A stretch of DNA of 64,000 nt from Gracilaria domingensis (taxonomy: Eukaryota; Rhodophyta; Florideophyceae; Gracilariales; Gracilariaceae): the NCBI GenBank assembly GCA_022539475.1, contig VCMS01000225.1:1-64000 (forward strand). The letters are read 5' to 3'. How positions within the stretch are numbered: the stretch's first letter is position 1; the number at the start of each line of letters is the position of its first letter. Position numbers and translations under genes: made by a program. Below are positions 1-64,000 of this stretch, piece after piece. A model generated the notes under the pieces. That model had not been told where the DNA came from. It saw nothing but the letters and a program-made list of their open reading frames with translations, and did no database searches.

Positions 1-800
1 GCAGACATCAACATTTCGTCCCATTTGTTCTATAAGAATTTCAAATTGCTCGCTCTCAAGTTGGCAAATGATGGAAAGACGTTTTTTGACGTCGTACAGG
101 AGTCTTCTTCAAATAGTGTGACGTTCTCAGTTCCAACTCATGGGAGTTCCATCGTGAGAACCGTACCATTGTACACCGGTGTTAATTGCCACGGAGCTGG
201 CACGCCGTTGCAAGATCTGAACATCGAGCGTAAGCGGGCTGTGCGGCAGTTTCACTCAGATAATTTTCCGACGCATATGAACAAAGCAGACGTCGTCTCC
301 ATGAAATAGTTCAGAACGGCAACCATAAGCAGAGAACCAGGGTACTTCAAAATCGAAAGCCTCAAATCTCATAGTCTGCGATCAAAACGATCATCCTACC
401 AGGCCCGACAGAAGTATTGCGTTGCCGCACACTTCATTCCCGAGACATCCATATGCCCCATTTCTTCGGGAGATTGCGGGGGCGGGTTTATAGTTAGCAT
501 TTGTACTACGGTGTTGTCAATGCTATTATAGAGGTTGTACTTGACGTTGAAGGAATGAAAGTCAACGCAGTCTTTGTAGATGTGAAGTGGGATCTGAACA
601 TGGTGGAAGCGCATGGGTTTGATCTGCTCTACTGCGAGAAGAAAGGGCGCAGAAACATCACGACAGAACACGTCAATTGCATTCAAAGAGTAGTCGGCTT
701 TCTGGATCTCGATGGTAGAAGGTACTACCTCGACCCGTTTCGGTACCAAGACGATAACTATGCAGATGTTCTTCTGCAAGGCGTGATAAGAAGTTAACCT
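1..800 (+). pseudogene. Tnp2-type transposon remnants, C-terminal part
   Basis: Two short open stretches (25-309 and about 498-797) lie in different frames with no intact gene between them. The second begins with a YYG motif followed by a hydrophobic strand and a 'VFVDVKW' stretch, then ends in a short 'YYLDPFRYQDDNYAD' tail. The same YYG...W layout occurs just downstream of the Tnp2 transposase at 44733-44903, and it resembles the small domain (DUF4216-like) that follows Tnp2 in plant and fungal CACTA proteins. I infer that this is the C-terminal end of such a transposon protein, cut by the window edge and broken by frameshifts. The first stretch (94 residues) is not recognised alone. Assignment of the YYG part is moderate, and of 25-309 weak. 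Confidence 0.45.
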
Positions 801-1180
801 CGACTTGGTATTAGTAGTATGGTCGTTATTGAACAATTGGGTTACAGCTGCAATGTCCCACCACTTCTGATGAAGTACCTTGAGACCCGCACCAATAGGA
901 CGTTATTCGGGTACCTTTTGATGGCCTGCCGAACGTATACGTAGAACCTGCCCGATCTGTGCAGCAATCAGGTTTAATCGAGCAAGCCCGGTCCAGGCGC
1001 TCCCATCTTCCCCCTTCATCTGTTTACAGCGTTATAACATGCCAGCTGCGAGTTCCAGAATAGGTAGCGAAACCGTACATTTTGATAGTTTGTTTCTCAT
1101 AGGTATGATCGAACAGATGTAGATACACGGCTTAATGATAAGCCGGAAGCACTTCCTTACCAGTCATTCCCCTGAGATTT
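801..1180. other. Spacer left of the gypsy LTR
   Basis: No coding frame, repeat or RNA gene that I can support. It is the insertion flank of the gypsy element whose LTR starts at 1181. Confidence 0.5.
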
Positions 1181-1691
1181 TAGGGCGCTTCGACCGGTAC
1201 TGGGTTATCTGTTGAGTAGAGCAGTGCTCGCACAAAACGCGCAAACACAAAAGATGTTAGAAAGGCACAGAGGCCTAGACGCAGTAGTAACTTACTTAGC
1301 TGCACTGCCCAAGATATTGGGTAAGGTTGATACAATAAGAAATTTGATGAACGCAATGTTGTCTTGGGTCGAGACACTGTCTGGCGTCTTGATGACCCTT
1401 TATATAGGGTTCTGAACCCTTCTAGTGGGCTCAGAAATGCATACTAACATAATAGTTACTATATTAACGCAGTGCTACTGCTACATGTAGAATAGAAGGT
1501 ACCATCTGAGTGCAGAGAGCGCCCATTGGCTGATTTAGCACACGTGTGGTTGCACTAGAGCAATCCACGTGTGCCAAGTCACGTTGGGCACTCTGCTGTA
1601 CGAACAGGTATGCAAAGCCAATGCATAATTACAATGTAGAACAACGCATAAAGCGACATCAATGCAAATCATAGCAGTCCCACTTCACACA
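1181..1691 (-). repeat. 3' LTR of the gypsy element
   Basis: Matches 26636-27146 over its full 511 bp. On the minus strand it starts TGTGTGAAG just after a purine-rich run (GTGGGGGAG), the expected polypurine tract. The stop codon of pol (1685-1687) lies inside the first bases of this LTR. A TATA-like box occurs near 1399-1407 on the minus strand. Confidence 0.92.
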
Positions 1692-2839
1692 CTCCCCCAC
1701 TGAACGGTTGGTACGCCGCGGCAACCGACTCGAAACGAATTACTGAGAATCATACTCGTCCTGAGAAGCATCGGACGGGAGTGAAACGCCACGAGGCGAC
1801 GGGCATGGATAGCCTTCCAGGAGTAGCGGTTTCCACGAGAGACCAGAGTATAACGGGGATGAGATGCTTTGACCACCTTGCACGGTCCATAGAACTTCGA
1901 CACGAAAGAAACCCACTTCACCGTACGGTTCAGAGCTTTCCCAACAGCGACAAGGATTTCATCTCCGACATTGAAACGATGAGCATGCTTGGAGTCATCC
2001 TAGCGACTAGGCTGCCACGTAACACGCGTAGCACGCTGGGGAAGGACGGCCAATAACTCGAGACGGCGTTCGAACAGCATGGCGTCTTCAATAAAGGAAA
2101 TTGGATCCGTAGGGTGCATGCGAGGAATTGTACCGAACATTAGCTCAAACGGAGAGAATCTACCAACCAATTCGCGGCGGCGGTAGCCATAAACGACTTG
2201 ATCTAAAGCCACGTCCCACTCTGAGCCTTCGTCGACGATAGTCTTAGCAGTGGCGCGTTTGATCGTTCCAACCATTCTTTCGGCTCTACCATTCGACATC
2301 GGAGCGTACGCGAGAACCGGCTTCAGCTGAATTCCATGCTTCTTCATAAGTTCTCGAATCGAACTAGCCAGAAAAGAGGTAGCGTTGTCAGACACAATGA
2401 CACGGGGCGGACCAAAGGGAAGAATGATCTCTTTCTTCACGAAACTGAGAACAACTTCTGAGGTCGAATCTGGTGTAGCAATGGCGATAGGCCAACCGGT
2501 CACATGTTCTACTCCAATGAGGAGAAAGCGATTTCCAGAAGTGATAATAGGAAGAGGCCCGGCAAAATCCATTGAGAACGTGTCAAAGATGTTTGTCAGC
2601 GGAGCTCTCTGATCGGCTTAGTACGAGATCACTAGGGCCATCAACTGACATCCTACGCAATTCTGAACATATTTGTGAATATCATCATGAACGGTCGGCC
2701 ACCAGAAGCGATCGACTATGAAATTCCTTGTGTCGTTCTTATCCCAATGTCCGATTTCACCATGGAACATTCGAATCAACGGAACGCGGTCACGAATCGG
2801 GGGAACCAGACGAATTCCATCTTTCGTCCTGCGGAACAA
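1685..2839 (-). pseudogene. Gypsy integrase domain (broken)
   Basis: Integrase catalyses insertion of retrotransposon cDNA. Minus strand: an N-terminal zinc-binding region with 'FHGEIGHW' and 'CVGCQ' (2618-2839), then a catalytic core (2000-2572) with Asp in 'MDFAGP', Asp in 'VSDNATSF' and Glu in 'NGRAERM'. The last two are separated by 35 residues (D-35-E). A C-terminal segment with 'FYGPCKVVKASHPRYTL' (1685-1921) looks like the SH3-like tail of gypsy integrases. All three pieces share one frame and are separated by in-frame stops at 2618-2620 (TAA) and 2000-2002 (TAG). Every catalytic residue is kept, so inactivation is by stop codons only. Confidence 0.9.
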
Positions 2840-2848
2840 GAGGTCATT

Positions 2849-3629
2849 TCAAACAACAAAGTGCTTCACGGCACGCTTCGCAGCAGTGCGCAATTTCGGG
2901 TGTTTCTCATCCATCTCCAAGTTGCAAAGGTAGCGGCCGATGTTCGCGTAGTAGGGCTCGATGCCTTCAAATTCGGAGAAGCCAATCGAAGCAACCAAAT
3001 CACCTTCTTCAACGGAGGTCTCTTCTTCTTCCGGATCGAGTGCATAACGAGAGAGATCATCGGTGGCATGATTCACAGCACCAGGACGATAGACGATCTC
3101 AAATTCATACTCGGCAAGAAAATCCAACCACCTGGCAAGACGACCGTGAACATCCTTCTTCGAGAACGCATGCTTCAATGCATTGTGATCGGTCATCAAC
3201 TGGAACGGGATAGAAGAGAGCAAATAGATTCTGAACTTCTTCAAAGCGAAGATAACTGCTAGAGCTTCTTTCTCGCAGACAGAATATTTCTTCTCGGATG
3301 AATTCAAAGTCCTGCTCGCATACTAGATGGGGTGGAACATTCCATCTTCTTTCTTCTGCGCAAGAACAGCTCCGACTGCTACAGTGGATGCATCGGTTTC
3401 AACACGGAACGCACTCGAGAAATCTGGGAAGGCCAACACCGGAGGAGACGTAAGTTTCTCCTTCAACTCTTCGAATGATGACTTCATTTCCTCAGTGAAC
3501 TCTAACTTCTTGTTCCCAGAGGTCGCGGAATGGAGAACGGTAGAGGATTCAGCAAAGTGCCTGGTGAATCGGCGATAGTATCCAGCCAAGCCAAGGAAAC
3601 TGCGAAGCTCGGTTTTCGTAGTGGGAACT
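2849..3629 (-). pseudogene. Gypsy RT connection and RNase H domain (broken)
   Basis: Minus strand. It begins at the copia target-site duplication with 'TKTELRSFLGLAGYYRRF', the conserved segment after the reverse transcriptase palm in Ty3/gypsy. It continues with 'RVETDASTVAVGAVLAQ' (first RNase H Asp), then 'EKEALAVIFALKKFR' (Glu) and 'LMTDHNALKH' (Asp), followed by 'GAVNHATDDLSR'. RNase H degrades the RNA strand during reverse transcription. In-frame stops at 3323-3325 (TAG) and 2849-2851 (TGA) break it; there is no frameshift. The missing RT palm is at 22426-23881. Confidence 0.9.
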
Positions 3630-3852
3630 TGTCGAACGATCGAGACACGCAAGAGTGTTACGAGAGGTTTCCACCGACACCTGTAGCAACGTAATCAATT
3701 GCCTTGATCTACATCTTGTAAGGTGTGGCAATCTGTTTGCGTCTTCAGCATTCTACTGTCAGGGGACATTGTCCTCTGTCTGGATTTGGATCTTTATAAG
3801 ACACCGCTCTCTCTCTTTGTGAGAGAGTCCACACACATCATCATAAACAATA
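3630..3852 (+). repeat. 5' LTR of the nested copia element, first part
   Basis: Aligns with 21990-22212 of the 3' LTR. It carries a TATA-like box near 3792-3801 and a short inverted repeat of CTCTCTC/GAGAGAG just downstream. The match stops after 'aacaata', where the DNA transposon begins; the rest of the LTR resumes at 16740. Confidence 0.93.
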
Positions 3853-4312
3853 CGTCTGTGTTCTGCAAAGTGGAATATAGTCTGTTCGCTTTGGAAACTA
3901 AGCTAGTTTTGGGGCTATTTGGGGCGCGCGAGGGGGTAGCAGAGGCTGGCACTCAAAAAATTAAGAAATTTTGGAATATTAAATTCCATTTCGCGCAGTT
4001 TAGTTCTTGGGTCGCCTAGTTTTTGTAGAGGTTCTACTTCGCCGCACCACCCCATTCACTCTTTTCCGCGACCCTCTCTCAAAACTGCATTCGTGCTAGT
4101 TTGCGTTTCCATTTTTTTTTTGTTGCAATGCCAATTGCAACTCATCCCACCTCAATCATCCCATCACTTCTTCCCAGTCCACACCACCCCCGCTCTTTAC
4201 CCATTTCTCGCCCATCACGCGTTCGCATCCTCCCTCTCCGTCTCCGCCATTTTGTAGAAGTCAGGTGGACAACCCTCCCCCTTCTCGTATACCCGCCTCG
4301 CCCAAAACGGCT
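3853..4312. other. Left terminal region of the large DNA transposon
   Basis: Non-coding as far as I can see. It contains the left inverted end (3853 on), a short AT-rich stretch near 3955-3985 and the subterminal motif at 4006-4019. Confidence 0.5.
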
Positions 4313-5242
4313 TCACATCCCTCCCATCCTTCTCTCCTCCTGTCCCCTCAGAATCCCCTTCGCAGTCCGCGCCACCTCCGCCGCACTCCTAAACCCAGTC
4401 ACCACCGGATCTCCGACTCCCTCCCGCGGCACCTCCTCCACCACCTTCTTCATCTCCTTACGCCTCTTCTTCAGACGGCTCTTCACATCCCCAACCCCAC
4501 CACCCTTTGTCTTCGGTGTCACAGGAGACCCCTTCTGCACCGCCACCCTTCCCACACTTCCCTTCTCCGCCTTTCCCTCCACACCTCCTTTCGCCGTCTC
4601 TTCTTCCACCAATCTTTGCCTCTTGCCCAGCTCCTTCACCTCCTTCTCCAGCACGTCCAACCTCTCGTTCAGAACCCTATTCTCCTCCCGCAACTCTCCA
4701 ACCTCCCTTCCCGCACACTCCACTATCCCATACACATGATTTCTCATCTCCACTCCCAATACCGACAACGAATTCCGCAGGCTCGAAATCGCCTCAACCG
4801 AAACACCACTACCACCCCCACTCAGCACCACACCGCCCATTTCCGTTACAATCTCCACAATTCCATCGTCCAGTTGCTCCTTCATCACCAACCCCAACAT
4901 CCCCACCCTCGCCTTCATCTCCCCCACAAACCGCATCTCCCTGTCACCCTCTCCGCCCCCACTCTCTATCTGGTCTCCAACCTCTAACTGACTCAGATGC
5001 ACTGCACCCTTTCTCTCCATTGCGACCCCTTCCACCTCCAATTCTACACCCTTCTCCACCTCATCACCATCCCCCCTCCTCGCCTCACACTTTTTTCCTT
5101 CATCGGCCACTTCCTTCTTCTGCGACATCCGAGCAGCCGCCGTAATCACGTCCTCTTCCCGCTTTGGTGACGGCGTCGGCGGTACATCCTTCCCCTCCAA
5201 CAGCGCCAACAGCTCCTCATCCTTCACGTATCCGTTCGACAT
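4313..5242 (-). CDS. Coiled-coil protein of unknown function
   Basis: 309 codons from ATG at 5240-5242 to TGA at 4313-4315; the frame stays open to 5338, but the later Met gives the more natural start. The protein is highly charged, rich in Glu, Lys, Gly and Val. A heptad-like segment 'LREENRVLNERLDVLEKEV' (about residues 183-201) predicts a coiled coil, followed by a basic stretch 'KSRLKKRRKEMKK'. No cysteine/histidine knuckle, membrane segment or enzyme motif is visible. The coding strand is extremely purine-rich. It could be an accessory protein of the transposon, a retroelement ORF1-type nucleic-acid binder, or a captured host gene. I do not recognise the family. An uninterrupted 309 codons amid decayed neighbours suggests it was recently functional. 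Confidence 0.5.
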   Translation of the reverse strand: MSNGYVKDEELLALLEGKDVPPTPSPKREEDVITAAARMSQKKEVADEGKKCEARRGDGDEVEKGVELEVEGVAMERKGAVHLSQLEVGDQIESGGGEGDREMRFVGEMKARVGMLGLVMKEQLDDGIVEIVTEMGGVVLSGGGSGVSVEAISSLRNSLSVLGVEMRNHVYGIVECAGREVGELREENRVLNERLDVLEKEVKELGKRQRLVEEETAKGGVEGKAEKGSVGRVAVQKGSPVTPKTKGGGVGDVKSRLKKRRKEMKKVVEEVPREGVGDPVVTGFRSAAEVARTAKGILRGQEERRMGGM

Positions 5243-5444
5243 CTTCAGAAGAAGAAGTAGTAGTTGGATCGAAGTTTCCACTGCGATACAGTGCATTCGA
5301 GCTAAACTGTGCTGTCCACCCCCACTGTCCAACCACACGGGCTATATCCAGCACCATGATTGTCCCTGTTTCCCTCATCCCATTTCCCGCCAAAACATCT
5401 ACTGTACACCTCCGCACCTTCCACTATTTAAGCGCCACCCCTCT

Positions 5445-5860
5445 GTCCCCTCTTTCGCTCTCACATAATCCTCACCCACCTCGCCTCGACCGGCGATATT
5501 TTTCTCTTCCGCCATAACCTCACTCGATGATTATAGCAAAACAGGAAGATATTGCCAGTGGAGGCAAGCTAGGGACTAGTGATTGTACTTGGAGTAGCTG
5601 ACCCTCTGTCTCGACTGGAGGCATCTTCTTCTTCCGTCACATCCTGTGCGGGTTGTGACAAAAAAAGAATATGTCACCACTCGACACCGGATGGGTAACA
5701 ATGATAGCACGTAGAGTAGTTCATCCTCCCTCTCAGCGTCCACTGGGGATATATTGATGTTCTCTAACATCCTTTCCCGGTTGTGATACAAGAGAAATAC
5801 ATCTCCAATGGAGACGGAGAATATAGTCGTGATAACACGTAAAGGTAACAATGTAATAAA
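5445..5860. repeat. Diverged tandem repeats, about 130-140 bp each
   Basis: Three imperfect copies share the order: a C/T-rich start with 'ctcgac' or a variant, a 'gatat' or 'gcatc' step, 'ttctcttccg'-like sequence, 'cgggttgtga', and 'tgatagcacgtaga'-like sequence. Copies 2 and 3 are clearest (about 5595-5725 and 5730-5860); the first (from about 5445) is weaker. They lie between the coiled-coil ORF and the epimerase fragment. No coding sense is evident. Confidence 0.45.
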
Positions 5861-5882
5861 CAATAATTTTATGCTACTATCT

Positions 5883-6239
5883 CTAACCAACCTTTCGAAA
5901 ACCAGCTATGACATGAGCTGGGTTACTCGAGCCAAAGATGGCAGATCCTGCAACTAAAATGTTCGCACCGGCCTTCACTACTGCTTTCACAGTACTCAGT
6001 CCAATACCCCCATCCACCTGTATCCCTATTCTTGGGTACAACTCCCATGCATGTCGCACCTCATCAAGAACACCCTCCATAAGCGCCTGTCTTCGAAACC
6101 CTGGCTCCACCGTCATCAACAACAACATGTCTACAACTCCTTCCTTCATAAGTGCTTCTACGACCTTTATAGACGTATTCGGGCGCAACGCAACTCCAAT
6201 CTGCATTCCCATCCTTTTAATTCGGTTACATAATTCCTT
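5883..6239 (-). pseudogene. Ribulose-phosphate 3-epimerase, C-terminal fragment
   Basis: The minus-strand open frame (5883-6302) contains hallmarks of the C-terminal half of the TIM-barrel epimerase that interconverts ribulose 5-phosphate and xylulose 5-phosphate in the Calvin and pentose-phosphate pathways: 'MGMQIGVALRPNTSIKVV', 'LLMTVEPGF', 'IGIQVDGGIG' and 'AGANILVAGSAIFGSSNP'. The N-terminal half of the barrel is absent. The usual 'EPGFGGQ' is 'EPGFRRQ', removing conserved glycines. The frame ends naturally near the expected C-terminus (TAG at 5883-5885). Upstream on the same strand it runs into a perfect inverted repeat and then a fragment of another gene. It is a captured, truncated copy rather than a working enzyme. 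Confidence 0.85.
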
Positions 6240-6298
6240 CAACACCACGTTCTCCTCCTCAGTTGGTACTACCAACTGAGGAGGAGAACGTGGTGTTG
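6240..6298. repeat. Perfect inverted repeat, 28-bp arms, 3-nt loop
   Basis: Arm 6240-6267 is the exact reverse complement of 6271-6298, with ACT between. On the minus strand the 6240-6267 arm encodes residues that continue in frame into the epimerase fragment, so this arm looks native to that gene and the other arm is an inverted copy. It forms the junction between two unrelated gene fragments. Confidence 0.97.
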
Positions 6299-6582
6299 GC
6301 ACCTTTTTTACCGAAATCTTTGGCGACCGTTCGCTCTAGCTTGCGTACAAGCTCAGAGCGCCCCGTAGACACATACACACTGCACGAAGCGACACCACAC
6401 TGATCCAAGACATCGGTGACGGACGAGTGAACACTTTCAAGAATCTCGGCATACCCCAGGTAATTGCACCTGCCTAAGTTATGAAACCTCGTAACCCTGG
6501 CAGTAGGGTCCGGAGGCATGGAAGAATGCTCGGCCGCGGGAGTGACATCGGCCTGAATGGGCGTGTACGCTGGATGAACCAA
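6299..6582 (-). pseudogene. Serine palmitoyltransferase-like fragment (LCB2 type)
   Basis: The minus-strand frame contains 'FHNLGRCNYLGYAE', then 'GVASCSVYVSTGRSEL' and 'LERTVAKDFGKKGA'. These match the start of the PLP-dependent alpha-oxoamine synthase core, best the LCB2 subunit of serine palmitoyltransferase (N-L-G-S-Y-N-Y-L-G-F, then G-V-x-x-C-S, then L-E-x-x-V-A-x-F-x-G-K). That enzyme makes 3-ketosphinganine from serine and palmitoyl-CoA in the ER. Only about 75 residues are present; the PLP lysine region is absent. The fragment ends at the inverted repeat 6240-6298. Another member of the oxoamine synthase family is possible but fits less well. Confidence 0.6.
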
Positions 6583-7261
6583 CCAACCAACGGGGCATCA
6601 CGGGCGCTCCTGAGCTCTCTCCAAGACTACGCCACTATGAACATCAACTTCGGGCTATAAATGGCCGATTAGTGGCCGTAGTTATTTCCAAAATAAATTT
6701 AATTGGCCGCATAATGGGCGTGTACAGTACAGTGGCCATTTGGATGCATTGCCGTATTGTATTCTATGGATCGTTATTGGTACAAAATTTAGCGGCAGAG
6801 ATAATGATGACGAAATATGGTCTCCATCGGACCCAGATGATACGACGCAATTATGATTTGAACCAGTTTCACGTCATTTATTTCTATTTCGCTACTCTTC
6901 TCAGCTCACGTCCTGGCACGCCTGCTACCGGCGCTGGTCACAACGCTCTCTACGCCGTCCGCTGCCGCGTGCGGTGGGTGCCTGCACCGAAGGCGCGCCG
7001 CTCTTCCGCGACGCGCTGCGCGCCATCGGCTACACCGCGCTGTTCGACCTAGCGCTGCGCATTCCGTCGCTGCTGCTGGCCGACCCCGCAGCCGCCCCGC
7101 GCTTCTCCTTCAGCGCGCGCGCGCGCTGGCGCCCTCGCCGCCCATGTGCACTGCTGCCGAGTAGGCGCTCGTCGCGCTGTCGCTTTTCGTGTAGCTGAGC
7201 CATCGCGACGAGTCGCCGTTTCGCGCCGCCGCGCTGGGCGCGCTCATGCCCGCCATGCTCG
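6583..7261. other. Spacer before the reductase-like pseudogene
   Basis: AT-rich to about 6900, then abruptly GC-rich. A plus-strand open stretch at 6974-7198 has residues 'YTALFDLALRIPSLLLADPA' and could be the decayed N-terminal part of the following reductase gene, but I cannot see its expected Rossmann glycine motif. Nothing else is supported. Confidence 0.4.
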
Positions 7262-8092
7262 ACGCGCGGGGATTGGGAGGGTAACGGCGATGGAATGACG
7301 CGCGAGGAGGCGGAGGCGGAGGAATGCGAGCGCTTCCGGGAGACCTTGATAAAACTGGCCACGCGCTCGGAGAACCCGGGCGCGGCGGTGTTCGGCTGCG
7401 TGACGGACGTGAGCGACGAGCAGCAGGTGGCCCAGCTGGGGCGCTTTATGCGGCAGCACCTGCCGTCGGTGGACGCGTTCATCTGCAACGACGGCACAGT
7501 GGGCAAGCGCGCGGCGCTGCGCGACGCGCACTTGGACGACCTGCGCCGCGTGATGAACACCAACCTGCTAGGGTAGCTGCTGTGCGCGCGGGAGGAGATG
7601 CGCATTGCGGACGCGCAGCAGCGGCGCGTTCGCCTGTTTGTGATGGACGGCAGCGGCACGAGTGGCAACGCGACGGCGACGTACGCGGCGTACGGCGCGA
7701 CGAAACGTAGAGTGCCGCAGCTGGTCAAGTCGCTCAACAAGAAGTGCGCGCGCGGCTGGTGCCGCTTCCACTGTCTGTCGCCGGGCATGGTGCTGACGGA
7801 GCTGCTGCTGGGCGAGAACCGCGAGCCGGCGGCGCGGCGCGTCTTCAAGTTGCTGGCGGAGGAGCCGCGCACGGTGGCCGCGGAGCTGGTGCTGCGCGTG
7901 CACGCCGTGCTGCGGCGCGACGCGCGCAGCACGTACATCCGCTTCCTGATGGCACCGCCCGCGGCGTGGCTGCTGGCGACGGGCTTCGCGCTGGGCTGGC
8001 GGCGCCACCGCTTCTTCGACGAGCGCACGGGCGCGCGCGTGGACGTGCGCGCCGGGCGCTACAGCGTGAGTGGCGTGCGCGGCAGCGAGTAG
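7262..8092 (+). pseudogene. Chlorophyll b reductase-like SDR (NYC1/NOL family), broken
   Basis: Two plus-strand stretches in one frame (7295-7576 and 7598-8092) are split by TAG at 7574-7576. They match the short-chain dehydrogenase family, closest to NYC1/NOL, which reduces chlorophyll(ide) b in chloroplasts: 'NTNLLG', then 'VMDGSGTSGNATATYAAYG', the catalytic Y-x3-K (Tyr 7691-7693, Lys 7703-7705), 'SPGMVLTELLLGENREP' and a C-terminal 'FLMAPPAAWLL'. The NNAG motif appears as 'CNDG'. The N-terminal TGxxxGIG cofactor motif is missing. GC content is very high, unlike the flanking repeats, which fits a host origin. Start unclear. A different SDR is possible, but the 'MDGSG'-'SPGM' spacing and the tail favour NOL. 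Confidence 0.75.
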
Positions 8093-8816
8093 CGCGTGGC
8101 CGCTGGTAAGTGAATGGGCGCAACTGTACTTTGCCAGTCATTCATGGAGCGCCCGCAGCCGCGACGCGCAGTTCATGCCCGTCGGCCTGAGTTCACCGTC
8201 ACGCGCGCGCCGCCGCCGCCACCTCTCGAGTGAGCGCCTTCGCGCTCAATTCAACGCGCGGTGGAACCAACGACGTACTCGTGCATGCTCTGTATTCTGC
8301 GCGCCGCAACGCGCGCCGCGCGCCGCGCTTTCCACGCGCGCGCCGTTTGACACCATGTGCGCATGGATGTGCCAAAAACCGCGCCCCGCGCCGACCTGTT
8401 TGACGCATCATGCCATCATCTCCAGATGCCGCCGCCAGCAACGTGGCGCCCGCCGCAATTGCAACTGCTTCTCGGATCATTTTACTTGTCGCCCCGCGCG
8501 CCAGCTTGCCAACAGCCTACCACAGCGGCGCTTGCAAGCGTACCGTTGGTACCGCCTCGCGTGCGTTTCACTCGCAATTTCTTACGGTAACACTCTCACC
8601 CCGGCGCCCCCCTCCCGCCCCGTTAGCAAAGCAGGCGCACTGCGCAGCCAGTGCCCACAGCCCGCGCGTGTTCGAAGACAGCGCGAGCTGACGCGTGCGC
8701 GCAGCGCCGTGAAATTAGATCGCCGCCCCCCGCCAGTCCCTTCCCAAACAAAAGCTCCAAGTTAGTTTAAACGCAAAGAAAGGGGCTGAACAAGCCTCTC
8801 TACCAGTAAAAACCTC
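8093..8816. other. GC-rich spacer between two captured genes
   Basis: Open frames exist on both strands because GC is high, but none has recognisable motifs. It may hold the 3' region of the reductase-like gene and the 3' region of the zinc-finger gene, which converge here. Confidence 0.4.
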
Positions 8817-10461
8817 TCACGCGTGCACCTGAAACAACGTCACATCCTTGTGCGCCGATCGGTTGTGCTTTTGTTGATGTCGCTTGAGGTGCGTCTTGTA
8901 CCCGAATCTCGCCGAGCAAAACGTGCAAACGAATGGCTTCAGCTGAGAAGCACCGCCTGAATATGCCGGATCAGGTTGCCTCGCTTCTGGAAACGGTGTC
9001 CGCACTTGCGACAAGCGGGCACGTTGTGCGTGTCGCACGTGATGTACCATCTCACCTCCTTGTCCGTCGTCATTGTCCGTGACGCGTTCCCATCACCGCC
9101 CTCGCCCGCCACCCCCGCCGCCTTCACGCCCGCGCCCACAGCAGCACTAGTCGTTGTCGCCGTCGTGGCCGTTGTCTCATCGTTCCTTTGCAGCGCCTGC
9201 GCGCCCTCATTCTCTGTCGATGCCACAATATCGCTGGCAGTTATCGGCGGCGTCAATGCCTCCAGCAAGGCGCTGCTGACGTCTGTTTCGATGTTGTTCG
9301 CGCGAGCGCCCACATCATGTATGGATGGCGTAAGCGAATTGCCTGTCACTGTCGTGCTCGGGCTTGGACTGCTGCCATCGTCCGATAGCCTTACCAGCAG
9401 CGCATCCGCTTCGAGCTGTATCAGAAACTGCTGTTCCAACTGGTGGCCCGCCATCGAAGGAACAACGCCGTGTGTGTCCGCGTGGCTGTACGGTGCGTTT
9501 GCTGCGTTGCCCGCCGGTACAAGATGGTCTTCGTCAAGCGTCGCGTTTTGTGACGGCTTGTCTGCGTATTGTACCCAATGTTGTTGAGCATTGTGTAGTC
9601 TGGATTCTGCCGTCAACAGTTTCTGACAAAGTTGTACGCGTCGTACGTACAGACTGAGCAGCTGCATCGTTTCCAAGCGGTTGCCACACTCAAACTGGTA
9701 CGGGATTGGGTTTGGAGGGCTGTGGAACAGTTTGGTGCCGCGTTTGGTAAGTGGCGGTACATTTCGACGAAAAACGAGCCGCTCTGAGCAAAGGTGAACA
9801 GCCGCTTACACAGCGACAACCACGCCTCAATGAGACGTTCAGAGCTCGGCGGGCGGTGCAGCCCCAAGTCGGATGACTTGTACAAGAAGGTGTGCTCGGC
9901 GTGCGCCGGCGCCCTGTTCTTGAAGGACGGCGGACAAGCGCACGGCTCAATGCCTCGCTCACCACAAAAGTGGCACAAGGTGGGGCGCTCGCGAAGCACG
10001 ATGGTGAGCAGCGGCGACGTGAGCGGCTGGTGCGGTGGCAGCAGTTCGTAGCAGATGATATCAGTGGAAAGCACCAGGCGATTGTGGTGCGCAGTGGACG
10101 GCTTGTGCAGGCGTCTGCACGCGATGATGAGACTGTCGTCGTGCATCCATGCAAACTCGACGAGCTCGAGATGGTCGACGCGCAGGTCGGCGGCGAAGTT
10201 GCGCTTGCAGGGGCGGCTGGAAAGGCGGTGGGAATGCAGGACGGAGTCGCGCACGCGGGCGAGCGCGTGGTGCTCCTTCTTGTTGTAGAGGTTTCCGACG
10301 GCGATGCCGTCGTAGACGTGCTGCATGAGTGCCGTCGATGAATGCACGCCACATCGACGGTGCACAGCTCTGCGGCGCGAGACAGCCGCGCGCCGAGTGT
10401 GCCGCGCACGGGAACGCGCGCCGTCGCGCGCGTCAGCGAGGCGCTCCAGCTCGAACAGCAT
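8817..10461 (-). pseudogene. C2H2 zinc-finger gene, frameshifted
   Basis: Minus strand. The C-terminal part has two C2H2 fingers: 'CRKCGHRFQKRGNLIRHI' in one frame and 'CTFCSARFGYKTHLKRHQQ' (then KH) in the next, so a frameshift near 8950 separates them. Upstream in the frame 8939-9676 is a long Ala/Thr/Asp-rich linker. Further upstream (9613-10461) another frame carries 'LCHFCGERGIEPCACPPSF', a Cys-rich motif I cannot place, and 'LRVDHLELVEFAWMHDDSL'. Together these suggest one zinc-finger protein, probably a nuclear DNA-binding regulator, broken by at least two frameshifts. That the upstream part belongs to the same gene is inferred from strand, spacing and composition. The N-terminus is uncertain. 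Confidence 0.55.
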
Positions 10462-10539
10462 GCGCTACGTTTTGGCTGGCGTTGCGTGCGGTGTGTGTTT
10501 AGGAGGTCTGTAGACGCTACCAGAATGAGGCGAAAACGA

Positions 10540-10832
10540 GCCCGCGGGCGGGGGGGTCGGTCTTGTTAGGGTAGGTACCCTAACACGACCGGACCCCCCC
10601 GCCCGCGGGCATGAAATCGCACATTTTTGAAAAAATCGTCCAAAACGTGCCCGCGGGCGGGGGGGTCCGTTCGTGTTAGGGTAGCTACCCTAACACGAAC
10701 GGACCCCCCCGCCCGCGGGCATAAAAAAGCACATTTTTTAAAAAACCGGCCAAAACGTGCCCGCGGACGGGGGGGTGCGGTTGTGTTAGGGTAGCCGCCC
10801 TAACACAACCGATCCCCCCCACGCCGGCGGGC
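10540..10832. repeat. Three tandem long palindromes, 109-110-bp period
   Basis: Hairpin 1 is 10540-10610 (nearly perfect), hairpin 2 is 10649-10720 (a perfect 72-bp palindrome, 36-bp arms, no spacer), hairpin 3 is 10759-10832 (imperfect). Each arm starts GCCCGCGG, has a run of seven G or C, a variable stem segment and TTAGGG/CCCTAA next to the centre. Between hairpins are A/T-rich spacers that resemble each other ('gcacattttt...aaaacgt'). The variable stem differs between copies (GGTC/GACC, CGTTCG/CGAACG, CGGTTG/CAACCG), yet both arms change together. The array lies just upstream of the zinc-finger pseudogene. Confidence 0.95.
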
Positions 10833-12463
10833 ACGTTCTGGTCACATTTTGGCACCATGCCGAGACCTCCCAAAAACCCTTCCTCAACACTTCTTGCACT
10901 CATTACCATGCACCCGCTCGCGAACACGTTGGCACCGCTGTCTACGTGGATTGGCGGGATGGCAAGAAGCTGTACATTAATTAGAGTATATCTTGAGTAT
11001 TAGGAGCGCTTCAAAACGCATGAATGGAGAGCGCTACCATTGTTCGCATAAATCTACGTCCACCAAAACTCTTTGCTAGAAGGAACTTTTTGAGGCCATT
11101 CTGTAGCGTTTTGATACCTCCCAAAACACAATCGGTTGCATTCCTTGCAACGATTTTGTTGCGAGCTCAGTACAGATCTTTTTGAGATAAATCAACTAGT
11201 TTTTTCATCCAATTGATGCTCAACCAGTAACATAATACGCGACCTTATTACAATTTGTGTAGTTTCTGACACACTACACTATTTAAACTGATCAAAGTGG
11301 CGAAGAGACGTACCACCAAAGCGTGCCAACACCCTCACGCACAAAAGTGGTAATGCGCAGGGATGAGATGCATAAAAAAACAGAGTGACGACAGTATGTA
11401 GCTACTTAAATACTCGGCACCACTTTTTCCCGTGAAGATACAAATTCTACCGATGATGAAGATAAGGTATTATCTAATAGCATGAGCGCTTCCGCTCTAG
11501 CGTTCAATGTATATATCTGAATCTAATTTGTTCGTTGTGACGGTCTGACAAACAGCGATGAAGGCCTCCAACGACCATATAATACCGGATTTATAGGGGT
11601 AATAGAGCGAGCTCTCTGCGAAACACCATAAATAACTAAATGGAGTCCTGATAGGCTAACTACTACATGATTTTCAGAGGTTTAGAGAACGGGGTTTGTA
11701 GCAGCTCTTATATGCTAAATTCATTCAGTATAAAACTCTATGAAACAGAATGGAGACGAGAGTCGTCGCGGAAAGCAAAACAGATTGTAGGCATGAAAAC
11801 CGTTCAGCCCTGTGTGCTTGAGCTGGTAGCACATGATTATCGTTCCAATTTTGAAATCGTATCGCTTCACCTTCCGTTAACAAAGCCTGTCACCAACAAT
11901 ACAAGAGAAGACATTAATCGACGTGTTGCGGAGATGCCGTAAAAGGCTGCCAATGGTGTTAGTTTTTCTTCTGTTGAGAGTCGAGATAGAACCTCAGACT
12001 CCCAGTTCTAGAGCTATGAATTCCTGCCCACGACTTTGTCGAGGAGCGTTAAAGGCTTCAATCTGCCACCGAAGGGACGAAATAGAGTTTTCATTACATC
12101 ATGCGCCACGATTGCACCTATAACTAGTCCAAGCGACGCCCGAGTACTGAGAGAAAACTGTTTTGATTGAAGCCCTGTCCTGCGCTCCCTATCAGATTTC
12201 AAAGAATTCCTTTACGAAAGGAAAACCATGTCAAGGTTTTTGTATGCTTTGGCCTCCATCATTCAAAGGGGATCTGCCTTTTTGAAGGTTCCATTCAGTT
12301 ACCTGTCTTTCTTCGACGTGGACAAATCTATATGTAAACCTTTGGCAAAAAAGTTGCATTGCATTGGGGATAGATTTGCGTTTGTAAAGATGCTGATTTG
12401 AGTACGTATCGTTCGAAATAAACGTGACGTGGATGATTCTATTGCAGTGAGTAGCGTCTCTGA
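10833..12463. other. AT-rich spacer inside the large transposon
   Basis: Short open frames only (for example 11667-11942, plus), none with motifs I recognise. No hairpin comparable to the neighbouring array was noticed. It could be non-coding filler or very decayed sequence. Confidence 0.4.
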
Positions 12464-14197
12464 CTAGAGGTTTTCGATTTCTGGAGTATTAATCAGCTTC
12501 AATTTGTCTGGATGCAAGTTGCGTAACTGTTCGAAGAGAGCTCTCCTTGTTCCCAACAGACTGCATAGAAACAACCTCTGGATCAATCCTACCGTCAAGG
12601 GGGTTTCGATGAACGACGGAATAAGAGATATGTAATCAGAACGCTTGAGAGTACCGTCTGAGATATACTCTCCCTCGCAAGACATATACTTCTTCCTGCC
12701 TCGTCTTTCTTTGCATATTCTAGAATAACTGAGTATGTATCTCTAACGCTTTTGGTTTGGTCTTGAGAGGGTCCAGTGAATGAAGTAAGAATACTACTGC
12801 ATAAAGATGAGAGAGGGGCCTCGAATCTATGACAGAAGCTCCCCGTTTTGGTCCCGTGAAGAGTTAACAGAATGTCTTTAGCCTCAAAAGTATCCGCACG
12901 AAAACTTGCAGAGAATGGCACACTCGACTTAGTTTGTCTTCGCCGATGAACTGAAAACTTTCTGCGTGAGATTTATAATGGGCTCCAGGACTTGACGAAG
13001 AGATTCTTGAAGGATTTGCATCCTGGACTCGCGTAGAGACCTGCTAGAAACGAATGGCATTGCGTCTGCTTCAGATGCGGAAACCTTGATCAGTGTGGTA
13101 GGGAAGTATGCCACTACTGTGAGGTCATCACGGATGCACTTACGGCGTAGCTCGTCGGAGAAGTTGAGAAATATGAGGTGAAGAGGATAGGCGGTAACCG
13201 ATGTTTGCTTTAGAGTTGTTGAAGACTTATCGGTGTATACCTGCAGAAGACCTACGAAAGATTCACTGTAACTTATTTCTTGGGAGTACCACACTATTCT
13301 ACTATCCAACGAGCCCATGACCATTTCCTTAAGTTTTGAGGTGGCGTCTCTTGCGAGAGAGCCGGACATGGGGTGAGATATTTTCGTGGAGTGGGTCTGA
13401 GGTATAGGGTGGAAGAATGTGTTTTCGTTGTTAGCCAACTGGAGCTGTTTCAAAAGTGTCTGAACGAGGTCTCTCGTGTAGAGGGTGGCGCTGAACTTAC
13501 ATCTTTCTGGCGAGACAGTTCTTCGATTGAAACCGTTCTTTGAGGCGTATCGTTCGATAATGGCGTTCTTCAGTTCTGTACAGCGCTTGGAACTTGTTAT
13601 GGTCTCGTTGAATCGCTTTTGCGAGAATCGCGGGTCCCGAATTAGCCCAATTAGCTCGTCAGCCTCACGATGACCAAGGTTGGAAGCTACTGAAGCCAGA
13701 CAAACCGTGAGATAATCCATATGCAAATCACCGAGGGCCTCCTCAGAAGGCACTGGGCGGGAACTGCTTCCGTGTTCTCGCTCTAATGACGCGGGACCCG
13801 GGGAAGGAGAAACACAATGCGAAGTGTCCGGAATGAGAGGGGCGCATGGAGTGGGGTCGACGATGTCCTCGGACACCGGAGGCTCGGGAAGGCCACAAGG
13901 GGCAGTGACCGTTTCGGAAGATGCGGGCGCGGGCGCGGAAAGCTTGAGACGCTTGCTTCTCCGAATGGGCCGGCTATTGTCGTCTTCCAGCGCTGCTTTC
14001 AGACGAAACGGGCAATGGTTGACATGCTGTTGAAGAGATAAGACTCCTCGGCGAGTAACGAAGGGGCACCCACGCTTCTTATGTGTACAGTAGTAGACCA
14101 TGGGAAGAAGAAATGAACGAGAAACGACGACAAAGACTGCAAAGGAAGGTCGTCCGAAGGGAGAAGGAGGTCGAGCGACAGTCAATATCGACGTCAT
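12464..14197 (-). pseudogene. Tnp2-like transposase, N-terminal half (CACTA/Plavaka type)
   Basis: The minus-strand ORF 12929-14197 (422 residues) starts at 14197. It has an N-terminal finger-like motif 'CTHKKRGCPFVTRRGVLSLQ' with a later His/Cys ('HVNHCPF'), a low-complexity Pro/Ser linker, and then the segment 'VYTDKSSTTLKQTSVTAYPL' with 'RDDLTVVAYFPTTLIKV'. This matches the D-K-T...Y-P...N...R...Y-L-P block that leads into the catalytic region of Tnp2/Plavaka transposases. The frame stops at 12929, and further minus-strand fragments at 12595-12921 and 12464-12685 are in other frames. The C-terminal catalytic half seen in the 43378-44787 copy is absent. It is probably the element's own decayed transposase; mobilisation in trans is possible. 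Confidence 0.65.
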
Positions 14198-14780
14198 GCT
14201 CAGAACGGAGAATATATTTTGAGTTTAAATCACGTGCTTTCGTTCAAAAAGAAACGTAGGTACACGTCGACCTCAACACAAGGGTGTACTTCTCGTATTA
14301 TCTACCACTGGTTATACACTTGTGGTTTCGCAACGTTGTACGCTGTACAACTGTCCAATCTCGCACAGAAAAATAAATCTCCTCCCTCCGCCGCCGCCGC
14401 GCCTCCGGCGTCCGGCCTACCGTTACCGGCGTGACCCGTGCCATTTACCGTCGCGCGTTCTACTCCGCCGGAGTAGAGCGCGAGGATGTGGATGGCACGG
14501 ATCACGAGCCGCGCTCCGTCGTACCTTTCTCCGCCCTTGCACTTGCTACGAAGTAGAGTACGGGGAGGAGAATGAAGTACGCTTCATGTCCGCCTCATGG
14601 ATGCCTCTATAAAGCGGACATCTTCCGTATCTCAAGGATGTATTCCGTGCAGGCTTTTCGTACGTGCTTCCATATCCTTCTACGTATCTCTTTTCTAAAC
14701 TAACCAATCTTAACCACGTCTCTTCGCGCTCTGGGACAGGTAAACGGCAGAAAAAAGGGTTTGGGTTACTTTTGCGAGTC
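14198..14780. other. Spacer with an imperfect fold-back
   Basis: Between the transposase start and the tandem repeats. A fold-back spans 14436-14500: outer arms CCGTGCCAT and ATGGCACGG, inner arms 14454-14466 and 14470-14482 (one mismatch) around a GCC loop. No gene is supported. Confidence 0.6.
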
Positions 14781-16115
14781 ACTAGGTCCCTCGACTTTTC
14801 TAGCGCAACGTTTCTGTTTTGCTCTATCAATGGTACGTTCCACCTCATTTCGAATGTATCCAACGGAGCATTGACTAACTTATGGATACTTTATGCTTGC
14901 GTATACAGGTAGACGACCAATTTCATTTCGTCTCTCAAGATCGATGTCTGACTGTTCGGGATAGGCGATTCTGGTACTTGGTTGGGACATAGTCTGCTCT
15001 CTCGTTTATCGCATCTTGCGGTATGTTCGCTGCATGGGCATTCTTGGTGTCCTTGCTTGTGAGTTCTCGCTTCGACACCTTTCGCGCTTTAGGATGAATG
15101 GATGATTGCTCATCTAACCGATCATCGGTTAGATTATCAACAATCCATTCATCGTAAAGCGAGAAGGGATGATCTCTTTCCTTCTTCTTCTTCTTTTTGC
15201 GAGTTACTAGGTCCCTCGAATTTTCTAGCGCAACGTTTCTGTTTTGCTTTATCAATGGTACGTTCCATCGCATTTCAAATGTATCCAACCGAGCATTGAC
15301 TAATTTATGGATACTTTCTCCTTGCGTATACAGGTAAACGACCAATTTCATTTCGTCTCTCAAGATCGATGTCTGACTGTTAGTCTCTCAAGATCGATGT
15401 CTGACTGTTCGGGATAGGCGATTCTGGTGCTTGGTTGGGACATATGCTGCTCTTTCGTTTATCGCATCTTGCGGTATGTTTGCTGCATGGGCATTCTTGG
15501 TGTCCTTGCTTGTGAGTTCTCGCTTCGGGACCTTTCGCGTTTTACGATGATGGTGGGCTGGTAATCTAAGCGATCTCTTTCCTTCTTCTTCTTCCTTTTC
15601 CGAGTTACTAGGTCCCTCGACTTTTCTAGCGCAACGTTTCTGTTTTGTTTTATCAATGGTACGTTCCATCGCATTTCAAATGTATCCAACGGAGCATTGA
15701 CTAACTTATGGATACTTTCTGCTTGTGTATACAGGTAAACGACCAATTTCATTTCGTCTCTCAAGATCGATGTCTGACTGTTCGGGATAGGCGATTCTGG
15801 TGCTTGGTTGGGACATATGCTAATCTTTCGTTTATCGCATCTTGCGGTATGTTTGCTGCATGGGCATTCTTGGTGCCCTTGCTTGTGAGTTCTCGCTTCG
15901 ACACCTTTCGCGCTTTACGATGATGGTGGGCTGGTAATCTAACCGATCCCTTTCCTTCTTCTTCTTCCGTTTGCGAGTTACTAGGTCCCTCGACTTTTCT
16001 AGCGCAACGTTTCTGTTTTGTTTTATCAATTGTACGTTCCATCGCATTTCAAATGTATCCAACAGATCTTTGACTAACTTATGGATACTTTCTGCTTGCG
16101 TATAGAGGTAAACGA
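14781..16115. repeat. Tandem repeats, units of about 425, 401 and 373 bp
   Basis: The start 'actaggtccctcga' recurs at 14781, 15206, 15607 and 15980. Each unit then carries 'ctagcgcaacgtttctgtt', 'gtatccaac', 'cttatggatac', 'cgatgtctgactgttcggg' and 'gcatgggcattcttgg' in the same order; the fourth unit is partial. Units differ by point changes and by a variable C/T-rich spacer. Open frames in this array on both strands are by-products of the repeat. It lies 0.6-2 kb from the right end of the large transposon, where other DNA transposons keep subterminal repeats. Confidence 0.93.
15093..15153. repeat. Imperfect inverted repeat inside tandem unit 1
   Basis: The arm starting GATGAATGGAT (15093 on) pairs with ATCCATTCATC (ending 15153), with ATCTAACCGAT/ATCGGTTAGAT near the centre. 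Later units keep only half of it ('aatctaaccgatc'), so it arose by inverted duplication within one unit. Confidence 0.85.
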
Positions 16116-16156
16116 ATTTTGATGCGGACGTAGCTCACGAGTTGCAGGTGCAGGTT

Positions 16157-16305
16157 CCTCAAGTAGGGAACCATGCATCTGGGCATGGTTCCCTACATGA
16201 GGAACGGAGAAGATGAGGCGCGCAGCGCCTCATCCTCTCGAGGTGCGTATTTGTTCTACCGATACCGCACTATGGTGGAGGTGCCCTCTGCGGCATCTGC
16301 CGCAG
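16157..16305. repeat. Cluster of three short hairpins near the right end
   Basis: 16157-16202: 20-bp arms with one mismatch (core GTAGGGAACCATGC). 16212-16234: arms GATGAGGCGC and GCGCCTCATC with GCA loop. 16288-16305: arms CTGCGGCA and TGCCGCAG with a 2-nt loop. Confidence 0.88.
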
Positions 16306-16737
16306 ATTGCGCCTACACCCGCTTCATCATGGGGAAATGGTATATGTAATATAGCGAAGTAGTGGTTAGCAAAAACGGTCGATAGAAGAATAGATACGAA
16401 TAAAACGGTATGATTTCATAATGGACATCATCTGTACTAGCAACAGTATTCCATGCGTTGCAGGGTATCATTCCGCAGAAGGTATCGTGTAATGTGCACC
16501 TTAATGGAAACTGAACCTAGACTTCGCGAAATACCGTTCAGGTAGCCCTCGACTAAAGAACTAGCACGAGTGGAAAACCCACCAGTATTTACTGCACAGC
16601 GATTCTGGACGACCCAAGCAATTATCTTCAAATTTTGAAATAATTGATCTCGATATTTTTTCAAAAAATTTACTGGATGAGCCTTGCCACTTTCTGGACG
16701 ACCCTCGCCAAAAACTAGCATCTGCAAGAGACAGACG
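16306..16737. other. Right terminal region of the large DNA transposon
   Basis: Non-coding. It contains the inverted subterminal motif at 16615-16628, a second partial copy of 'ttctggacgaccc' near 16690, and the right inverted end finishing at 16737. Confidence 0.6.
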
Positions 16738-16739
16738 TA

Positions 16740-16952
16740 TATTTCTTCTGCTTCTTGAAAGCTATATTGTCGTTTCCACGACTCTTATTGTCAAGCAGCC
16801 TTTCGGAGGCCGCCACTGACCGCAAGCAGCTCTTTGAGGGCCGCCACTGCATAGAGGCTCAGCCTTTTGAAGGCCGGACGCCTACTCCACTCTCCCTACC
16901 ATCTCTGTCCCTACCAGCGCAGTGTACTCTGTTTTGGTTCTGGGATTCGACA
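16740..16952 (+). repeat. 5' LTR of the nested copia element, second part
   Basis: Matches 22213-22425 of the 3' LTR with no mismatch that I noticed. It ends ACA at 16952, just before the gag leader. Confidence 0.93.
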
Positions 16953-16964
16953 GTTATAACTGTC
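16949..16964. promoter_or_regulatory. Palindrome at the LTR end / primer-binding position
   Basis: GACAGTTATAACTGTC is a perfect 16-bp palindrome spanning the LTR boundary, where a tRNA primer-binding site is expected. No TGG-type primer site is seen. The copia element at the right edge keeps a 14-bp version (63297-63310) at the same place. Both are followed a few bases later by AAGGTCGACC. Confidence 0.7.
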
Positions 16965-17002
16965 AAGGTCGACCGCAATTATAACATTTTCCTGGATACA
17001 AA

Positions 17003-18082
17003 ATGGACAACCCTTCAGGTACTGAAGCCGCTGGTTCTGCCATTGCGCAAGCGTCCGCTAGTGGTGATGATGTTGCTCAAAATGAGGCTGCTGTATTGGT
17101 TGGAAACGCAGACCTTCTCGATCAAATTGGAGATCCCGATCCTCCACCGGAATCTGCATCTAGAGAAGAAATGAACCATTATAAGGATGAAGTCGAGAAG
17201 TATTCACGAGAAATGTTAGAAGCTCTGGCCGATACAGATATAACGGGGGAAGCAATGTGGTTTGAGTTCACCTCTACTTTCAGAGCTGAGACTATTCCTC
17301 ACATATCGAAGGCTACAACTGTGAAGTGGATTGACTTTTTGACGAAACGAGGTGTCTGGATTCTTCGTAAGCAAGTTTATCCGCGTGCTCGAGCACTTGC
17401 TGGGTGTTTAGTGCAACCTACCTTTGTTGCCATGAATCAGAATCACGACAACCGTCGGGATTACTCTGCGAGAAATACTCAAGAGAATTACTCTGTTCAT
17501 CACGAGGTGCAGCGCTATACTTCGCATCGGATCGAGGTGGAACCAGGAACTCGCTCTCACGAGCAAGGAGCTGCGCACCAAGCACAAGGGAATGACGGTA
17601 ATGGTCGAGAAATAGTAGGAGATGCTCCACAAGCTGACGGACAAGTTGGAATTGCCAATCCAACTAACCTTCCTGCTCCTCGAACCCGCCTGCAAGACGT
17701 ACTTCCCAACATGTGCGCCAATTCCAATCTGAACGTTAGTGACAAATTGGAACGCAATGACGCGAAAGAAACATTCGGTAACAACAATTCCTACGCCATG
17801 GGTATTTCTGGCCTGATGAAAGCATGTCAAGGACGTTCGAAGTACGGCGGAGGTTTTGACGAAGACCTACAGGGTACGCTTGAGTTCTAAGACTCGATGG
17901 CTAGAATCTGTCGATTGTCGGACAGAGAGAAGGTGGAAGCTCTACCGATTGTTCTGTGTGATGACGCTCTTTCTTTCTACATGAATGTCTACCGTGTTGG
18001 TGACACTTATGAAGACATTTTGCAGAAAATCATCGACAACTATATGAACGCTGAACAAAGGAACAGAACGCTCATTTTGTAG
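17003..18082 (+). pseudogene. Copia gag (two in-frame stops)
   Basis: Gag is the retrotransposon capsid-like protein. The frame starts at ATG 17003, 50 nt after the LTR, and runs in one frame into pol. It is interrupted by TAA at 17888-17890 and TAG at 18080-18082. The N-terminal part has 'DQIGDPDPPPESASREEM' and 'MWFEFTSTFRAETIPH', which the gag at 63350-64000 mirrors closely. The middle is a Gln/His/Asn-rich linker. The later part ('ALSFYMNVYRVGDTYEDI') resembles the helical capsid region of copia gag proteins. The second stop is followed by CAG TCA. Apart from the stops, the frame has no indel. Confidence 0.85.
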
Positions 18083-18094
18083 CAGTCATTACGT

Positions 18095-21000
18095 TTGTCA
18101 CAAGCTATGAGAGAATCTCCGGAGAAAAGTGAGCTAGAAGTCTTCAGACTTTTCTGTCACAAACTGTCACAGATACAGAAGCAACTTGACCCAGCCTATC
18201 GGACAGACAACTTTTTGAGGGACCAGCTTATCATATCAGCTGATACTACTCAGATAGCGCAATCACTCCGCGAACGCGTGCCGGCTACTTCGCAAGAAGC
18301 TAGGAGTCGAATTGCGACCTTTCTGTCCAGTGAACCGAGATCAGCGGAGGCCTTCTTTTCATCCCACGACAATGGTTCTGGCAGTTTGCATGCTGTCCAT
18401 TACAGTCTCGGAAACCGATACGGTGGTGGCGCGAGAAAAATGTTGAAGGGACAAGGAAGAAGGAGAAAGACGAATGGATATCAGAGAAGACTTTCCTCCA
18501 AGTGGCTCTCAGGGCGCAAAGGATGCTATGTATGCGGTGAGAATCATCTCGCCCGAACTAGGCACAGTGCTCAAGAGATTCGAGCTGCTCTTGACAGGAT
18601 GAAGAATAGCAAGCCCTCTGCTTATGTTACAGTTGAGGATCTTGCGAATATCGTGAACGAGCTCACTACAGCAGAAGATAGGGAAGACGACGAAGATGAG
18701 GTTGATTTTGTGTATTCCAGTGACAGCGACGCAGAAAGTAACGAAGAGGAAACCGCTCATATTGTCGAGGATGAAATGAAGCAGTATGGAGTAGATGAAG
18801 TTTATCTTTCGAACGCATCATTTGTACATGGACTTGGATTTCAGAGAGACTTGGAAACCGCATTGGCTGTGATGGAGAAGGAACTCGGAAAAGGAGAACT
18901 CGATAGTTTTGATGGCATTTACATCGATACTTGTGCCAACAAGTCTTCCGTAATGTCTTATTCTCAATACAAGGCATACTGCAGACAATTTGATGTCCCA
19001 TGTCAGATTGAGAGAAACAATACCAGGAGACTTCGAGGGTTGGGGGGAAACCGTCAATCGATTGGAACTGCGACGATCCCTATTCCCTTTAAGGATCTGA
19101 ATCTTGTTATTGACGTGACATTCCAGATAGTTGAAGACAAGATCCCCACACTTCTAAGTATGAAAGACATGGTGGACAACGGTTTAGAAATTAGCCTACA
19201 GCGAAGAGAGGTTATGTTCAAACATCTAAGGCAACCGTTGACCTTCAAGAACTACTTCTTGATCCACAACTGGAAGCGTGGAGACCTTAGTTTTTCTCTT
19301 TACACCGAGTCGGAAATGAGAAAACTGCATCGTGTATTCGGGCATCCCAGTGTTCAAGCGTTTACGAACCTTCTCAAGCGCGCTAGACCTAGTGAAATGA
19401 ATCGAGAAGTTCGTGAAGCAATTATAAATCTCACAAAGGAATGTATAACTTGCACTTTGAATTCCTCGAGACCGAGAAGATTCAAGGTCACTGTGGGTAC
19501 GGATAACCAACGCTTCAATCACATTGTGGCTGTGGACATTATGTACATAAATGGAAAGCCAATTCTTCATGCAGTGGATGAAGCCACCCATTTCAACGCT
19601 GCTGCTTTCTTAAAGCGCGTCAAATCTGCTGACGTATGGAAAGCTCTACTGCGCTGCTGGTCAAGACTCTACTTGGGACCACCAGATTTTCTCCGTATTG
19701 ACCAAGGGAGCAACTTCGTGTCGAAGGAGTTCATAGACCACGCTGATGCAGAAGGTATTACTATTCTCCCGTCGCCGATTGAATCCCCATCAACCATGTC
19801 CCACGTTGAAAGATACCACGCACCACTGCGCGTTGCGTATTCCAAGATTAGGGCTTCATTGCCTCGCAGTACGGAAACAGACGCGGATTGTCTTCAGATG
19901 GCAATCAAGTCTGTCAACGATACAGTGGGACCCGAAGGTCTTTGCCCAACGCTTCTGGTATTTGGGTCCATATCCCGTCCTGCCAGGCGTACTCCAGCAG
20001 AAACGCAACTGCAAAGAGCAAGAGCGATAGACCAAGGCATAGATGCAGTACGGAAAGAGCAAGCTCGTAGGAAAGTTGCCTTTGCTTTGAAACATGACAA
20101 AGGACCCAAGGCAGGTGAGAAAAGCAAGGAACTCTCTACTCTCCCGGCTGGTGCTCCTGTGTACGTCTATCGTGATTCATCTAAGAGTTGGGAGGGACCA
20201 TTCAATTTCATTCATCTTGATGTAGAAACGGTCGTAGTTCAGCTTCCTCACGGGAGAAGGACTTTCCGTTCAAACGTAGTGAAAGCCGCTACTGGTTCAA
20301 CATTCAGTCCTGGAGGTGAGCAAAAGGGTACGGGTGAACTCGGCAAAAAGAAAGTGGAGGAAGGGGTAATGTTCTCGTCTAACGACGTTCTCACTGCTTT
20401 GTTTGGCGAGCCTACATGTACTACTGATTTGTCAAATTCGAGTGACGTCCATGACTTTAAGAATTCCAGAGAGAAAGAATTGAAAGGGTTACTCGCTCGT
20501 GGAACATTCGAAGAAGTGGATGTGGATTCTATTCCTGATGGAACGAGAATATATGGGTCGCGATGGGTCGATGTATTGAAGACTGTAGACGGAAAGGTCA
20601 CGGAGAAATCCAGATTGGTAGCCCAAAACTACCGCGATAGAGGTGCTCTTGATATCGCCACTAAGTCTCCGACTGTCAGTCGTCTCGCTCAGCGAATTGC
20701 ATTTGTGTTATCTGCAATGACTCCGGGACATTCATCGTACATACGTGATATCTCTCAAGCGTATATACAATCGGAGTCACTGATTGAAAGGAAGATCTAT
20801 CTCCGCCCACCATCTGAGCTCGGACTCTCGCCCCGAAAGGTATTGCGAGTAATGAAACCACTCTATGGTATCCCTGAAAGTGGGTTGCATTGGTTTCTTA
20901 CATATCATGGTCACCACATTCATAAGCTCAATATGACACCTACAAGAGGCGATACTTGCTTACTGTACAAGAGAAATGAGAAGGAGCTAGAAGGAGTGAC

Positions 21001-21940
21001 TATCCTTCAAGTCGATGACTCATTTGGTCATGGGACACCACGCTTTCTTGATGATGAAGACCGAGAAGCTGAAAAGTTCAAGTCTAAGCCACGCGTAAAC
21101 TTGAAGAATGGAGAATCATCAACCTTCAATGGGGTAACGATTCGCAAGAATTCTGAGGAGGGGCTTCAAATTCTACAGAGTGACAAGCTTCGTGCCCTCA
21201 AGATTCCAGAGTCTCAGTCCGAATTTGCTAGCGTACGTGCTCAAGTTCAGTACATTGGCTGTTGCACACGCCCGGACCTCTGTGCTGCTGTTCAGCTTCT
21301 GGCAAGTTCAGTCACGAATCCTTTGCCAACACACTACCGCGCTATGAAGAAAGTAATTGAAAGGTGTCATGAGACAGCTGACGTCGGTTTGAAGTTTGTG
21401 CCGCTTAACTTGGAATCGATTCGACTCGTGCTATTCACGGATTCATCTTTCGCTAACGCAGACGGTATGAAGTCGCAGTTGGGATTTGTATTGCTGCTTG
21501 TTGATGGCAACAACCACGCTAATATCATTCATTATAGCAGTGCACGATGCAAACGAGTGGTTCGAAGCGTCATGGCTGCTGAGATACACGCTCTCGTGTA
21601 CGGTTTTGACAGCGCCTTCGTTGCTAAAGATATATTAGAAGAAGTGTTGGGCATGAAGATATTGATAGATGCCTATGTTGACTCAAGGACTTTGTTCAAT
21701 GTTGTGGCTAAGAATGGGTCTACTCTTGAGAAGAGATTGCAGATCGACGTTTTTGCTCTCAAGCAGAGTCATTCTATTGGAGAATTACGATATCTCGCGT
21801 GGATACCTGGCTCTGAAAACGCTGGAGATGGATTGACGAAAGGATTGGTGCATGACAGTCATCCGTTATGGAAAATTTTGATGACGAACAAACTTGTACT
21901 GAATCCCTCTGGATGGATAGAGGGCACTCGCTCGTGCTAG
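18095..21940 (+). CDS. Copia Gag-Pol part: protease, integrase, RT, RNase H
   Basis: One open frame of 1281 codons, continuous with gag except for the stops upstream. Order: gag tail; degenerate zinc knuckle 'CYVCGENHLARTRHS' (final Cys replaced); protease motif D-T-C-A (18926-18937) instead of D-S/T-G-A; integrase zinc region 'HRVFGHPSVQ...CITC'; integrase core with Asp in 'AVDIMY', Asp in 'RIDQGSNF' and Glu in 'SHVERYH' (35 residues between the last two); RT with 'RWVDVLKTVDGKVTEKSRLV', 'LYGIPESGLHW' and Q-V-D-D (21008-21019) in place of Y-V-D-D; RNase H with 'LFTDSSFANADG', 'AAEIHALVYG' and 'YVDSRTL'. It ends 49 nt before the 3' LTR, after which a purine-rich tract precedes the LTR. The polyprotein makes and inserts cDNA. 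Coding looks intact from 18095, so it may be recently active. Confidence 0.92.
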   Translation: MSQAMRESPEKSELEVFRLFCHKLSQIQKQLDPAYRTDNFLRDQLIISADTTQIAQSLRERVPATSQEARSRIATFLSSEPRSAEAFFSSHDNGSGSLHAVHYSLGNRYGGGARKMLKGQGRRRKTNGYQRRLSSKWLSGRKGCYVCGENHLARTRHSAQEIRAALDRMKNSKPSAYVTVEDLANIVNELTTAEDREDDEDEVDFVYSSDSDAESNEEETAHIVEDEMKQYGVDEVYLSNASFVHGLGFQRDLETALAVMEKELGKGELDSFDGIYIDTCANKSSVMSYSQYKAYCRQFDVPCQIERNNTRRLRGLGGNRQSIGTATIPIPFKDLNLVIDVTFQIVEDKIPTLLSMKDMVDNGLEISLQRREVMFKHLRQPLTFKNYFLIHNWKRGDLSFSLYTESEMRKLHRVFGHPSVQAFTNLLKRARPSEMNREVREAIINLTKECITCTLNSSRPRRFKVTVGTDNQRFNHIVAVDIMYINGKPILHAVDEATHFNAAAFLKRVKSADVWKALLRCWSRLYLGPPDFLRIDQGSNFVSKEFIDHADAEGITILPSPIESPSTMSHVERYHAPLRVAYSKIRASLPRSTETDADCLQMAIKSVNDTVGPEGLCPTLLVFGSISRPARRTPAETQLQRARAIDQGIDAVRKEQARRKVAFALKHDKGPKAGEKSKELSTLPAGAPVYVYRDSSKSWEGPFNFIHLDVETVVVQLPHGRRTFRSNVVKAATGSTFSPGGEQKGTGELGKKKVEEGVMFSSNDVLTALFGEPTCTTDLSNSSDVHDFKNSREKELKGLLARGTFEEVDVDSIPDGTRIYGSRWVDVLKTVDGKVTEKSRLVAQNYRDRGALDIATKSPTVSRLAQRIAFVLSAMTPGHSSYIRDISQAYIQSESLIERKIYLRPPSELGLSPRKVLRVMKPLYGIPESGLHWFLTYHGHHIHKLNMTPTRGDTCLLYKRNEKELEGVTILQVDDSFGHGTPRFLDDEDREAEKFKSKPRVNLKNGESSTFNGVTIRKNSEEGLQILQSDKLRALKIPESQSEFASVRAQVQYIGCCTRPDLCAAVQLLASSVTNPLPTHYRAMKKVIERCHETADVGLKFVPLNLESIRLVLFTDSSFANADGMKSQLGFVLLLVDGNNHANIIHYSSARCKRVVRSVMAAEIHALVYGFDSAFVAKDILEEVLGMKILIDAYVDSRTLFNVVAKNGSTLEKRLQIDVFALKQSHSIGELRYLAWIPGSENAGDGLTKGLVHDSHPLWKILMTNKLVLNPSGWIEGTRSC

Positions 21941-21989
21941 CATATGTTGGAAACAATCTCCGATTTGTTTCGAAAGAGAAAACTTGGAG

Positions 21990-22425
21990 TGTAGAACGAT
22001 CGAGACACGCAAGAGTGTTACGAGAGGTTTCCACCGACACCTGTAGCAACGTAATCAATTGCCTTGATCTACATCTTGTAAGGTGTGGCAATCTGTTTGC
22101 GTCTACAGCATTCTACTCTCAGAGGACATTGTCCTCTGTCTGGATTTGGATCTTTATAAGACACCGCTCTCTCTCTTTGTGAGAGAGTCCACACACATCA
22201 TCATTAACAATATATTTCTTCTGCTTCTTGAAAGCTATATTGTCGTTTCCACGACTCTTATTGTCAAGCAGCCTTTCGGAGGCCGCCACTGACCGCAAGC
22301 AGCTCTTTGAGGGCCGCCACTGCATAGAGGCTCAGCCTTTTGAAGGCCGGACGCCTACTCCACTCTCCCTACCATCTCTGTCCCTACCAGCGCAGTGTAC
22401 TCTGTTTTGGTTCTGGGATTCGACA
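21990..22425 (+). repeat. 3' LTR of the nested copia element
   Basis: 436 bp, TGTAGA...TCGACA, preceded by the purine-rich GAAAGAGAAAACTTGGAG. A TATA-like box lies at about 22152-22161. It shows the undisturbed sequence across the site where the DNA transposon entered the 5' LTR. Confidence 0.95.
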
Positions 22426-25423
22426 GAACTGGAGCCTCTTGGATCTTCCTGATTTTCTCCATATCCACAGACACGCCATCCGAGTCTACGACATGACCCA
22501 GAAGGTTTATCTTTGGTTGGGCAAAGAAACACTTAGATATCTTCAACTTCAGTCCATGAGACGAAATCTTCTCTAGAACAGCTCTAACGTGTTCAACGTG
22601 TTCCGCCAGAGTCTTCGAAAAGATCACCACGTCGTCAATGTAGACTCTTGTGAAAGGGATTTGACGGACGATAGAGTCCATCATTCTCTGGAATGTGGCA
22701 GGCGCGTTCATGAGACCAAATGGCATAACTTCAAACTGGAATGAGCCTTGACGACAGACAAAGGTGGTTATTTCCTTGCATTTCTCAGACATGCGGATCT
22801 GCCAATATCTGGAGAATAAGTCAAGAGTGGTGAAGTACTTGGCTCCACGGAGGTCGTCAAAGATCTGTTTCATGTATGGCAAAGGCCAACGATCTGGCGT
22901 CATCACGCGGTTCAACGCACGATAATCCACGCAAAAGCGAGTCTTTCCATCTTTCTTCGTAGCAATGACAACTGGAAAGGACCAAGGAGAGTTGCTCGGC
23001 CTGATGATCCCTGCAGAAAGCATCTTGTCCAATTCCTTCTTGACAACGTCTTCATGCCTGGGTGGGAGACGCCGAACTCGGGAATGAATCGGGACATCTG
23101 TTTCCAACGAGAATTCATGCATAATTGGAACATGTGAAGGACGGAGGTCATACAGAGACCAGGCAACAACTTCGAAATCAGTTAGCGAAGCTAATAGAGC
23201 TTTCTGAACGTCCTCAGGGAGGTGGGATAGACGTTCCAGAATAATACGATTATGCTCTTGCTCAACCTCATCTTCTTTTGACTGCGGTGACGCAGGGTCA
23301 TCCAAAACGCAAAAAAAGTTCTCCATCTGCTGAGACTCATCCGGAGAATCCAAGTCAAACTGGTTATAATCGGCAGGTGCAACGATTGGCGGAATTGGAT
23401 TAGCATCATCGGAATCATCCATGACTAATTCAGGGAGCTCTTCATTCTCTTCCCGTGGAAGACCCTGATCATGACTGTCCGACGGTGCATCACTAGAATC
23501 GGGGCGAGAAAACCACTGCTCTTGACCTTCGAGGTCAAGGAAAAGATATGATTGCAAATCATTGTCGATGTCGAGTGTGAATCGCGCACCGACTGGCAAC
23601 TCTGATGCCTCCCGGGGTAGTGAATCTCCGGGCCGCAACGGTGGAAAACGACGATGAACTCGAAGATTAAGTGTCCCTGCTGGCTGGTCCGGTCCACTAC
23701 TGTCGAGAAGTACGACATCATCTCTAATCGGAATTGTCAATATCGGGTCGACACGCTCCGAATAAGCTGAGTCTCCAGAAGAAGTATCGTTTTCCTCTGC
23801 ACCTTTGAATCGTCGATTCTCATCTGTGACAGCATCATCTTCTTCCTCAGCCTCAGCATTAATTTGAAGCTGGGATGCCAACTGGGCTCATTCCTCGGAC
23901 GCAACTTCTGTCTCATCTGGTCCGTGGGCGTGCACGTCATTCGTGAATGCGTCGCGAAAGACAATCTCTTCTGCTCGTCTCTCGGAACTGGCATAACCTG
24001 GGACTTCTAAGGCAGGAGCGGGAGGGGCGACAGGTCCATTCTGAGTGGTTTCTTCCTCTCCTTCTGAATCAGGCTGGTCTTCTTCAGAATCAGACTCAGG
24101 GGGCTGTTCTGGGGAATCAGTGATCATCACAAGGTTCTCCGTACGACTGAAATCCAAAGTGCAATCTTCTGGGAGACAGTCACTCTTCATGTGAGTTAAG
24201 ACCAATTCATCCTCGTCATCAGATTCGGAATCAGACGAGAGTGGAACTGCACTGGAGTCAGAAGTGAAGTCCTCACTGTCAGTACCATAAAGTGCGGTGT
24301 ACTGCTCGAGACCTGTTCTGTCGTAGTCAAGTCCAAGAGTGATTGACTTTCCATCAGGTTTCATCTTCACTTGCTGAGTTCCAAGATCCAAACAAGCTTG
24401 AAGCATTTCCAAAGAGGGGCAACCAATGATAACTTCAAATGGAGTTCCTTTCACGACAAGGAAGTCCAGGGGAACTACGACTGAAGCAAACTTCACTGGG
24501 ACTTCTTTGAGAATACCCAAACATTCGGAAGTACTTCCATCAGCCAGGGTGATCTTCTTCTCTGTCACCGCTGGTTTGACAGAAAGCTTCTCTGCAAGAC
24601 TGGCAGACATAATGTTAGGAACCGCCCCTGAGTCGAGCAACGCCTGTGTACCCAAGCCGTATATCTTACCTTGAACGACTTTCAGACGACGGGTCTTCAC
24701 ATCTGTATCTGCGTAGGCCGTGGTCCTAGTAGACCTTCGAGCAGAAATGAGACGACGAATACTCTTCTTCGCATCGTCAGCATCCCCTCGAAGTAACTGT
24801 CCAAAGGTCAAACCAGAGGGGGCATTGGCCAATTCTTCGTAGACATTGTACTTGCCCACGTGTTCCTGAAGCTTAACCATGCTCGAGGAACTCTTTCGGA
24901 CTCCATACCTACGTGTCTTGATCTTCTTGGTTTGTGCGGAACGGACACGTCTACTACCGTCCTCTTGAGACTGGGCAGTGTTCGGGAACATGACCGGCCA
25001 AATTCCACTGAGCTCTCCCGTACGAGCTTGCTTCGAAAGTGGGGTTCCATCTGCAGCTCTCTTAGCTGTATTCACAAAGTCATCGTCATGCTTTTGCTCC
25101 GTGATGACAGAGACATGATTCTGTTTCTCATGCTGTTCTGAAGATGAAGGGGAATCTTGCACCCTAAGCTTTTCTTCAGACTGCGATTCACTCCTCGCGT
25201 TCTCAAACTTCACTTCGCGCGAGTTGTCATTGGGTGATCTCTTCCAGCATGTATTCTCTGAATGGCCGAATTTACCGCACCGGACGCAACGAATGTCACG
25301 ATGAGGGTTCAACTCACATCTGATGGAAGTTTGTCCTGGCTGTCGGCAATACGAACACATACGATCGCCACCTTGACGGTTAGTCGACTGAGAGGACTGA
25401 CTCTTTTTCATCATCAGAGACAA
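22426..25423 (-). pseudogene. Gypsy zinc knuckles, protease and RT (interrupted)
   Basis: Minus strand, one frame from 25423 down to the copia junction at 22426, with TGA at 23888-23890. The first part has two knuckles: 'CSYCRQPGQTSIRC' (His replaced by Gln) and an intact 'CVRCGKFGHSENTC'. Then comes an aspartic protease motif 'LLDSGAVPNIMS' (near 24624-24635) and a long acidic linker. After the stop is the reverse transcriptase: 'FCVDYRALNRVMTPDRWPLP', 'TTLDLFSRYWQI', 'GLMNAPATFQRMM' and the catalytic Y-I-D-D (22631-22642), then 'LLGHVVDSDGV'. The frame continues at 3629 on the other side of the nested copia element. Catalytic residues are kept. Confidence 0.92.
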
Positions 25424-25432
25424 ATGCGCAAG

Positions 25433-26095
25433 CTAGTCAGATAACTCATTTACTTTGTCCTCAAGGACATCAGTTGAAGACTGCGCCTGCTTCTTTGGCT
25501 TCTGTAGAACGTGCTTGGCCGGGAGAAGAGCATTAAGGGCTCCGTATAAACCTAGGGTCTTCTTCCTGGAGACAAATGATTTCACGACTTCTCTTAGAGA
25601 ATTGTAGTTCTCAGCACCACGAAACATTACAAACTGCGCCAAGTCCGCAAATTCCATGATGGCTTGACGAAGGAGGCCGAACTTGGCCTCAGAGTTGAAC
25701 CCAGCCTTCTCAAAACAGCTGTCCATCTCTTTCATCGACCCGAGCAGATCTGTATAATCCAAACGTGAAGAAACTGCACGGCGAATTTTCCCTTCAGGTA
25801 CCTCACTTGGACCAAAGCTATCAATCAGCGACGAATTAACTGCGTTGTAATCTCTTGCTTCTGTGGCCAGAGAACCATCTTCAGCATAGGTCTCGTAATA
25901 GAAATCGAATGCCTCGCCTTCCAAAAAACCAAGAAGGCCAAGAGCACGTTCTTCTTCAGTCTTGCCAGACATTGCAAAATTCTCATAAAGGAAAGAGAAC
26001 TTTCTCACATCGACGGAAGAACCATCGAAATTAACTGTAGAGGAGGATGCTTCATTAGGTTGGCGCCCTCCTCGAGAGTACCATCTGGACGTCAT
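25433..26095 (-). pseudogene. Gypsy gag, N-terminal part
   Basis: Minus strand, ATG at 26093-26095, 220 codons to TAG at 25433-25435; the same frame continues immediately into the zinc-knuckle ORF, so gag and pol formed one polyprotein. The protein is helical, with 'FSFLYENFAMSGKTEEERAL' and 'AFDFYYETYAEDG', in line with the capsid region of gypsy gag proteins (retrotransposon gag fold). The leader between the LTR and this ATG is about 540 nt. Confidence 0.8.
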
Positions 26096-26635
26096 TTTGG
26101 TGGCAAACGACGCGAGTGTTTACAGATCCTTACACTTGCCTCTCGTAGCAGAAAGAGAGTCAGGGTAGAACAACCAGCCACTCAAAAAGACCAACGTGGA
26201 CCCAGAATCCACCAAAGAAATAAACGTTGTATGTCCAGGGGAAGATCCCAGGGCAAAGAAGGAAAAAGGACAAACTAGTGGATGGACAACCACCAGTCAA
26301 AAGAAAACGAACAACGGACAACAACAAACTGCACGCGAATTCTGCAGCCAAGCCTATCTCTGCGCGTCCAGAGACAAGCGTATAGACTTCTTACGAGACG
26401 TCCCAAGGAGAGTTACTAACTGAAGATAAGCCTTCACTCTATGCCCAAGCTAGTCCCTCGCAGAAGACGTTACGCGGCACTCAAAGAAAACCCAACGGAC
26501 AGCTTCCCGTCCAGCGCCAAAGTCCGTGTAGCACCAGGTCTCTCGACCGACACCGTTATCCGAGCCGAAGCTCCGGTGGGGCTCACTGACGACAGAAGCG
26601 CCTTTGGTACACACTACCCGATTCCCGTCCACGCC
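26096..26635 (-). other. Gypsy 5' untranslated leader
   Basis: Sits between the 5' LTR and gag ATG on the minus strand. Next to the LTR, minus-strand GGCGTGGACGGGAATCGGG is a possible primer-binding site resembling the complement of a tRNA T-arm and acceptor stem; it lacks the usual leading TGG for the CCA end. No other gene is seen. Confidence 0.55.
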
Positions 26636-27146
26636 TAGGGCGCTTCGACTAGTACTGGGTTATCTGTTGAGTAGAGCAGTGCTCGCACAAAACGCGCAAA
26701 CACAAAAGATGTTAGAAAGGCACAGAGGCCTAGACGCAGTAGTAACTTACTTAGCTGCACTGCCCAAGATATTGGGTAAGGTTGATACAATAAGAAATAT
26801 GATGAACGCAATGTTGTCTTGGGTCGAGACACTGTCTGGCGTCTTGATGACCCTTTATATAGGGTTCTGAACCCTTCTAGTGGGCTCAGAAATGCATACT
26901 AACATAATAGTTACTATATTAACGCAGTGCTACTCCTACATGTAGAATAGTAGGCACCACCTGAGTGCAGAGAGCGCCCATTGGCTGATTTAGCACACGT
27001 GTGGTTGCACTAGAGCAATCCACGTGTGCCAAGTCACGTTGGGCACTCTGTTGTACGAACAGGTATGCAAAGCCTATTTATAATTACAATGTAGAACAGC
27101 GCATAAAGCGACATCAATGCAAATCGTAGCAGTCCCACTTCACACA
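26636..27146 (-). repeat. 5' LTR of the gypsy element
   Basis: 511 bp, matching 1181-1691. This is the promoter-bearing LTR for the minus-strand element. Confidence 0.92.
26853..26863 (-). promoter_or_regulatory. TATA-like box in the gypsy 5' LTR
   Basis: Minus-strand CCTATATAAAGG-like sequence, also present in the other LTR at about 1398-1408. Its position inside the LTR, pointing toward gag, fits the core promoter. Confidence 0.55.
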
Positions 27147-27386
27147 ATGCAGGCTGAAAATTAAGCTCGTACCGCCCATAAAGTGGCACAGTTTTAAGCG
27201 TGTAGCTCTCGCTGTCACGCACGAAACGGACGACGGTGAAGAAGAGAAAATTTTCTTCGGGAGCAAAAAATTTATTGAAGTTGGGTTTCACTGGTCTGTG
27301 CCAATAGGGAAACGCTTATGTGGTGCTGCATAGCCTCATCAACGTACCCTTGGTAACGAGCGAAGCGAGTTGCGGTACGATGTTGA

Positions 27387-27628
27387 TGGCGATCAGCTCT
27401 ACAGCTGGCAATCCGACTGACGTATCCGACCGATTGCCCTCCGATGCAATCGGGATTCGGCACCTCCCCTGAAGCATTGAGCTTCGGCTCCCTACCTAAC
27501 AGGCGACTAGCGCCACCACAATAAACGGGCTCCGGCCCCAGCATTCCTGACATACCTGACATACTCACCCCGCTTTCACGCGCCTTACCTCTCTGCGAGC
27601 TAGCAGCCAGCATTCCACTAGGAGACCA
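27387..27628 (+). repeat. 5' LTR of the older copia element
   Basis: Shares a colinear run with 33133-33375, including 'ccctacctaacaggcgacta' and 'cagcattcctgacatacctg'. Gag starts 42 nt downstream. Confidence 0.85.
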
Positions 27629-27669
27629 GCATTCGAATGATCCTCTTTTGGAAGTAGCTTTATTCAATT

Positions 27670-29538
27670 ATGAATTCCCAGAATGACGACCCGTCCAATC
27701 TGTCCCTGGACAACTCATCGGACGCCGACATTCCTCGTACCCCAGCGAATCAACCGATTAGCTCAACCGACCGCATCGAACCTCTGCCACATTCACCAAG
27801 CAATGCGAACCGAAGTTCTTCCTCCGCCTTCCTCCCGAGGGCGACGCTACGCAGCGCTCATGAACAGAAATACAAGTCTGTCTCAAAGCGTATGCTCCGA
27901 GACAATCCGGATGGCGAGACGTTTCTCGAATGCCTTAGGACTAAGTTGGACCCGCTTTCGCTTTGCGCCCCGACCGTAATGCAGAACCGCAAGTGCATCA
28001 ATGCTTTAATCAACAAATTGAAGTATCTCAACGTCGATATCCCCACCCATAAGTACCGCCACCCTATCAAATGCGTTGCTTATTTGATATGGAACGGCGA
28101 AGACGACGATAACAAGAATTTCGAAACAGTTGTCGCTCATGTTGTTCACCGACAGCCGCATCCGTATGCGGACGATGACGATGAAGAATTAGACCAAGGG
28201 AATGAAGAAGGACCCGATGCTTTACGAAACCCTGACGCCGGGATTGACGACGATGACGACGATATGGAGAAACTGATGATGAGTTTTAAGAAGTTCCTGC
28301 GTGCTACCAAAGGCACAAAGATTCGTACGACACAACCGACGGTCTCACGCCATAGTGATGTAGCAGACAACCGCACCATCAAGCCTGACAGAACCCCAGA
28401 CAGTTTCCAGCATTTGCAGTGCATCCGTTTCGACGATACACCCGCGGCAGAACCACGACTATCCACCGATGGCGAGCAGACAAAGGGTTACACGGAGATA
28501 TCCCATGATATGAAAGCTCTCGCAAAGCTCGCGTACGCAGAGCAAGACCACGGTTCCATCAAGCGCATGGAACTCATCCAGAAAGCTTCATCGCAAGTAA
28601 GGTATGTATTTAAGGACGGAAAGAAGTATGGCGGAACCGTCAAGGAATCATGGCACAAGGCAATAAGCAGCTATGAACAAATTGTGCTCGACACTTTCGT
28701 GCTAGGCGAGAACGAGGCACTATACTTACTCCCACATATGCTCAAAGATAACGCCCTCCCCTTCTTCATGCATAGTGTCAAGCAAATCGCGACGGGATAC
28801 ATAATAGACAAACATATGATGGAGTCCAAATTCTATAACACGGCTTAGCAACACCGTGTTTTGTCATTCCTTAAGAACTTGCACTTGAAGGACTACCTTG
28901 ATGGTAATTGTACCATCAACGAAGCGTACTGTGCACTCACCGACGAGATTGAGTCCAAATTTCACAGCATCCCGCGAAGGTTGCAAATGGATGAGTACAA
29001 GCGTGACTTACTCATCGCTGCGATGGAGAATATGGAATGGTGCTCGATTGAACTGTATCGACCTAACTCAGTTTACCCAACCTACCATGACCTCTACATT
29101 GCCCTTGCAGATTGCGCTCAGCGCTACTGCCAGAAGCAGATGAAATTAGGCAACGAGCGAGGTCTATATGGCGGAGTACAGAAGCCTACAGCTGCCACCA
29201 ACTACGCGAACGCGCGGTACGGTGGAACGAATCGTTCCTCAAACTTTCACCGTAATACTCAGTACAGGAACACCTCAAGCCGACCGACCTTCCGACCCCC
29301 CCTGGTTCAGGCAAATGTTTCTATTGCCAGAAACCTGGCCATATCAAAAGGAACTGCCCATTCCGTAAGAGAGGCAGGCGAATCTTCGAGACACTCTTTG
29401 CTGCCGCTAACGAAAACAACCCAACCGGGGAAACTGACGGGTCGAATCACGACTCAATTTTGTCCATCCTTCAAGCAGCTATCGCACCAGAGGACACTGC
29501 GCACGATGATGACACCTTCGACCTCGACAACCCACTAG
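27670..29538 (+). pseudogene. Older copia gag, helical part
   Basis: The frame from ATG 27670 has a Ser/Pro/Asn-rich start and an acidic stretch ('DDDDEELDQGNEEGPDA' region), then a helical part with 'NALPFFMHSVKQIATGYIID'. TAG at 28846-28848 interrupts it. The same frame resumes at 28861 with 'LKNLHLKDYLDGNCTINEAY' and 'RRLQMDEYKRDLLIAAMENM', as in copia capsid-like gag. At a run of seven C (29296-29302) the useful frame shifts by one. Confidence 0.82.
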
Positions 29539-29720
29539 CGGCGACAATTTTTTGCGAGAGTGATCACGTTCATGATCAATTCGCGAGCCACGAAGGCTAT
29601 GATGAGGAAGATAATGATATCACGGACGAAGGACATATTTATCATACCGGTTTTCTATCTGACTTTGCGAACGACTATGCGAACGATGTCGTAAAGAATG
29701 ACGACGTCCCGCCTTTTTAA
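29303..29720 (+). pseudogene. Older copia gag, zinc knuckle and tail
   Basis: In the -1 frame relative to 27670-29538, an intact C-x2-C-x4-H-x4-C zinc knuckle, 'CFYCQKPGHIKRNC', lies at 29316-29357. It is followed by an Asp-rich tail to TAA at 29718-29720. The frame change coincides with the seven-C run at 29296-29302. Confidence 0.8.
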
Positions 29721-29728
29721 GCGGAGAC

Positions 29729-31885
29729 ATGAATCGCCGACTAGTCTCCACCACCAGGCGTTATGCGAGCACAGCACCGAAATCTCGGGAACACCGCTCA
29801 CTTGACCACGAACCGCACGCACGTAACACAATTAATTATGAAACCCGAGAACCGCCCGACTTCACCACTCGTACACAACACGCAATGTCCCCTCCAGACA
29901 TAGAGACCATTGACATCAGCCACCAACAAAACCCCCAAGATGCAGATATCCTCCTTGTTCACAAGGAGCTCTAGGAAGCACACTACGCAGCAGGCTCCCA
30001 CGCCATAGAGTCAAAACGCTTCTTAGGAGCATGCATCGACTCGGGTGCAAGCAAGTTTGTCATTGGAGAACAAGAAGCACTGCTATACTGCAATTCGTTA
30101 CAGCAGTCTGTCGAATTCAATTGTTCTAATCAACGCTTCAAGTTTGGAGGTCATGTGAAGAAATCACTCGGCACTACTAGAATTGAATTACCCCTACCAG
30201 ACGGATCTTTCTTATCCTTTACTGTAGATGTCGTTGAGGCACCAGTGCCATTACTCGTAGGATTGGACATCGGAGAGCGAGACTTTATCCTCGACATGAA
30301 GCTTCACCAGTTGTTCTGTGGAAACAAGGACTGGAGTGTACACCTGACAAAGAGGAACGGTCACGTGTTTATTGAATGGGACCCAAACAAACCCAACTCT
30401 ATACTCCACTCCTCCACCTCAGAATACACCGAGAAAGAGCTGAGGAAGATGCATCTCAACTTCTTCCATCCCCAAACGGAGAAGTTGCTACACCTCCTCA
30501 AGCGCGCAACCCCGAACCGAATCAGACCGACAACCCGAGCGCTACTCCAGATAATTGCCGATAATTGTAGGATATGCCAAACATATCGAACCAAACCACT
30601 CAGGTTTAGAGTGAGCATCCCTCCGGAGTCAATTGTGTTGAACAACGAGATCTCGCTCGATCTGATGTACTTACACGATAAGGTCAAGAAACTTCCGGTC
30701 CTACATGTTGTCGACATGGAGACAAGTTTCTCAAACGCGAAGTTTCTTGATGGCGAATCAGCTGTGGTTGTATGGAAAGCATTCCTTTTCTGTTGGCTCA
30801 CTCTGTACATCGGTGCACCCAATAAGCAGCGCGCCGACCAAGGCAGTATCTTCACCTCGGAAGTGTGGAAAAAGTTGTCCGAGAACCTAGGCATTGAGCT
30901 CATCCTATCTAGAACGGAAAGTCATAACAGCTTAGGAGTCGGGGAAAGATACCACGCACCACTCCGACGGACTTTCCAGAAAGTCTCACTCGAGTATCCA
31001 ACAATGGAGAAAGATGTACGTCTCAGCCTCTCCGTGAAGGCAATTAATGACAGAATGAGACCAAATGGGTTAGCACCTTCACTCCTCGTATTTGGTACAC
31101 TACCAAGACTACATGTTGGCACGTCCTCATTGCCAGACCAACGACAACGTTTCAACGCACTCGAACTCGCACGAAAGGAGTACTCCGGGATTGTTGCCAG
31201 ACTGAGGATACTTGAAGCACTGCGTGCGCGAGTACCACCTACCGTACATTTTGATCTCAAACCAGGAGACTTCATCTGCATCTATAGAGAGAAGGAAAAG
31301 AAATTCAATGGTCTTCATAAGATCATACATGTGGACGGCAAACATGTTCATGCCAATGTCAACGGAAGGTCAACAAAATTCAACATATCCCAGTGTATCC
31401 CAACGACAAACTATTCGGATAAGGAGCTACTTGAGCAATTTAAGGCTCAATTTGAACAGTTCAAGAGCGAAGAGGAACCAGGTCCTCGTCCCACACCAAC
31501 CATCTTGGTTACCGAACAACTTCAGCCCCACGACCCAGGATGTACCATGCAACAGTTCAAACCCGCGAGGAAGAAGGAGATAGACGGATTAACAGTCAGA
31601 GGAACCTGGACTGTTACCACACGCACTGCCGCCGAAGCCGAATGCACCAGGAAAGGTGAAGTTCCGAACATTCTCGGCTCAAGATGGGTATACGTGATCA
31701 AGAACGCCGAAACTTCTTCTCCTATCTACAAGGCACGTCTGATAGCGCAAGGGCACACGGATAGAATGAAGGGCGTCATTGTCCATGAGCAACGATCGCT
31801 CATGATACAATCTATACGGTTTATAACATGCATTTCGCGCATGTTCAACTTCCGCATCTGGTTACGGGGCATAACCATGGCATAA
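29729..31885 (+). pseudogene. Older copia protease and integrase
   Basis: One frame, interrupted by TAG at 29972-29974. The protease motif 'ACIDSGASKFVIG' (near 30031-30069) keeps D-S-G-A. The integrase has 'HLNFFHPQTEKL' and 'CRICQTYRTKPL' (zinc region), then Asp in 'ISLDLMYLHD', Asp in 'RADQGSIFTS' and Glu in 'GVGERYHAPLR'. It ends as the RT begins ('GSRWVYVIKNAETSSPIYKA'), at TAA 31883-31885. Sequence is closely related in layout to the copia element at 3630-22425. Confidence 0.88.
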
Positions 31886-32980
31886 ATTCAGTCAGAACAG
31901 CGCATTGATAGACTGTTGTATCTCCGCCCACCTTCCGAAATGAACCTCCCGCATGAGAGCTTATTGAAGTTAAACCGTACCTTATACGGGTTAACTGAAG
32001 CCGGTGATCATTGGAATCAGACCTTTACCGCGCACACATTGAATGACCTGAAGATGGAACGAGCGGATAGCGATCAATCACTCTACGTTAAGAAGAAAGG
32101 GGATGGGAAGTTGGATGGTGTAATGGGGACCTACGTAGATGACTGCCTTCAAGCGGGAAACAAGCAGTTCGAAGCACTAACGGACACGACGGTTGAGAAG
32201 TTCGACTGCAAACCGAAGGAGTAAGATTCTTTCCTTTATGCCGGGATGCATATTGACACCAAACCAAATAACCTCGAAATGCACCAACTTCCATAGATAG
32301 AAAAGCTTGTGGAGCTACCCAAACACACCGACTACACTACTTTCAAGTTAACTCTGATGAAGCTCAACTGGGTAATACAATCGCGCATTGACATCGCCTG
32401 CAACACATCGCAATTGGCACAAAACACGGAGGCAGTTTTCAACAGCGAGCATATCACCAGGCCCAACAACATGGTTAAGCACCTGAAGAATAACGCCGAA
32501 TTGAGCATCAGACACGTGAATATCGAGCCAAACACATGCTATCTCAAAGTCTACTATGATGTATCCTTCGCTAACAATGCGGACCTTTTTTCTCAACTTG
32601 GCTACATCATCACGATATGTGACCAGCTGGGAAATTGCAAAATACTGAACTACCGCTCTTACAAGGGCAAACGAATTGTTCGCTCCGTATTAGGCACAGA
32701 GATCTACGCCTTCGCCGATGCCTTTGATGCCGCGTATATTATCACAAAAGATCTACAAAAGTGCTTAGAAAGGGAAATAAGATTGAGGTTATTAACAGAC
32801 AGCCAAAGTATCTTCGATATTATCACCAAAGCTACTTACACAAGGAAGAAACAACTCATGGTTGACATAAGCGCTGCAAGACAAGCTTACAACCGCGAAG
32901 AAATATCCGGCATTGAGAACATTTTTTGTGATCATAACTTCGCCGATGAGCTGATGAAGCGGAAACCATACCGCGTTTAA
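31886..32980 (+). pseudogene. Older copia RT and RNase H
   Basis: Same frame as the integrase part, with stops at 32222-32224 (TAA) and 32294-32296 (TAG). 'LYLRPPSEMNLPHESLLK', 'LYGLTEAGDHWNQ' and the catalytic Y-V-D-D ('GTYVDDCLQAG') mark RT. 'VYYDVSFANNADLFSQLGY', 'GTEIYAFADAFDAA' and 'LLTDSQSIFDI' mark RNase H. The end at 32980 is about 150 nt before the 3' LTR. Confidence 0.88.
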
Positions 32981-33132
32981 ACCGTGCTACTGTGCAAAAA
33001 TGAATTTCATCATTTCATTTGCCAATGGGTGATAAGGCAAAATGGCACGGTCTACAGCACGAAGTCGAACGCTAAAAAGAAAAAGCAGTGAGGTGGAGCA
33101 CACGCATTAGAAACAGAAAGAAGAGCAAGGAA

Positions 33133-33375
33133 TGGCAATCAGCTCTGCAGCTGGCAATCTGACTGATATATTGGACCGAGTGCTCTCTGATGCATATCGG
33201 GATTGGGCAACTCCCCTAAAGCATTTAGCTTCTGTTCCCTACCTAACAGGCGACTAGCACCACCACAGTAAACGGGCTCTGGCCCCAGCATTCCTGACAT
33301 ACCTGACATACTCACCCCGCTTCCATGCGTCTTACCTCTCTGCGAGCTAGCAGCTAGCATTCCACTAGGAGACCA
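33133..33375 (+). repeat. 3' LTR of the older copia element
   Basis: 243 bp, colinear with 27387-27628 but with numerous substitutions. Confidence 0.85.
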
Positions 33376-34309
33376 TCAGATGTGTGTCACAAGTGTTGAT
33401 GTGTTGTAGAAGCCACACAGATGGGCATGCTGGCAGACGTGTACCACCCAGGTTTCGAAGAATTGTCTTGTCAAATTGTTGGAGTCCTGATGAACACATA
33501 TTTTTTTAAAAACTTTTGAAGGTTGTTCTCTCTACGTGGACACGAACACGGCTTTAACATGGAGCTTGGTGTGGCAAAGAAGAAGACACGCAAAAGACCG
33601 AACGGTTGTCTTTTCAAGGAGAAGCGGCTCGCTCCGGAAGAAGAACTCAGAAGGTGAGCGCGAGTTTCAAGCGGATGCGCAAATGTGGCATACAAGAGCT
33701 TGATGCAACCAAAATTGAACGGAACAAATAGTAGTTACAAATTGTAATTGTAAGCGCGTTACAGAACGAACTTGCGCCTGTGGCACCAAAGATGCAAGCG
33801 CCGCCCGTCGCGCCTTCTCCGTCACCTGCACCGCTCCCAGACCGTCGCCGCTCCGCCCCGCCGCGAGGGCGTCGTACGGCTCAACGCCTTCCGCGCCGCC
33901 GTCCGCGCCGCCTTCCTCGCGGCCGCTGCCCTCCGTCCACGCGTCTGCGCCACCGCGCTGGCCACGCTGTCCCTCCTGCTTCCGGGCGTCTCCACGGGAC
34001 GCGCGTCCGAAACCTCCCGCGCGCCGGCGCATGTGGCCGCCGACGCGCGCTCCGCTGACGGCGCGCTGGCGCGCGTGCCGCCCGCGCAGCTAGCTGCTCG
34101 GCGCACGCGGACGCGCGCCAGCACGCCGGCGCAGCCCGCCACGACGGCGCGCCTGGCGACGCCAACCGTCGCGCCGATCGGCGCCAGAGCAGCAGCTCCC
34201 GCAGCGCGCGCAGTGGCACTGCGACGGGAGGGGTGGCCGCGGCAAAGCGCGCTTCTCCGCGACGTCGGCACACGCCACGAGCCCGCGCTCGTTCAGCCGG
34301 GCGTGCCGC
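33376..34309. other. Spacer, GC-rich from about 33780
   Basis: Long open frames on both strands at 33770-34515 are Ala/Arg-rich in every frame, as expected from high GC alone. I see no motif supporting any of them, though they may include the 5' part of the Cys-rich ORF that follows. Confidence 0.4.
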
Positions 34310-34549
34310 ATGCCGCCGCAGCGCGCGTGCGTCGCCGCGTGCGGCGAGCTGGCGGCAGACGCGGACGGCGCGCCGCCGTGGCGCTGCTTCGGGCACTGCG
34401 CGCGCGACTTGTGCTTCGCGATTGGCAGCGCTCGCGCCAAGGCGCAGCTCGACGAGTGCGCGGCGGAGTGCGACGGGAGCGACGCGTTCGTGCCGGGCGC
34501 CGAGGCGTGCTTTGACCGACGCGTGCGCGCGATGGCGCCGCCCCTGTGA
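34310..34549 (+). CDS. Small Cys-rich protein (possible)
   Basis: 79 codons from ATG 34310. Cysteines appear in pairs spaced by three residues: 'CVAACGEL', 'CFGHCARDLC' and 'CAAECDGS', with one more near the end ('ACFDRR'). Such regular spacing on helices is unlike the Arg/Ala-rich noise of the other frames in this GC-rich stretch, so this frame may be real coding. The true start could be upstream. The family is not recognised. There is no obvious signal peptide, but an upstream exon or N-terminus cannot be excluded. Confidence 0.35.
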   Translation: MPPQRACVAACGELAADADGAPPWRCFGHCARDLCFAIGSARAKAQLDECAAECDGSDAFVPGAEACFDRRVRAMAPPL

Positions 34550-37283
34550 GCCGAAATATGAAAAAGTTTAGTCAAAATGTAATGTTGGATCACGCACGTG
34601 TGCACGGTGTGCGCGTGTACTAGTAGGCCAACGCACTCAATGATCCACGTGTACAGCACAATCGAATACCTGTACGTGTAGCTGAGATGGTTGTTACTCT
34701 CGGTCAGCCTGGAACGTGAAGCCTTATATTTGCTCGACTGACCGTATGGCAAGATCGACGAAAAGACGTGCTGGGAACATAACTCGCAGGCCCCAAAGCG
34801 ACGTGGCGAGTGGATGCGCGACGGCGCTGGCGAACTCGCTGGGCAAGGACCTTTCGATTTCGACTGCGTGCCGAACTCTTTCACCCTCATTCCATTCTGT
34901 AGAGCCGGCTTACGATTTCTACCGTTTTCGACATCGTATTAGAGCATCTCAATTGATTGTCGGTGCTCGCCGTCGCCGAAACGTCCGTGCCGCCAACAAC
35001 GAGCCCCATAATCTTTTCTTGCACACGAAGACAATCAATAAACCACTGCCTAGATTGTGTGCTGCATAGCCGCTGGCAAAGTTTTCAATAGATACAGACA
35101 CACCCCCACAAGTCGCACTCAAAAGCAATCTGAACAACGACGACATAGCTCTCGGACGATCCGGCCTCAATAGCATCACCACTAAATTGCGGAATGCCAA
35201 AGCTGGGGCTCAAAAAGCGCGTCTTATCTTCCAGGTCATTCTGACTTTTGTCCCAGCAATTATTGATAATTGCATCCAGAATGATGGGGTTAGTGCTAGC
35301 AATAATGAAGGAGTGGGTGGGTAGGGTGCATGAAATACTGTTCGCCTAGCGCTGTATATTGAAAATACGGTTGGTTCGAGATGTGTGCATTCTCGCACAC
35401 TTCTTTCACAAGTATTGCTGCATCTACTAAGTCATATTTTTACCGGAAATTGGCGGGGTTTTTCTCAGCGACACACCCTTTCATCCTCCACGAAGCAAAC
35501 TCAATATGATGATGTTCAGCCGAGAGGTTCCATCGTTCCATTCTCGATGCCAGCGGTGAGAAAGGTGATGGAGGAAACTAGGGTGCATGCACGGCCGCTT
35601 GTCATTGCTTGTCTCTTAGTGAAGAGTGTACTGCAGCGATCTCTGCCGAGTCTAGTGTGTGCGCTCCCAACAAGCATGCTTTCGAACAGTGCGAGGATTG
35701 TCAATATTCGTGCTGTATTTTGTGCACATTGAAAAGTGTTGCGCGTTGGTGTTCGAATGAAGTGGTCGTGGGCATTTGCGAGCATCTGTGAAGCGCAATA
35801 TTTCTACTGGTATCTCGGGATTAGTTCTTGTTTTTCATGTGACAATCGTTACAGGGTTTCCTTTTTCTTGAGGCTAGCTTGATTTGGTAAGCCGTCATTT
35901 TGATCTAGAGAGGACATTTTATCCAATAAACTTAAATCGTTGCACAAGTGCCACCCAGGCAGAAACCATCACTACCCTATCGCTACTAATTCAACTTATA
36001 CTCAAGCAATGTCTTCACGCTTCCATTGGCGCATTATTTTGCAGCGCCGCTTTACGATTTTCACAATTTGTGTCATCGTTTAAGTGCCTCCAAATCGATG
36101 CCCGGCACTCAAGGTCACCGACAACGCTGTAACACCAAGAACGGGCCTCATATATTTGAACCAAGAGAGGCAAACGAGGTATGGTAAGGTTTCTGTCATA
36201 CGTTTAAGAAAGAATCTATTACATGGTAAATAGGAAGGAACATGAGAGTTCGATATCGTGTCGTGCCGGGAGGACACAAGCTGCACACATCCGAGCCTGC
36301 TCGCGGGCTGAACATATTCGGCGCGCATTTTCGGCAGGCGAGCTGTACGTGTACGAGTTGAGCACGTACACGTCATCGCCGTATTATAATAATCGTACAT
36401 TTCGCCTATGACGAACCTATTTTCAAGAGGTACGTGTGCAATAGCTTCGCACGTGTACGCGTGCCATTCGCTAAAACGTGTACTTCCTGTACAAGAGACA
36501 ATTCATCAGTGATTCATCGAGGATTTTGATTGGTACGGCCATTCCCTCAATCTCAGCCGCAAGGTTTCCATTTGATGACACCACGCAAATGCAAATGGGA
36601 CGTTGAACTGGTGCAATAGCGATCCAGCGTTTAGTGATTCTGTTCGTGCGTCGGACGTGGCAACACATTTGCTTTACGTAAAAGCCGATTCCTTGACCAA
36701 TGAACTTTTGCCCAGAAACGAGCCGAATAGCACAATACCAACACCAAAGTAGATGAGGTTTCGATTCGTATTCATGAGATTATGCTGATCGTTGTGCTGC
36801 ATTGCTGCTAGAGTGGCACTCAACTGTGTAGAAATGGTTTGAGGAACCCAACAATGTCGGAGGTCTTTCTCGGTTCTGCGCGCAATCTGAGGGGCTAGAC
36901 GCTCACAACGCGAAAGATAACGGCATGCGGATTACTTGGAGGGTGAAATAAACTCCACACGAGGGAGGATATCTGCAGCCTGGGCCATTTGCGTTGGGGA
37001 GCACAAACATGGAGCTTGGTGCTTGCGATTTGCACCACGTCCTGTAAATTCAACGCAATGAATGGTACGAGAAGCCGTCCGTTTCATGTAAGCAGTTCGG
37101 CAGCAGGCCCGCTGCACAACACAAGCTGGCCCTTGGGGCCAGCACGCGAGCGTGGTACGAGCGATGGCGTTGTGAATTTGATATCAGTGGCCCACAACCG
37201 AAAGATTGCGAGGCCCCATTGACGATAAGGAATTTTGCTTGGAATCTGTAGCGACTGACGCTGGACAGCGACAGCGAGCGGGC
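34550..37283. other. Gene-poor spacer with an old internal repeat
   Basis: No recognisable gene. 34908-35015 and 36047-36155 look like an old duplication: both carry 'ttacgatt', then 'catcgt', then 'gc.tc.aa.tgat' and a 'ggtgctc/ggcactc' step, in the same order. Short open frames (35385-35791, 36223-36411 and others) have no support. Confidence 0.4.
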
Positions 37284-37607
37284 CGCTTTGGCGAAGGGAG
37301 CCTGCGCACGCAAGCTGCCGCCGCGCGCCGGACGGCAAACACGAGGAGGTTGTTCACTCGTGATGGGCGCGCGGCGCGACATTCACTGCAAGACAACACG
37401 ATTCACTCATTTGCACTGCGCGCTCGCCACGACCGGGCAGCGATTGTGAGATAGCGCTGTGGCCGCACGCGCCGCCTCCACTACACAAAAGGCGATGAGG
37501 ATGACTTTGCCTTTCACTTTCGCGCCAGGGCACAATGAACACGAAGAGGTTGTAGCCCGCGCGCATTTCTGGCGCGTGGTGCCGACCCTAATCGGCCAAA
37601 ACAAAAA
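37284..37607 (+). pseudogene. Decayed ankyrin repeats upstream of the ankyrin gene
   Basis: DNA of the ankyrin unit is recognisable but not in an open frame: 'aacacgaggaggttgtt', 'gcgcgcggcgcgacattcac' and 'tgcaagacaac' near 37337-37400, and 'aatgaacacgaagaggttgt' near 37535. These match the 198-bp unit of the gene at 37608-40655. The array once extended further upstream, or was copied and then decayed. Confidence 0.75.
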
Positions 37608-40600
37608 ATGGCTGAATGCGGTCACGAAGCTGCACCGCTCCCCGGACACCAGTCAATGTATTCCGCCGGCAGTGCGCTAGGCAAGCGCGCAGCGACATTC
37701 ACTCCAAAACAAATGAGGCTGACTCCGTTGTACGTCGCCTGCTCGCTACCGAAACCGCAGCGAATGGGGAAGCAGTTGCTGGGGCGCGGCGCCGACATCC
37801 ACTGCAAAACAGACGAGGGTTGGACTCCGTTGCAAAGGGCCGCTCGCTACGGAACCGCTGCAATGGTGGAAGCGCTACTGGCGCGCGGCGCTGACGTCCA
37901 CTGCAGGAGTAACGATGGAACGACTGCGTTGCACTTGGCCGCCTACAATGAACACGAGGGGGTTGTGCACGCGTTGCTGGCGCGCGGCGCTCACATTCAC
38001 TGCAAAGACGACGACGGAGGGACTCCGTTGCACTACGCCGCTAACTTCGCAACCGCAGCGATTGTGGAAGCGCTGCTGGCGCGCGGCGCCGACGTCCAGT
38101 GCAGGAGTAACGATGGAAGGACTGCGTTGCACTTCGCCGCCTACAATGAACACGAGGGGGTTGTGCGCGCGTTGCTGGCGCGCGGCGCTCACATTCACTG
38201 CAAAGACAACGACGGATGGACTCCGTTGCACTATGCCGCTCGCGACGGAACCGCAGCGATTGTGGATTTGCTGGGGGCGCGCGGCGCCGACGTCCACTGC
38301 AAAGACAACGATGGAATGACTGCATTGCACTTGGTCGCCGGCAATGAACACGAGGCGGTTGTGCACGCGTTGTTGGCCCGCGGCGCTGACATTCACTGCA
38401 AAGACAACGACGGAGGGACTCCGTTGCACTACGCCGCTGGGTTCGCAACCGCAGCGATTGTGGAAGCGCTGGTGGCGCGCGGCTCCGACGTCCACTGCAA
38501 AGACAACGATGGAATGACTGCATTGCACTTGGCCGCCGGCAATGAACACGAGGGGGTTGCGCACGCGTTGCTGTCGCGCGGCGCTGACATTCACTGCAAA
38601 GAAAACGAGGGAAGGACTCCGTTGCACTACGCCGCTGGGTTCGCAACCGCAGCGATGGTGGAAGCGCTGGTGGCGCACGGCGCCGACGTCCACTCCAGGA
38701 ACAACGATGGAATGACTGCGTTGCACTTGCCCGCCGGCAATGGACACGAGGAGGTTGTGCACGCGTTGCTGGCGCGCGGCGCTGACATTCACTGCAAAGA
38801 CAACAAGGGATTGACTCCGTTGCACTACGCCGCTGGGTTCGCAACCGCAGCGATGGTGGAAGCGCTGGTGGCGCGCGGCGCCGACGTCCACTGCAGGGGC
38901 AACGATGGAACGACTGTGTTGCACTTGGCCGCCTACAATGAACACGAGAAGGTTGTGCAGGCGTTGGTGGCGCACGGCGCCAACATTCATTCCGTGGACA
39001 ATGACGGAAACACACCACTCCACGAAGCGGCTAGTGAAGCAAATGAGGCCGTGACACTAGAGCTGTGGCGCGCCGGCGCCGACCCGCTCCGGAAGAACAT
39101 CAAAGGCGAGACGCCCCTGTCTTTGCTGCCGTCACAGAGCACTTTGCTCGAGCGGATGCGGCGCCCGATCACGGAGCTGCAGAAGCTGTGGCTCGTCGCC
39201 CAAACCGCCGCAATCACAGCCCCGAAGCTGCTGGCAGCGCTCCAGGCCGAGCACATCACCTCCTTCTCCGACTTTGTGCTCGCGCACCATCTGCTGTTGC
39301 TGGCCGTGCGCCAGCGTGTCCTCACGCGCTTCCAAGTTGCTACCTTTGGTGGGAGCCGCGACTATCTGCTCGAGAACGTGTACCTGCCCGTCACCAAATT
39401 CTCTCTCAGCAACGAGCACAAGTTCTGGCTGTCCGGACTGCTGTCGTACGCGGAGCGTCAGCGTTTCATTCGTGATGGAAATGCGGCCCTCGTCAAGATT
39501 GTCGCCGATCTGCGCTCCGAGATCCGCCACGTGCGCCTGGAAATGCAGTCCGCACTCGTTTCCGTCGCGCGCGAGATCAATATTCTGCACCACCGTGTCA
39601 GTGCGCTCGAGCAGTGGACGAATGAGGCTGCCAAGAGTTTCGAGCAATTGTGCGAAGGACAACAGCAAATGGTCTCTGATATGAAGAACATGGCCGCCAG
39701 TCTGCAGGAACTGCACGGCTTGCTCAAGAAGCAGCAACGCAACCGCAGCATCGCCGGCGTGCTTGCCTTTTGCCTCTCAATGATTCCAGTCGTTGGCGGT
39801 GCTCTCGCGGGCGCCTCCTTTGCTGCCACGGAGGTGGCTTTCGGTATGAATCTGGAACAGGTCAGCTCGGGAGCCTCCAGCGCAATCACTGAGATTATGG
39901 CAGTGGACATTAGCAACTTTCAAACAGTTTCTGTCCTGATGAGCGACCAGTACGTCAGTAGGCTCGACCCCGTTGCCCGGAAACGCGTGGAGGCTGTTGT
40001 GGAGCAGACTGACTTCAAAACGCTTCCAAACCTGCAAGAGCGTCTTACAGTGATGGTAGAAGATCTTAAAGATTCTGATCATTTTCAGGAGCCTGAAGAA
40101 GACGAGATGGAAACAGAACTTCGTCAAAGATTCAATGTGTTAGCATCCAGATCTCGGTCAGGCGAGGAAATGGCCACTGCCCAAGATGCAATACTGGAGC
40201 TACAGCATATACTACAGACCTATCTTGATCAAGCTGGAACGGGTGTCACCGTAGATGTGGTTGATGTAGAAGACGTTGCTCTGGAGAATATGAATGACTC
40301 GGGTCTTATGGATATGGATGCATTTATTAAATCGTTTCACGAGTTGCAGGAAAAGTACCCGTCTCGCAAACGTCAGCGGGAGCCGCCGGAGCTGAGACAG
40401 AGATTTCGAAATGCCTCAGGAACAAAAGACGTGCTGCATATCAAGCTTGCAAAGCGATTGTTGCAAGTATTGTTCGATAGTTCTAGCGGTGAGCAAGGTT
40501 CTTCGCGGTCACGCTCGCCACTGTCATTTACAAGGACCAATGTCGAATGGAACGAATCGGAGGTAGAATCATTGCTAACGGATCACGGGCGAGATGCGAA

Positions 40601-40655
40601 CGTTATAGATGAGGAAGGGTTCGTAACAGTGGGAATGAAAGTTTTATTCAGTTAA
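37608..40655 (+). CDS. Ankyrin-repeat protein with coiled coil and hydrophobic segment
   Basis: 1015 codons, intron-free. Residues about 40-500 form 14-15 ankyrin repeats of 33 residues ('GTTALHLAAYNEHEGVVHAL' type alternating with 'GGTPLHYAAGFATAAIVEAL' type), so the DNA has a 198-bp higher-order unit. Next comes a helical domain (about 520-640), a predicted coiled coil (about 640-710, with 'SALVSVAREINILHHRVSAL'), then a glycine-rich hydrophobic segment 'MIPVVGGALAGASFAA' (about 723-740). The tail is acidic and ends with Ser/Arg-rich 'SSRSRSPLSF'. Ankyrin repeats bind proteins; the hydrophobic segment suggests membrane contact. The first two repeats are irregular, and the decayed array upstream makes the start uncertain. 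The C-terminal domain's family is not recognised. Confidence 0.8.
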   Translation: MAECGHEAAPLPGHQSMYSAGSALGKRAATFTPKQMRLTPLYVACSLPKPQRMGKQLLGRGADIHCKTDEGWTPLQRAARYGTAAMVEALLARGADVHCRSNDGTTALHLAAYNEHEGVVHALLARGAHIHCKDDDGGTPLHYAANFATAAIVEALLARGADVQCRSNDGRTALHFAAYNEHEGVVRALLARGAHIHCKDNDGWTPLHYAARDGTAAIVDLLGARGADVHCKDNDGMTALHLVAGNEHEAVVHALLARGADIHCKDNDGGTPLHYAAGFATAAIVEALVARGSDVHCKDNDGMTALHLAAGNEHEGVAHALLSRGADIHCKENEGRTPLHYAAGFATAAMVEALVAHGADVHSRNNDGMTALHLPAGNGHEEVVHALLARGADIHCKDNKGLTPLHYAAGFATAAMVEALVARGADVHCRGNDGTTVLHLAAYNEHEKVVQALVAHGANIHSVDNDGNTPLHEAASEANEAVTLELWRAGADPLRKNIKGETPLSLLPSQSTLLERMRRPITELQKLWLVAQTAAITAPKLLAALQAEHITSFSDFVLAHHLLLLAVRQRVLTRFQVATFGGSRDYLLENVYLPVTKFSLSNEHKFWLSGLLSYAERQRFIRDGNAALVKIVADLRSEIRHVRLEMQSALVSVAREINILHHRVSALEQWTNEAAKSFEQLCEGQQQMVSDMKNMAASLQELHGLLKKQQRNRSIAGVLAFCLSMIPVVGGALAGASFAATEVAFGMNLEQVSSGASSAITEIMAVDISNFQTVSVLMSDQYVSRLDPVARKRVEAVVEQTDFKTLPNLQERLTVMVEDLKDSDHFQEPEEDEMETELRQRFNVLASRSRSGEEMATAQDAILELQHILQTYLDQAGTGVTVDVVDVEDVALENMNDSGLMDMDAFIKSFHELQEKYPSRKRQREPPELRQRFRNASGTKDVLHIKLAKRLLQVLFDSSSGEQGSSRSRSPLSFTRTNVEWNESEVESLLTDHGRDANVIDEEGFVTVGMKVLFS
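37794..39000 (+). repeat. 198-bp higher-order repeat within the ankyrin gene
   Basis: 'acattcactgcaaag' or a close variant recurs at about 37992, 38190, 38388, 38586, 38784 and 38982, exactly every 198 bp. Each unit encodes two different ankyrin repeats. Confidence 0.95.
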
Positions 40656-40880
40656 TGTGTCCACGATGCTAGTTGGGCTTTTCCTGCGCTTTTCTGAACC
40701 TAGTTAGCATCGCCGTTTCAAAAAAGAACTCGAACTCGTCGCAGTCTAGAGATCTACAGATACAATGCTTCGAGAAAGATCTAATATCAAGAAATGAGCC
40801 TCGGCAGCTTGTCCAAGCCGGTGGAACTGAAGCCGCGAGATGTGGCACACATTACTTGAGCGAATTCCACGTAGTATCAG

Positions 40881-41543
40881 TTGGGGAAGATGGATAAACA
40901 TTGTTTTTTAGTTAAGCTATCCTCTCTAAATGCCAGACGGTCAGATTTGAAGATTCCAGAGATTAGAGATTGTGGCCATTATGGAGGTTACCCATTCTGT
41001 GTAATGACCAAATTTGGTAAGAGCGTTGATCAGTTGTGGCGGGAGGCCAAATTCCGTTTCTCTAACCTCACCATACTCAGGATTACACTGTGTGTCTTGA
41101 AAACTCTGAAAGATCTCCACTCATGTAGAGTGGTACACGGTGATATTCAAGGAAAAAATATTGTATCTGCTGGCCCCGGACAAAAAAAGAATGCTGTCTT
41201 TTTTATTGGTTTCGGGCAATGTCGTTCTCTCGATGAGGAATCGCGGATGCGAGATGTAGCAAACACACTCAACCTCATGGGACGAATGCTTTCGAATGGA
41301 AGGAGGGCTCTTCTCTCAAAAATGGATTTTGTCATAGAGGAATGGACTGAGCCAACAGACGCCAGGAAAGAATTGGTCCGTCATAATCTTGAAGAGACGT
41401 ATAGGATCAGAAGCAGCGAAGGAAATCCTTTGCCAGGCGAAGTTCGTGCCCTGGTAAACGAATTCCTGCAGAACCGGAGTCCAAAATACCATCGTATGAT
41501 AGATCTCCTGGAAAGCGCGATAAAATGGAACTCTTATCTGTAA
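40881..41543 (+). pseudogene. Kinase-like gene A, truncated duplicate
   Basis: From about 40908 this matches 57289-57924, the 3' three quarters of the kinase-like gene at 57088. The N-terminal lobe up to the glycine loop and ATP lysine is missing and replaced by unrelated sequence, so it cannot fold as a kinase. It keeps 'VVHGDIQGKNIV' and the altered 'GFG' motif. Twelve differences from the full copy fall in 40,940-41,240 and nearly none after that. The ATG at 40881 is fortuitous. Confidence 0.85.
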
Positions 41544-41923
41544 CGACCACAGATTTTTTGCTTTATCTCAATTGATTGATGACGAGTGTTGAGTCGAGCG
41601 GAACAAATACGCCGGGAGTTCATCCGAATTCCCGTCGTGTAGAGTCTGATTAACCCATGCAGTACTATTGATCCTTTTTTGACTTGTTGGTTTTCAACAA
41701 ATGACTCTTGCCTCATGTTCTCCTCTTCGGTTATGCTCATAAACCAAATCATAGGTATGAGAAACTAACGCCATTCTTACTCATAAATTTTCCTCCGCTC
41801 TTCAAACTCGCAGCGCTGTGTATGACTGTTTAGAACGACGAAGGAAGTTACACATCGTGGCATATTCTACTTCTGAATGCATTCTCACGACAATATTTTT
41901 CTTTTTTCATATCACAGCTCGTC

Positions 41924-42834
41924 ATGGATAAAAAGAAAAACGTTCTTCACAACTACAGGCCAGTCGTAATTGAAAAAACCTCAGGAGCCATGAGTGTTCT
42001 TGACATGAATTTAGAGAATGATATCGTAAGCAACAGATGGCGTGTAAGAGATGAGATTGGATCTGGTGCAGACGGCATTGTATATTCAGTTACTGACCTC
42101 CAGGGGGAACACAACTCAGCTCTCATAAAGTTTGCCAGCTCTCTTGATGACCATCCAGCTACAGTGCGCATAGCAAGAGACGTACTTGTGCGTGAAAGAG
42201 ACATCCTTCTATACTTGAACAACAGGGCACCTCATTTGAAGGTGCCAACGGTACTCGACTACGGTCTCCATAAAGCACATCCATACTTTGTTATGAACAA
42301 GCTCGGTACAAGTGTTGGAAGGCTGTGGGTGAATGCCGGCAACATTTTTCAAATTGGACCATATTCAAAATATCATATGACGTGTTGAACAACTTAAAAG
42401 ATCTCCATTCAAATGGGGTTTCACATGGCGATATCCACGGAAACAACATTGTGTTATCTGTTGCGCCGGGACAACACCAGAGTACTGTCCATCTGATTGA
42501 TTTTGGTCTCTCGAAACGCCTGACACCGGAATTGCAGATGCGAGATGTAGCAGACGCGCTTAAATATATGGCACGACTGCTTTCAAATGGTACTTGTTCA
42601 CTTTTGTCCGAAGCGCACTTTATGCCATGTGTATGGACTGAACCAACAGCCGCCATGCGGGAAGAAGTTCGTCACAATCTTGAAGAGGTTTATGCGATAC
42701 GACGCAGAGAAGGGAATCCTTTGCCGAACGAACTGCGGATTCTGGTAACTGAATTCTTGCAGGACAAACCTCCGAACTACACTCGCATGAATGCTCTGTT
42801 GCGGAGAGCGATGAGAGGAATAGAAAACAGCTAA
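41924..42834 (+). pseudogene. Kinase-like gene B, frameshifted (copy 1)
   Basis: The first frame (41924-42388) carries a glycine loop 'GSGADGIVYS', the ATP lysine in 'ALIKFAS' and 'PYFVMNKLGTSVGRLW'. The second frame (42325-42834) carries 'GVSHGDIHGNNIV' (catalytic Asp and Asn) and an intact 'LIDFGLSKRL'. Compared with kinase-like gene A, one base is missing near 42340-42350. The HGD...N and DFG layout with 'GDI' resembles casein kinase 1/VRK-type kinases. The same frameshift is in copy 2, so it predates the duplication. An intron at this place is a less likely reading. Confidence 0.8.
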
Positions 42835-43003
42835 AGAAACGGGTTTGATCGAGATTAGAGCTTTTGTACACACATAGACTTCATATAAATGATTTTGTTC
42901 TCTTTGGAAGTATAAACTATGCGGTTCTTAAGAATCTTTAGCCTGAGTGTTTTCCACTCACGCGAAAGACAGCATGCCCATTGCTAAGAGAATAAAGTTT
43001 AGC

Positions 43004-43376
43004 TTATACGCCTAGTTCCGTAGCAAAGCGCTCGGCGGCGAACTCTGCAAGCATGTAGACCGATGCCATTGGTCCCGCCGATGTTGTCATGCGCCTCAGC
43101 GAGGACGCATCTACGACGTACAGATTGCTTGTGCCCTTGACCTTCAGCTTTCCGTCTAATGTGCTCCCAACCGAGCATGCACCCACGTGATGAAGCGCGA
43201 AGGAAGCTGATTGTTGTATGTACTGCAAAGTGATGCGTCCATCTTTCGGCGCCACAAAGCTCAAATCGAATCGCGGATCAAATCGATTATGAATCTCGAC
43301 CATACTCTTTAGACATCTGGTCATTTGAGCGATCTCTTTCCGACTGGACAGCATGTTCAAGTGTACTTTGGGCGGA
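43004..43376 (-). pseudogene. GMC oxidoreductase, C-terminal fragment (copy 1)
   Basis: The last part of the enzyme encoded at 59385-61175 (minus strand): the His motif 'LHHVGACSVG' and the FAD-contact segment 'LYVVDASSLRR'. It is cut at 43376, where the duplication ends, and lacks the FAD-binding N-terminus. Confidence 0.92.
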
Positions 43377-44903
43377 AATGGGCCTCATGAAGTTCTTCGA
43401 TGGTGTTGAACGTCATTTTCGGTTTCACATGGTATACTTTTCCGGGGATGAGCCAGAAATAGCTAAAGTTTCTGGCCTTCAAGGGCACAATGGCAAATCA
43501 CCTTGTAGAAATTGCGAGATACGGGGCGTGTACTCTGAAAAATCCCGACACTACTACTTGCCATCTCAAATATCATCCCAAAGCGAGAAGGAGGTGATTG
43601 AGGAAGTCTATGACCCTGCGAACTTGCCATCTCGATCTGTCTCCAAATGTTACGCTGTGATGGATTCTCTTGAAACTCCAAGGACAATGAGGCAAATGAA
43701 AGAGATCCAAACGAACACAGGAATTGGCCACAGATCTTCTATATTCAAAGTACCAGGTTTGGTTCCGTTCTCGTCCTTTCGAAATGACCCAATGCATTTA
43801 TTCACAAACTTCGGGAAGTCACTGATCCTTCGCATGGTTACAGAGAAGGCAGAGGAGTATTTTGTTTCGGAAGCCTGTCTTAATCTCATGGATCATTCTC
43901 TTATGAGCACGTACTCACACTCATCCAGTGCAATCATAAAGGAGAAGCCCCTTTCTTTCACGCAGTTTTCAAAGTGGAAGGCCAACCCTGTTATGCAGTT
44001 TTTCTCATTGAGTTCTTTGAGCGTTTTGGATGGCCATGTCAGCAGCTTCGTTATGGATGGAATTCACTTCTTCTCACAACTTGTAGATCTCTGCTCTACT
44101 GCAGCAGTGAGCCAGCGTGAAATCGAAAGTGTTCGAGAGTGTGCACTCAATTTTTTTCAGTTCTTTGAACGAACGTTCGTGAAGTATGATCAAACCCGAT
44201 TGCACTGGTGCCTGTCTGTTTTTCACTCTCTTCTTCATCTTCATGAAGACATGAAAAGGTATGGGCCACTCACTGGTGTCTCACAGTACTGGGTAAAAAG
44301 GTATATCGGATGGAATAAGAACAGGTTGTCGTCAAGGCAGAGAGCAGCTGAAGCGATGTTCCTGCGAGAGAAGACCAGGGAGTCACTCAAGTACTTCTTT
44401 GATGATCACTTCACCGTTCTGAACACTGACAGATCCGAAGATGATGATGCAAACTTTCTGAAGGGTCCTTGCCGCATTATACCTTTCCCCACAAACTCAG
44501 TCTACGACATTCGTTTCCGTCGAATGTTCATTCACTATTTGAGGCGAAAGTACGTTGGTATGAGCGAAAAAGATATTCGTCGGGTTTGTTCACGGGTTGA
44601 AAGGGTTACTCTTTGGTCATTTCTACAGGTTGACGATGAGATTTGTGGTACTCAGAAGATCGGTTGTTGCTTGGCTTGGAGGGAAAGTCAAGGAGCAAAC
44701 AGAAGCGTTAGGATTGGGTTGTATCTGTTGAGATGGACGCTTCACAAATCGAGGCTGACGTCTACTACGGTAGAGTACGGTACATAATGCGGATTGAGAT
44801 GACAGCGGAGGAAGGTACGCCACTGGACACTAACCAAAGGCTACCGCAAAACTATATCTTACTGGATATGGACTGGGCAACAAATCTTAGACTTGGAACC
44901 TAA
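43377..44903 (+). pseudogene. Tnp2-type transposase, catalytic half
   Basis: Plus-strand ORF 43378-44787 (469 residues) plus a shifted ORF 44733-44903. Motifs: 'VYFSGDEPEIAKVSGLQGHN' and 'PCRNCEIRG' (the D-x-P-E and C-x2-C region), 'FRNDPMHLFTNFGKS' (D-x-M-H), and 'TRLHWCLSVFHSLLHLHEDM', as in CACTA/EnSpm Tnp2 transposases. The overlapping frame continues with 'DVYYGRVRYIMRIEM', like the YYG segment at the left edge of the window. The N-terminal half is missing; the ORF starts exactly at the end of the duplicated host block (43376). It is a truncated element. Confidence 0.8.
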
Positions 44904-47179
44904 GGTCAAATCTATTGCGACGGTAGCGCAATCTCGTCTGTCAAGTCACCCACGTTTGAAGACAAGAGCATCGTGAAGCTGTTAATAGGAATTATGGAAC
45001 GCCCGTTCAAGCCCTACGGTTATGAGGGACCCTCCAGGCGCCGAACATACTTTCTTGACCGTGCTCTTAGAGTACACAAGTTACTAAACTGTAACGCAAA
45101 GAGTTTGGACGGAGTCAACCGGAACCTCAGAGGCATCGTAAGGTCTTGAATCACATGGACAGAACATCGTTATGGTGATTGTATCACAGCTATCAAAGAC
45201 GTATTTCTCAAATGGAGCCATAAAGAAGCATAATACATACCGTTATATCTCCCACAAGTAGTTCTTCCATAGAAGCTCATCAGCTTATCATACGGTAGTG
45301 GATAGGTTGGGCGTAGGTGGTGATCAAGGGCAAGAACTGGACAAATCGCAGATGATGATTTATTGGATTGTACGGGAGCAAGACGCAAATGCGTACTGCA
45401 CAGCACCACAAATTCAAATTATGGCTTACCTGGCAATCACAATTTGTGGGTGGCCTCTTTGAGATTGTGATCTTGAAGATCTGTGGCTTTGAGCTCGAAC
45501 AGCTATATTTAAGCTACCGTCCTCTCTCGTCGCTACTCAGCCAGCAACGGTCTCGTTCTATTCCGTACTCAACCTTTCCGCTTCTGCTTTTGTTCTTGAC
45601 CCACCCACCACAATGTCCCAATCACAGTTCATGTGACATTAAATAAGCTTTAGCTTAAGTCCTATCGCGTCGACCGGGACGAGCAACTGTCCCGACGGCA
45701 GCAAAAGCCTGAATTATTTGCTGTTGCCAAGACGAAAGGACACTTCCGCCACGAGCGCGGATGTTCCGAAACTGAGTAAAGTCACTACTCTGTTCTACTT
45801 GGAGCAACGACGCTCCATCTGTTCTGGCGAAGCGGACGGAAAGGAATAAAACCGAATTATTACATACGGATTATCCGTATGAAACTCTCAATCCCGCCAT
45901 ACATTTTCATCTGCGTGGTCAGAATCGAGTGCGAATAGGAATTGAGTAGGTGGCCATCTTTTCAAAAATAAAATATAGATTTGCACGCTACTCTACATCT
46001 ACTGACAACCTCAGTTGTCCACTAGGGGCAAGTGCTGATGCTCAGCACCGCTTGGAAGGCGACGGTAGAGCAAATTCCATAGAGTTGCAGCGTTTCGAGA
46101 TGTCACACCAAACAGTGCTCAAAATTTTCGGTGCTGAAATTGGTTCGAGTTATTACGCATTCGTCGAAATATATGTATACTACAACCAGTAATGGTTGAC
46201 GCAGTTGCTCGACGATGAAAGCGAGGCATGATGCGACTTTCAGGTTGCTCTACTGACTAGAAAACAACGGGAGAGGTTAGTTGGCTTTTATCTTCAGATG
46301 GGAACTAAGTTTCATTTATTGTAAGCACTACCGAGTAGAAATGCAGTTGTTCTTGCGAACGTATACATTATAAATTATAATTCGATGGACATGAGCGTAT
46401 ATGAAAGATATTTTTCTTCAATATGAGCCCCTAGAAAAGTTGGCAATTTATTGATATATATATCTTGTTCTATCATATCTGGATTATCGATCCGAGCGTT
46501 TACAATACACACCATATGTACCCGTCTAAGATTTTTTTTGTGAAAAATATCAGTATCGATAAAAAGCACATTCTCTTTCTAAGAACATACCGTCTGTTTT
46601 TGAATTTTGAAACCAATCTCTTCATCTTCTATGAACCATTTCATTTATTGTTGACGATGATACTAGTTGTTTCTTTGAATTCTAATCTATGTCGTTGGTA
46701 TTAAACAAAAGGAAACATTGTCTTGCTTGCCAGTAGCTCTTGGTACTGTTAAAAAATTTCTAGCTATGCTAGAACAGTTTTCGTGATACAAATGGAAGAT
46801 GGGAGCGAAAGAGGACAGAAAAATGTAAACAGGATCGATTTACTACGCGACGGTAGTGCTTGAGCAGACGTCTGTGTGCTTGCCCTCCTCTTGGTCACCG
46901 TCCGAGACGAACCAAGGGGGGTACTTATGCACATTTGTAGATAGTCGTCTTCGCGCTGAGTCCAATTGTGGACGCAGGCGCAATGCAATGGTGAGCACCG
47001 CAGTCCTAAGGAGGTGAGCACAGTACATTGCTGTACTGTCTATGTTACGCATGTGCGCAAACCACACTAACGCGTCCACACACACGTGCAGTACAGATGT
47101 ACGTCTAGCGAGAGGCCGACACTTCTCGTAAGTATCAGAGCTCACCCAACTCTAACACAAATTCCCTTTCGAGATAGTA
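44904..47179. other. Spacer between Tnp2 fragment and copia remnant
   Basis: No supported gene. It contains a small palindrome at 45868-45886 (CATACGGAT/ATCCGTATG) and a TATA-like 'ctatatttaag' near 45510 in front of a C/T-rich stretch, which could belong to a solo LTR or promoter; no second copy was found to confirm this. Confidence 0.35.
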
Positions 47180-48898
47180 CTAACCTCTAGACTTAATAGG
47201 GCGGTTGAATAGAGCCGACGCGAAATCAATGGAAATCTTGCCAGAGTAAATTAGAATTTGCAACGCTTCCATCATTGGGCTGTCGGTTTTGGTGAGGGGA
47301 TCTCCATAGTTGCATTTTCCAGGGACCCAAATCATGCGCTCAATCTTCTTGGTCTCGAAATCGTAACGAATAACGCTCATATCACCGCGAATGGAGCGAT
47401 CAGTTACATTCCTGCAGGTAGACAATGTTCCGTACAGATCTTTGGAGTCAACTACGATCCAAAACCCAACTTCAAAGCCTAACAGAACACTGAATGCGCG
47501 GGCCAGCACCTCTCCCTCGTCAAATGCCTCACCGGCGGCCAGAGTTTCTGCAGACCCAATAGATTTCACAGGCCTGCGTGACCTATGGGAACTCCAGCTG
47601 ATTGTGTGAAACTCCGAATCAAGAGTCAGATCGCCAAAAAGAAGCCCGGCTACCAACCCCAAGTGGCCGTGGTCAGTAGATCTACTTGCGTCACAAAATA
47701 CAACAATACGACACTGTTTCTCACCCATAGGCCTCACGAACTTGAGCACTGACCCACGTCTCTTGAGTGCCTTGAGAACATTGACTTGCGTCACTAGGTC
47801 CTTGACAAGTGGGTTAGGCCCCTTCTGCTGCAGATACCTTACAGCATGGGCGCAAAACGGGGATGCAGCGATTCCAGGCCAGCCAATCGATCTGTTCATT
47901 GAGCGAAACGCCGAGGCCTCAAGTGCATTCAGGGGTTGCTCAAGTTGCTTTTTTCGGGTTCTGCTGAGCACGTACCCTTCAAAGGCCATGAGATTTTCTT
48001 CTCCATCGATTGAGATCGTTGCATCTTCATGTTGCTGCACTCGCAGTCCGTAGAAGTTAAATTCTCCTGGACCGTACACAGTTGTCCCAAGATGATACTG
48101 GCTCCCGATCTGCTTGATAAGGACTGATAACTTCTCCCTTTTTCCTGCAAACAGTATATCGTCGACTACTTTGACAGCCAAGATTAGCATTCGCCCGTTT
48201 TGCGTTAGATAGAAAAGTTGCGGGACGTACACGGGCTGCAGAAAGCCAAAGCTGCGAAGAACTTCGTCACTTAGTTGTTGCCATTTGGCTCCCGCGTTTG
48301 TTAGCCCATATGCAGCGGACAAAAGCAACCAGTAGTGTCGATACCTGCTTGGACATTCACATGGGGGTACAACGTAGACGTCTCGCTCGGCCTCTGTTCG
48401 CAAATAAGCGCTCTTGAAGTCAATCTTTGCAAGGCTTTACTTGGAAATTACTGCCAAAGACAGTAGAATGCGAATTCCAACTGGTGGGCACATCGCAAAC
48501 TCAGTTTTCAACAGGTCCTTCTCCCTATCTTTGTTTCCGTGAACAGCAATGCGCGCCTTGAGAGTGAGAGCTCCATAGTCACATTTCTTGACCTTATAAA
48601 AGACGTGGCTAGTGACGACATTAGCGCGACTGGGGACCTTGGACACGGGAACGACTTCCACAGTTCTCATGAAGGATTTTTCTTCCTTCTCGTACGCGTT
48701 CTGCGTGGCGTATGGAGGCAGTCCCTGGGCTTGGTGGAGCATAAACTCCTGATTGCCAAACGCTTTGAAGTAGGTGGCAATTATCTCGCGCTCATTACTG
48801 TGCAGCTCCTGGGCAGGTGAAAGTAGAAATTCGGAGGCTTCTAAGGTCTTCTCGGCTTCAGCATTCGTTTCCAGGTTGGTACTTGTTCCATTTTCCAT
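47180..48898 (-). pseudogene. Minus-strand copia RT and RNase H
   Basis: Minus strand, one frame with TAA at 48437-48439. RT motifs: 'IDFKSAYLRTEAERDVYVVP', 'AYGLTNAGAKWQQ' and the catalytic 'KVVDDILFAG'. RNase H motifs: 'IVVFCDASRSTDHGHLGL', 'GSAETLAAGEAFDEG', 'IVVDSKDLYG' and 'WVPGKCNYGDPLTK'. It differs strongly from the two copia families to its left, so it is another lineage. No LTRs were identified for it. Confidence 0.88.
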
Positions 48899-48933
48899 TC
48901 GAGTTCTTTCTTTCGTTGAAAATTTCCATTCTC

Positions 48934-49236
48934 TTAATGTAACTTCAATACTTCTTTATCTCCATCTTCGTAGTCGACAGAAAACCTGTCGGTGCGGGGG
49001 TTGTGTCCGGTGACAGTTCCGCTGTAGAACTTCTTATCTTCGGGCCAATAAACATCGATTTCATCCCCAACACTCGGATACCGTGGCCCTATGCTGCCTG
49101 GCTCCTCACCAGAGTTATCCTGCCGTTCTCGTGAAGAAGAAACATCTCTGTTATCGTCATCTTCGGTTGGTAAGGCACAGGTCTCATGCAAGGCATCGTC
49201 GAGGGTTCTGTCCATGTCATCAATGGCTTCTTGCAC
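48934..49236 (-). pseudogene. Tudor-like domain in the copia Pol linker
   Basis: Minus strand, 100 residues, frameshifted relative to both neighbours. Residues 50-100 (49089-48937) read 'GDEIDVYWPEDKKFYSGTV' then 'FSVDYEDGDKEVLKL'. This is the beta-barrel pattern of a Tudor-like domain (V-x-W...Y-x-G-x-V...V-x-Y-x-D-G-D). It sits between integrase and RT. Tudor-like folds read methylated histones or arginines, so it may guide integration; that role is inferred. Confidence 0.6.
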
Positions 49237-49244
49237 AGCAGTAG

Positions 49245-50767
49245 CTAGTTCATCGGTGCGAATTGCTGGTCTGACACTGTCCTTTCGGGTTTGCCAGGAA
49301 CAGAGACTGTCCTTCCTTCAATATCGAAAGCTAGAACAGGCTTGGGTTGAGACCAATGGCCTCGTTTCTCGTGCTGTAGCTTTATGTACACCTGTACCAA
49401 TTCGCCAACCGAGATCGGAAACTCTTGTAATGCCATGTATCGTAGGATTAGTGTCAGCTTACGCTTGGCATTGAGGGTGTTGTGTGCTTCTAATATTTCC
49501 TGTCGCACAAGAGTGCGGGAGTTTCCAGCTTCTAGGGGGCGGACGTATCCCTTCGCAAGTTCGTGAGCTGACATCAAGTCGTTCCCATAGAGGTCATTCG
49601 AGATGCGGATAGCCTGACTGATGAGCAATGTGGGATTATTACTTCGGTAGTTGCTTTCGGAATCCACCTTGAGACCGAGGAACACATCGCGAATGATCCT
49701 ATGTTTCGATTCCAGCACGTTCTTGTTGTGCCTTCGGGGTGGCAAGGGGCGTGCTTCCACTCTGTTGTCCTGCAGAAAGTTCAAGAAGATTGAATTGTTG
49801 AACGCCGGATCGAAGGTGACCGCTTCTCGTACCCAGAAAAGCGTCATCCAATGCGCGTCGAATACGTAAATTGCCAGACTCATCGAAATGTTGTCGACTA
49901 CTGAGCCTGTAGAATACCGAGTAGTGGCATCCATGATATGCATAACACAGTACTCGTCGAGATACATGTGATCAATGCATACAACATCGTTGAAACTTCT
50001 GCTCATACTGCTGAGGGACACCTTCCGGCTGTCTTGGGCTTTACCGTTGTACTGCAGACTGTGCATTCCTCTAGAGTTTGCTGGAGATAGCTGCCTACTT
50101 GCTCGTTCCACAGGCCGTTCCTCTGCAAAAGTAGCTTGATGGCGGTGTACGTGGAGTGCCCACATACGTGTCGATGAACCTTGTCGACTAAATCCTGCAG
50201 TTCGCGCCACGGTCTGTGGGATAGACCTTCGTCGAGGCGAGTGGTGGCGCAAAACATTACAGATTTGCTCAGGCTGGAGAGCGATTGATTCGGGGATGTG
50301 AAGAACGAATACGGGATGTAAGTATGCATGTCAACGTCGATCAGAGAAATTGTAGTCGGCGCTGTCGTTGAACTCCGCGGTGGTAGCTTGAGAGCATTCC
50401 CATTCAAATGCATAATGTCACAACGGCTTGTGACATTGCGACCAACCACCCACTGCGAAGATCCTTCTATAACCAGACGACGAATATTGACCACGTCACC
50501 TTCATCGCAGCTTCCAGACAGAACTATTGAACCCAGAATTGGCCTTGGCTCACTGCGATGCGAACCAGATCAATATTGCCAGTGTGTCTTGTCCGCCACT
50601 GGTTCTGGAAGTGGATCGAGGAACCCATCCCATTCTGGGCACACGAGGTCTTTTACCAGGTTAAGTTCTTCGATACCAATTCCAATGTACGGGGCAGCAT
50701 TATCGAGCATAAGTCCGTCAATGCCATGAATATTATCACCGGGATTCTCTTCTCGCAGTGTAGCCAT
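49245..50767 (-). pseudogene. Minus-strand copia protease and integrase
   Basis: Minus strand. The frame opening at 50767 has a protease-like motif 'DGLMLDNAAPYIGIG', where the D-S/T-G-A motif is D-N-A-A. A TGA follows near 50567. The same frame continues with 'WVVGRNVTSRCDI', then a zinc region 'HRHVCGHSTYTAIKLL...CTVC' (50003-50494). After a frameshift near 50000 the integrase core follows (49245-50252): Asp in 'VVCIDHMYLDEY', Asp in 'VTFDPAFNNS' and Glu in 'NVLESKHRI'. No gag is seen to the right, so the element is truncated at its 5' end. Confidence 0.8.
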
Positions 50768-50980
50768 GTTGAAGGTAAGTACCTTTTTCTGCTCTTTGTC
50801 TCCGTTTGACTTTGCTTCTAAAGACTTGAACCCGGCCTTTAACGACCGATCACGCCGATGGTCATTGGCCCAATATCCGTACTTGCCGCATCGATTAGAC
50901 TTCGTTTTCTTCTTGCGTTCTGCAATTTACTTACCACCCCGCCTGCCCGTACCATCAAAATGTAGGGCTCACAAGATAGG

Positions 50981-52659
50981 TTCATTGGCAAGCTGCCGAA
51001 GCTCAAGGTTCCTAATGACTATATCTTGTGGCGTCGTAGTCTCTTGGCGTACCTACGACGAGACGACGCATTTTTCTCTGGTTTGGAACCTCGCCTAGAA
51101 GGGTTTACTCCGACTAAACGCAATATGAGATCCTGGTTCGAGAAGTCAGTTAAAGCCAAAAGCACTATTACCTTGTGTCTTGGTGACTCGGTTCTTGCTC
51201 TGCTCCGCACCTTTGTTGATGACGACAAGCGGACCGCCAAGGATCTCTGAGATGAATTGCACCCCGTCTACACCACCTCAAACGCTCAGGCCGTGCAGAA
51301 CATCCGTCACGGACTAGACAATCTGGTATTCAAGGACAACGAAGACTGGAACCAGCACGTGTCTAAATTCTTGGCCATTGTCGGTGAACGGGTCCCTTTT
51401 GACGAGGAAATATCGGAGAAGGAAAAGGTGTCTAAGTTAATACGAAGTCTCCCGAACTCTTTCGCACCTCTGGCCATAATGTCCAACCTCAAGAACGCCG
51501 GCTTTGACTACATCATCAACGCCGTCAGACCTGAAGTGGCATGCCAGAAGAACCCAAATAATCCTCCAAGCACTACTTCTTCTTCCGCTCCGTCCACATC
51601 CTCGAAGCGGCAGGAAAACACAGCTGTGCGGAACGGACGGAAGCGACGCAACCGGCGTGACAAATCCTCCATCACAAAGGATCGCGACGAAAATAACTTC
51701 TACCACTGAGGTCGTCGCAATCATTACGCCCGGGACTGCTACAAACGAAAACGCGAGGAATCTGGTAACAACGACTCGCGAAACTAGCTTTCCTCCCAAC
51801 AACAACAACGCACCCGCTTTAGAAATGGGTTCAATGGTGGTTACAACTGCTTCTCCCACAACCATCAACGAGGGCAGCAGTCAAACTGGAACTCACGCTT
51901 CGCACCAAAAGGGGATGAAGATGTTAATCATTTCTCTAACCCTCGATCGTATGTGGTGCAAAAGCCTTAATACCCACCTCCATCACCTGGCTTCAACTGC
52001 AATACGGCCAGGTATCGGAGCAATATCGCGCTACTCTCGCAGGAGAAGGTGAACTCTGCGTACATCGACTCAGGTGCTACTCACCATTTTTTCCACTCGC
52101 CTAAGTCGTTCATTCGCTACGAGCGAATCGACGTCGAGCTTGTGCAAGCTGCGTCTGGCACCACTCGTCTAGTCGATAAAGGTCATGTCTGGATCCCACT
52201 CAATAATACCACAGTCGTGGCAGCGTACCATGCTCCGGCTTTTGAATCCAACATTCTCTCAGTAGGTGTTCTGAGCGTGGTCTTTGTACTGACGTTCACA
52301 TCGACACTGCGCCCATTCAGTGGTTGCTTCATAGTTGACCCTAAACGAAACTCCGAAGTCATGTGGGAAACGGAGATAAAGCAGGGCTTCTTCATTATGG
52401 AAATAACTGACGACAACAAGCAGGTCATAGTCCTGAATGCAAGCAACACTAAACAGGAGTTAGCTCTCGATTGGCACGGGCGCACTGATTATCTGCATCC
52501 AAACAGGTACCAGGACCTGGCAAAAGTTATGGATTCTGTTCCTTATTTCCAACGCTCCATTCTCGAATCTCTGACGTGCGTACCTTGTCTTACTGGTAAG
52601 ATGAAACGCAATCCGCTCATCGCTAGACCACGGTCTGTCTCTGTAGAGCAAAACGTGCT
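50981..52659 (+). pseudogene. Plus-strand copia gag, protease and pre-integrase
   Basis: One plus-strand frame with four in-frame stops (51248 TGA, 51707 TGA, 51785 TAG, 51968 TAA). Gag part: 'DYILWRRSLLAYLRRDD' and 'ISEKEKVSKLIRSLPNSFAP', the classical copia gag (UBN2-like) pattern. The zinc knuckle has lost its first two cysteines ('GRRNHYARDC' remains). Protease: 'AYIDSGATHHFFHS' (52061 on). Pre-integrase: 'LDWHGRTDYLHPNRYQ' and 'CVPCLTGK'. It is cut at 52659 by an insertion. This gag type is unlike the other copia elements here. Confidence 0.85.
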
Positions 52660-53592
52660 CGCCCGATACACGGGGATTGTTTTCATAAACCCCTGGTAAG
52701 GATGGTTCCGAGTACTCGGAAGGTATGAATATTGGCCCACTGATGTGATACCTTTTGGCCGCATTGACGTATGGCACCCTGAGGGGTCGGCCATGACGTG
52801 GCGCGGATGAGTATTGGTTGCGTGTACGCGTGTGGTTCTTTTGAACCTTTCACAGGTGAATTTGGTTCGATAATCGAATGGTTTACTGGCCGCTGCCGCG
52901 GGTTGCACACCTTTTACGTGTGTGGACCTGCTCAAGCGTGCACTTTATTTATTTAATTTAGTTTAACTAAGTAATCGGTTACGATATAAGGAGGTGACCT
53001 CGCGGCCACCTCCGCCCCTCAGTAAAGGGTAACCGAGTTCGGCTCTGAACTGTTTTGCCATCGCGAAGTGTACAACTCCTTCCGGAGATACACCGCGTAC
53101 GGTACGACTCAGCTTCATCCCTCGGGATCATTCAGGCAATACTGACCATTGTGGCCTTGCCTTCGGGCTGTTTTACTCCGTGTCTTCGGACTGTTTCTGT
53201 TTCTTATTTGTGCAGTTGTACTGCTTTCACCACAATTGGTAGCGTTTCCGTCTCTGTATAGAGTTGTGCCGCGTGGGCTTAATACACATCGTTGTCTCCC
53301 GGCGCCGGGTCTGTTGCCGCTTTCCGCACGTCCCGCCGCGGGATTCCTCTCTTTTCCCCCTTGGGTTTCCTTTCTTTTCCCGCTTTTGCCTAGGGCTTAC
53401 ACCGCTCTACGGTACCTTCCTCCTCGACCACTCCGTTACTTTTCGCCGGACTCCTGGATAAGCCCCGTTCACCCCTCAACCTCCGTAGGTATATCCCGTA
53501 CCACGGGCGGTCTTACACCCGCACTTTCCGTGTTCGGAGGGCTCACCCTCTGAGTCTACCCTTTACAGGGAGCAAGGACTCGAACGCCTTGA
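52660..53592. mobile_element. 933-bp insertion of unknown class in copia
   Basis: GTGCT occurs at 52655-52659 and again at 53593-53597, and the copia integrase region resumes directly after it. The inserted block has no coding frame I can support, no clear terminal inverted repeats and no TG...CA ends. It holds a 16-bp palindrome TTCCGAGTACTCGGAA (about 52706-52721), an inverted GGAGGTG/CACCTCC pair inside a larger CGGTTAC/GTAACCG pair near 52975-53032, and C/T-rich sequence after 53150. It could be a solo LTR or a short non-autonomous element. Confidence 0.6.
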
Positions 53593-54630
53593 GTGCTTTT
53601 CCCACCACTGGGTTTTGCACTACAGTCTCCACCTCAAGTCCGTTGCAGCTCATTCATCTGGACCTCTCTAACAACCTCGCCTTCTCTCTCTGTGGCTATC
53701 TACGCTATGGCCGTTCTGGACGACTACACCTCAAAGTCGGACGTGTTTTTTCTCATGAACAAGACAGGGGCATCTGTCCTCAAGAACATTGAATGGTATA
53801 AGAGGCGTTCGGAACTCGAGCTCAACCACTCGTTTCGACTCAAGAATGTTCGCCTGGACGAGGATGAACAAAAGAGCAACAAGTTGGATATATTTTGCCG
53901 CGACAATGGCATCAAACTGGACTTCTTTCCTGCATACGCCTTCCAATCAAACGGACCTGCCGAGAGGCTCATCCAAGAGCATTGGACCCGGACTCGCGTT
54001 CTTCGTTTTGCGAGCAAGCTGCCCATTTCTTTTTGGGCCGAGGACATGAACCACGCAAACTGGCTACGAAACCGGGCACCGTCCTCACGCATCAAGGGAA
54101 GGATTCCAATGTTGGAGTATGACCCATCTACAAAGATCGACTTCTCCCACGTTTCAAACTTCAGACAGCATCGCTATACGTTCGTTGTGCGCTCCAAAAC
54201 GGTTTTGATCAAGAAGTTCCTTCAACATTTTGTCCTCTCGAACTTCGTTGGCATGAAGAGGTACGAAACTATTTTCTGCGTCTTTGTGCCAGAGAGGAGC
54301 TTTGTCGTGATGTGCAGGATCTTGGGTTTTAAGCCGGTGAGGTGCTCGCTACTTTCCAACATATCAATCCTTCTTGAAGGTATCCCGAGACAACAAGAAA
54401 CCGAAGAAGTGGATGTGGAGCAAACTGAACTGCCAGTTGCAAAGAGAACAATCTTTGAAGAGCATTATGTGAAAGCTTTCATGACGATTACGCACAACTT
54501 TTCGCCGGTTTGGATCTCAAAGAAGACACTAGATGACCCATCTGTACGGCATTTTTTCAAGGAAGCGTGCAGAGATCCAGAATGGTGTGAAGCTAGTTTT
54601 GGTAATCTTTCTAGGTTGTTGGTACACTGA
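53593..54630 (+). pseudogene. Plus-strand copia integrase core (truncated)
   Basis: Frames shift near 53640-53700 ('LQLIHLDLS' in one frame, 'AVLDDYTSKSDVFFLM' in the next). Then come 'CRDNGIKLDFFPAYAFQSNG' and 'PAERLIQEHWTRTRVLRF' with 'ISFWAEDMNHANWLRNRAPS', all standard for copia integrase. The frame continues with 'FVGMKRYETIFCVFVPERS' and ends at TGA 54628-54630 just as RT would begin ('DPEWCEA'). RT and RNase H are absent, and no LTR is seen, so the element is truncated at its 3' side. Confidence 0.85.
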
Positions 54631-55512
54631 CGAAAAGTGCGCGCTTATATATAGAATGACCTCTTTTTTTTCAAAGTATCAGTCATATTCCAATAAAATT
54701 ATTTAAAAATATGCGCCGTGTCACACGGTGCATTTAACGTCTTTTTTGCAACATTGCTGTAATTCGATCACTGCCATTCCAACAAATGAGCTCCTGAAGA
54801 GAAATATTTTCTTTCAAGCACACATTTGGGAAATGTATCTTAGATGATATCCAAAAGTAGGGCTCTGTAGATGGTTCTTCTGGCATTACCTCCAAATATT
54901 TAGGTATCACTCAATATAGTTTAAAAACAGCAAAATTAACTCTGTTCTGCTTTGTATTGGTTTTATTTATTTCCTTTCTCCAGCTTTATTTGTTACAGTA
55001 GAACATTAAAATTCAAATATGTGTAAAAGTTCTGTTCTGTAATATTTCATGTTGAGTTCGAGAACTTTGAGAAAGATATTTTTTTAACTTAAAAATAAAA
55101 ACCAAAAGCGAAGGAGTCAAAGCATTGATTCTTCATCAAATCATCTTCTTCGTAGTTGGGACTTTTCACAAACACTCTATCTATCTTGCAATAATTCCCA
55201 CGTGTCACTGCCACACTATCAGGTCTGTTAGAGTTCCGAAGTTGCTCCTAAAACTAACAGACTCCATTCCAAGGCACGAACAATATTTAACTAAATTATA
55301 TTATATGTTAAAGAATTGCGTGATGCTACATAAAAATATAAAGAAGAGCTACATTTTGTACACTCACGAAACAAAAGCTTCTTTATACACTAATTGTATG
55401 AAGACTAATATAAAAATTAAAGTAGTTCTTTTGGCTTGATAGAATGCTTAAAGAAAAATTATTATGTATTATGTATCAAAAGATAATTTTTAGAGGAGCT
55501 TTGTGTCTTTTA

Positions 55513-55536
55513 CTTTGAGAAGTTTACTTCTCAAAG
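55513..55536. repeat. Short perfect hairpin, 11-bp arms
   Basis: CTTTGAGAAGT and ACTTCTCAAAG around TT. Confidence 0.9.
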
Positions 55537-56244
55537 CGCTGATAATGTTTATTTAAAAAACAATCATTTCGTATTTATGAAAACTGTTATGAACGTCTTT
55601 GTGATGAGTGTTTGTAATGCAAGCATATAAAAAGACCTGTTTGATTTTGCATTTCCAATCGCATTGCAGAATAAAACGAAATCTTTGATTAGAGATCACC
55701 AAGATTATCATCAAATCAGGATATTAATGTTTAAAATACGAAAACAACAACCGAAATCAACAAAGCTATTTGAAGATATAGTACTCTTGGACAGTTACAG
55801 AGTTGTTTTTTTGTTCTTAAATACAGAACTTAAAGTATATCCCCTGTCTGCAAAAGCTGTTGATTCATCAATAAGTATTCTAATAAAGGGCTTGTCATCT
55901 ACCAAATTTGTGCTGCATGCAGTAACAAAGAAGCATTGCATGAAAAGCACAAAAAAACCTTGCAACGATGGGAATAATCGCAGTACTCGTGCAAAAGAGC
56001 TTTGCGCTCTTTTCTTAGCAAAGCATGTTTCTCTAAGCACTGATTGTTGCTGCCTGAATAGACTTCACGCAAGCCCTCCGTTCTGTCCTTGTGATCGCAT
56101 TTACCTTTGCGATGGCGTTCAGAACGTGGCATAGTGAAAAGTTCCAGCACACACCCAACGCGTACGGCCGTGTCGTGCAATGTAGCGGAGCATTATAGGT
56201 CATGTTCGCTTTGTGTCTCCCATCTAATCAACCATAAAGATCTT

Positions 56245-56273
56245 CCGAGAGCGCTAGTCACTAGCGCTCTCGG
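56245..56273. repeat. Perfect hairpin, 13-bp arms, 3-nt loop
   Basis: CCGAGAGCGCTAG and CTAGCGCTCTCGG around TCA, in otherwise AT-rich sequence. Confidence 0.95.
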
Positions 56274-56291
56274 ATGATGAAAAAACAAACT

Positions 56292-56343
56292 TTAATTTTT
56301 ACTGGAATTTCCGGGAACCAGGAAGAAAATTTATTGGAATTTG
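56292..56343. repeat. Dispersed repeat, copy 1
   Basis: About 50 bp shared with 62726-62777: 'ggaatttccg', 'gaacca', 'aagaaaatttatt' and 'ggaattt' in the same order and orientation. Confidence 0.75.
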
Positions 56344-57087
56344 GGGGCAGCTCTTTGGATCTTGCTGGAGAAGCTTGCCGCCAAAAGCGTAGCTTCGGTG
56401 GTTCTGCAAACCAAAGCTCTGGCGGCAAGCAGTCTGCCTTCGACGATCGTTGATCCATCCCCTTCCACTTCAGCTGTACACATGGGTTAGACTCTGTCAT
56501 TTTCACCCACCCATCCACTCCCAAGGGACACGTTGCACCCTCGAGGTGCTCGTGGAACTGAATTACTATATAATTCAGTGGTGTTTGCAGTGTTAGCTGC
56601 CGCACTTTCCTTCTACCAAAACAGTAAAGATCGCTCTTAAGAGCTGTGATACACATAGACAATAATATGTATTCAAAAATTTCGCGTTCTTTGGTTCTCT
56701 CTAACATTCGTTAGTGTGTCTCGGGCCATACTTGATTCATTCACTCAAATTTTCAGGTTATAAGACTTCTTGAGAACATGGCATGTAGTTCTCATAAACG
56801 TTTATCTAGTTCTTAAAATTATTTAGTTCTATACCGGTTCGGTTCAATTGTGAAAAGCAAATTTCTTTTTTTCTCAAAATCTTTCACAATTTTATATATG
56901 TAACGCAAATAATATTATGACATATTAGAACGAGAAAAGGATATGTAATTCATGGCACATCGTAATTCTAATGAAAAGTTCTATTCTAATGGTTTTTCGT
57001 CTCCGTATCACAGTTTACCATGAATAAAAGGAGTCAAGCAGTTTCAAACGTAGCAACAATTGTATCAGACTCAAAACCAATTCAGCG

Positions 57088-57924
57088 ATGAGTTCTTCCA
57101 ACATGGGCTTTGAAAAATATTTAGTAATAAAAGGATGGAAAGTAGGAAAGGAGATGGGCTATGGCTCGGACGGAATAACGTACTCAGTTAGGAACTCTTA
57201 TTGTAAATCAGCCGTTATGAAATTTCCTTTCTTTAGGAATGACGATCCACATTCAATCATTGATTCGAAAACGACTATCGAAAATGAATTAGTTAAGCTA
57301 TCCTCTCTAAATGCCAGACGATCAGATTTGAAGGTTCCAGAGATTATAGATTGTGGCCATTATGAAGGTTACCCATTCTATGTAATGACCAAATTTGGTA
57401 AGAGCGTTGATCAGTTTTGGCGGGAGGCCAAATTCCGTTTCTCTAACCTCACCATACTCAGGATTACACTGTGTGTCTTAAAAACTGTGAAAGATCTCCA
57501 CTCATGTAAAGTGGTACACGGTGATATTCAAGGAAAAAATATTGTATCTGCTGGCCCCGGACAAAAAAGGAATGCTGTCTTTTTGATTGGTTTCGGGCAA
57601 TGTCGTTCTCTCGATGAAGAATCGCGGATGCGAGATGTAGCAAACACACTCAACCTCATGGGACGAATGCTTTCGAATGGAAGGAGGGCTCTTCTCTCAA
57701 AAATGGATTTTGTCATAGAGGAATGGACTGAGCCAACAGACGCCAGGAAAGAATTGGTCCGTCATAATCTTGAAGAGACGTATAGGATCAGAAGCAGCGA
57801 AGGAAATCCTTTGCCAGGCGAAGTTCGTGCCCTGGTAAACGAATTCCTGCAGAACCGGAGTCCAAAATACCATCGTATGATAGATCTCCTGGAAAGCGCG
57901 ATAAAATGGAACTCTTATCTGTAA
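57088..57924 (+). CDS. Protein kinase-like gene A (probable pseudokinase)
   Basis: 278 codons, full length. Glycine loop 'GYGSDGITYS' (residues 24-33), candidate ATP lysine K45 in 'AVMKF', 'PFYVMTKFGKSVDQFW' hinge region, catalytic loop 'HGDIQGKN' (144-151, Asp146 and Asn151 kept). The metal-binding DFG Asp is Gly168 ('IGFG'), so normal catalysis is doubtful and a pseudokinase role is likely. The 'HGDI' loop and the short C-lobe with 'RDVANTLNLMGRMLSNG' suggest a casein kinase 1/VRK-like relative. It lies about 380 bp upstream of the related, frameshifted gene B on the same strand, a probable tandem duplicate. Its 3' part is duplicated at 40908-41543. Confidence 0.75.
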   Translation: MSSSNMGFEKYLVIKGWKVGKEMGYGSDGITYSVRNSYCKSAVMKFPFFRNDDPHSIIDSKTTIENELVKLSSLNARRSDLKVPEIIDCGHYEGYPFYVMTKFGKSVDQFWREAKFRFSNLTILRITLCVLKTVKDLHSCKVVHGDIQGKNIVSAGPGQKRNAVFLIGFGQCRSLDEESRMRDVANTLNLMGRMLSNGRRALLSKMDFVIEEWTEPTDARKELVRHNLEETYRIRSSEGNPLPGEVRALVNEFLQNRSPKYHRMIDLLESAIKWNSYL

Positions 57925-58304
57925 CGACCACAGATTTTTTTCTTTATCTCAATTGATTGATGACGAGTGTTGAGTCGAGCGGAACAAATACGCCGGGAGT
58001 TCATCCGAATTCCCGTCGTGTAGAGTCTGATTAACCCATGCAGTACTATTGATCCTTTTTTGACTTGTTGGTTTTCAACAAATGACTCTTGCCTCATGTT
58101 CTCCTCTTCGGTTATGCTCATAAACCAAATCATAGGTATGAGAAACTAACGCCATTCTCACTCATAAATTTTCCTCCGCTCTTCAAACTCGCAGCGCTGT
58201 GTATGACTGTTTAGAACGACGAAGGAAGTTACACATCGTGGCATATTCTACTTCTGAATGCATTCTCACGACAATATTTTTCTTTTTTCATATCACAGCT
58301 CGTC
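57925..58304. other. Intergenic region between kinase-like genes A and B
   Basis: Non-coding; nearly identical to 41544-41923 in the other copy. Two base differences noticed. It includes a pyrimidine-rich run and a 'tttcatatcacag' just before the gene B ATG. Confidence 0.5.
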
Positions 58305-59215
58305 ATGGATAAAAAGAAAAACGTTCTTCACAACTACAGGCCAGTCGTAATTGAAAAAACCTCAGGAGCCATGAGTGTTCTTGACATGAATTTAGAGAAT
58401 GATATCGTAAGCAACAGATGGCGTGTAAGAGATGAGATTGGATCTGGTGCAGACGGCATTGTATATTCAGTTACTGACCTCCAGGGGGAACACAACTCAG
58501 CTCTCATAAAGTTTGCCAGCTCTCTTGATGACCATCCAGCTACAGTGCGCATAGCAAGAGACGTACTTGTGCGTGAAAGAGACATCCTTCTATACTTGAA
58601 CAACAGGGCACCTCATTTGAAGGTGCCAACGGTACTCGACTACGGTCTCCATAAAGCACATCCATACTTTGTTATGAACAAGCTCGGTACAAGTGTTGGA
58701 AGGCTGTGGGTGAATGCCGGCAACATTTTTCAAATTGGACCATATTCAAAATATCATATGACGTGTTGAACAACTTAAAAGATCTCCATTCAAATGGGGT
58801 TTCACATGGCGATATCCACGGAAACAACATTGTGTTATCTGTTGCGCCGGGACAACACCAGAGTACTGTCCATCTGATTGATTTTGGTCTCTCGAAACGC
58901 CTGACACCGGAATTGCAGATGCGAGATGTAGCAGACGCGCTTAAATATATGGCACGACTGCTTTCAAATGGTACTTGTTCACTTTTGTCCGAAGCGCACT
59001 TTATGCCATGTGTATGGACTGAACCAACAGCCGCCATGCGGGAAGAAGTTCGTCACAATCTTGAAGAGGTTTATGCGATACGACGCAGAGAAGGGAATCC
59101 TTTGCCGAACGAACTGCGGATTCTGGTAACTGAATTCTTGCAGGACAAACCTCCGAACTACACTCGCATGAATGCTCTGTTGCGGAGAGCGATGAGAGGA
59201 ATAGAAAACAGCTAA
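58305..59215 (+). pseudogene. Kinase-like gene B, frameshifted (copy 2)
   Basis: Same structure as 41924-42834: the frame ending at 58769 carries the glycine loop and ATP lysine, and the frame 58706-59215 carries the HGDIHGNN catalytic loop and the intact DFG. The shared one-base deletion shows the gene was broken before the block was duplicated. Its 3' end faces the GMC gene tail to tail, 170 bp apart. Confidence 0.8.
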
Positions 59216-59384
59216 AGAAACGGGTTTGATCGAGATTAGAGCTTTTGTACACACATAGACTTCATATAAATGATTTTGTTCTCTTTGGAAGTATAAACTA
59301 TGCGGTTCTTAAGAATCTTTAGCCTGAGTGTTTTCCACTCACGCGAAAGACAGCATGCCCATTGCTAAGAGAATAAAGTTTAGC

Positions 59385-61175
59385 TTATACGCCTAGTTCC
59401 GTAGCAAAGCGCTCGGCGGCGAACTCTGCAAGCATGTAGACCGATGCCATTGGTCCCGCCGATGTTGTCATGCGCCTCAGCGAGGACGCATCTACGACGT
59501 ACAGATTGCTTGTGCCCTTGACCTTCAGCTTTCCGTCTAATGTGCTCCCAACCGAGCATGCACCCACGTGATGAAGCGCGAAGGAAGCTGATTGTTGTAT
59601 GTACTGCAAAGTGATGCGTCCATCTTTCGGCGCCACAAAGCTCAAATCGAATCGCGGATCAAATCGATTATGAATCTCGACCATACTCTTTAGACATCTG
59701 GTCATTTGAGCGATCTCTTTCCGACTGGACAGCATGTTCAAGTGTACTTTGGGCGGAGTAAACGGGTTGCTGTCCCGAACCTGCACCGATCCAAATGAAG
59801 TAGGATTTCCAAGGCAGACGGTGGAAAGCAATCGCGACATGTTCTGCGCGCCGGGAGGGCGGAACGCGGGGAGGACAAAAAAGGAGCTGATGAAGTAGCC
59901 GTCGCGAGCTACACGTCCAACAACTGAGCCAACGGGCGCGCCAAGAGGACTGGCTTCTCCCCCGCGCCACCGAGCAATCTCGTCAGCCGAGTTGATCAAT
60001 GTATAGTTACCTTGAGGTTCTAATGGGATGCGATCGCTGTATGATGAAAACACGCCCACAAGCGGTCTTGCTTGAGCGCGGGTTCCGACGGGAAGATGCT
60101 TGAGCACGGGTATGCGCGCTTGGCGGAGCACGCGTCGAGGACCTATGCCAGACAGCTGGAGCAGCTTCGGGGAGTTGAACGGCCCGGCTGCCGAGATGAT
60201 TCGTTTCCGGACGTGGACGAACATGTGATCGGTAGCCGCAGTGCGGTTGGTGTACACATATTCTGCGCCACGTGCGCGTAAAGCGCGGCCGTCGTGCTCT
60301 CGAGTAAAGCGGATACGCGTTATGGTCACACCCTGTACCACGCGGAGGTTGTTCGCACAGACCGAGTCGCGAACGGGGGAGAGATAAGCGGTGCACGAAT
60401 CCTGTCGAACGCCTGAAGAGTTTATCGCCAGGCGCGTGTTGAAGATAGTTTTTCTCGCAGTTCGATCGAAGGAAGCAGAACCGAAACGCGGATCGACACC
60501 GAAAGCATCCTGTTCGTCGCAGAGGTTGCTTGTACACGGGTGCTGTCGCGCGCATGTGGCGTTCGCGGCCAGTGGATTTCTGAAGGCGAGTCTCGCAGCG
60601 CTCCGATGGCGAGCAGCAAAAGAGTTCTCCGGCTCGAAGCGCGCCTTTGCGGCCGCCTCAAACAAGTCGTCCGCATATATCTGACGGCCATCCGCGCGCA
60701 GGCGCTGGAAGCCAACCGTGTCAAACGCGCGCCGGTAGTACGTCTCGGCATTGCCGTCGCCAAGGCCGTGCACGCGCCAGCGCGCCACGTCGCCCCACAG
60801 CGGCACGCCCCACTGCATGCCGTTGACGGCGGTGCCGCCGCCCAGGGTGGCGGCGCCCGCGACGTCGAGCGCGCGCCGCGCCAGCGCCGGCTCCGGCTCG
60901 GCGCGGAAGCGCTCGAACAGCCGCGCGTCGTCGACGGCGGTGATGGCGTGCCGCGGCGCGCGCACGGCGAAGTCGACGTCGGCGGCGCGCGGCGGCGCGC
61001 GCTCCACCAGCGTGAAGTGCAGCCGCGGGCGCGCGGCGCACAGGCGCGCGGCCAGCACGCAGCCGGCGGTGCCCGCGCCGACGATGAGCACGTCCGTGTC
61101 CGGCAGCGCGGCGGCCGCGCGCGGCAGCGACAGCAGCAGCGCGGCGAGCGCGGCGGCGAGCGTTTGGAGCGCCAT
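59385..61175 (-). CDS. GMC-family oxidoreductase, probably secreted or ER-lumenal
   Basis: Minus strand, 596 codons from ATG 61173-61175. The open frame extends to 61331, but this Met starts a clear signal-peptide-like stretch 'LAAALAALLLSLPRAAAA'. FAD-binding 'DVLIVGAGTAGCVLAARL' follows directly, then 'GAATLGGGTAVNGMQWGVP' (GMC signature 1 region), 'ISAAGPFNSPKLLQLSGIGP' (signature 2), and the C-terminal His motif 'LHHVGACSVG' with 'LYVVDASSLRR'. GMC enzymes oxidise alcohols, sugars or aldehydes with FAD. The second active-site residue (Asn or His of 'GN-P') appears as Gly in 'TSAGPMASVYMLAE', so activity may be altered. The N-terminal half is far more GC-rich than the C-terminal half. Substrate cannot be told. 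Confidence 0.85.
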   Translation of the reverse strand: MALQTLAAALAALLLSLPRAAAALPDTDVLIVGAGTAGCVLAARLCAARPRLHFTLVERAPPRAADVDFAVRAPRHAITAVDDARLFERFRAEPEPALARRALDVAGAATLGGGTAVNGMQWGVPLWGDVARWRVHGLGDGNAETYYRRAFDTVGFQRLRADGRQIYADDLFEAAAKARFEPENSFAARHRSAARLAFRNPLAANATCARQHPCTSNLCDEQDAFGVDPRFGSASFDRTARKTIFNTRLAINSSGVRQDSCTAYLSPVRDSVCANNLRVVQGVTITRIRFTREHDGRALRARGAEYVYTNRTAATDHMFVHVRKRIISAAGPFNSPKLLQLSGIGPRRVLRQARIPVLKHLPVGTRAQARPLVGVFSSYSDRIPLEPQGNYTLINSADEIARWRGGEASPLGAPVGSVVGRVARDGYFISSFFVLPAFRPPGAQNMSRLLSTVCLGNPTSFGSVQVRDSNPFTPPKVHLNMLSSRKEIAQMTRCLKSMVEIHNRFDPRFDLSFVAPKDGRITLQYIQQSASFALHHVGACSVGSTLDGKLKVKGTSNLYVVDASSLRRMTTSAGPMASVYMLAEFAAERFATELGV

Positions 61176-61535
61176 CGCGGAGCTCGCGGACAAGTGCTGC
61201 CGCCCGCCGTTGGCTCCGCTCCCGCGCGGTCGCGTGCGAGCGAAGGAAATATCCGCGCGCATCTCGCGCTTTGATGCACTGACACATGTCCGTGCTGGAC
61301 ACATCTTCCTATCGTCACAGGGATGATCCAATTCGCGTGACGGCGCTCGAGCAACGCCGCCCTACACCGTCCGCAGCCGTTCTTCTCAATCTCAAGTTGA
61401 TCATCTTCTCGCGCGTCGCCCCGCTTCGTTGCCCGCAAGCGATGGAGACGGCCCGGCAGCGAGAAAGCCCATCTACAGTGTTGCGGCTTTGAACGTGCCC
61501 CCATCTGTACTTGAAGCGTTCAAATTGTGCGTTCT

Positions 61536-62054
61536 TCAATTCGACAAACTTCGCATGATGTACAATTGCTCGCCCCAACTCTGCGCCAAAGTGCCATGGA
61601 AGATAACAAAATGTCCTGCAGTCACCAGCTCCCGTTCTCGGAATTCTAGTGTTCTCACTTTCTCCAGTTGCACATCCAGAGGCCAAATAATGACCATGTA
61701 GAAACTGGAGTTCTCCACCCTAGAAGAGATTTTCTTCTGAGAGGCAGACGCTTCTGTGTAAATGTAGTAGTAATCGATCACATTTCCGGTCATGTTGTGG
61801 CACAAAAAATTGACCTGCAAGAACCCTGTACCTCTCAGATCCTCGTGGGTCAGGTCATCTTCATGACGCAGTTTGCGTTTCGTTCGGTAGATTTGTTTGT
61901 CGGTGCCATCAATGCAGTTGATGAACAGCACATTGTCTATCGAAGGGTACGTGACGTTCCCGACGCTCGCAGTGAGCCACTCGTCCTCAGCCGCAAGCGA
62001 ACAACGATGGAAAACCAGTTCAGCCTGATCGAGAAGCTCACCGTTTGAGCTCAA
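61536..62054 (-). CDS. Hypothetical protein
   Basis: 172 codons on the minus strand, upstream of the GMC gene on the same strand (about 360 bp between). Mixed hydrophobic and charged residues with 'FINCIDGTDKQIYRTKRKL', 'VIDYYYIYTEASASQKKI' and 'SFYMVIIWPLDVQLEKVRTL' suggest a beta-rich fold; there is no membrane segment or signal peptide. I do not recognise the family. It may be real, because its composition is protein-like and the opposite strand is less convincing. Confidence 0.4.
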   Translation of the reverse strand: MSSNGELLDQAELVFHRCSLAAEDEWLTASVGNVTYPSIDNVLFINCIDGTDKQIYRTKRKLRHEDDLTHEDLRGTGFLQVNFLCHNMTGNVIDYYYIYTEASASQKKISSRVENSSFYMVIIWPLDVQLEKVRTLEFRERELVTAGHFVIFHGTLAQSWGEQLYIMRSLSN

Positions 62055-62157
62055 ACTTGAGCCGTTTGTCTGAGCACTGTAATTTCACCAATCTAATAGT
62101 ACACGTACCCAACCGGTGTACAGCAGATTCGTACGTACAGCCTGCCACGTGAAACAT

Positions 62158-62204
62158 GTAAAAGGTTTCAGTGTATAAATATTTTATACACTGAAACCTT
62201 TTAC
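62158..62204. repeat. Perfect hairpin, 22-bp arms, 3-nt loop
   Basis: Arm 62158-62179 is the exact reverse complement of 62183-62204, with TAT between. Confidence 0.97.
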
Positions 62205-62705
62205 GTAGTCTACTAGGGGCGTATTGGTGACTACTTGTAGTCAGGGGCCAAAAGTCAACAAGTCAGGCCAATTTGGCTGTAGTCGCCCCTGTGGTAGTCA
62301 GCGGTAGTCATCAGGCAAACATTGGCCAAGCACATGAATTGTTGAGTTTGTATATGTGAACTCACTGCTCTAAAATCTTGTTTGCCACCTTTAGAACAGT
62401 CCTACGAAACGCTGATGCCTTTGGATCGAGCAAAGATTTTAAGGCTGATAGGTTGTTTGTACCTCAGAATGAACAAAAGACCTTATAATCTCCGCCATTT
62501 CCAAAGTTCCAGACAATAGAGACTGCCTTTGATGGCCTTCAATGCGACCTAAGTCGCTGAAGAGCTGTTGGGTGGACTCCAACGGGAGTTCTAAAGAGTT
62601 TGACTACTTTTATGACTACGGTTCAGATGTAAGAAGTCACGAAGTCATAGTCATGTCAAAAATGGCCGTAGTCAGCCAGTCATCGATTCGGGCCTGTGTA
62701 GTAGG
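62205..62705. repeat. Cluster of TAGTCA-like motifs at two edges
   Basis: GTAGTC, AGTCA or their complements recur many times at 62208-62310 and again at 62600-62695, with few in between. The right cluster is largely inverted relative to the left, and CTACTA near 62211 faces GTAGTAGG near 62699. This looks like the subterminal repeats of a short DNA transposon, but target duplications were not resolved. Confidence 0.45.
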
Positions 62706-62725
62706 CTTCAATTCCTTTTGATATC

Positions 62726-62777
62726 TATTTTCATCGGAATTTCCGCGAACCAGCAAGAAAATTTATTATTGGAATTT
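62726..62777. repeat. Dispersed repeat, copy 2
   Basis: Matches 56292-56343 in order and orientation with a few substitutions and a 3-nt insertion. Confidence 0.75.
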
Positions 62778-62934
62778 GTGTGAGATATTTGAAGTAGGGT
62801 GAGAGACGAAGTGAAGGAAATATCTGGGACTATGAGTGTGTATGCAGTCTATATGCTTCTTGTCCTTGCAAGAAATGCATTGGTAATTTGTGCATTGTTG
62901 CTACAATGATCTACACATATGCGTGACCTACATG

Positions 62935-63299
62935 TGTAGTGCGCCATACCCACTGAGTATGTGCTTTAGTGTTACTAGCCTACTACTTAACGAAAGCTAG
63001 AGCATCTATCTAGTGATAGTTAGTAGTCAACTATTATATCGAATACAATTACAATACCGCGCCCAACAACCTTCGGAAGCCGTCGATACGCCAGCTTTCA
63101 ACTGCAGGCAGACCAGCCTGTAGAATCGGTAGAGTCAGTACCAACCAGTCTATCAGCAGACCGATTGGTAGCCTTTCTCTGCGAGAGTTCAACTTTTGGT
63201 GGAACAGTCCGACAGAGGCCCGTCAGCTGAAGTGTGAACTACAAGGAACTGTACACCACACTCAGTAGTGGAGTACAACTTCCGTACTGAGTTTCGACA
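62935..63299 (+). repeat. 5' LTR of the right-edge copia element (start approximate)
   Basis: The end TTTCGACA (63299) and the palindromic sequence after it match the LTR end of the copia element at 3630-22425. The start is a guess at TGTAGT (62935), because the partner LTR lies beyond the window. Confidence 0.6.
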
Positions 63300-63349
63300 G
63301 TTATAACTGTGTTAAGGTCGACCACAATTCTAACAGTAACTCAGTTAAC

Positions 63350-64000
63350 ATGTCAGAAACGGAAGGAAATCAGAATGAGGAAGAAGTGGCACCAGTCAAT
63401 GTGCCTAGCAACTATGTTTACGGTCTCGATGCAGATGCTTTGCGTACATTTAACCAAGTCTTATATGATAGAATTGGAGATCCCGACCCCCCACCTCTGA
63501 ATGCAGACAGTGAAGTGAGAAGAGCGTACAAGGAGGAACTAGAACAGTACTCAAAGGAAATTATGGACGCCATGAAGGACACAGGAGTGCAAAATGAAGT
63601 ACTATGGTATGAGTTTACGTCGAGTTTCAGACCGGAATCCTTGGGACATATGGCAACAGCTACTGCATTGCGATGGGTTAACTTCTTAAATGAAGGCGGT
63701 GTATGGGTTCGGAGACAACAGGGCTACAGACGCGCCAGAGCTCTCATAGACTGTCTTGAGCAGTCAAGGTATATACCTGTTGAACGGAACCAAACTTCAC
63801 CAAGTCAACCAGAAGTCAACAACCCTCACGCCCAAGAATCTATTGATGATCGTCAAGCTCAACACTGTAGACAGACTTCGCACGGAGCTGAATCTCATCA
63901 TGATTCGCCTGCCCAAATCCAAAACAAGGTTTCATCTGAGCAGCCTGACAGGAGCCCCCACGGTAATGAGCCTGGAAAAGAACTTGAAAAGAATTCAAGC
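63350..64000 (+). CDS. Copia gag, 5' part (runs off the window)
   Basis: ATG at 63350, 50 nt after the LTR end, open for 217 codons to the window edge. The first half mirrors the gag at 17003: 'RIGDPDPPPLNADSEVRRAY' against 'QIGDPDPPPESASREEM', 'LWYEFTSSFRPESLGHM' against 'MWFEFTSTFRAETIPH', and 'RWVNFLNEGGVWVRRQQ'. A Gln/His/Asn/Pro-rich linker follows, as in the other copy. So this is a second, diverged member of the same copia lineage with an open gag. Whether pol is intact cannot be seen. Confidence 0.88.
   Translation, partial: MSETEGNQNEEEVAPVNVPSNYVYGLDADALRTFNQVLYDRIGDPDPPPLNADSEVRRAYKEELEQYSKEIMDAMKDTGVQNEVLWYEFTSSFRPESLGHMATATALRWVNFLNEGGVWVRRQQGYRRARALIDCLEQSRYIPVERNQTSPSQPEVNNPHAQESIDDRQAQHCRQTSHGAESHHDSPAQIQNKVSSEQPDRSPHGNEPGKELEKNSS

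Follow-up and report, generated by a model that had tools for sequence, protein, structure and literature searches.

Host-gene pieces in a Plavaka-type transposon of Gracilaria domingensis: a mosaic probably built by break repair

The window, by which we mean the whole 64,000-nucleotide stretch of Gracilaria domingensis DNA that was analysed, contains a single inserted unit of 12.9 kb at positions 3853-16737. When its flanks are joined minus one TA, they can be aligned with the sister LTR along 437 bp at 98.9% identity, with 5 mismatches and no gaps. The sister LTR is the empty site and carries a single TA, in agreement with a preliminary description of this DNA according to which the block entered the 5′ LTR as a unit. 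That description had also counted 13 of 17 matching positions in the inverted ends, CGTCTGT...ACAGACG, and we obtained the same count for termini lying at 3853 and 16737, with a TA adjoining the element on both sides. The boundaries carry the following features.

3851..3852: left copy of the target-site duplication (TSD), TA; one TA in the empty sister LTR
16738..16739: right copy of the TSD, TA, from the empty-site comparison
3853..3869, + strand: left terminal inverted repeat (13/17 matching); the first 30 bp have 576 genomic matches
16721..16737, - strand: right terminal inverted repeat; the last 35 bp have 558 genomic matches
16607..16704, + strand: three subterminal GGRYGASCC repeats (at 16607, 16675 and 16696), from a motif search of the element

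The end matches were counted in the 77.9-Mb genome at up to 3 mismatches, and the reversed end patterns, used as a control in the same search, gave 0 matches. Blocks bounded by CGTCTGT ends, which the preliminary description had proposed to look for, do recur, with different cargo. A perfect 2-bp TSD is present in 13 of the 15 fetched copies, a non-random sample chosen via exact-end matches and by class; the two copies with no matching TSD are C84 and C9b. Since the duplicated sequence differs among copies (TA, AA, CC, AC, GG, GT, AG, AT), the flanking TA noted at the outset is genuine as a flank but is no fixed target. A fixed TA target characterizes Tc1/mariner and similar superfamilies, and these are ruled out by the varying TSD together with the Plavaka-type transposase described below. 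In a repeat-rich assembly of 680 contigs, one might think of an artefact of assembly or segmental duplication, but this is extremely improbable given the clean empty site with its 437-bp sister LTR match, the distinct 2-bp TSDs in 13/15 copies and the hundreds of recurring ends. The inverted subterminal motif proposed initially needs correction: GGRYGASCC is confined to three sites in the last 131 bp of the window element. Copy C8 has one more site, internal and on the opposite strand.

The interior of the element is made up as follows.

3853..6239, + strand: left part of B/D type, 96-100% identical to class B copies C8, C9 and C84 over 3853-6198; 6199-6239 is covered only by class A C54 and class D C18 among ten copies compared
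4316..5341, - strand: 342-aa ORF, read as coiled-coil, common to classes B and D (ORF translation, copy comparison); no Pfam match above cut-off
5886..6268, - strand: C-terminal fragment of a ribulose-phosphate 3-epimerase (PF00834, 92.6 bits, profile positions 89-198)
6240..6298: perfect palindrome (29-nt arms, 1-nt spacer) at the D-type/E-type join, identical in 4/4 class A copies fetched
6297..7268, + strand: segment common to class E (E29 1413-2382), 93.9%
6298..6507, - strand: fragment resembling serine palmitoyltransferase (LCB2), with a weak PDB match to LCB2, E=0.002
7268..7364, + strand: 97-bp filler from a CCHC zinc-knuckle gene of host locus C3 (L083:6771-6867), 95.9%
7363..10324: uninterrupted stretch of host locus C3 (L083:2496-5466), 94.9% identity in an alignment of 2978 columns
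7363..8089, + strand: SDR fragment (PF00106), N-terminal part missing, in-frame stop at 7574-7576
8942..10324, - strand: part of the region that holds a 670-aa ORF in the host (alignment to C3); the window copy shows a weak C2H2-like motif
10345..10462, + strand: short segment aligning, of ten copies, to class E (93%) and class A C54 only; 30 further scored genomic matches
10529..10833: GC-rich tandem repeats of ~110 bp made of palindromes; related repeats in compared copies
10851..13200, + strand: segment nearest class C (98%) in the copy alignment, class E 78-86%
11984..14224, - strand: broken Plavaka transposase remnant (PF18759); relative to the C63 frame it lacks ~925 bp, and it contains 6 stops
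14746..16155: long direct repeats spaced by 373-425 bp (repeat search)
16154..16205: hairpin with 23-nt arms, 96% complementary (repeat search)

Judged by its transposase, the family is of Plavaka type (CMCT clade), a relative of CACTA but not CACTA itself. The window remnant, which had been described as Tnp2-like, matches PF18759 with 28.3 bits (cut-off 26.3), and the 1049-aa frame of copy C63 reaches 67.7 bits against the same profile. A second fetched copy, C9b, has an open transposase frame of similar size (1051 aa). The profile has 123 scored matches in the genome, and 1100-aa frames are found at C23, C49 and C60, about 2.4-3.6 kb away from right ends. In Plavaka transposases, the stretch from the second D to the last E contains a CxxC and an H(3-4)H motif; candidates for these in the Gracilaria protein are SPCHRC followed by EPLHNLH, with a spacing of the H residues that differs from H(3-4)H. 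No relative of the 1049-aa transposase was found at E≤0.001 among 5.8 billion proteins (7988 candidates scored), so that superfamily membership is based on one Pfam profile and the motifs. The 2-bp TSD falls within the 2 or 3 bp of the Plavaka (CMCT) group. The termini fit neither fungal PlavakaA nor PlavakaB, for which the accessible text of PMC12730594 gives TGT..ACA or CATCA..TGATG, while the wider profile match still holds. CACTA/EnSpm, the initial reading, is ruled out because the family lacks the CAC..GTG-type termini and the 3-bp TSD described for it in the same text.

Copy alignments show class A to be a mosaic: its left part is of B/D type, E-type sequence lies to either side of the host sequence captured from C3, and the right half includes a stretch resembling class C. 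An entirely E-type right half was considered and dropped, since ~10851-13200 is closest to class C; this stretch may reflect a further exchange between subfamilies, with a breakpoint within ~10463-10850. The palindrome at 6240..6298 could likewise be a fold-back repair scar. Four junctions of the mosaic are present in 4/4 fetched class A copies with 0-1 mismatches, and a search at ≤4 mismatches found none of them in the donor locus or in any of 12 further element copies. The four copies reside at different sites (TSDs TA, AG, AT and AT, differing flanks), so that a single capture preceded their transposition. The preliminary description had allowed that the inner pieces might instead be separate later insertions, with ends of their own, into an older element. 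Inserts do occur in other copies, for instance one of 6.3 kb in the C18 copy, but the aligned junctions show no element ends and are shared by all four class A copies fetched, which contradicts this alternative and makes it very improbable. Fetched copies of the family measure 6.4-14.1 kb, and other subfamilies carry other gene pieces.

The main cargo is a 2.97-kb block from a host locus on contig C3, containing the 3′ part of an SDR gene (+ strand) and much of a neighbouring ORF (- strand), both of which extend at C3 beyond the edges of the captured block. It was delimited by comparing 8.4 kb of C3 to the window element and E29, with matches of at least 80 bp at E≤1e-5. The SDR identity of the window piece is supported, and the longer host frame at C3 matches PF00106 with 111.5 bits. 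The C2H2 finger claimed previously stays below cut-off (16.5 versus 25.2 bits), and the idea of four unrelated host genes captured as independent pieces does not hold: the SDR and the C2H2-bearing ORF form one contiguous host block, and the epimerase and serine palmitoyltransferase-like pieces are common to other subfamilies. For the latter piece the LCB2-like match stands, albeit weakly; NCBIfam points to alpha-oxoamine synthases (best E 9e-5), there is no Pfam match, and its donor was not found among 40 scored DNA matches, 94-100% alike and judged without the context of each. The differences between host and window are even across codon positions (12/14/11 and 12/15/14). C3-derived cargo is near full length at 8 loci, 4 of which were checked and have ends and a TSD, and partial at C195.

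An alternative is that element insertions on both sides enclosed the host genes and that everything then moved out as one larger element. Such tandem insertion and remobilisation is favoured for Pack-CACTA and other Pack-TYPE elements in the accessible text of PMC8903248, and with 576 left and 558 right ends the genome is densely populated by the family. Against this, the host block is flanked on both sides by element-interior sequence rather than by ends, and the 97-bp filler is inverted relative to the main block and comes from 1.3 kb further along the host locus. Interior flanks and an inverted piece are not products of simple co-excision, and we regard this origin as unlikely. No source was found for ~20 bp (10325-10344) where the host block ends on the right.

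We favour, with a probability of roughly 0.88, a reading of the block as a non-autonomous member, itself transposed, of a large Plavaka-type family: a chimera assembled by break repair and later mobilised, with cargo that drifts. This agrees with the initial view of one DNA transposon unit carrying host-gene cargo. After a break inside an element, repair would have switched template to the C3 locus and to other element copies; its scars would be the filler in inverted orientation, a few letters shared at the junctions and the fold-back palindrome. The chimera would have retained its ends and subterminal repeats, so that transposase made elsewhere could move it, and the captured coding pieces would be drifting passengers.

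The epimerase deserves separate consideration. Where the window element has only a fragment, class D has a full-length frame, which by its substitution counts drifts nearly neutrally among copies. Rather than a passive capture, it could be a gene kept by selection on the transposon lineage: it shares 57.6% identity with the cytosolic-type enzyme of the host (stem 1.12 changes per column), the codon-position differences of 0.30/0.20/0.62 indicate constraint over much of the divergence, 26 of 39 fetched copies have no stop within the profile match, and pN/pS is 0.74 when pooled over all copy pairs, mutation types not being taken into account. Once expected counts are computed from the observed mutation types, however, private changes in the 39 copies (92 synonymous, 266 non-synonymous, 16 stops) hardly depart from expectation (90.2, 267.7, 16.1), and those common to 2-5 copies (33, 76, 5) lie close to it as well (28.7, 81.1, 4.2). 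Moreover, the constraint may predate capture or sit in an unsampled donor, and we consider selection within the lineage quite improbable. The other frames give ratios, from few copies each, of 0.77 for the 342-aa ORF (10 copies), 0.88 for a 415-aa ORF (5), 0.90 for a 483-aa ORF (6) and 0.66-0.77 for the transposase (6-13). The 415-aa ORF has no Pfam or NCBIfam match above cut-off, no solved-structure relative (best E 0.78) and a predicted structure with a mean pLDDT of 33; we suspect a Rossmann or ketopantoate-reductase-like fold. A bolder reading, quite improbable as a whole, is that the transposase-encoding members of a red-algal Plavaka lineage are a long-lived mobile unit of several genes, in which selection long kept the epimerase functional and from which gene-capturing derivatives were built time and again by break repair. 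Besides the transposase, such a unit would comprise a coiled-coil-like protein, the full-length pentose-phosphate epimerase, a 483-502-aa protein and the orphan 415-aa protein.

TIR transposons are already known to capture genes. As expected of Pack-TYPE or Pack-TIR elements, the window copy has no working transposase, it is a TIR element enclosing host sequence whose parental copy can be identified at C3, and the carrier has transposed, as seen from four class A copies with TSDs and different flanks. As far as the accessible text of PMC12730594 goes, the family resembles fungal Plavaka in its profile match and probably in the order of its candidate CxxC and H motifs, PlavakaA in its 2-bp TSD, and some fungal Plavaka in carrying an extra gene besides the transposase. 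In those fungal elements the extra gene is a TET/JBP dioxygenase; no TET/JBP domain was found in the Gracilaria ORFs scanned. The Gracilaria elements differ from the fungal ones described there in their CGTCTGT..ACAGACG ends, their red algal host and their variable cargo of host-gene pieces. Pack-TYPE elements, especially Pack-CACTA, are similarly TIR elements that carry coding DNA, sometimes drawn from several loci, in what PMC8903248 makes accessible. In contrast to the Pack-CACTA described there, the present family is of Plavaka type, its fetched copies measure 6.4-14.1 kb, cargo is present also where the transposase frame is open, and it is handed on through exchange between subfamilies. 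For animal Pack-TIRs, the accessible part of PMC8277862 likewise proposes microhomology and template switching (gap filling or FoSTeST), with multiple copies arising via later transposition; multicopy cases are few there (3/23 in frog), whereas the Gracilaria cargo classes counted are multicopy.

Our literature search found no report of gene capture by Plavaka-type elements or in red algae, and the present case adds a Plavaka-type lineage, and probably the red algae, to those in which capture by TIR transposons occurs. It is an unusually legible case, since donor locus, flanking element sequence, templated filler, fold-back palindrome and four sister copies are found in one genome. Annotation is also concerned: element epimerases could pass for host genes, and for the 415-aa ORF the database yielded a single relative, listed as a hypothetical protein from Gracilaria domingensis. 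In this one compact genome, hundreds of ends and several cargo classes allow break-repair and co-excision models to be tested by counts.

The element at window 3853–16737 is a precise insertion within an LTR. The preliminary description had this block entering the LTR as one unit, and this stands, since its flanks, joined minus one TA, match the sister LTR cleanly (437 bp, 5 mismatches, 0 gaps, 98.9%). The retrotransposon that was entered looks young. The following features lie in and around it.

Window 18083–21940 (+), between both LTRs: 1285-aa open frame, integrase-/reverse-transcriptase-like by reading of the translation
Window 3323–3694 (−) and 22355–23887 (−): reverse-transcriptase-like pieces flanking the LTR element

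The flanking pieces may represent a Gypsy-like element; with the LTR element inside it, there would perhaps be three levels of nesting.

The ends of the window element, in whose terminal inverted repeat 13 of 17 positions agree, do recur elsewhere in the genome, so that the refuting condition named in the preliminary description, a lack of such recurrence, does not apply. In the assembly that holds the window (77.9 Mb, 680 contigs), a 30-bp left-end pattern with up to 3 mismatches found 576 matches and a 35-bp right-end pattern 558, while either pattern reversed found 0. With 248-bp end queries, the best 40 of 648 (left) and of 611 (right) candidates were all 99–100% identical. Target-site duplications were compared in 15 copies having both ends, the window copy included, picked by exact-end match and class. 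Identical 2-bp duplications flank 13 of them (TA, AA, CC, TA, AC, GG, GT, AC, AG, AT, AT, AA, AT) and the remaining two are mismatched (C84, AA/TA; C9b, AA/GA). The 15 complete copies average ~11.3 kb. Assuming that most of the 558 right ends come from elements of this length, ~8% of the genome would belong to the family; this is a rough upper bound, because many ends may be truncated.

Copies, named here after their contigs, fall into subfamilies to which we gave the letters A–F.

Class A: window, C302, C54, C157; 98.6–99.4% to the window (C302: main match only)
Class B: C8, C9, C27b, C84, C63, C9b
Class C: C64, C27a, C6
Class D: C18; epimerase frame full-length; the fetched stretch stops short of the right end
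Class E: C29; serine palmitoyltransferase-like piece and ECM29-like HEAT pieces
Class F: C60; HECT and ankyrin pieces

C9b also carries HAD-hydrolase-like pieces, and C64 a 15-cis-phytoene-desaturase-like piece (PF01593, TIGR02731; PDB 5mog, E=1.2e-35). Of 44 scored matches listed for a genome query with the class C block, 32 cover nearly the whole query at 96–100%. Several open frames accompany these elements. Elements of classes B and D carry an orphan 415-aa ORF (L018:2718–3962, a fetched genome stretch) that has many copies, 85 of 101 scored being without a stop; its single database relative is a Gracilaria domingensis protein with 95% identity over 55% of the query. Another ORF measures 483 aa in C18 (L081:4875–6323) and 502 aa in C9b, and the class B versions scanned gave no Pfam match. 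C18 further contains a 6.3-kb insert with several ORFs (element positions ~8198–14508; stretches L081 and L082); four of these ORFs were scanned, none of them matching Pfam. GC-rich 110-bp units forming near-perfect palindromes occupy window 10529–10833, and related repeats lie at the same place in the compared copies.

The captured host block can be traced to a locus on contig C3 (stretch L083), which holds four genes or frames.

L083, frame 1921–3222: SDR gene (PF00106, 111.5 bits)
L083:4218–6227, strand opposite to the SDR gene: 670-aa ORF
L083:6754–7536: CCHC zinc-knuckle gene
L083: KH-domain gene

Window 7363–10324 matches L083:2496–5466 at 94.9%, and window 7268–7364 matches L083:6771–6867, inverted, at 95.9%. 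Apart from these two, the 8.4-kb locus gave no match (≥80 bp, E≤1e-5) in the window element, and it gave none in the class E copy. Since the host frames extend beyond both block edges, we read the transfer as having run from host to element. Among the matches listed, 8 loci have the SDR segment (window 6880–8100) almost complete, C195 and the donor C3 have part of it, and 30 other scored matches cover only the first 388–389 bases of the segment at 93–94%, a part also present in the sole class E copy fetched. A query with window 8900–10460 listed the same ten loci plus 30 matches to its last 116 bases.

Both flanks of the block are E-type element sequence (window 6297–7268, 94%; 10345–10462, 93%), common, among ten copies compared, to class E and the class A copy C54 only. 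The left part of the window element, up to 6198, has 96–100% identity with C8, C9 and C84 of class B, and 6199–6239 is covered only by C54 and the class D copy among the same ten. A perfect palindrome (6240–6298), an inverted repeat of epimerase sequence, forms the transition to E-type sequence. From ~10851 to 13200 the window is nearest to class C (98%, against 78–86% for class E), and another exchange between subfamilies therefore probably lies within ~10463–10850. Four tested junctions occur in all four class A copies fetched, with 0–1 mismatches and at separate insertion sites. With up to 4 mismatches allowed on both strands, they are absent from C3 and from the 12 element copies of other classes.

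The capture may have begun with a break inside the element, repaired by template switching. We infer this route because the inverted 97-bp filler comes from the same locus, the junctions share short stretches of letters and the palindrome fits; for ~20 bp (window 10325–10344) no source was found. Gap filling and FoSTeST, with comparable microhomology, are proposed in PMC8277862, and tandem insertion with remobilisation is favoured in PMC8903248. The titles and abstract openings listed yielded no report of gene capture by Plavaka elements or in red algae, most subscription papers lying outside this scope.

The window frame 12932–14224 (−) matches the Plavaka transposase profile at 28.3 bits (cut-off 26.3). 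C63 holds a 1049-aa frame (67.7 bits) and C9b one of 1051 aa. SPCHRC is followed by EPLHNLH, which would fit the motif order given for the CMCT clade in PMC12730594, with a different H spacing. Of 672 genome-wide candidates, 123 were scored as Plavaka matches; many of these lie in 1100-aa or 1110-aa open frames. A second group with 1110-aa frames and higher profile scores (C12:68428–69198 and similar) is probably another family in the same genome. Seven copies of classes A and C, when compared, lack ~925 bp of the C63 frame and carry 5–6 stops, so that these copies would depend on a transposase produced elsewhere.

Host–window differences by codon position number 12, 14 and 11 in the 727 bases of the SDR part and 12, 15 and 14 in the 1249 bases of the ORF part, with 50 in the remaining 995 bases; the ORF part diverges by 3.3%, less than the 5.0–5.1% elsewhere in the block. 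The even spread across codon positions points to drift, the captured coding pieces being apparent passengers. In the window, the SDR fragment is interrupted by an in-frame stop, and its N-terminal part is missing.

The epimerase has at least 151 Ribul_P_3_epim matches in the genome. Counts used 39 near-full-length element-type copies, 26 of them stop-free in the profile match, and excluded shorter ones; the first batch was chosen stop-free, which would bias against stops, if at all. Private changes comprise 92 synonymous, 266 non-synonymous and 16 stops (expected 90.2, 267.7 and 16.1), and those common to 2–5 copies 33, 76 and 5 (expected 28.7, 81.1 and 4.2). Pooled pairwise pN/pS is 0.74, a ratio that ignores mutation types. 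Two host epimerases, which we take to be the cytosolic (C17) and plastid (C320, with an N-terminal extension) types, are 57.6% and 40.9% identical to the element type. A further C320-like locus (L074, C187:153400–155000) with three internal stops is perhaps a pseudogene. In the tree, element copies form one clade (100/100; stem 1.12) within a Gracilaria, Gracilariopsis and Chondrus group of moderate support (85/89). Differences between element and host-gene epimerases of 0.30, 0.20 and 0.62 by codon position show an old constraint on the epimerase, which may have acted either within the element or within a donor.
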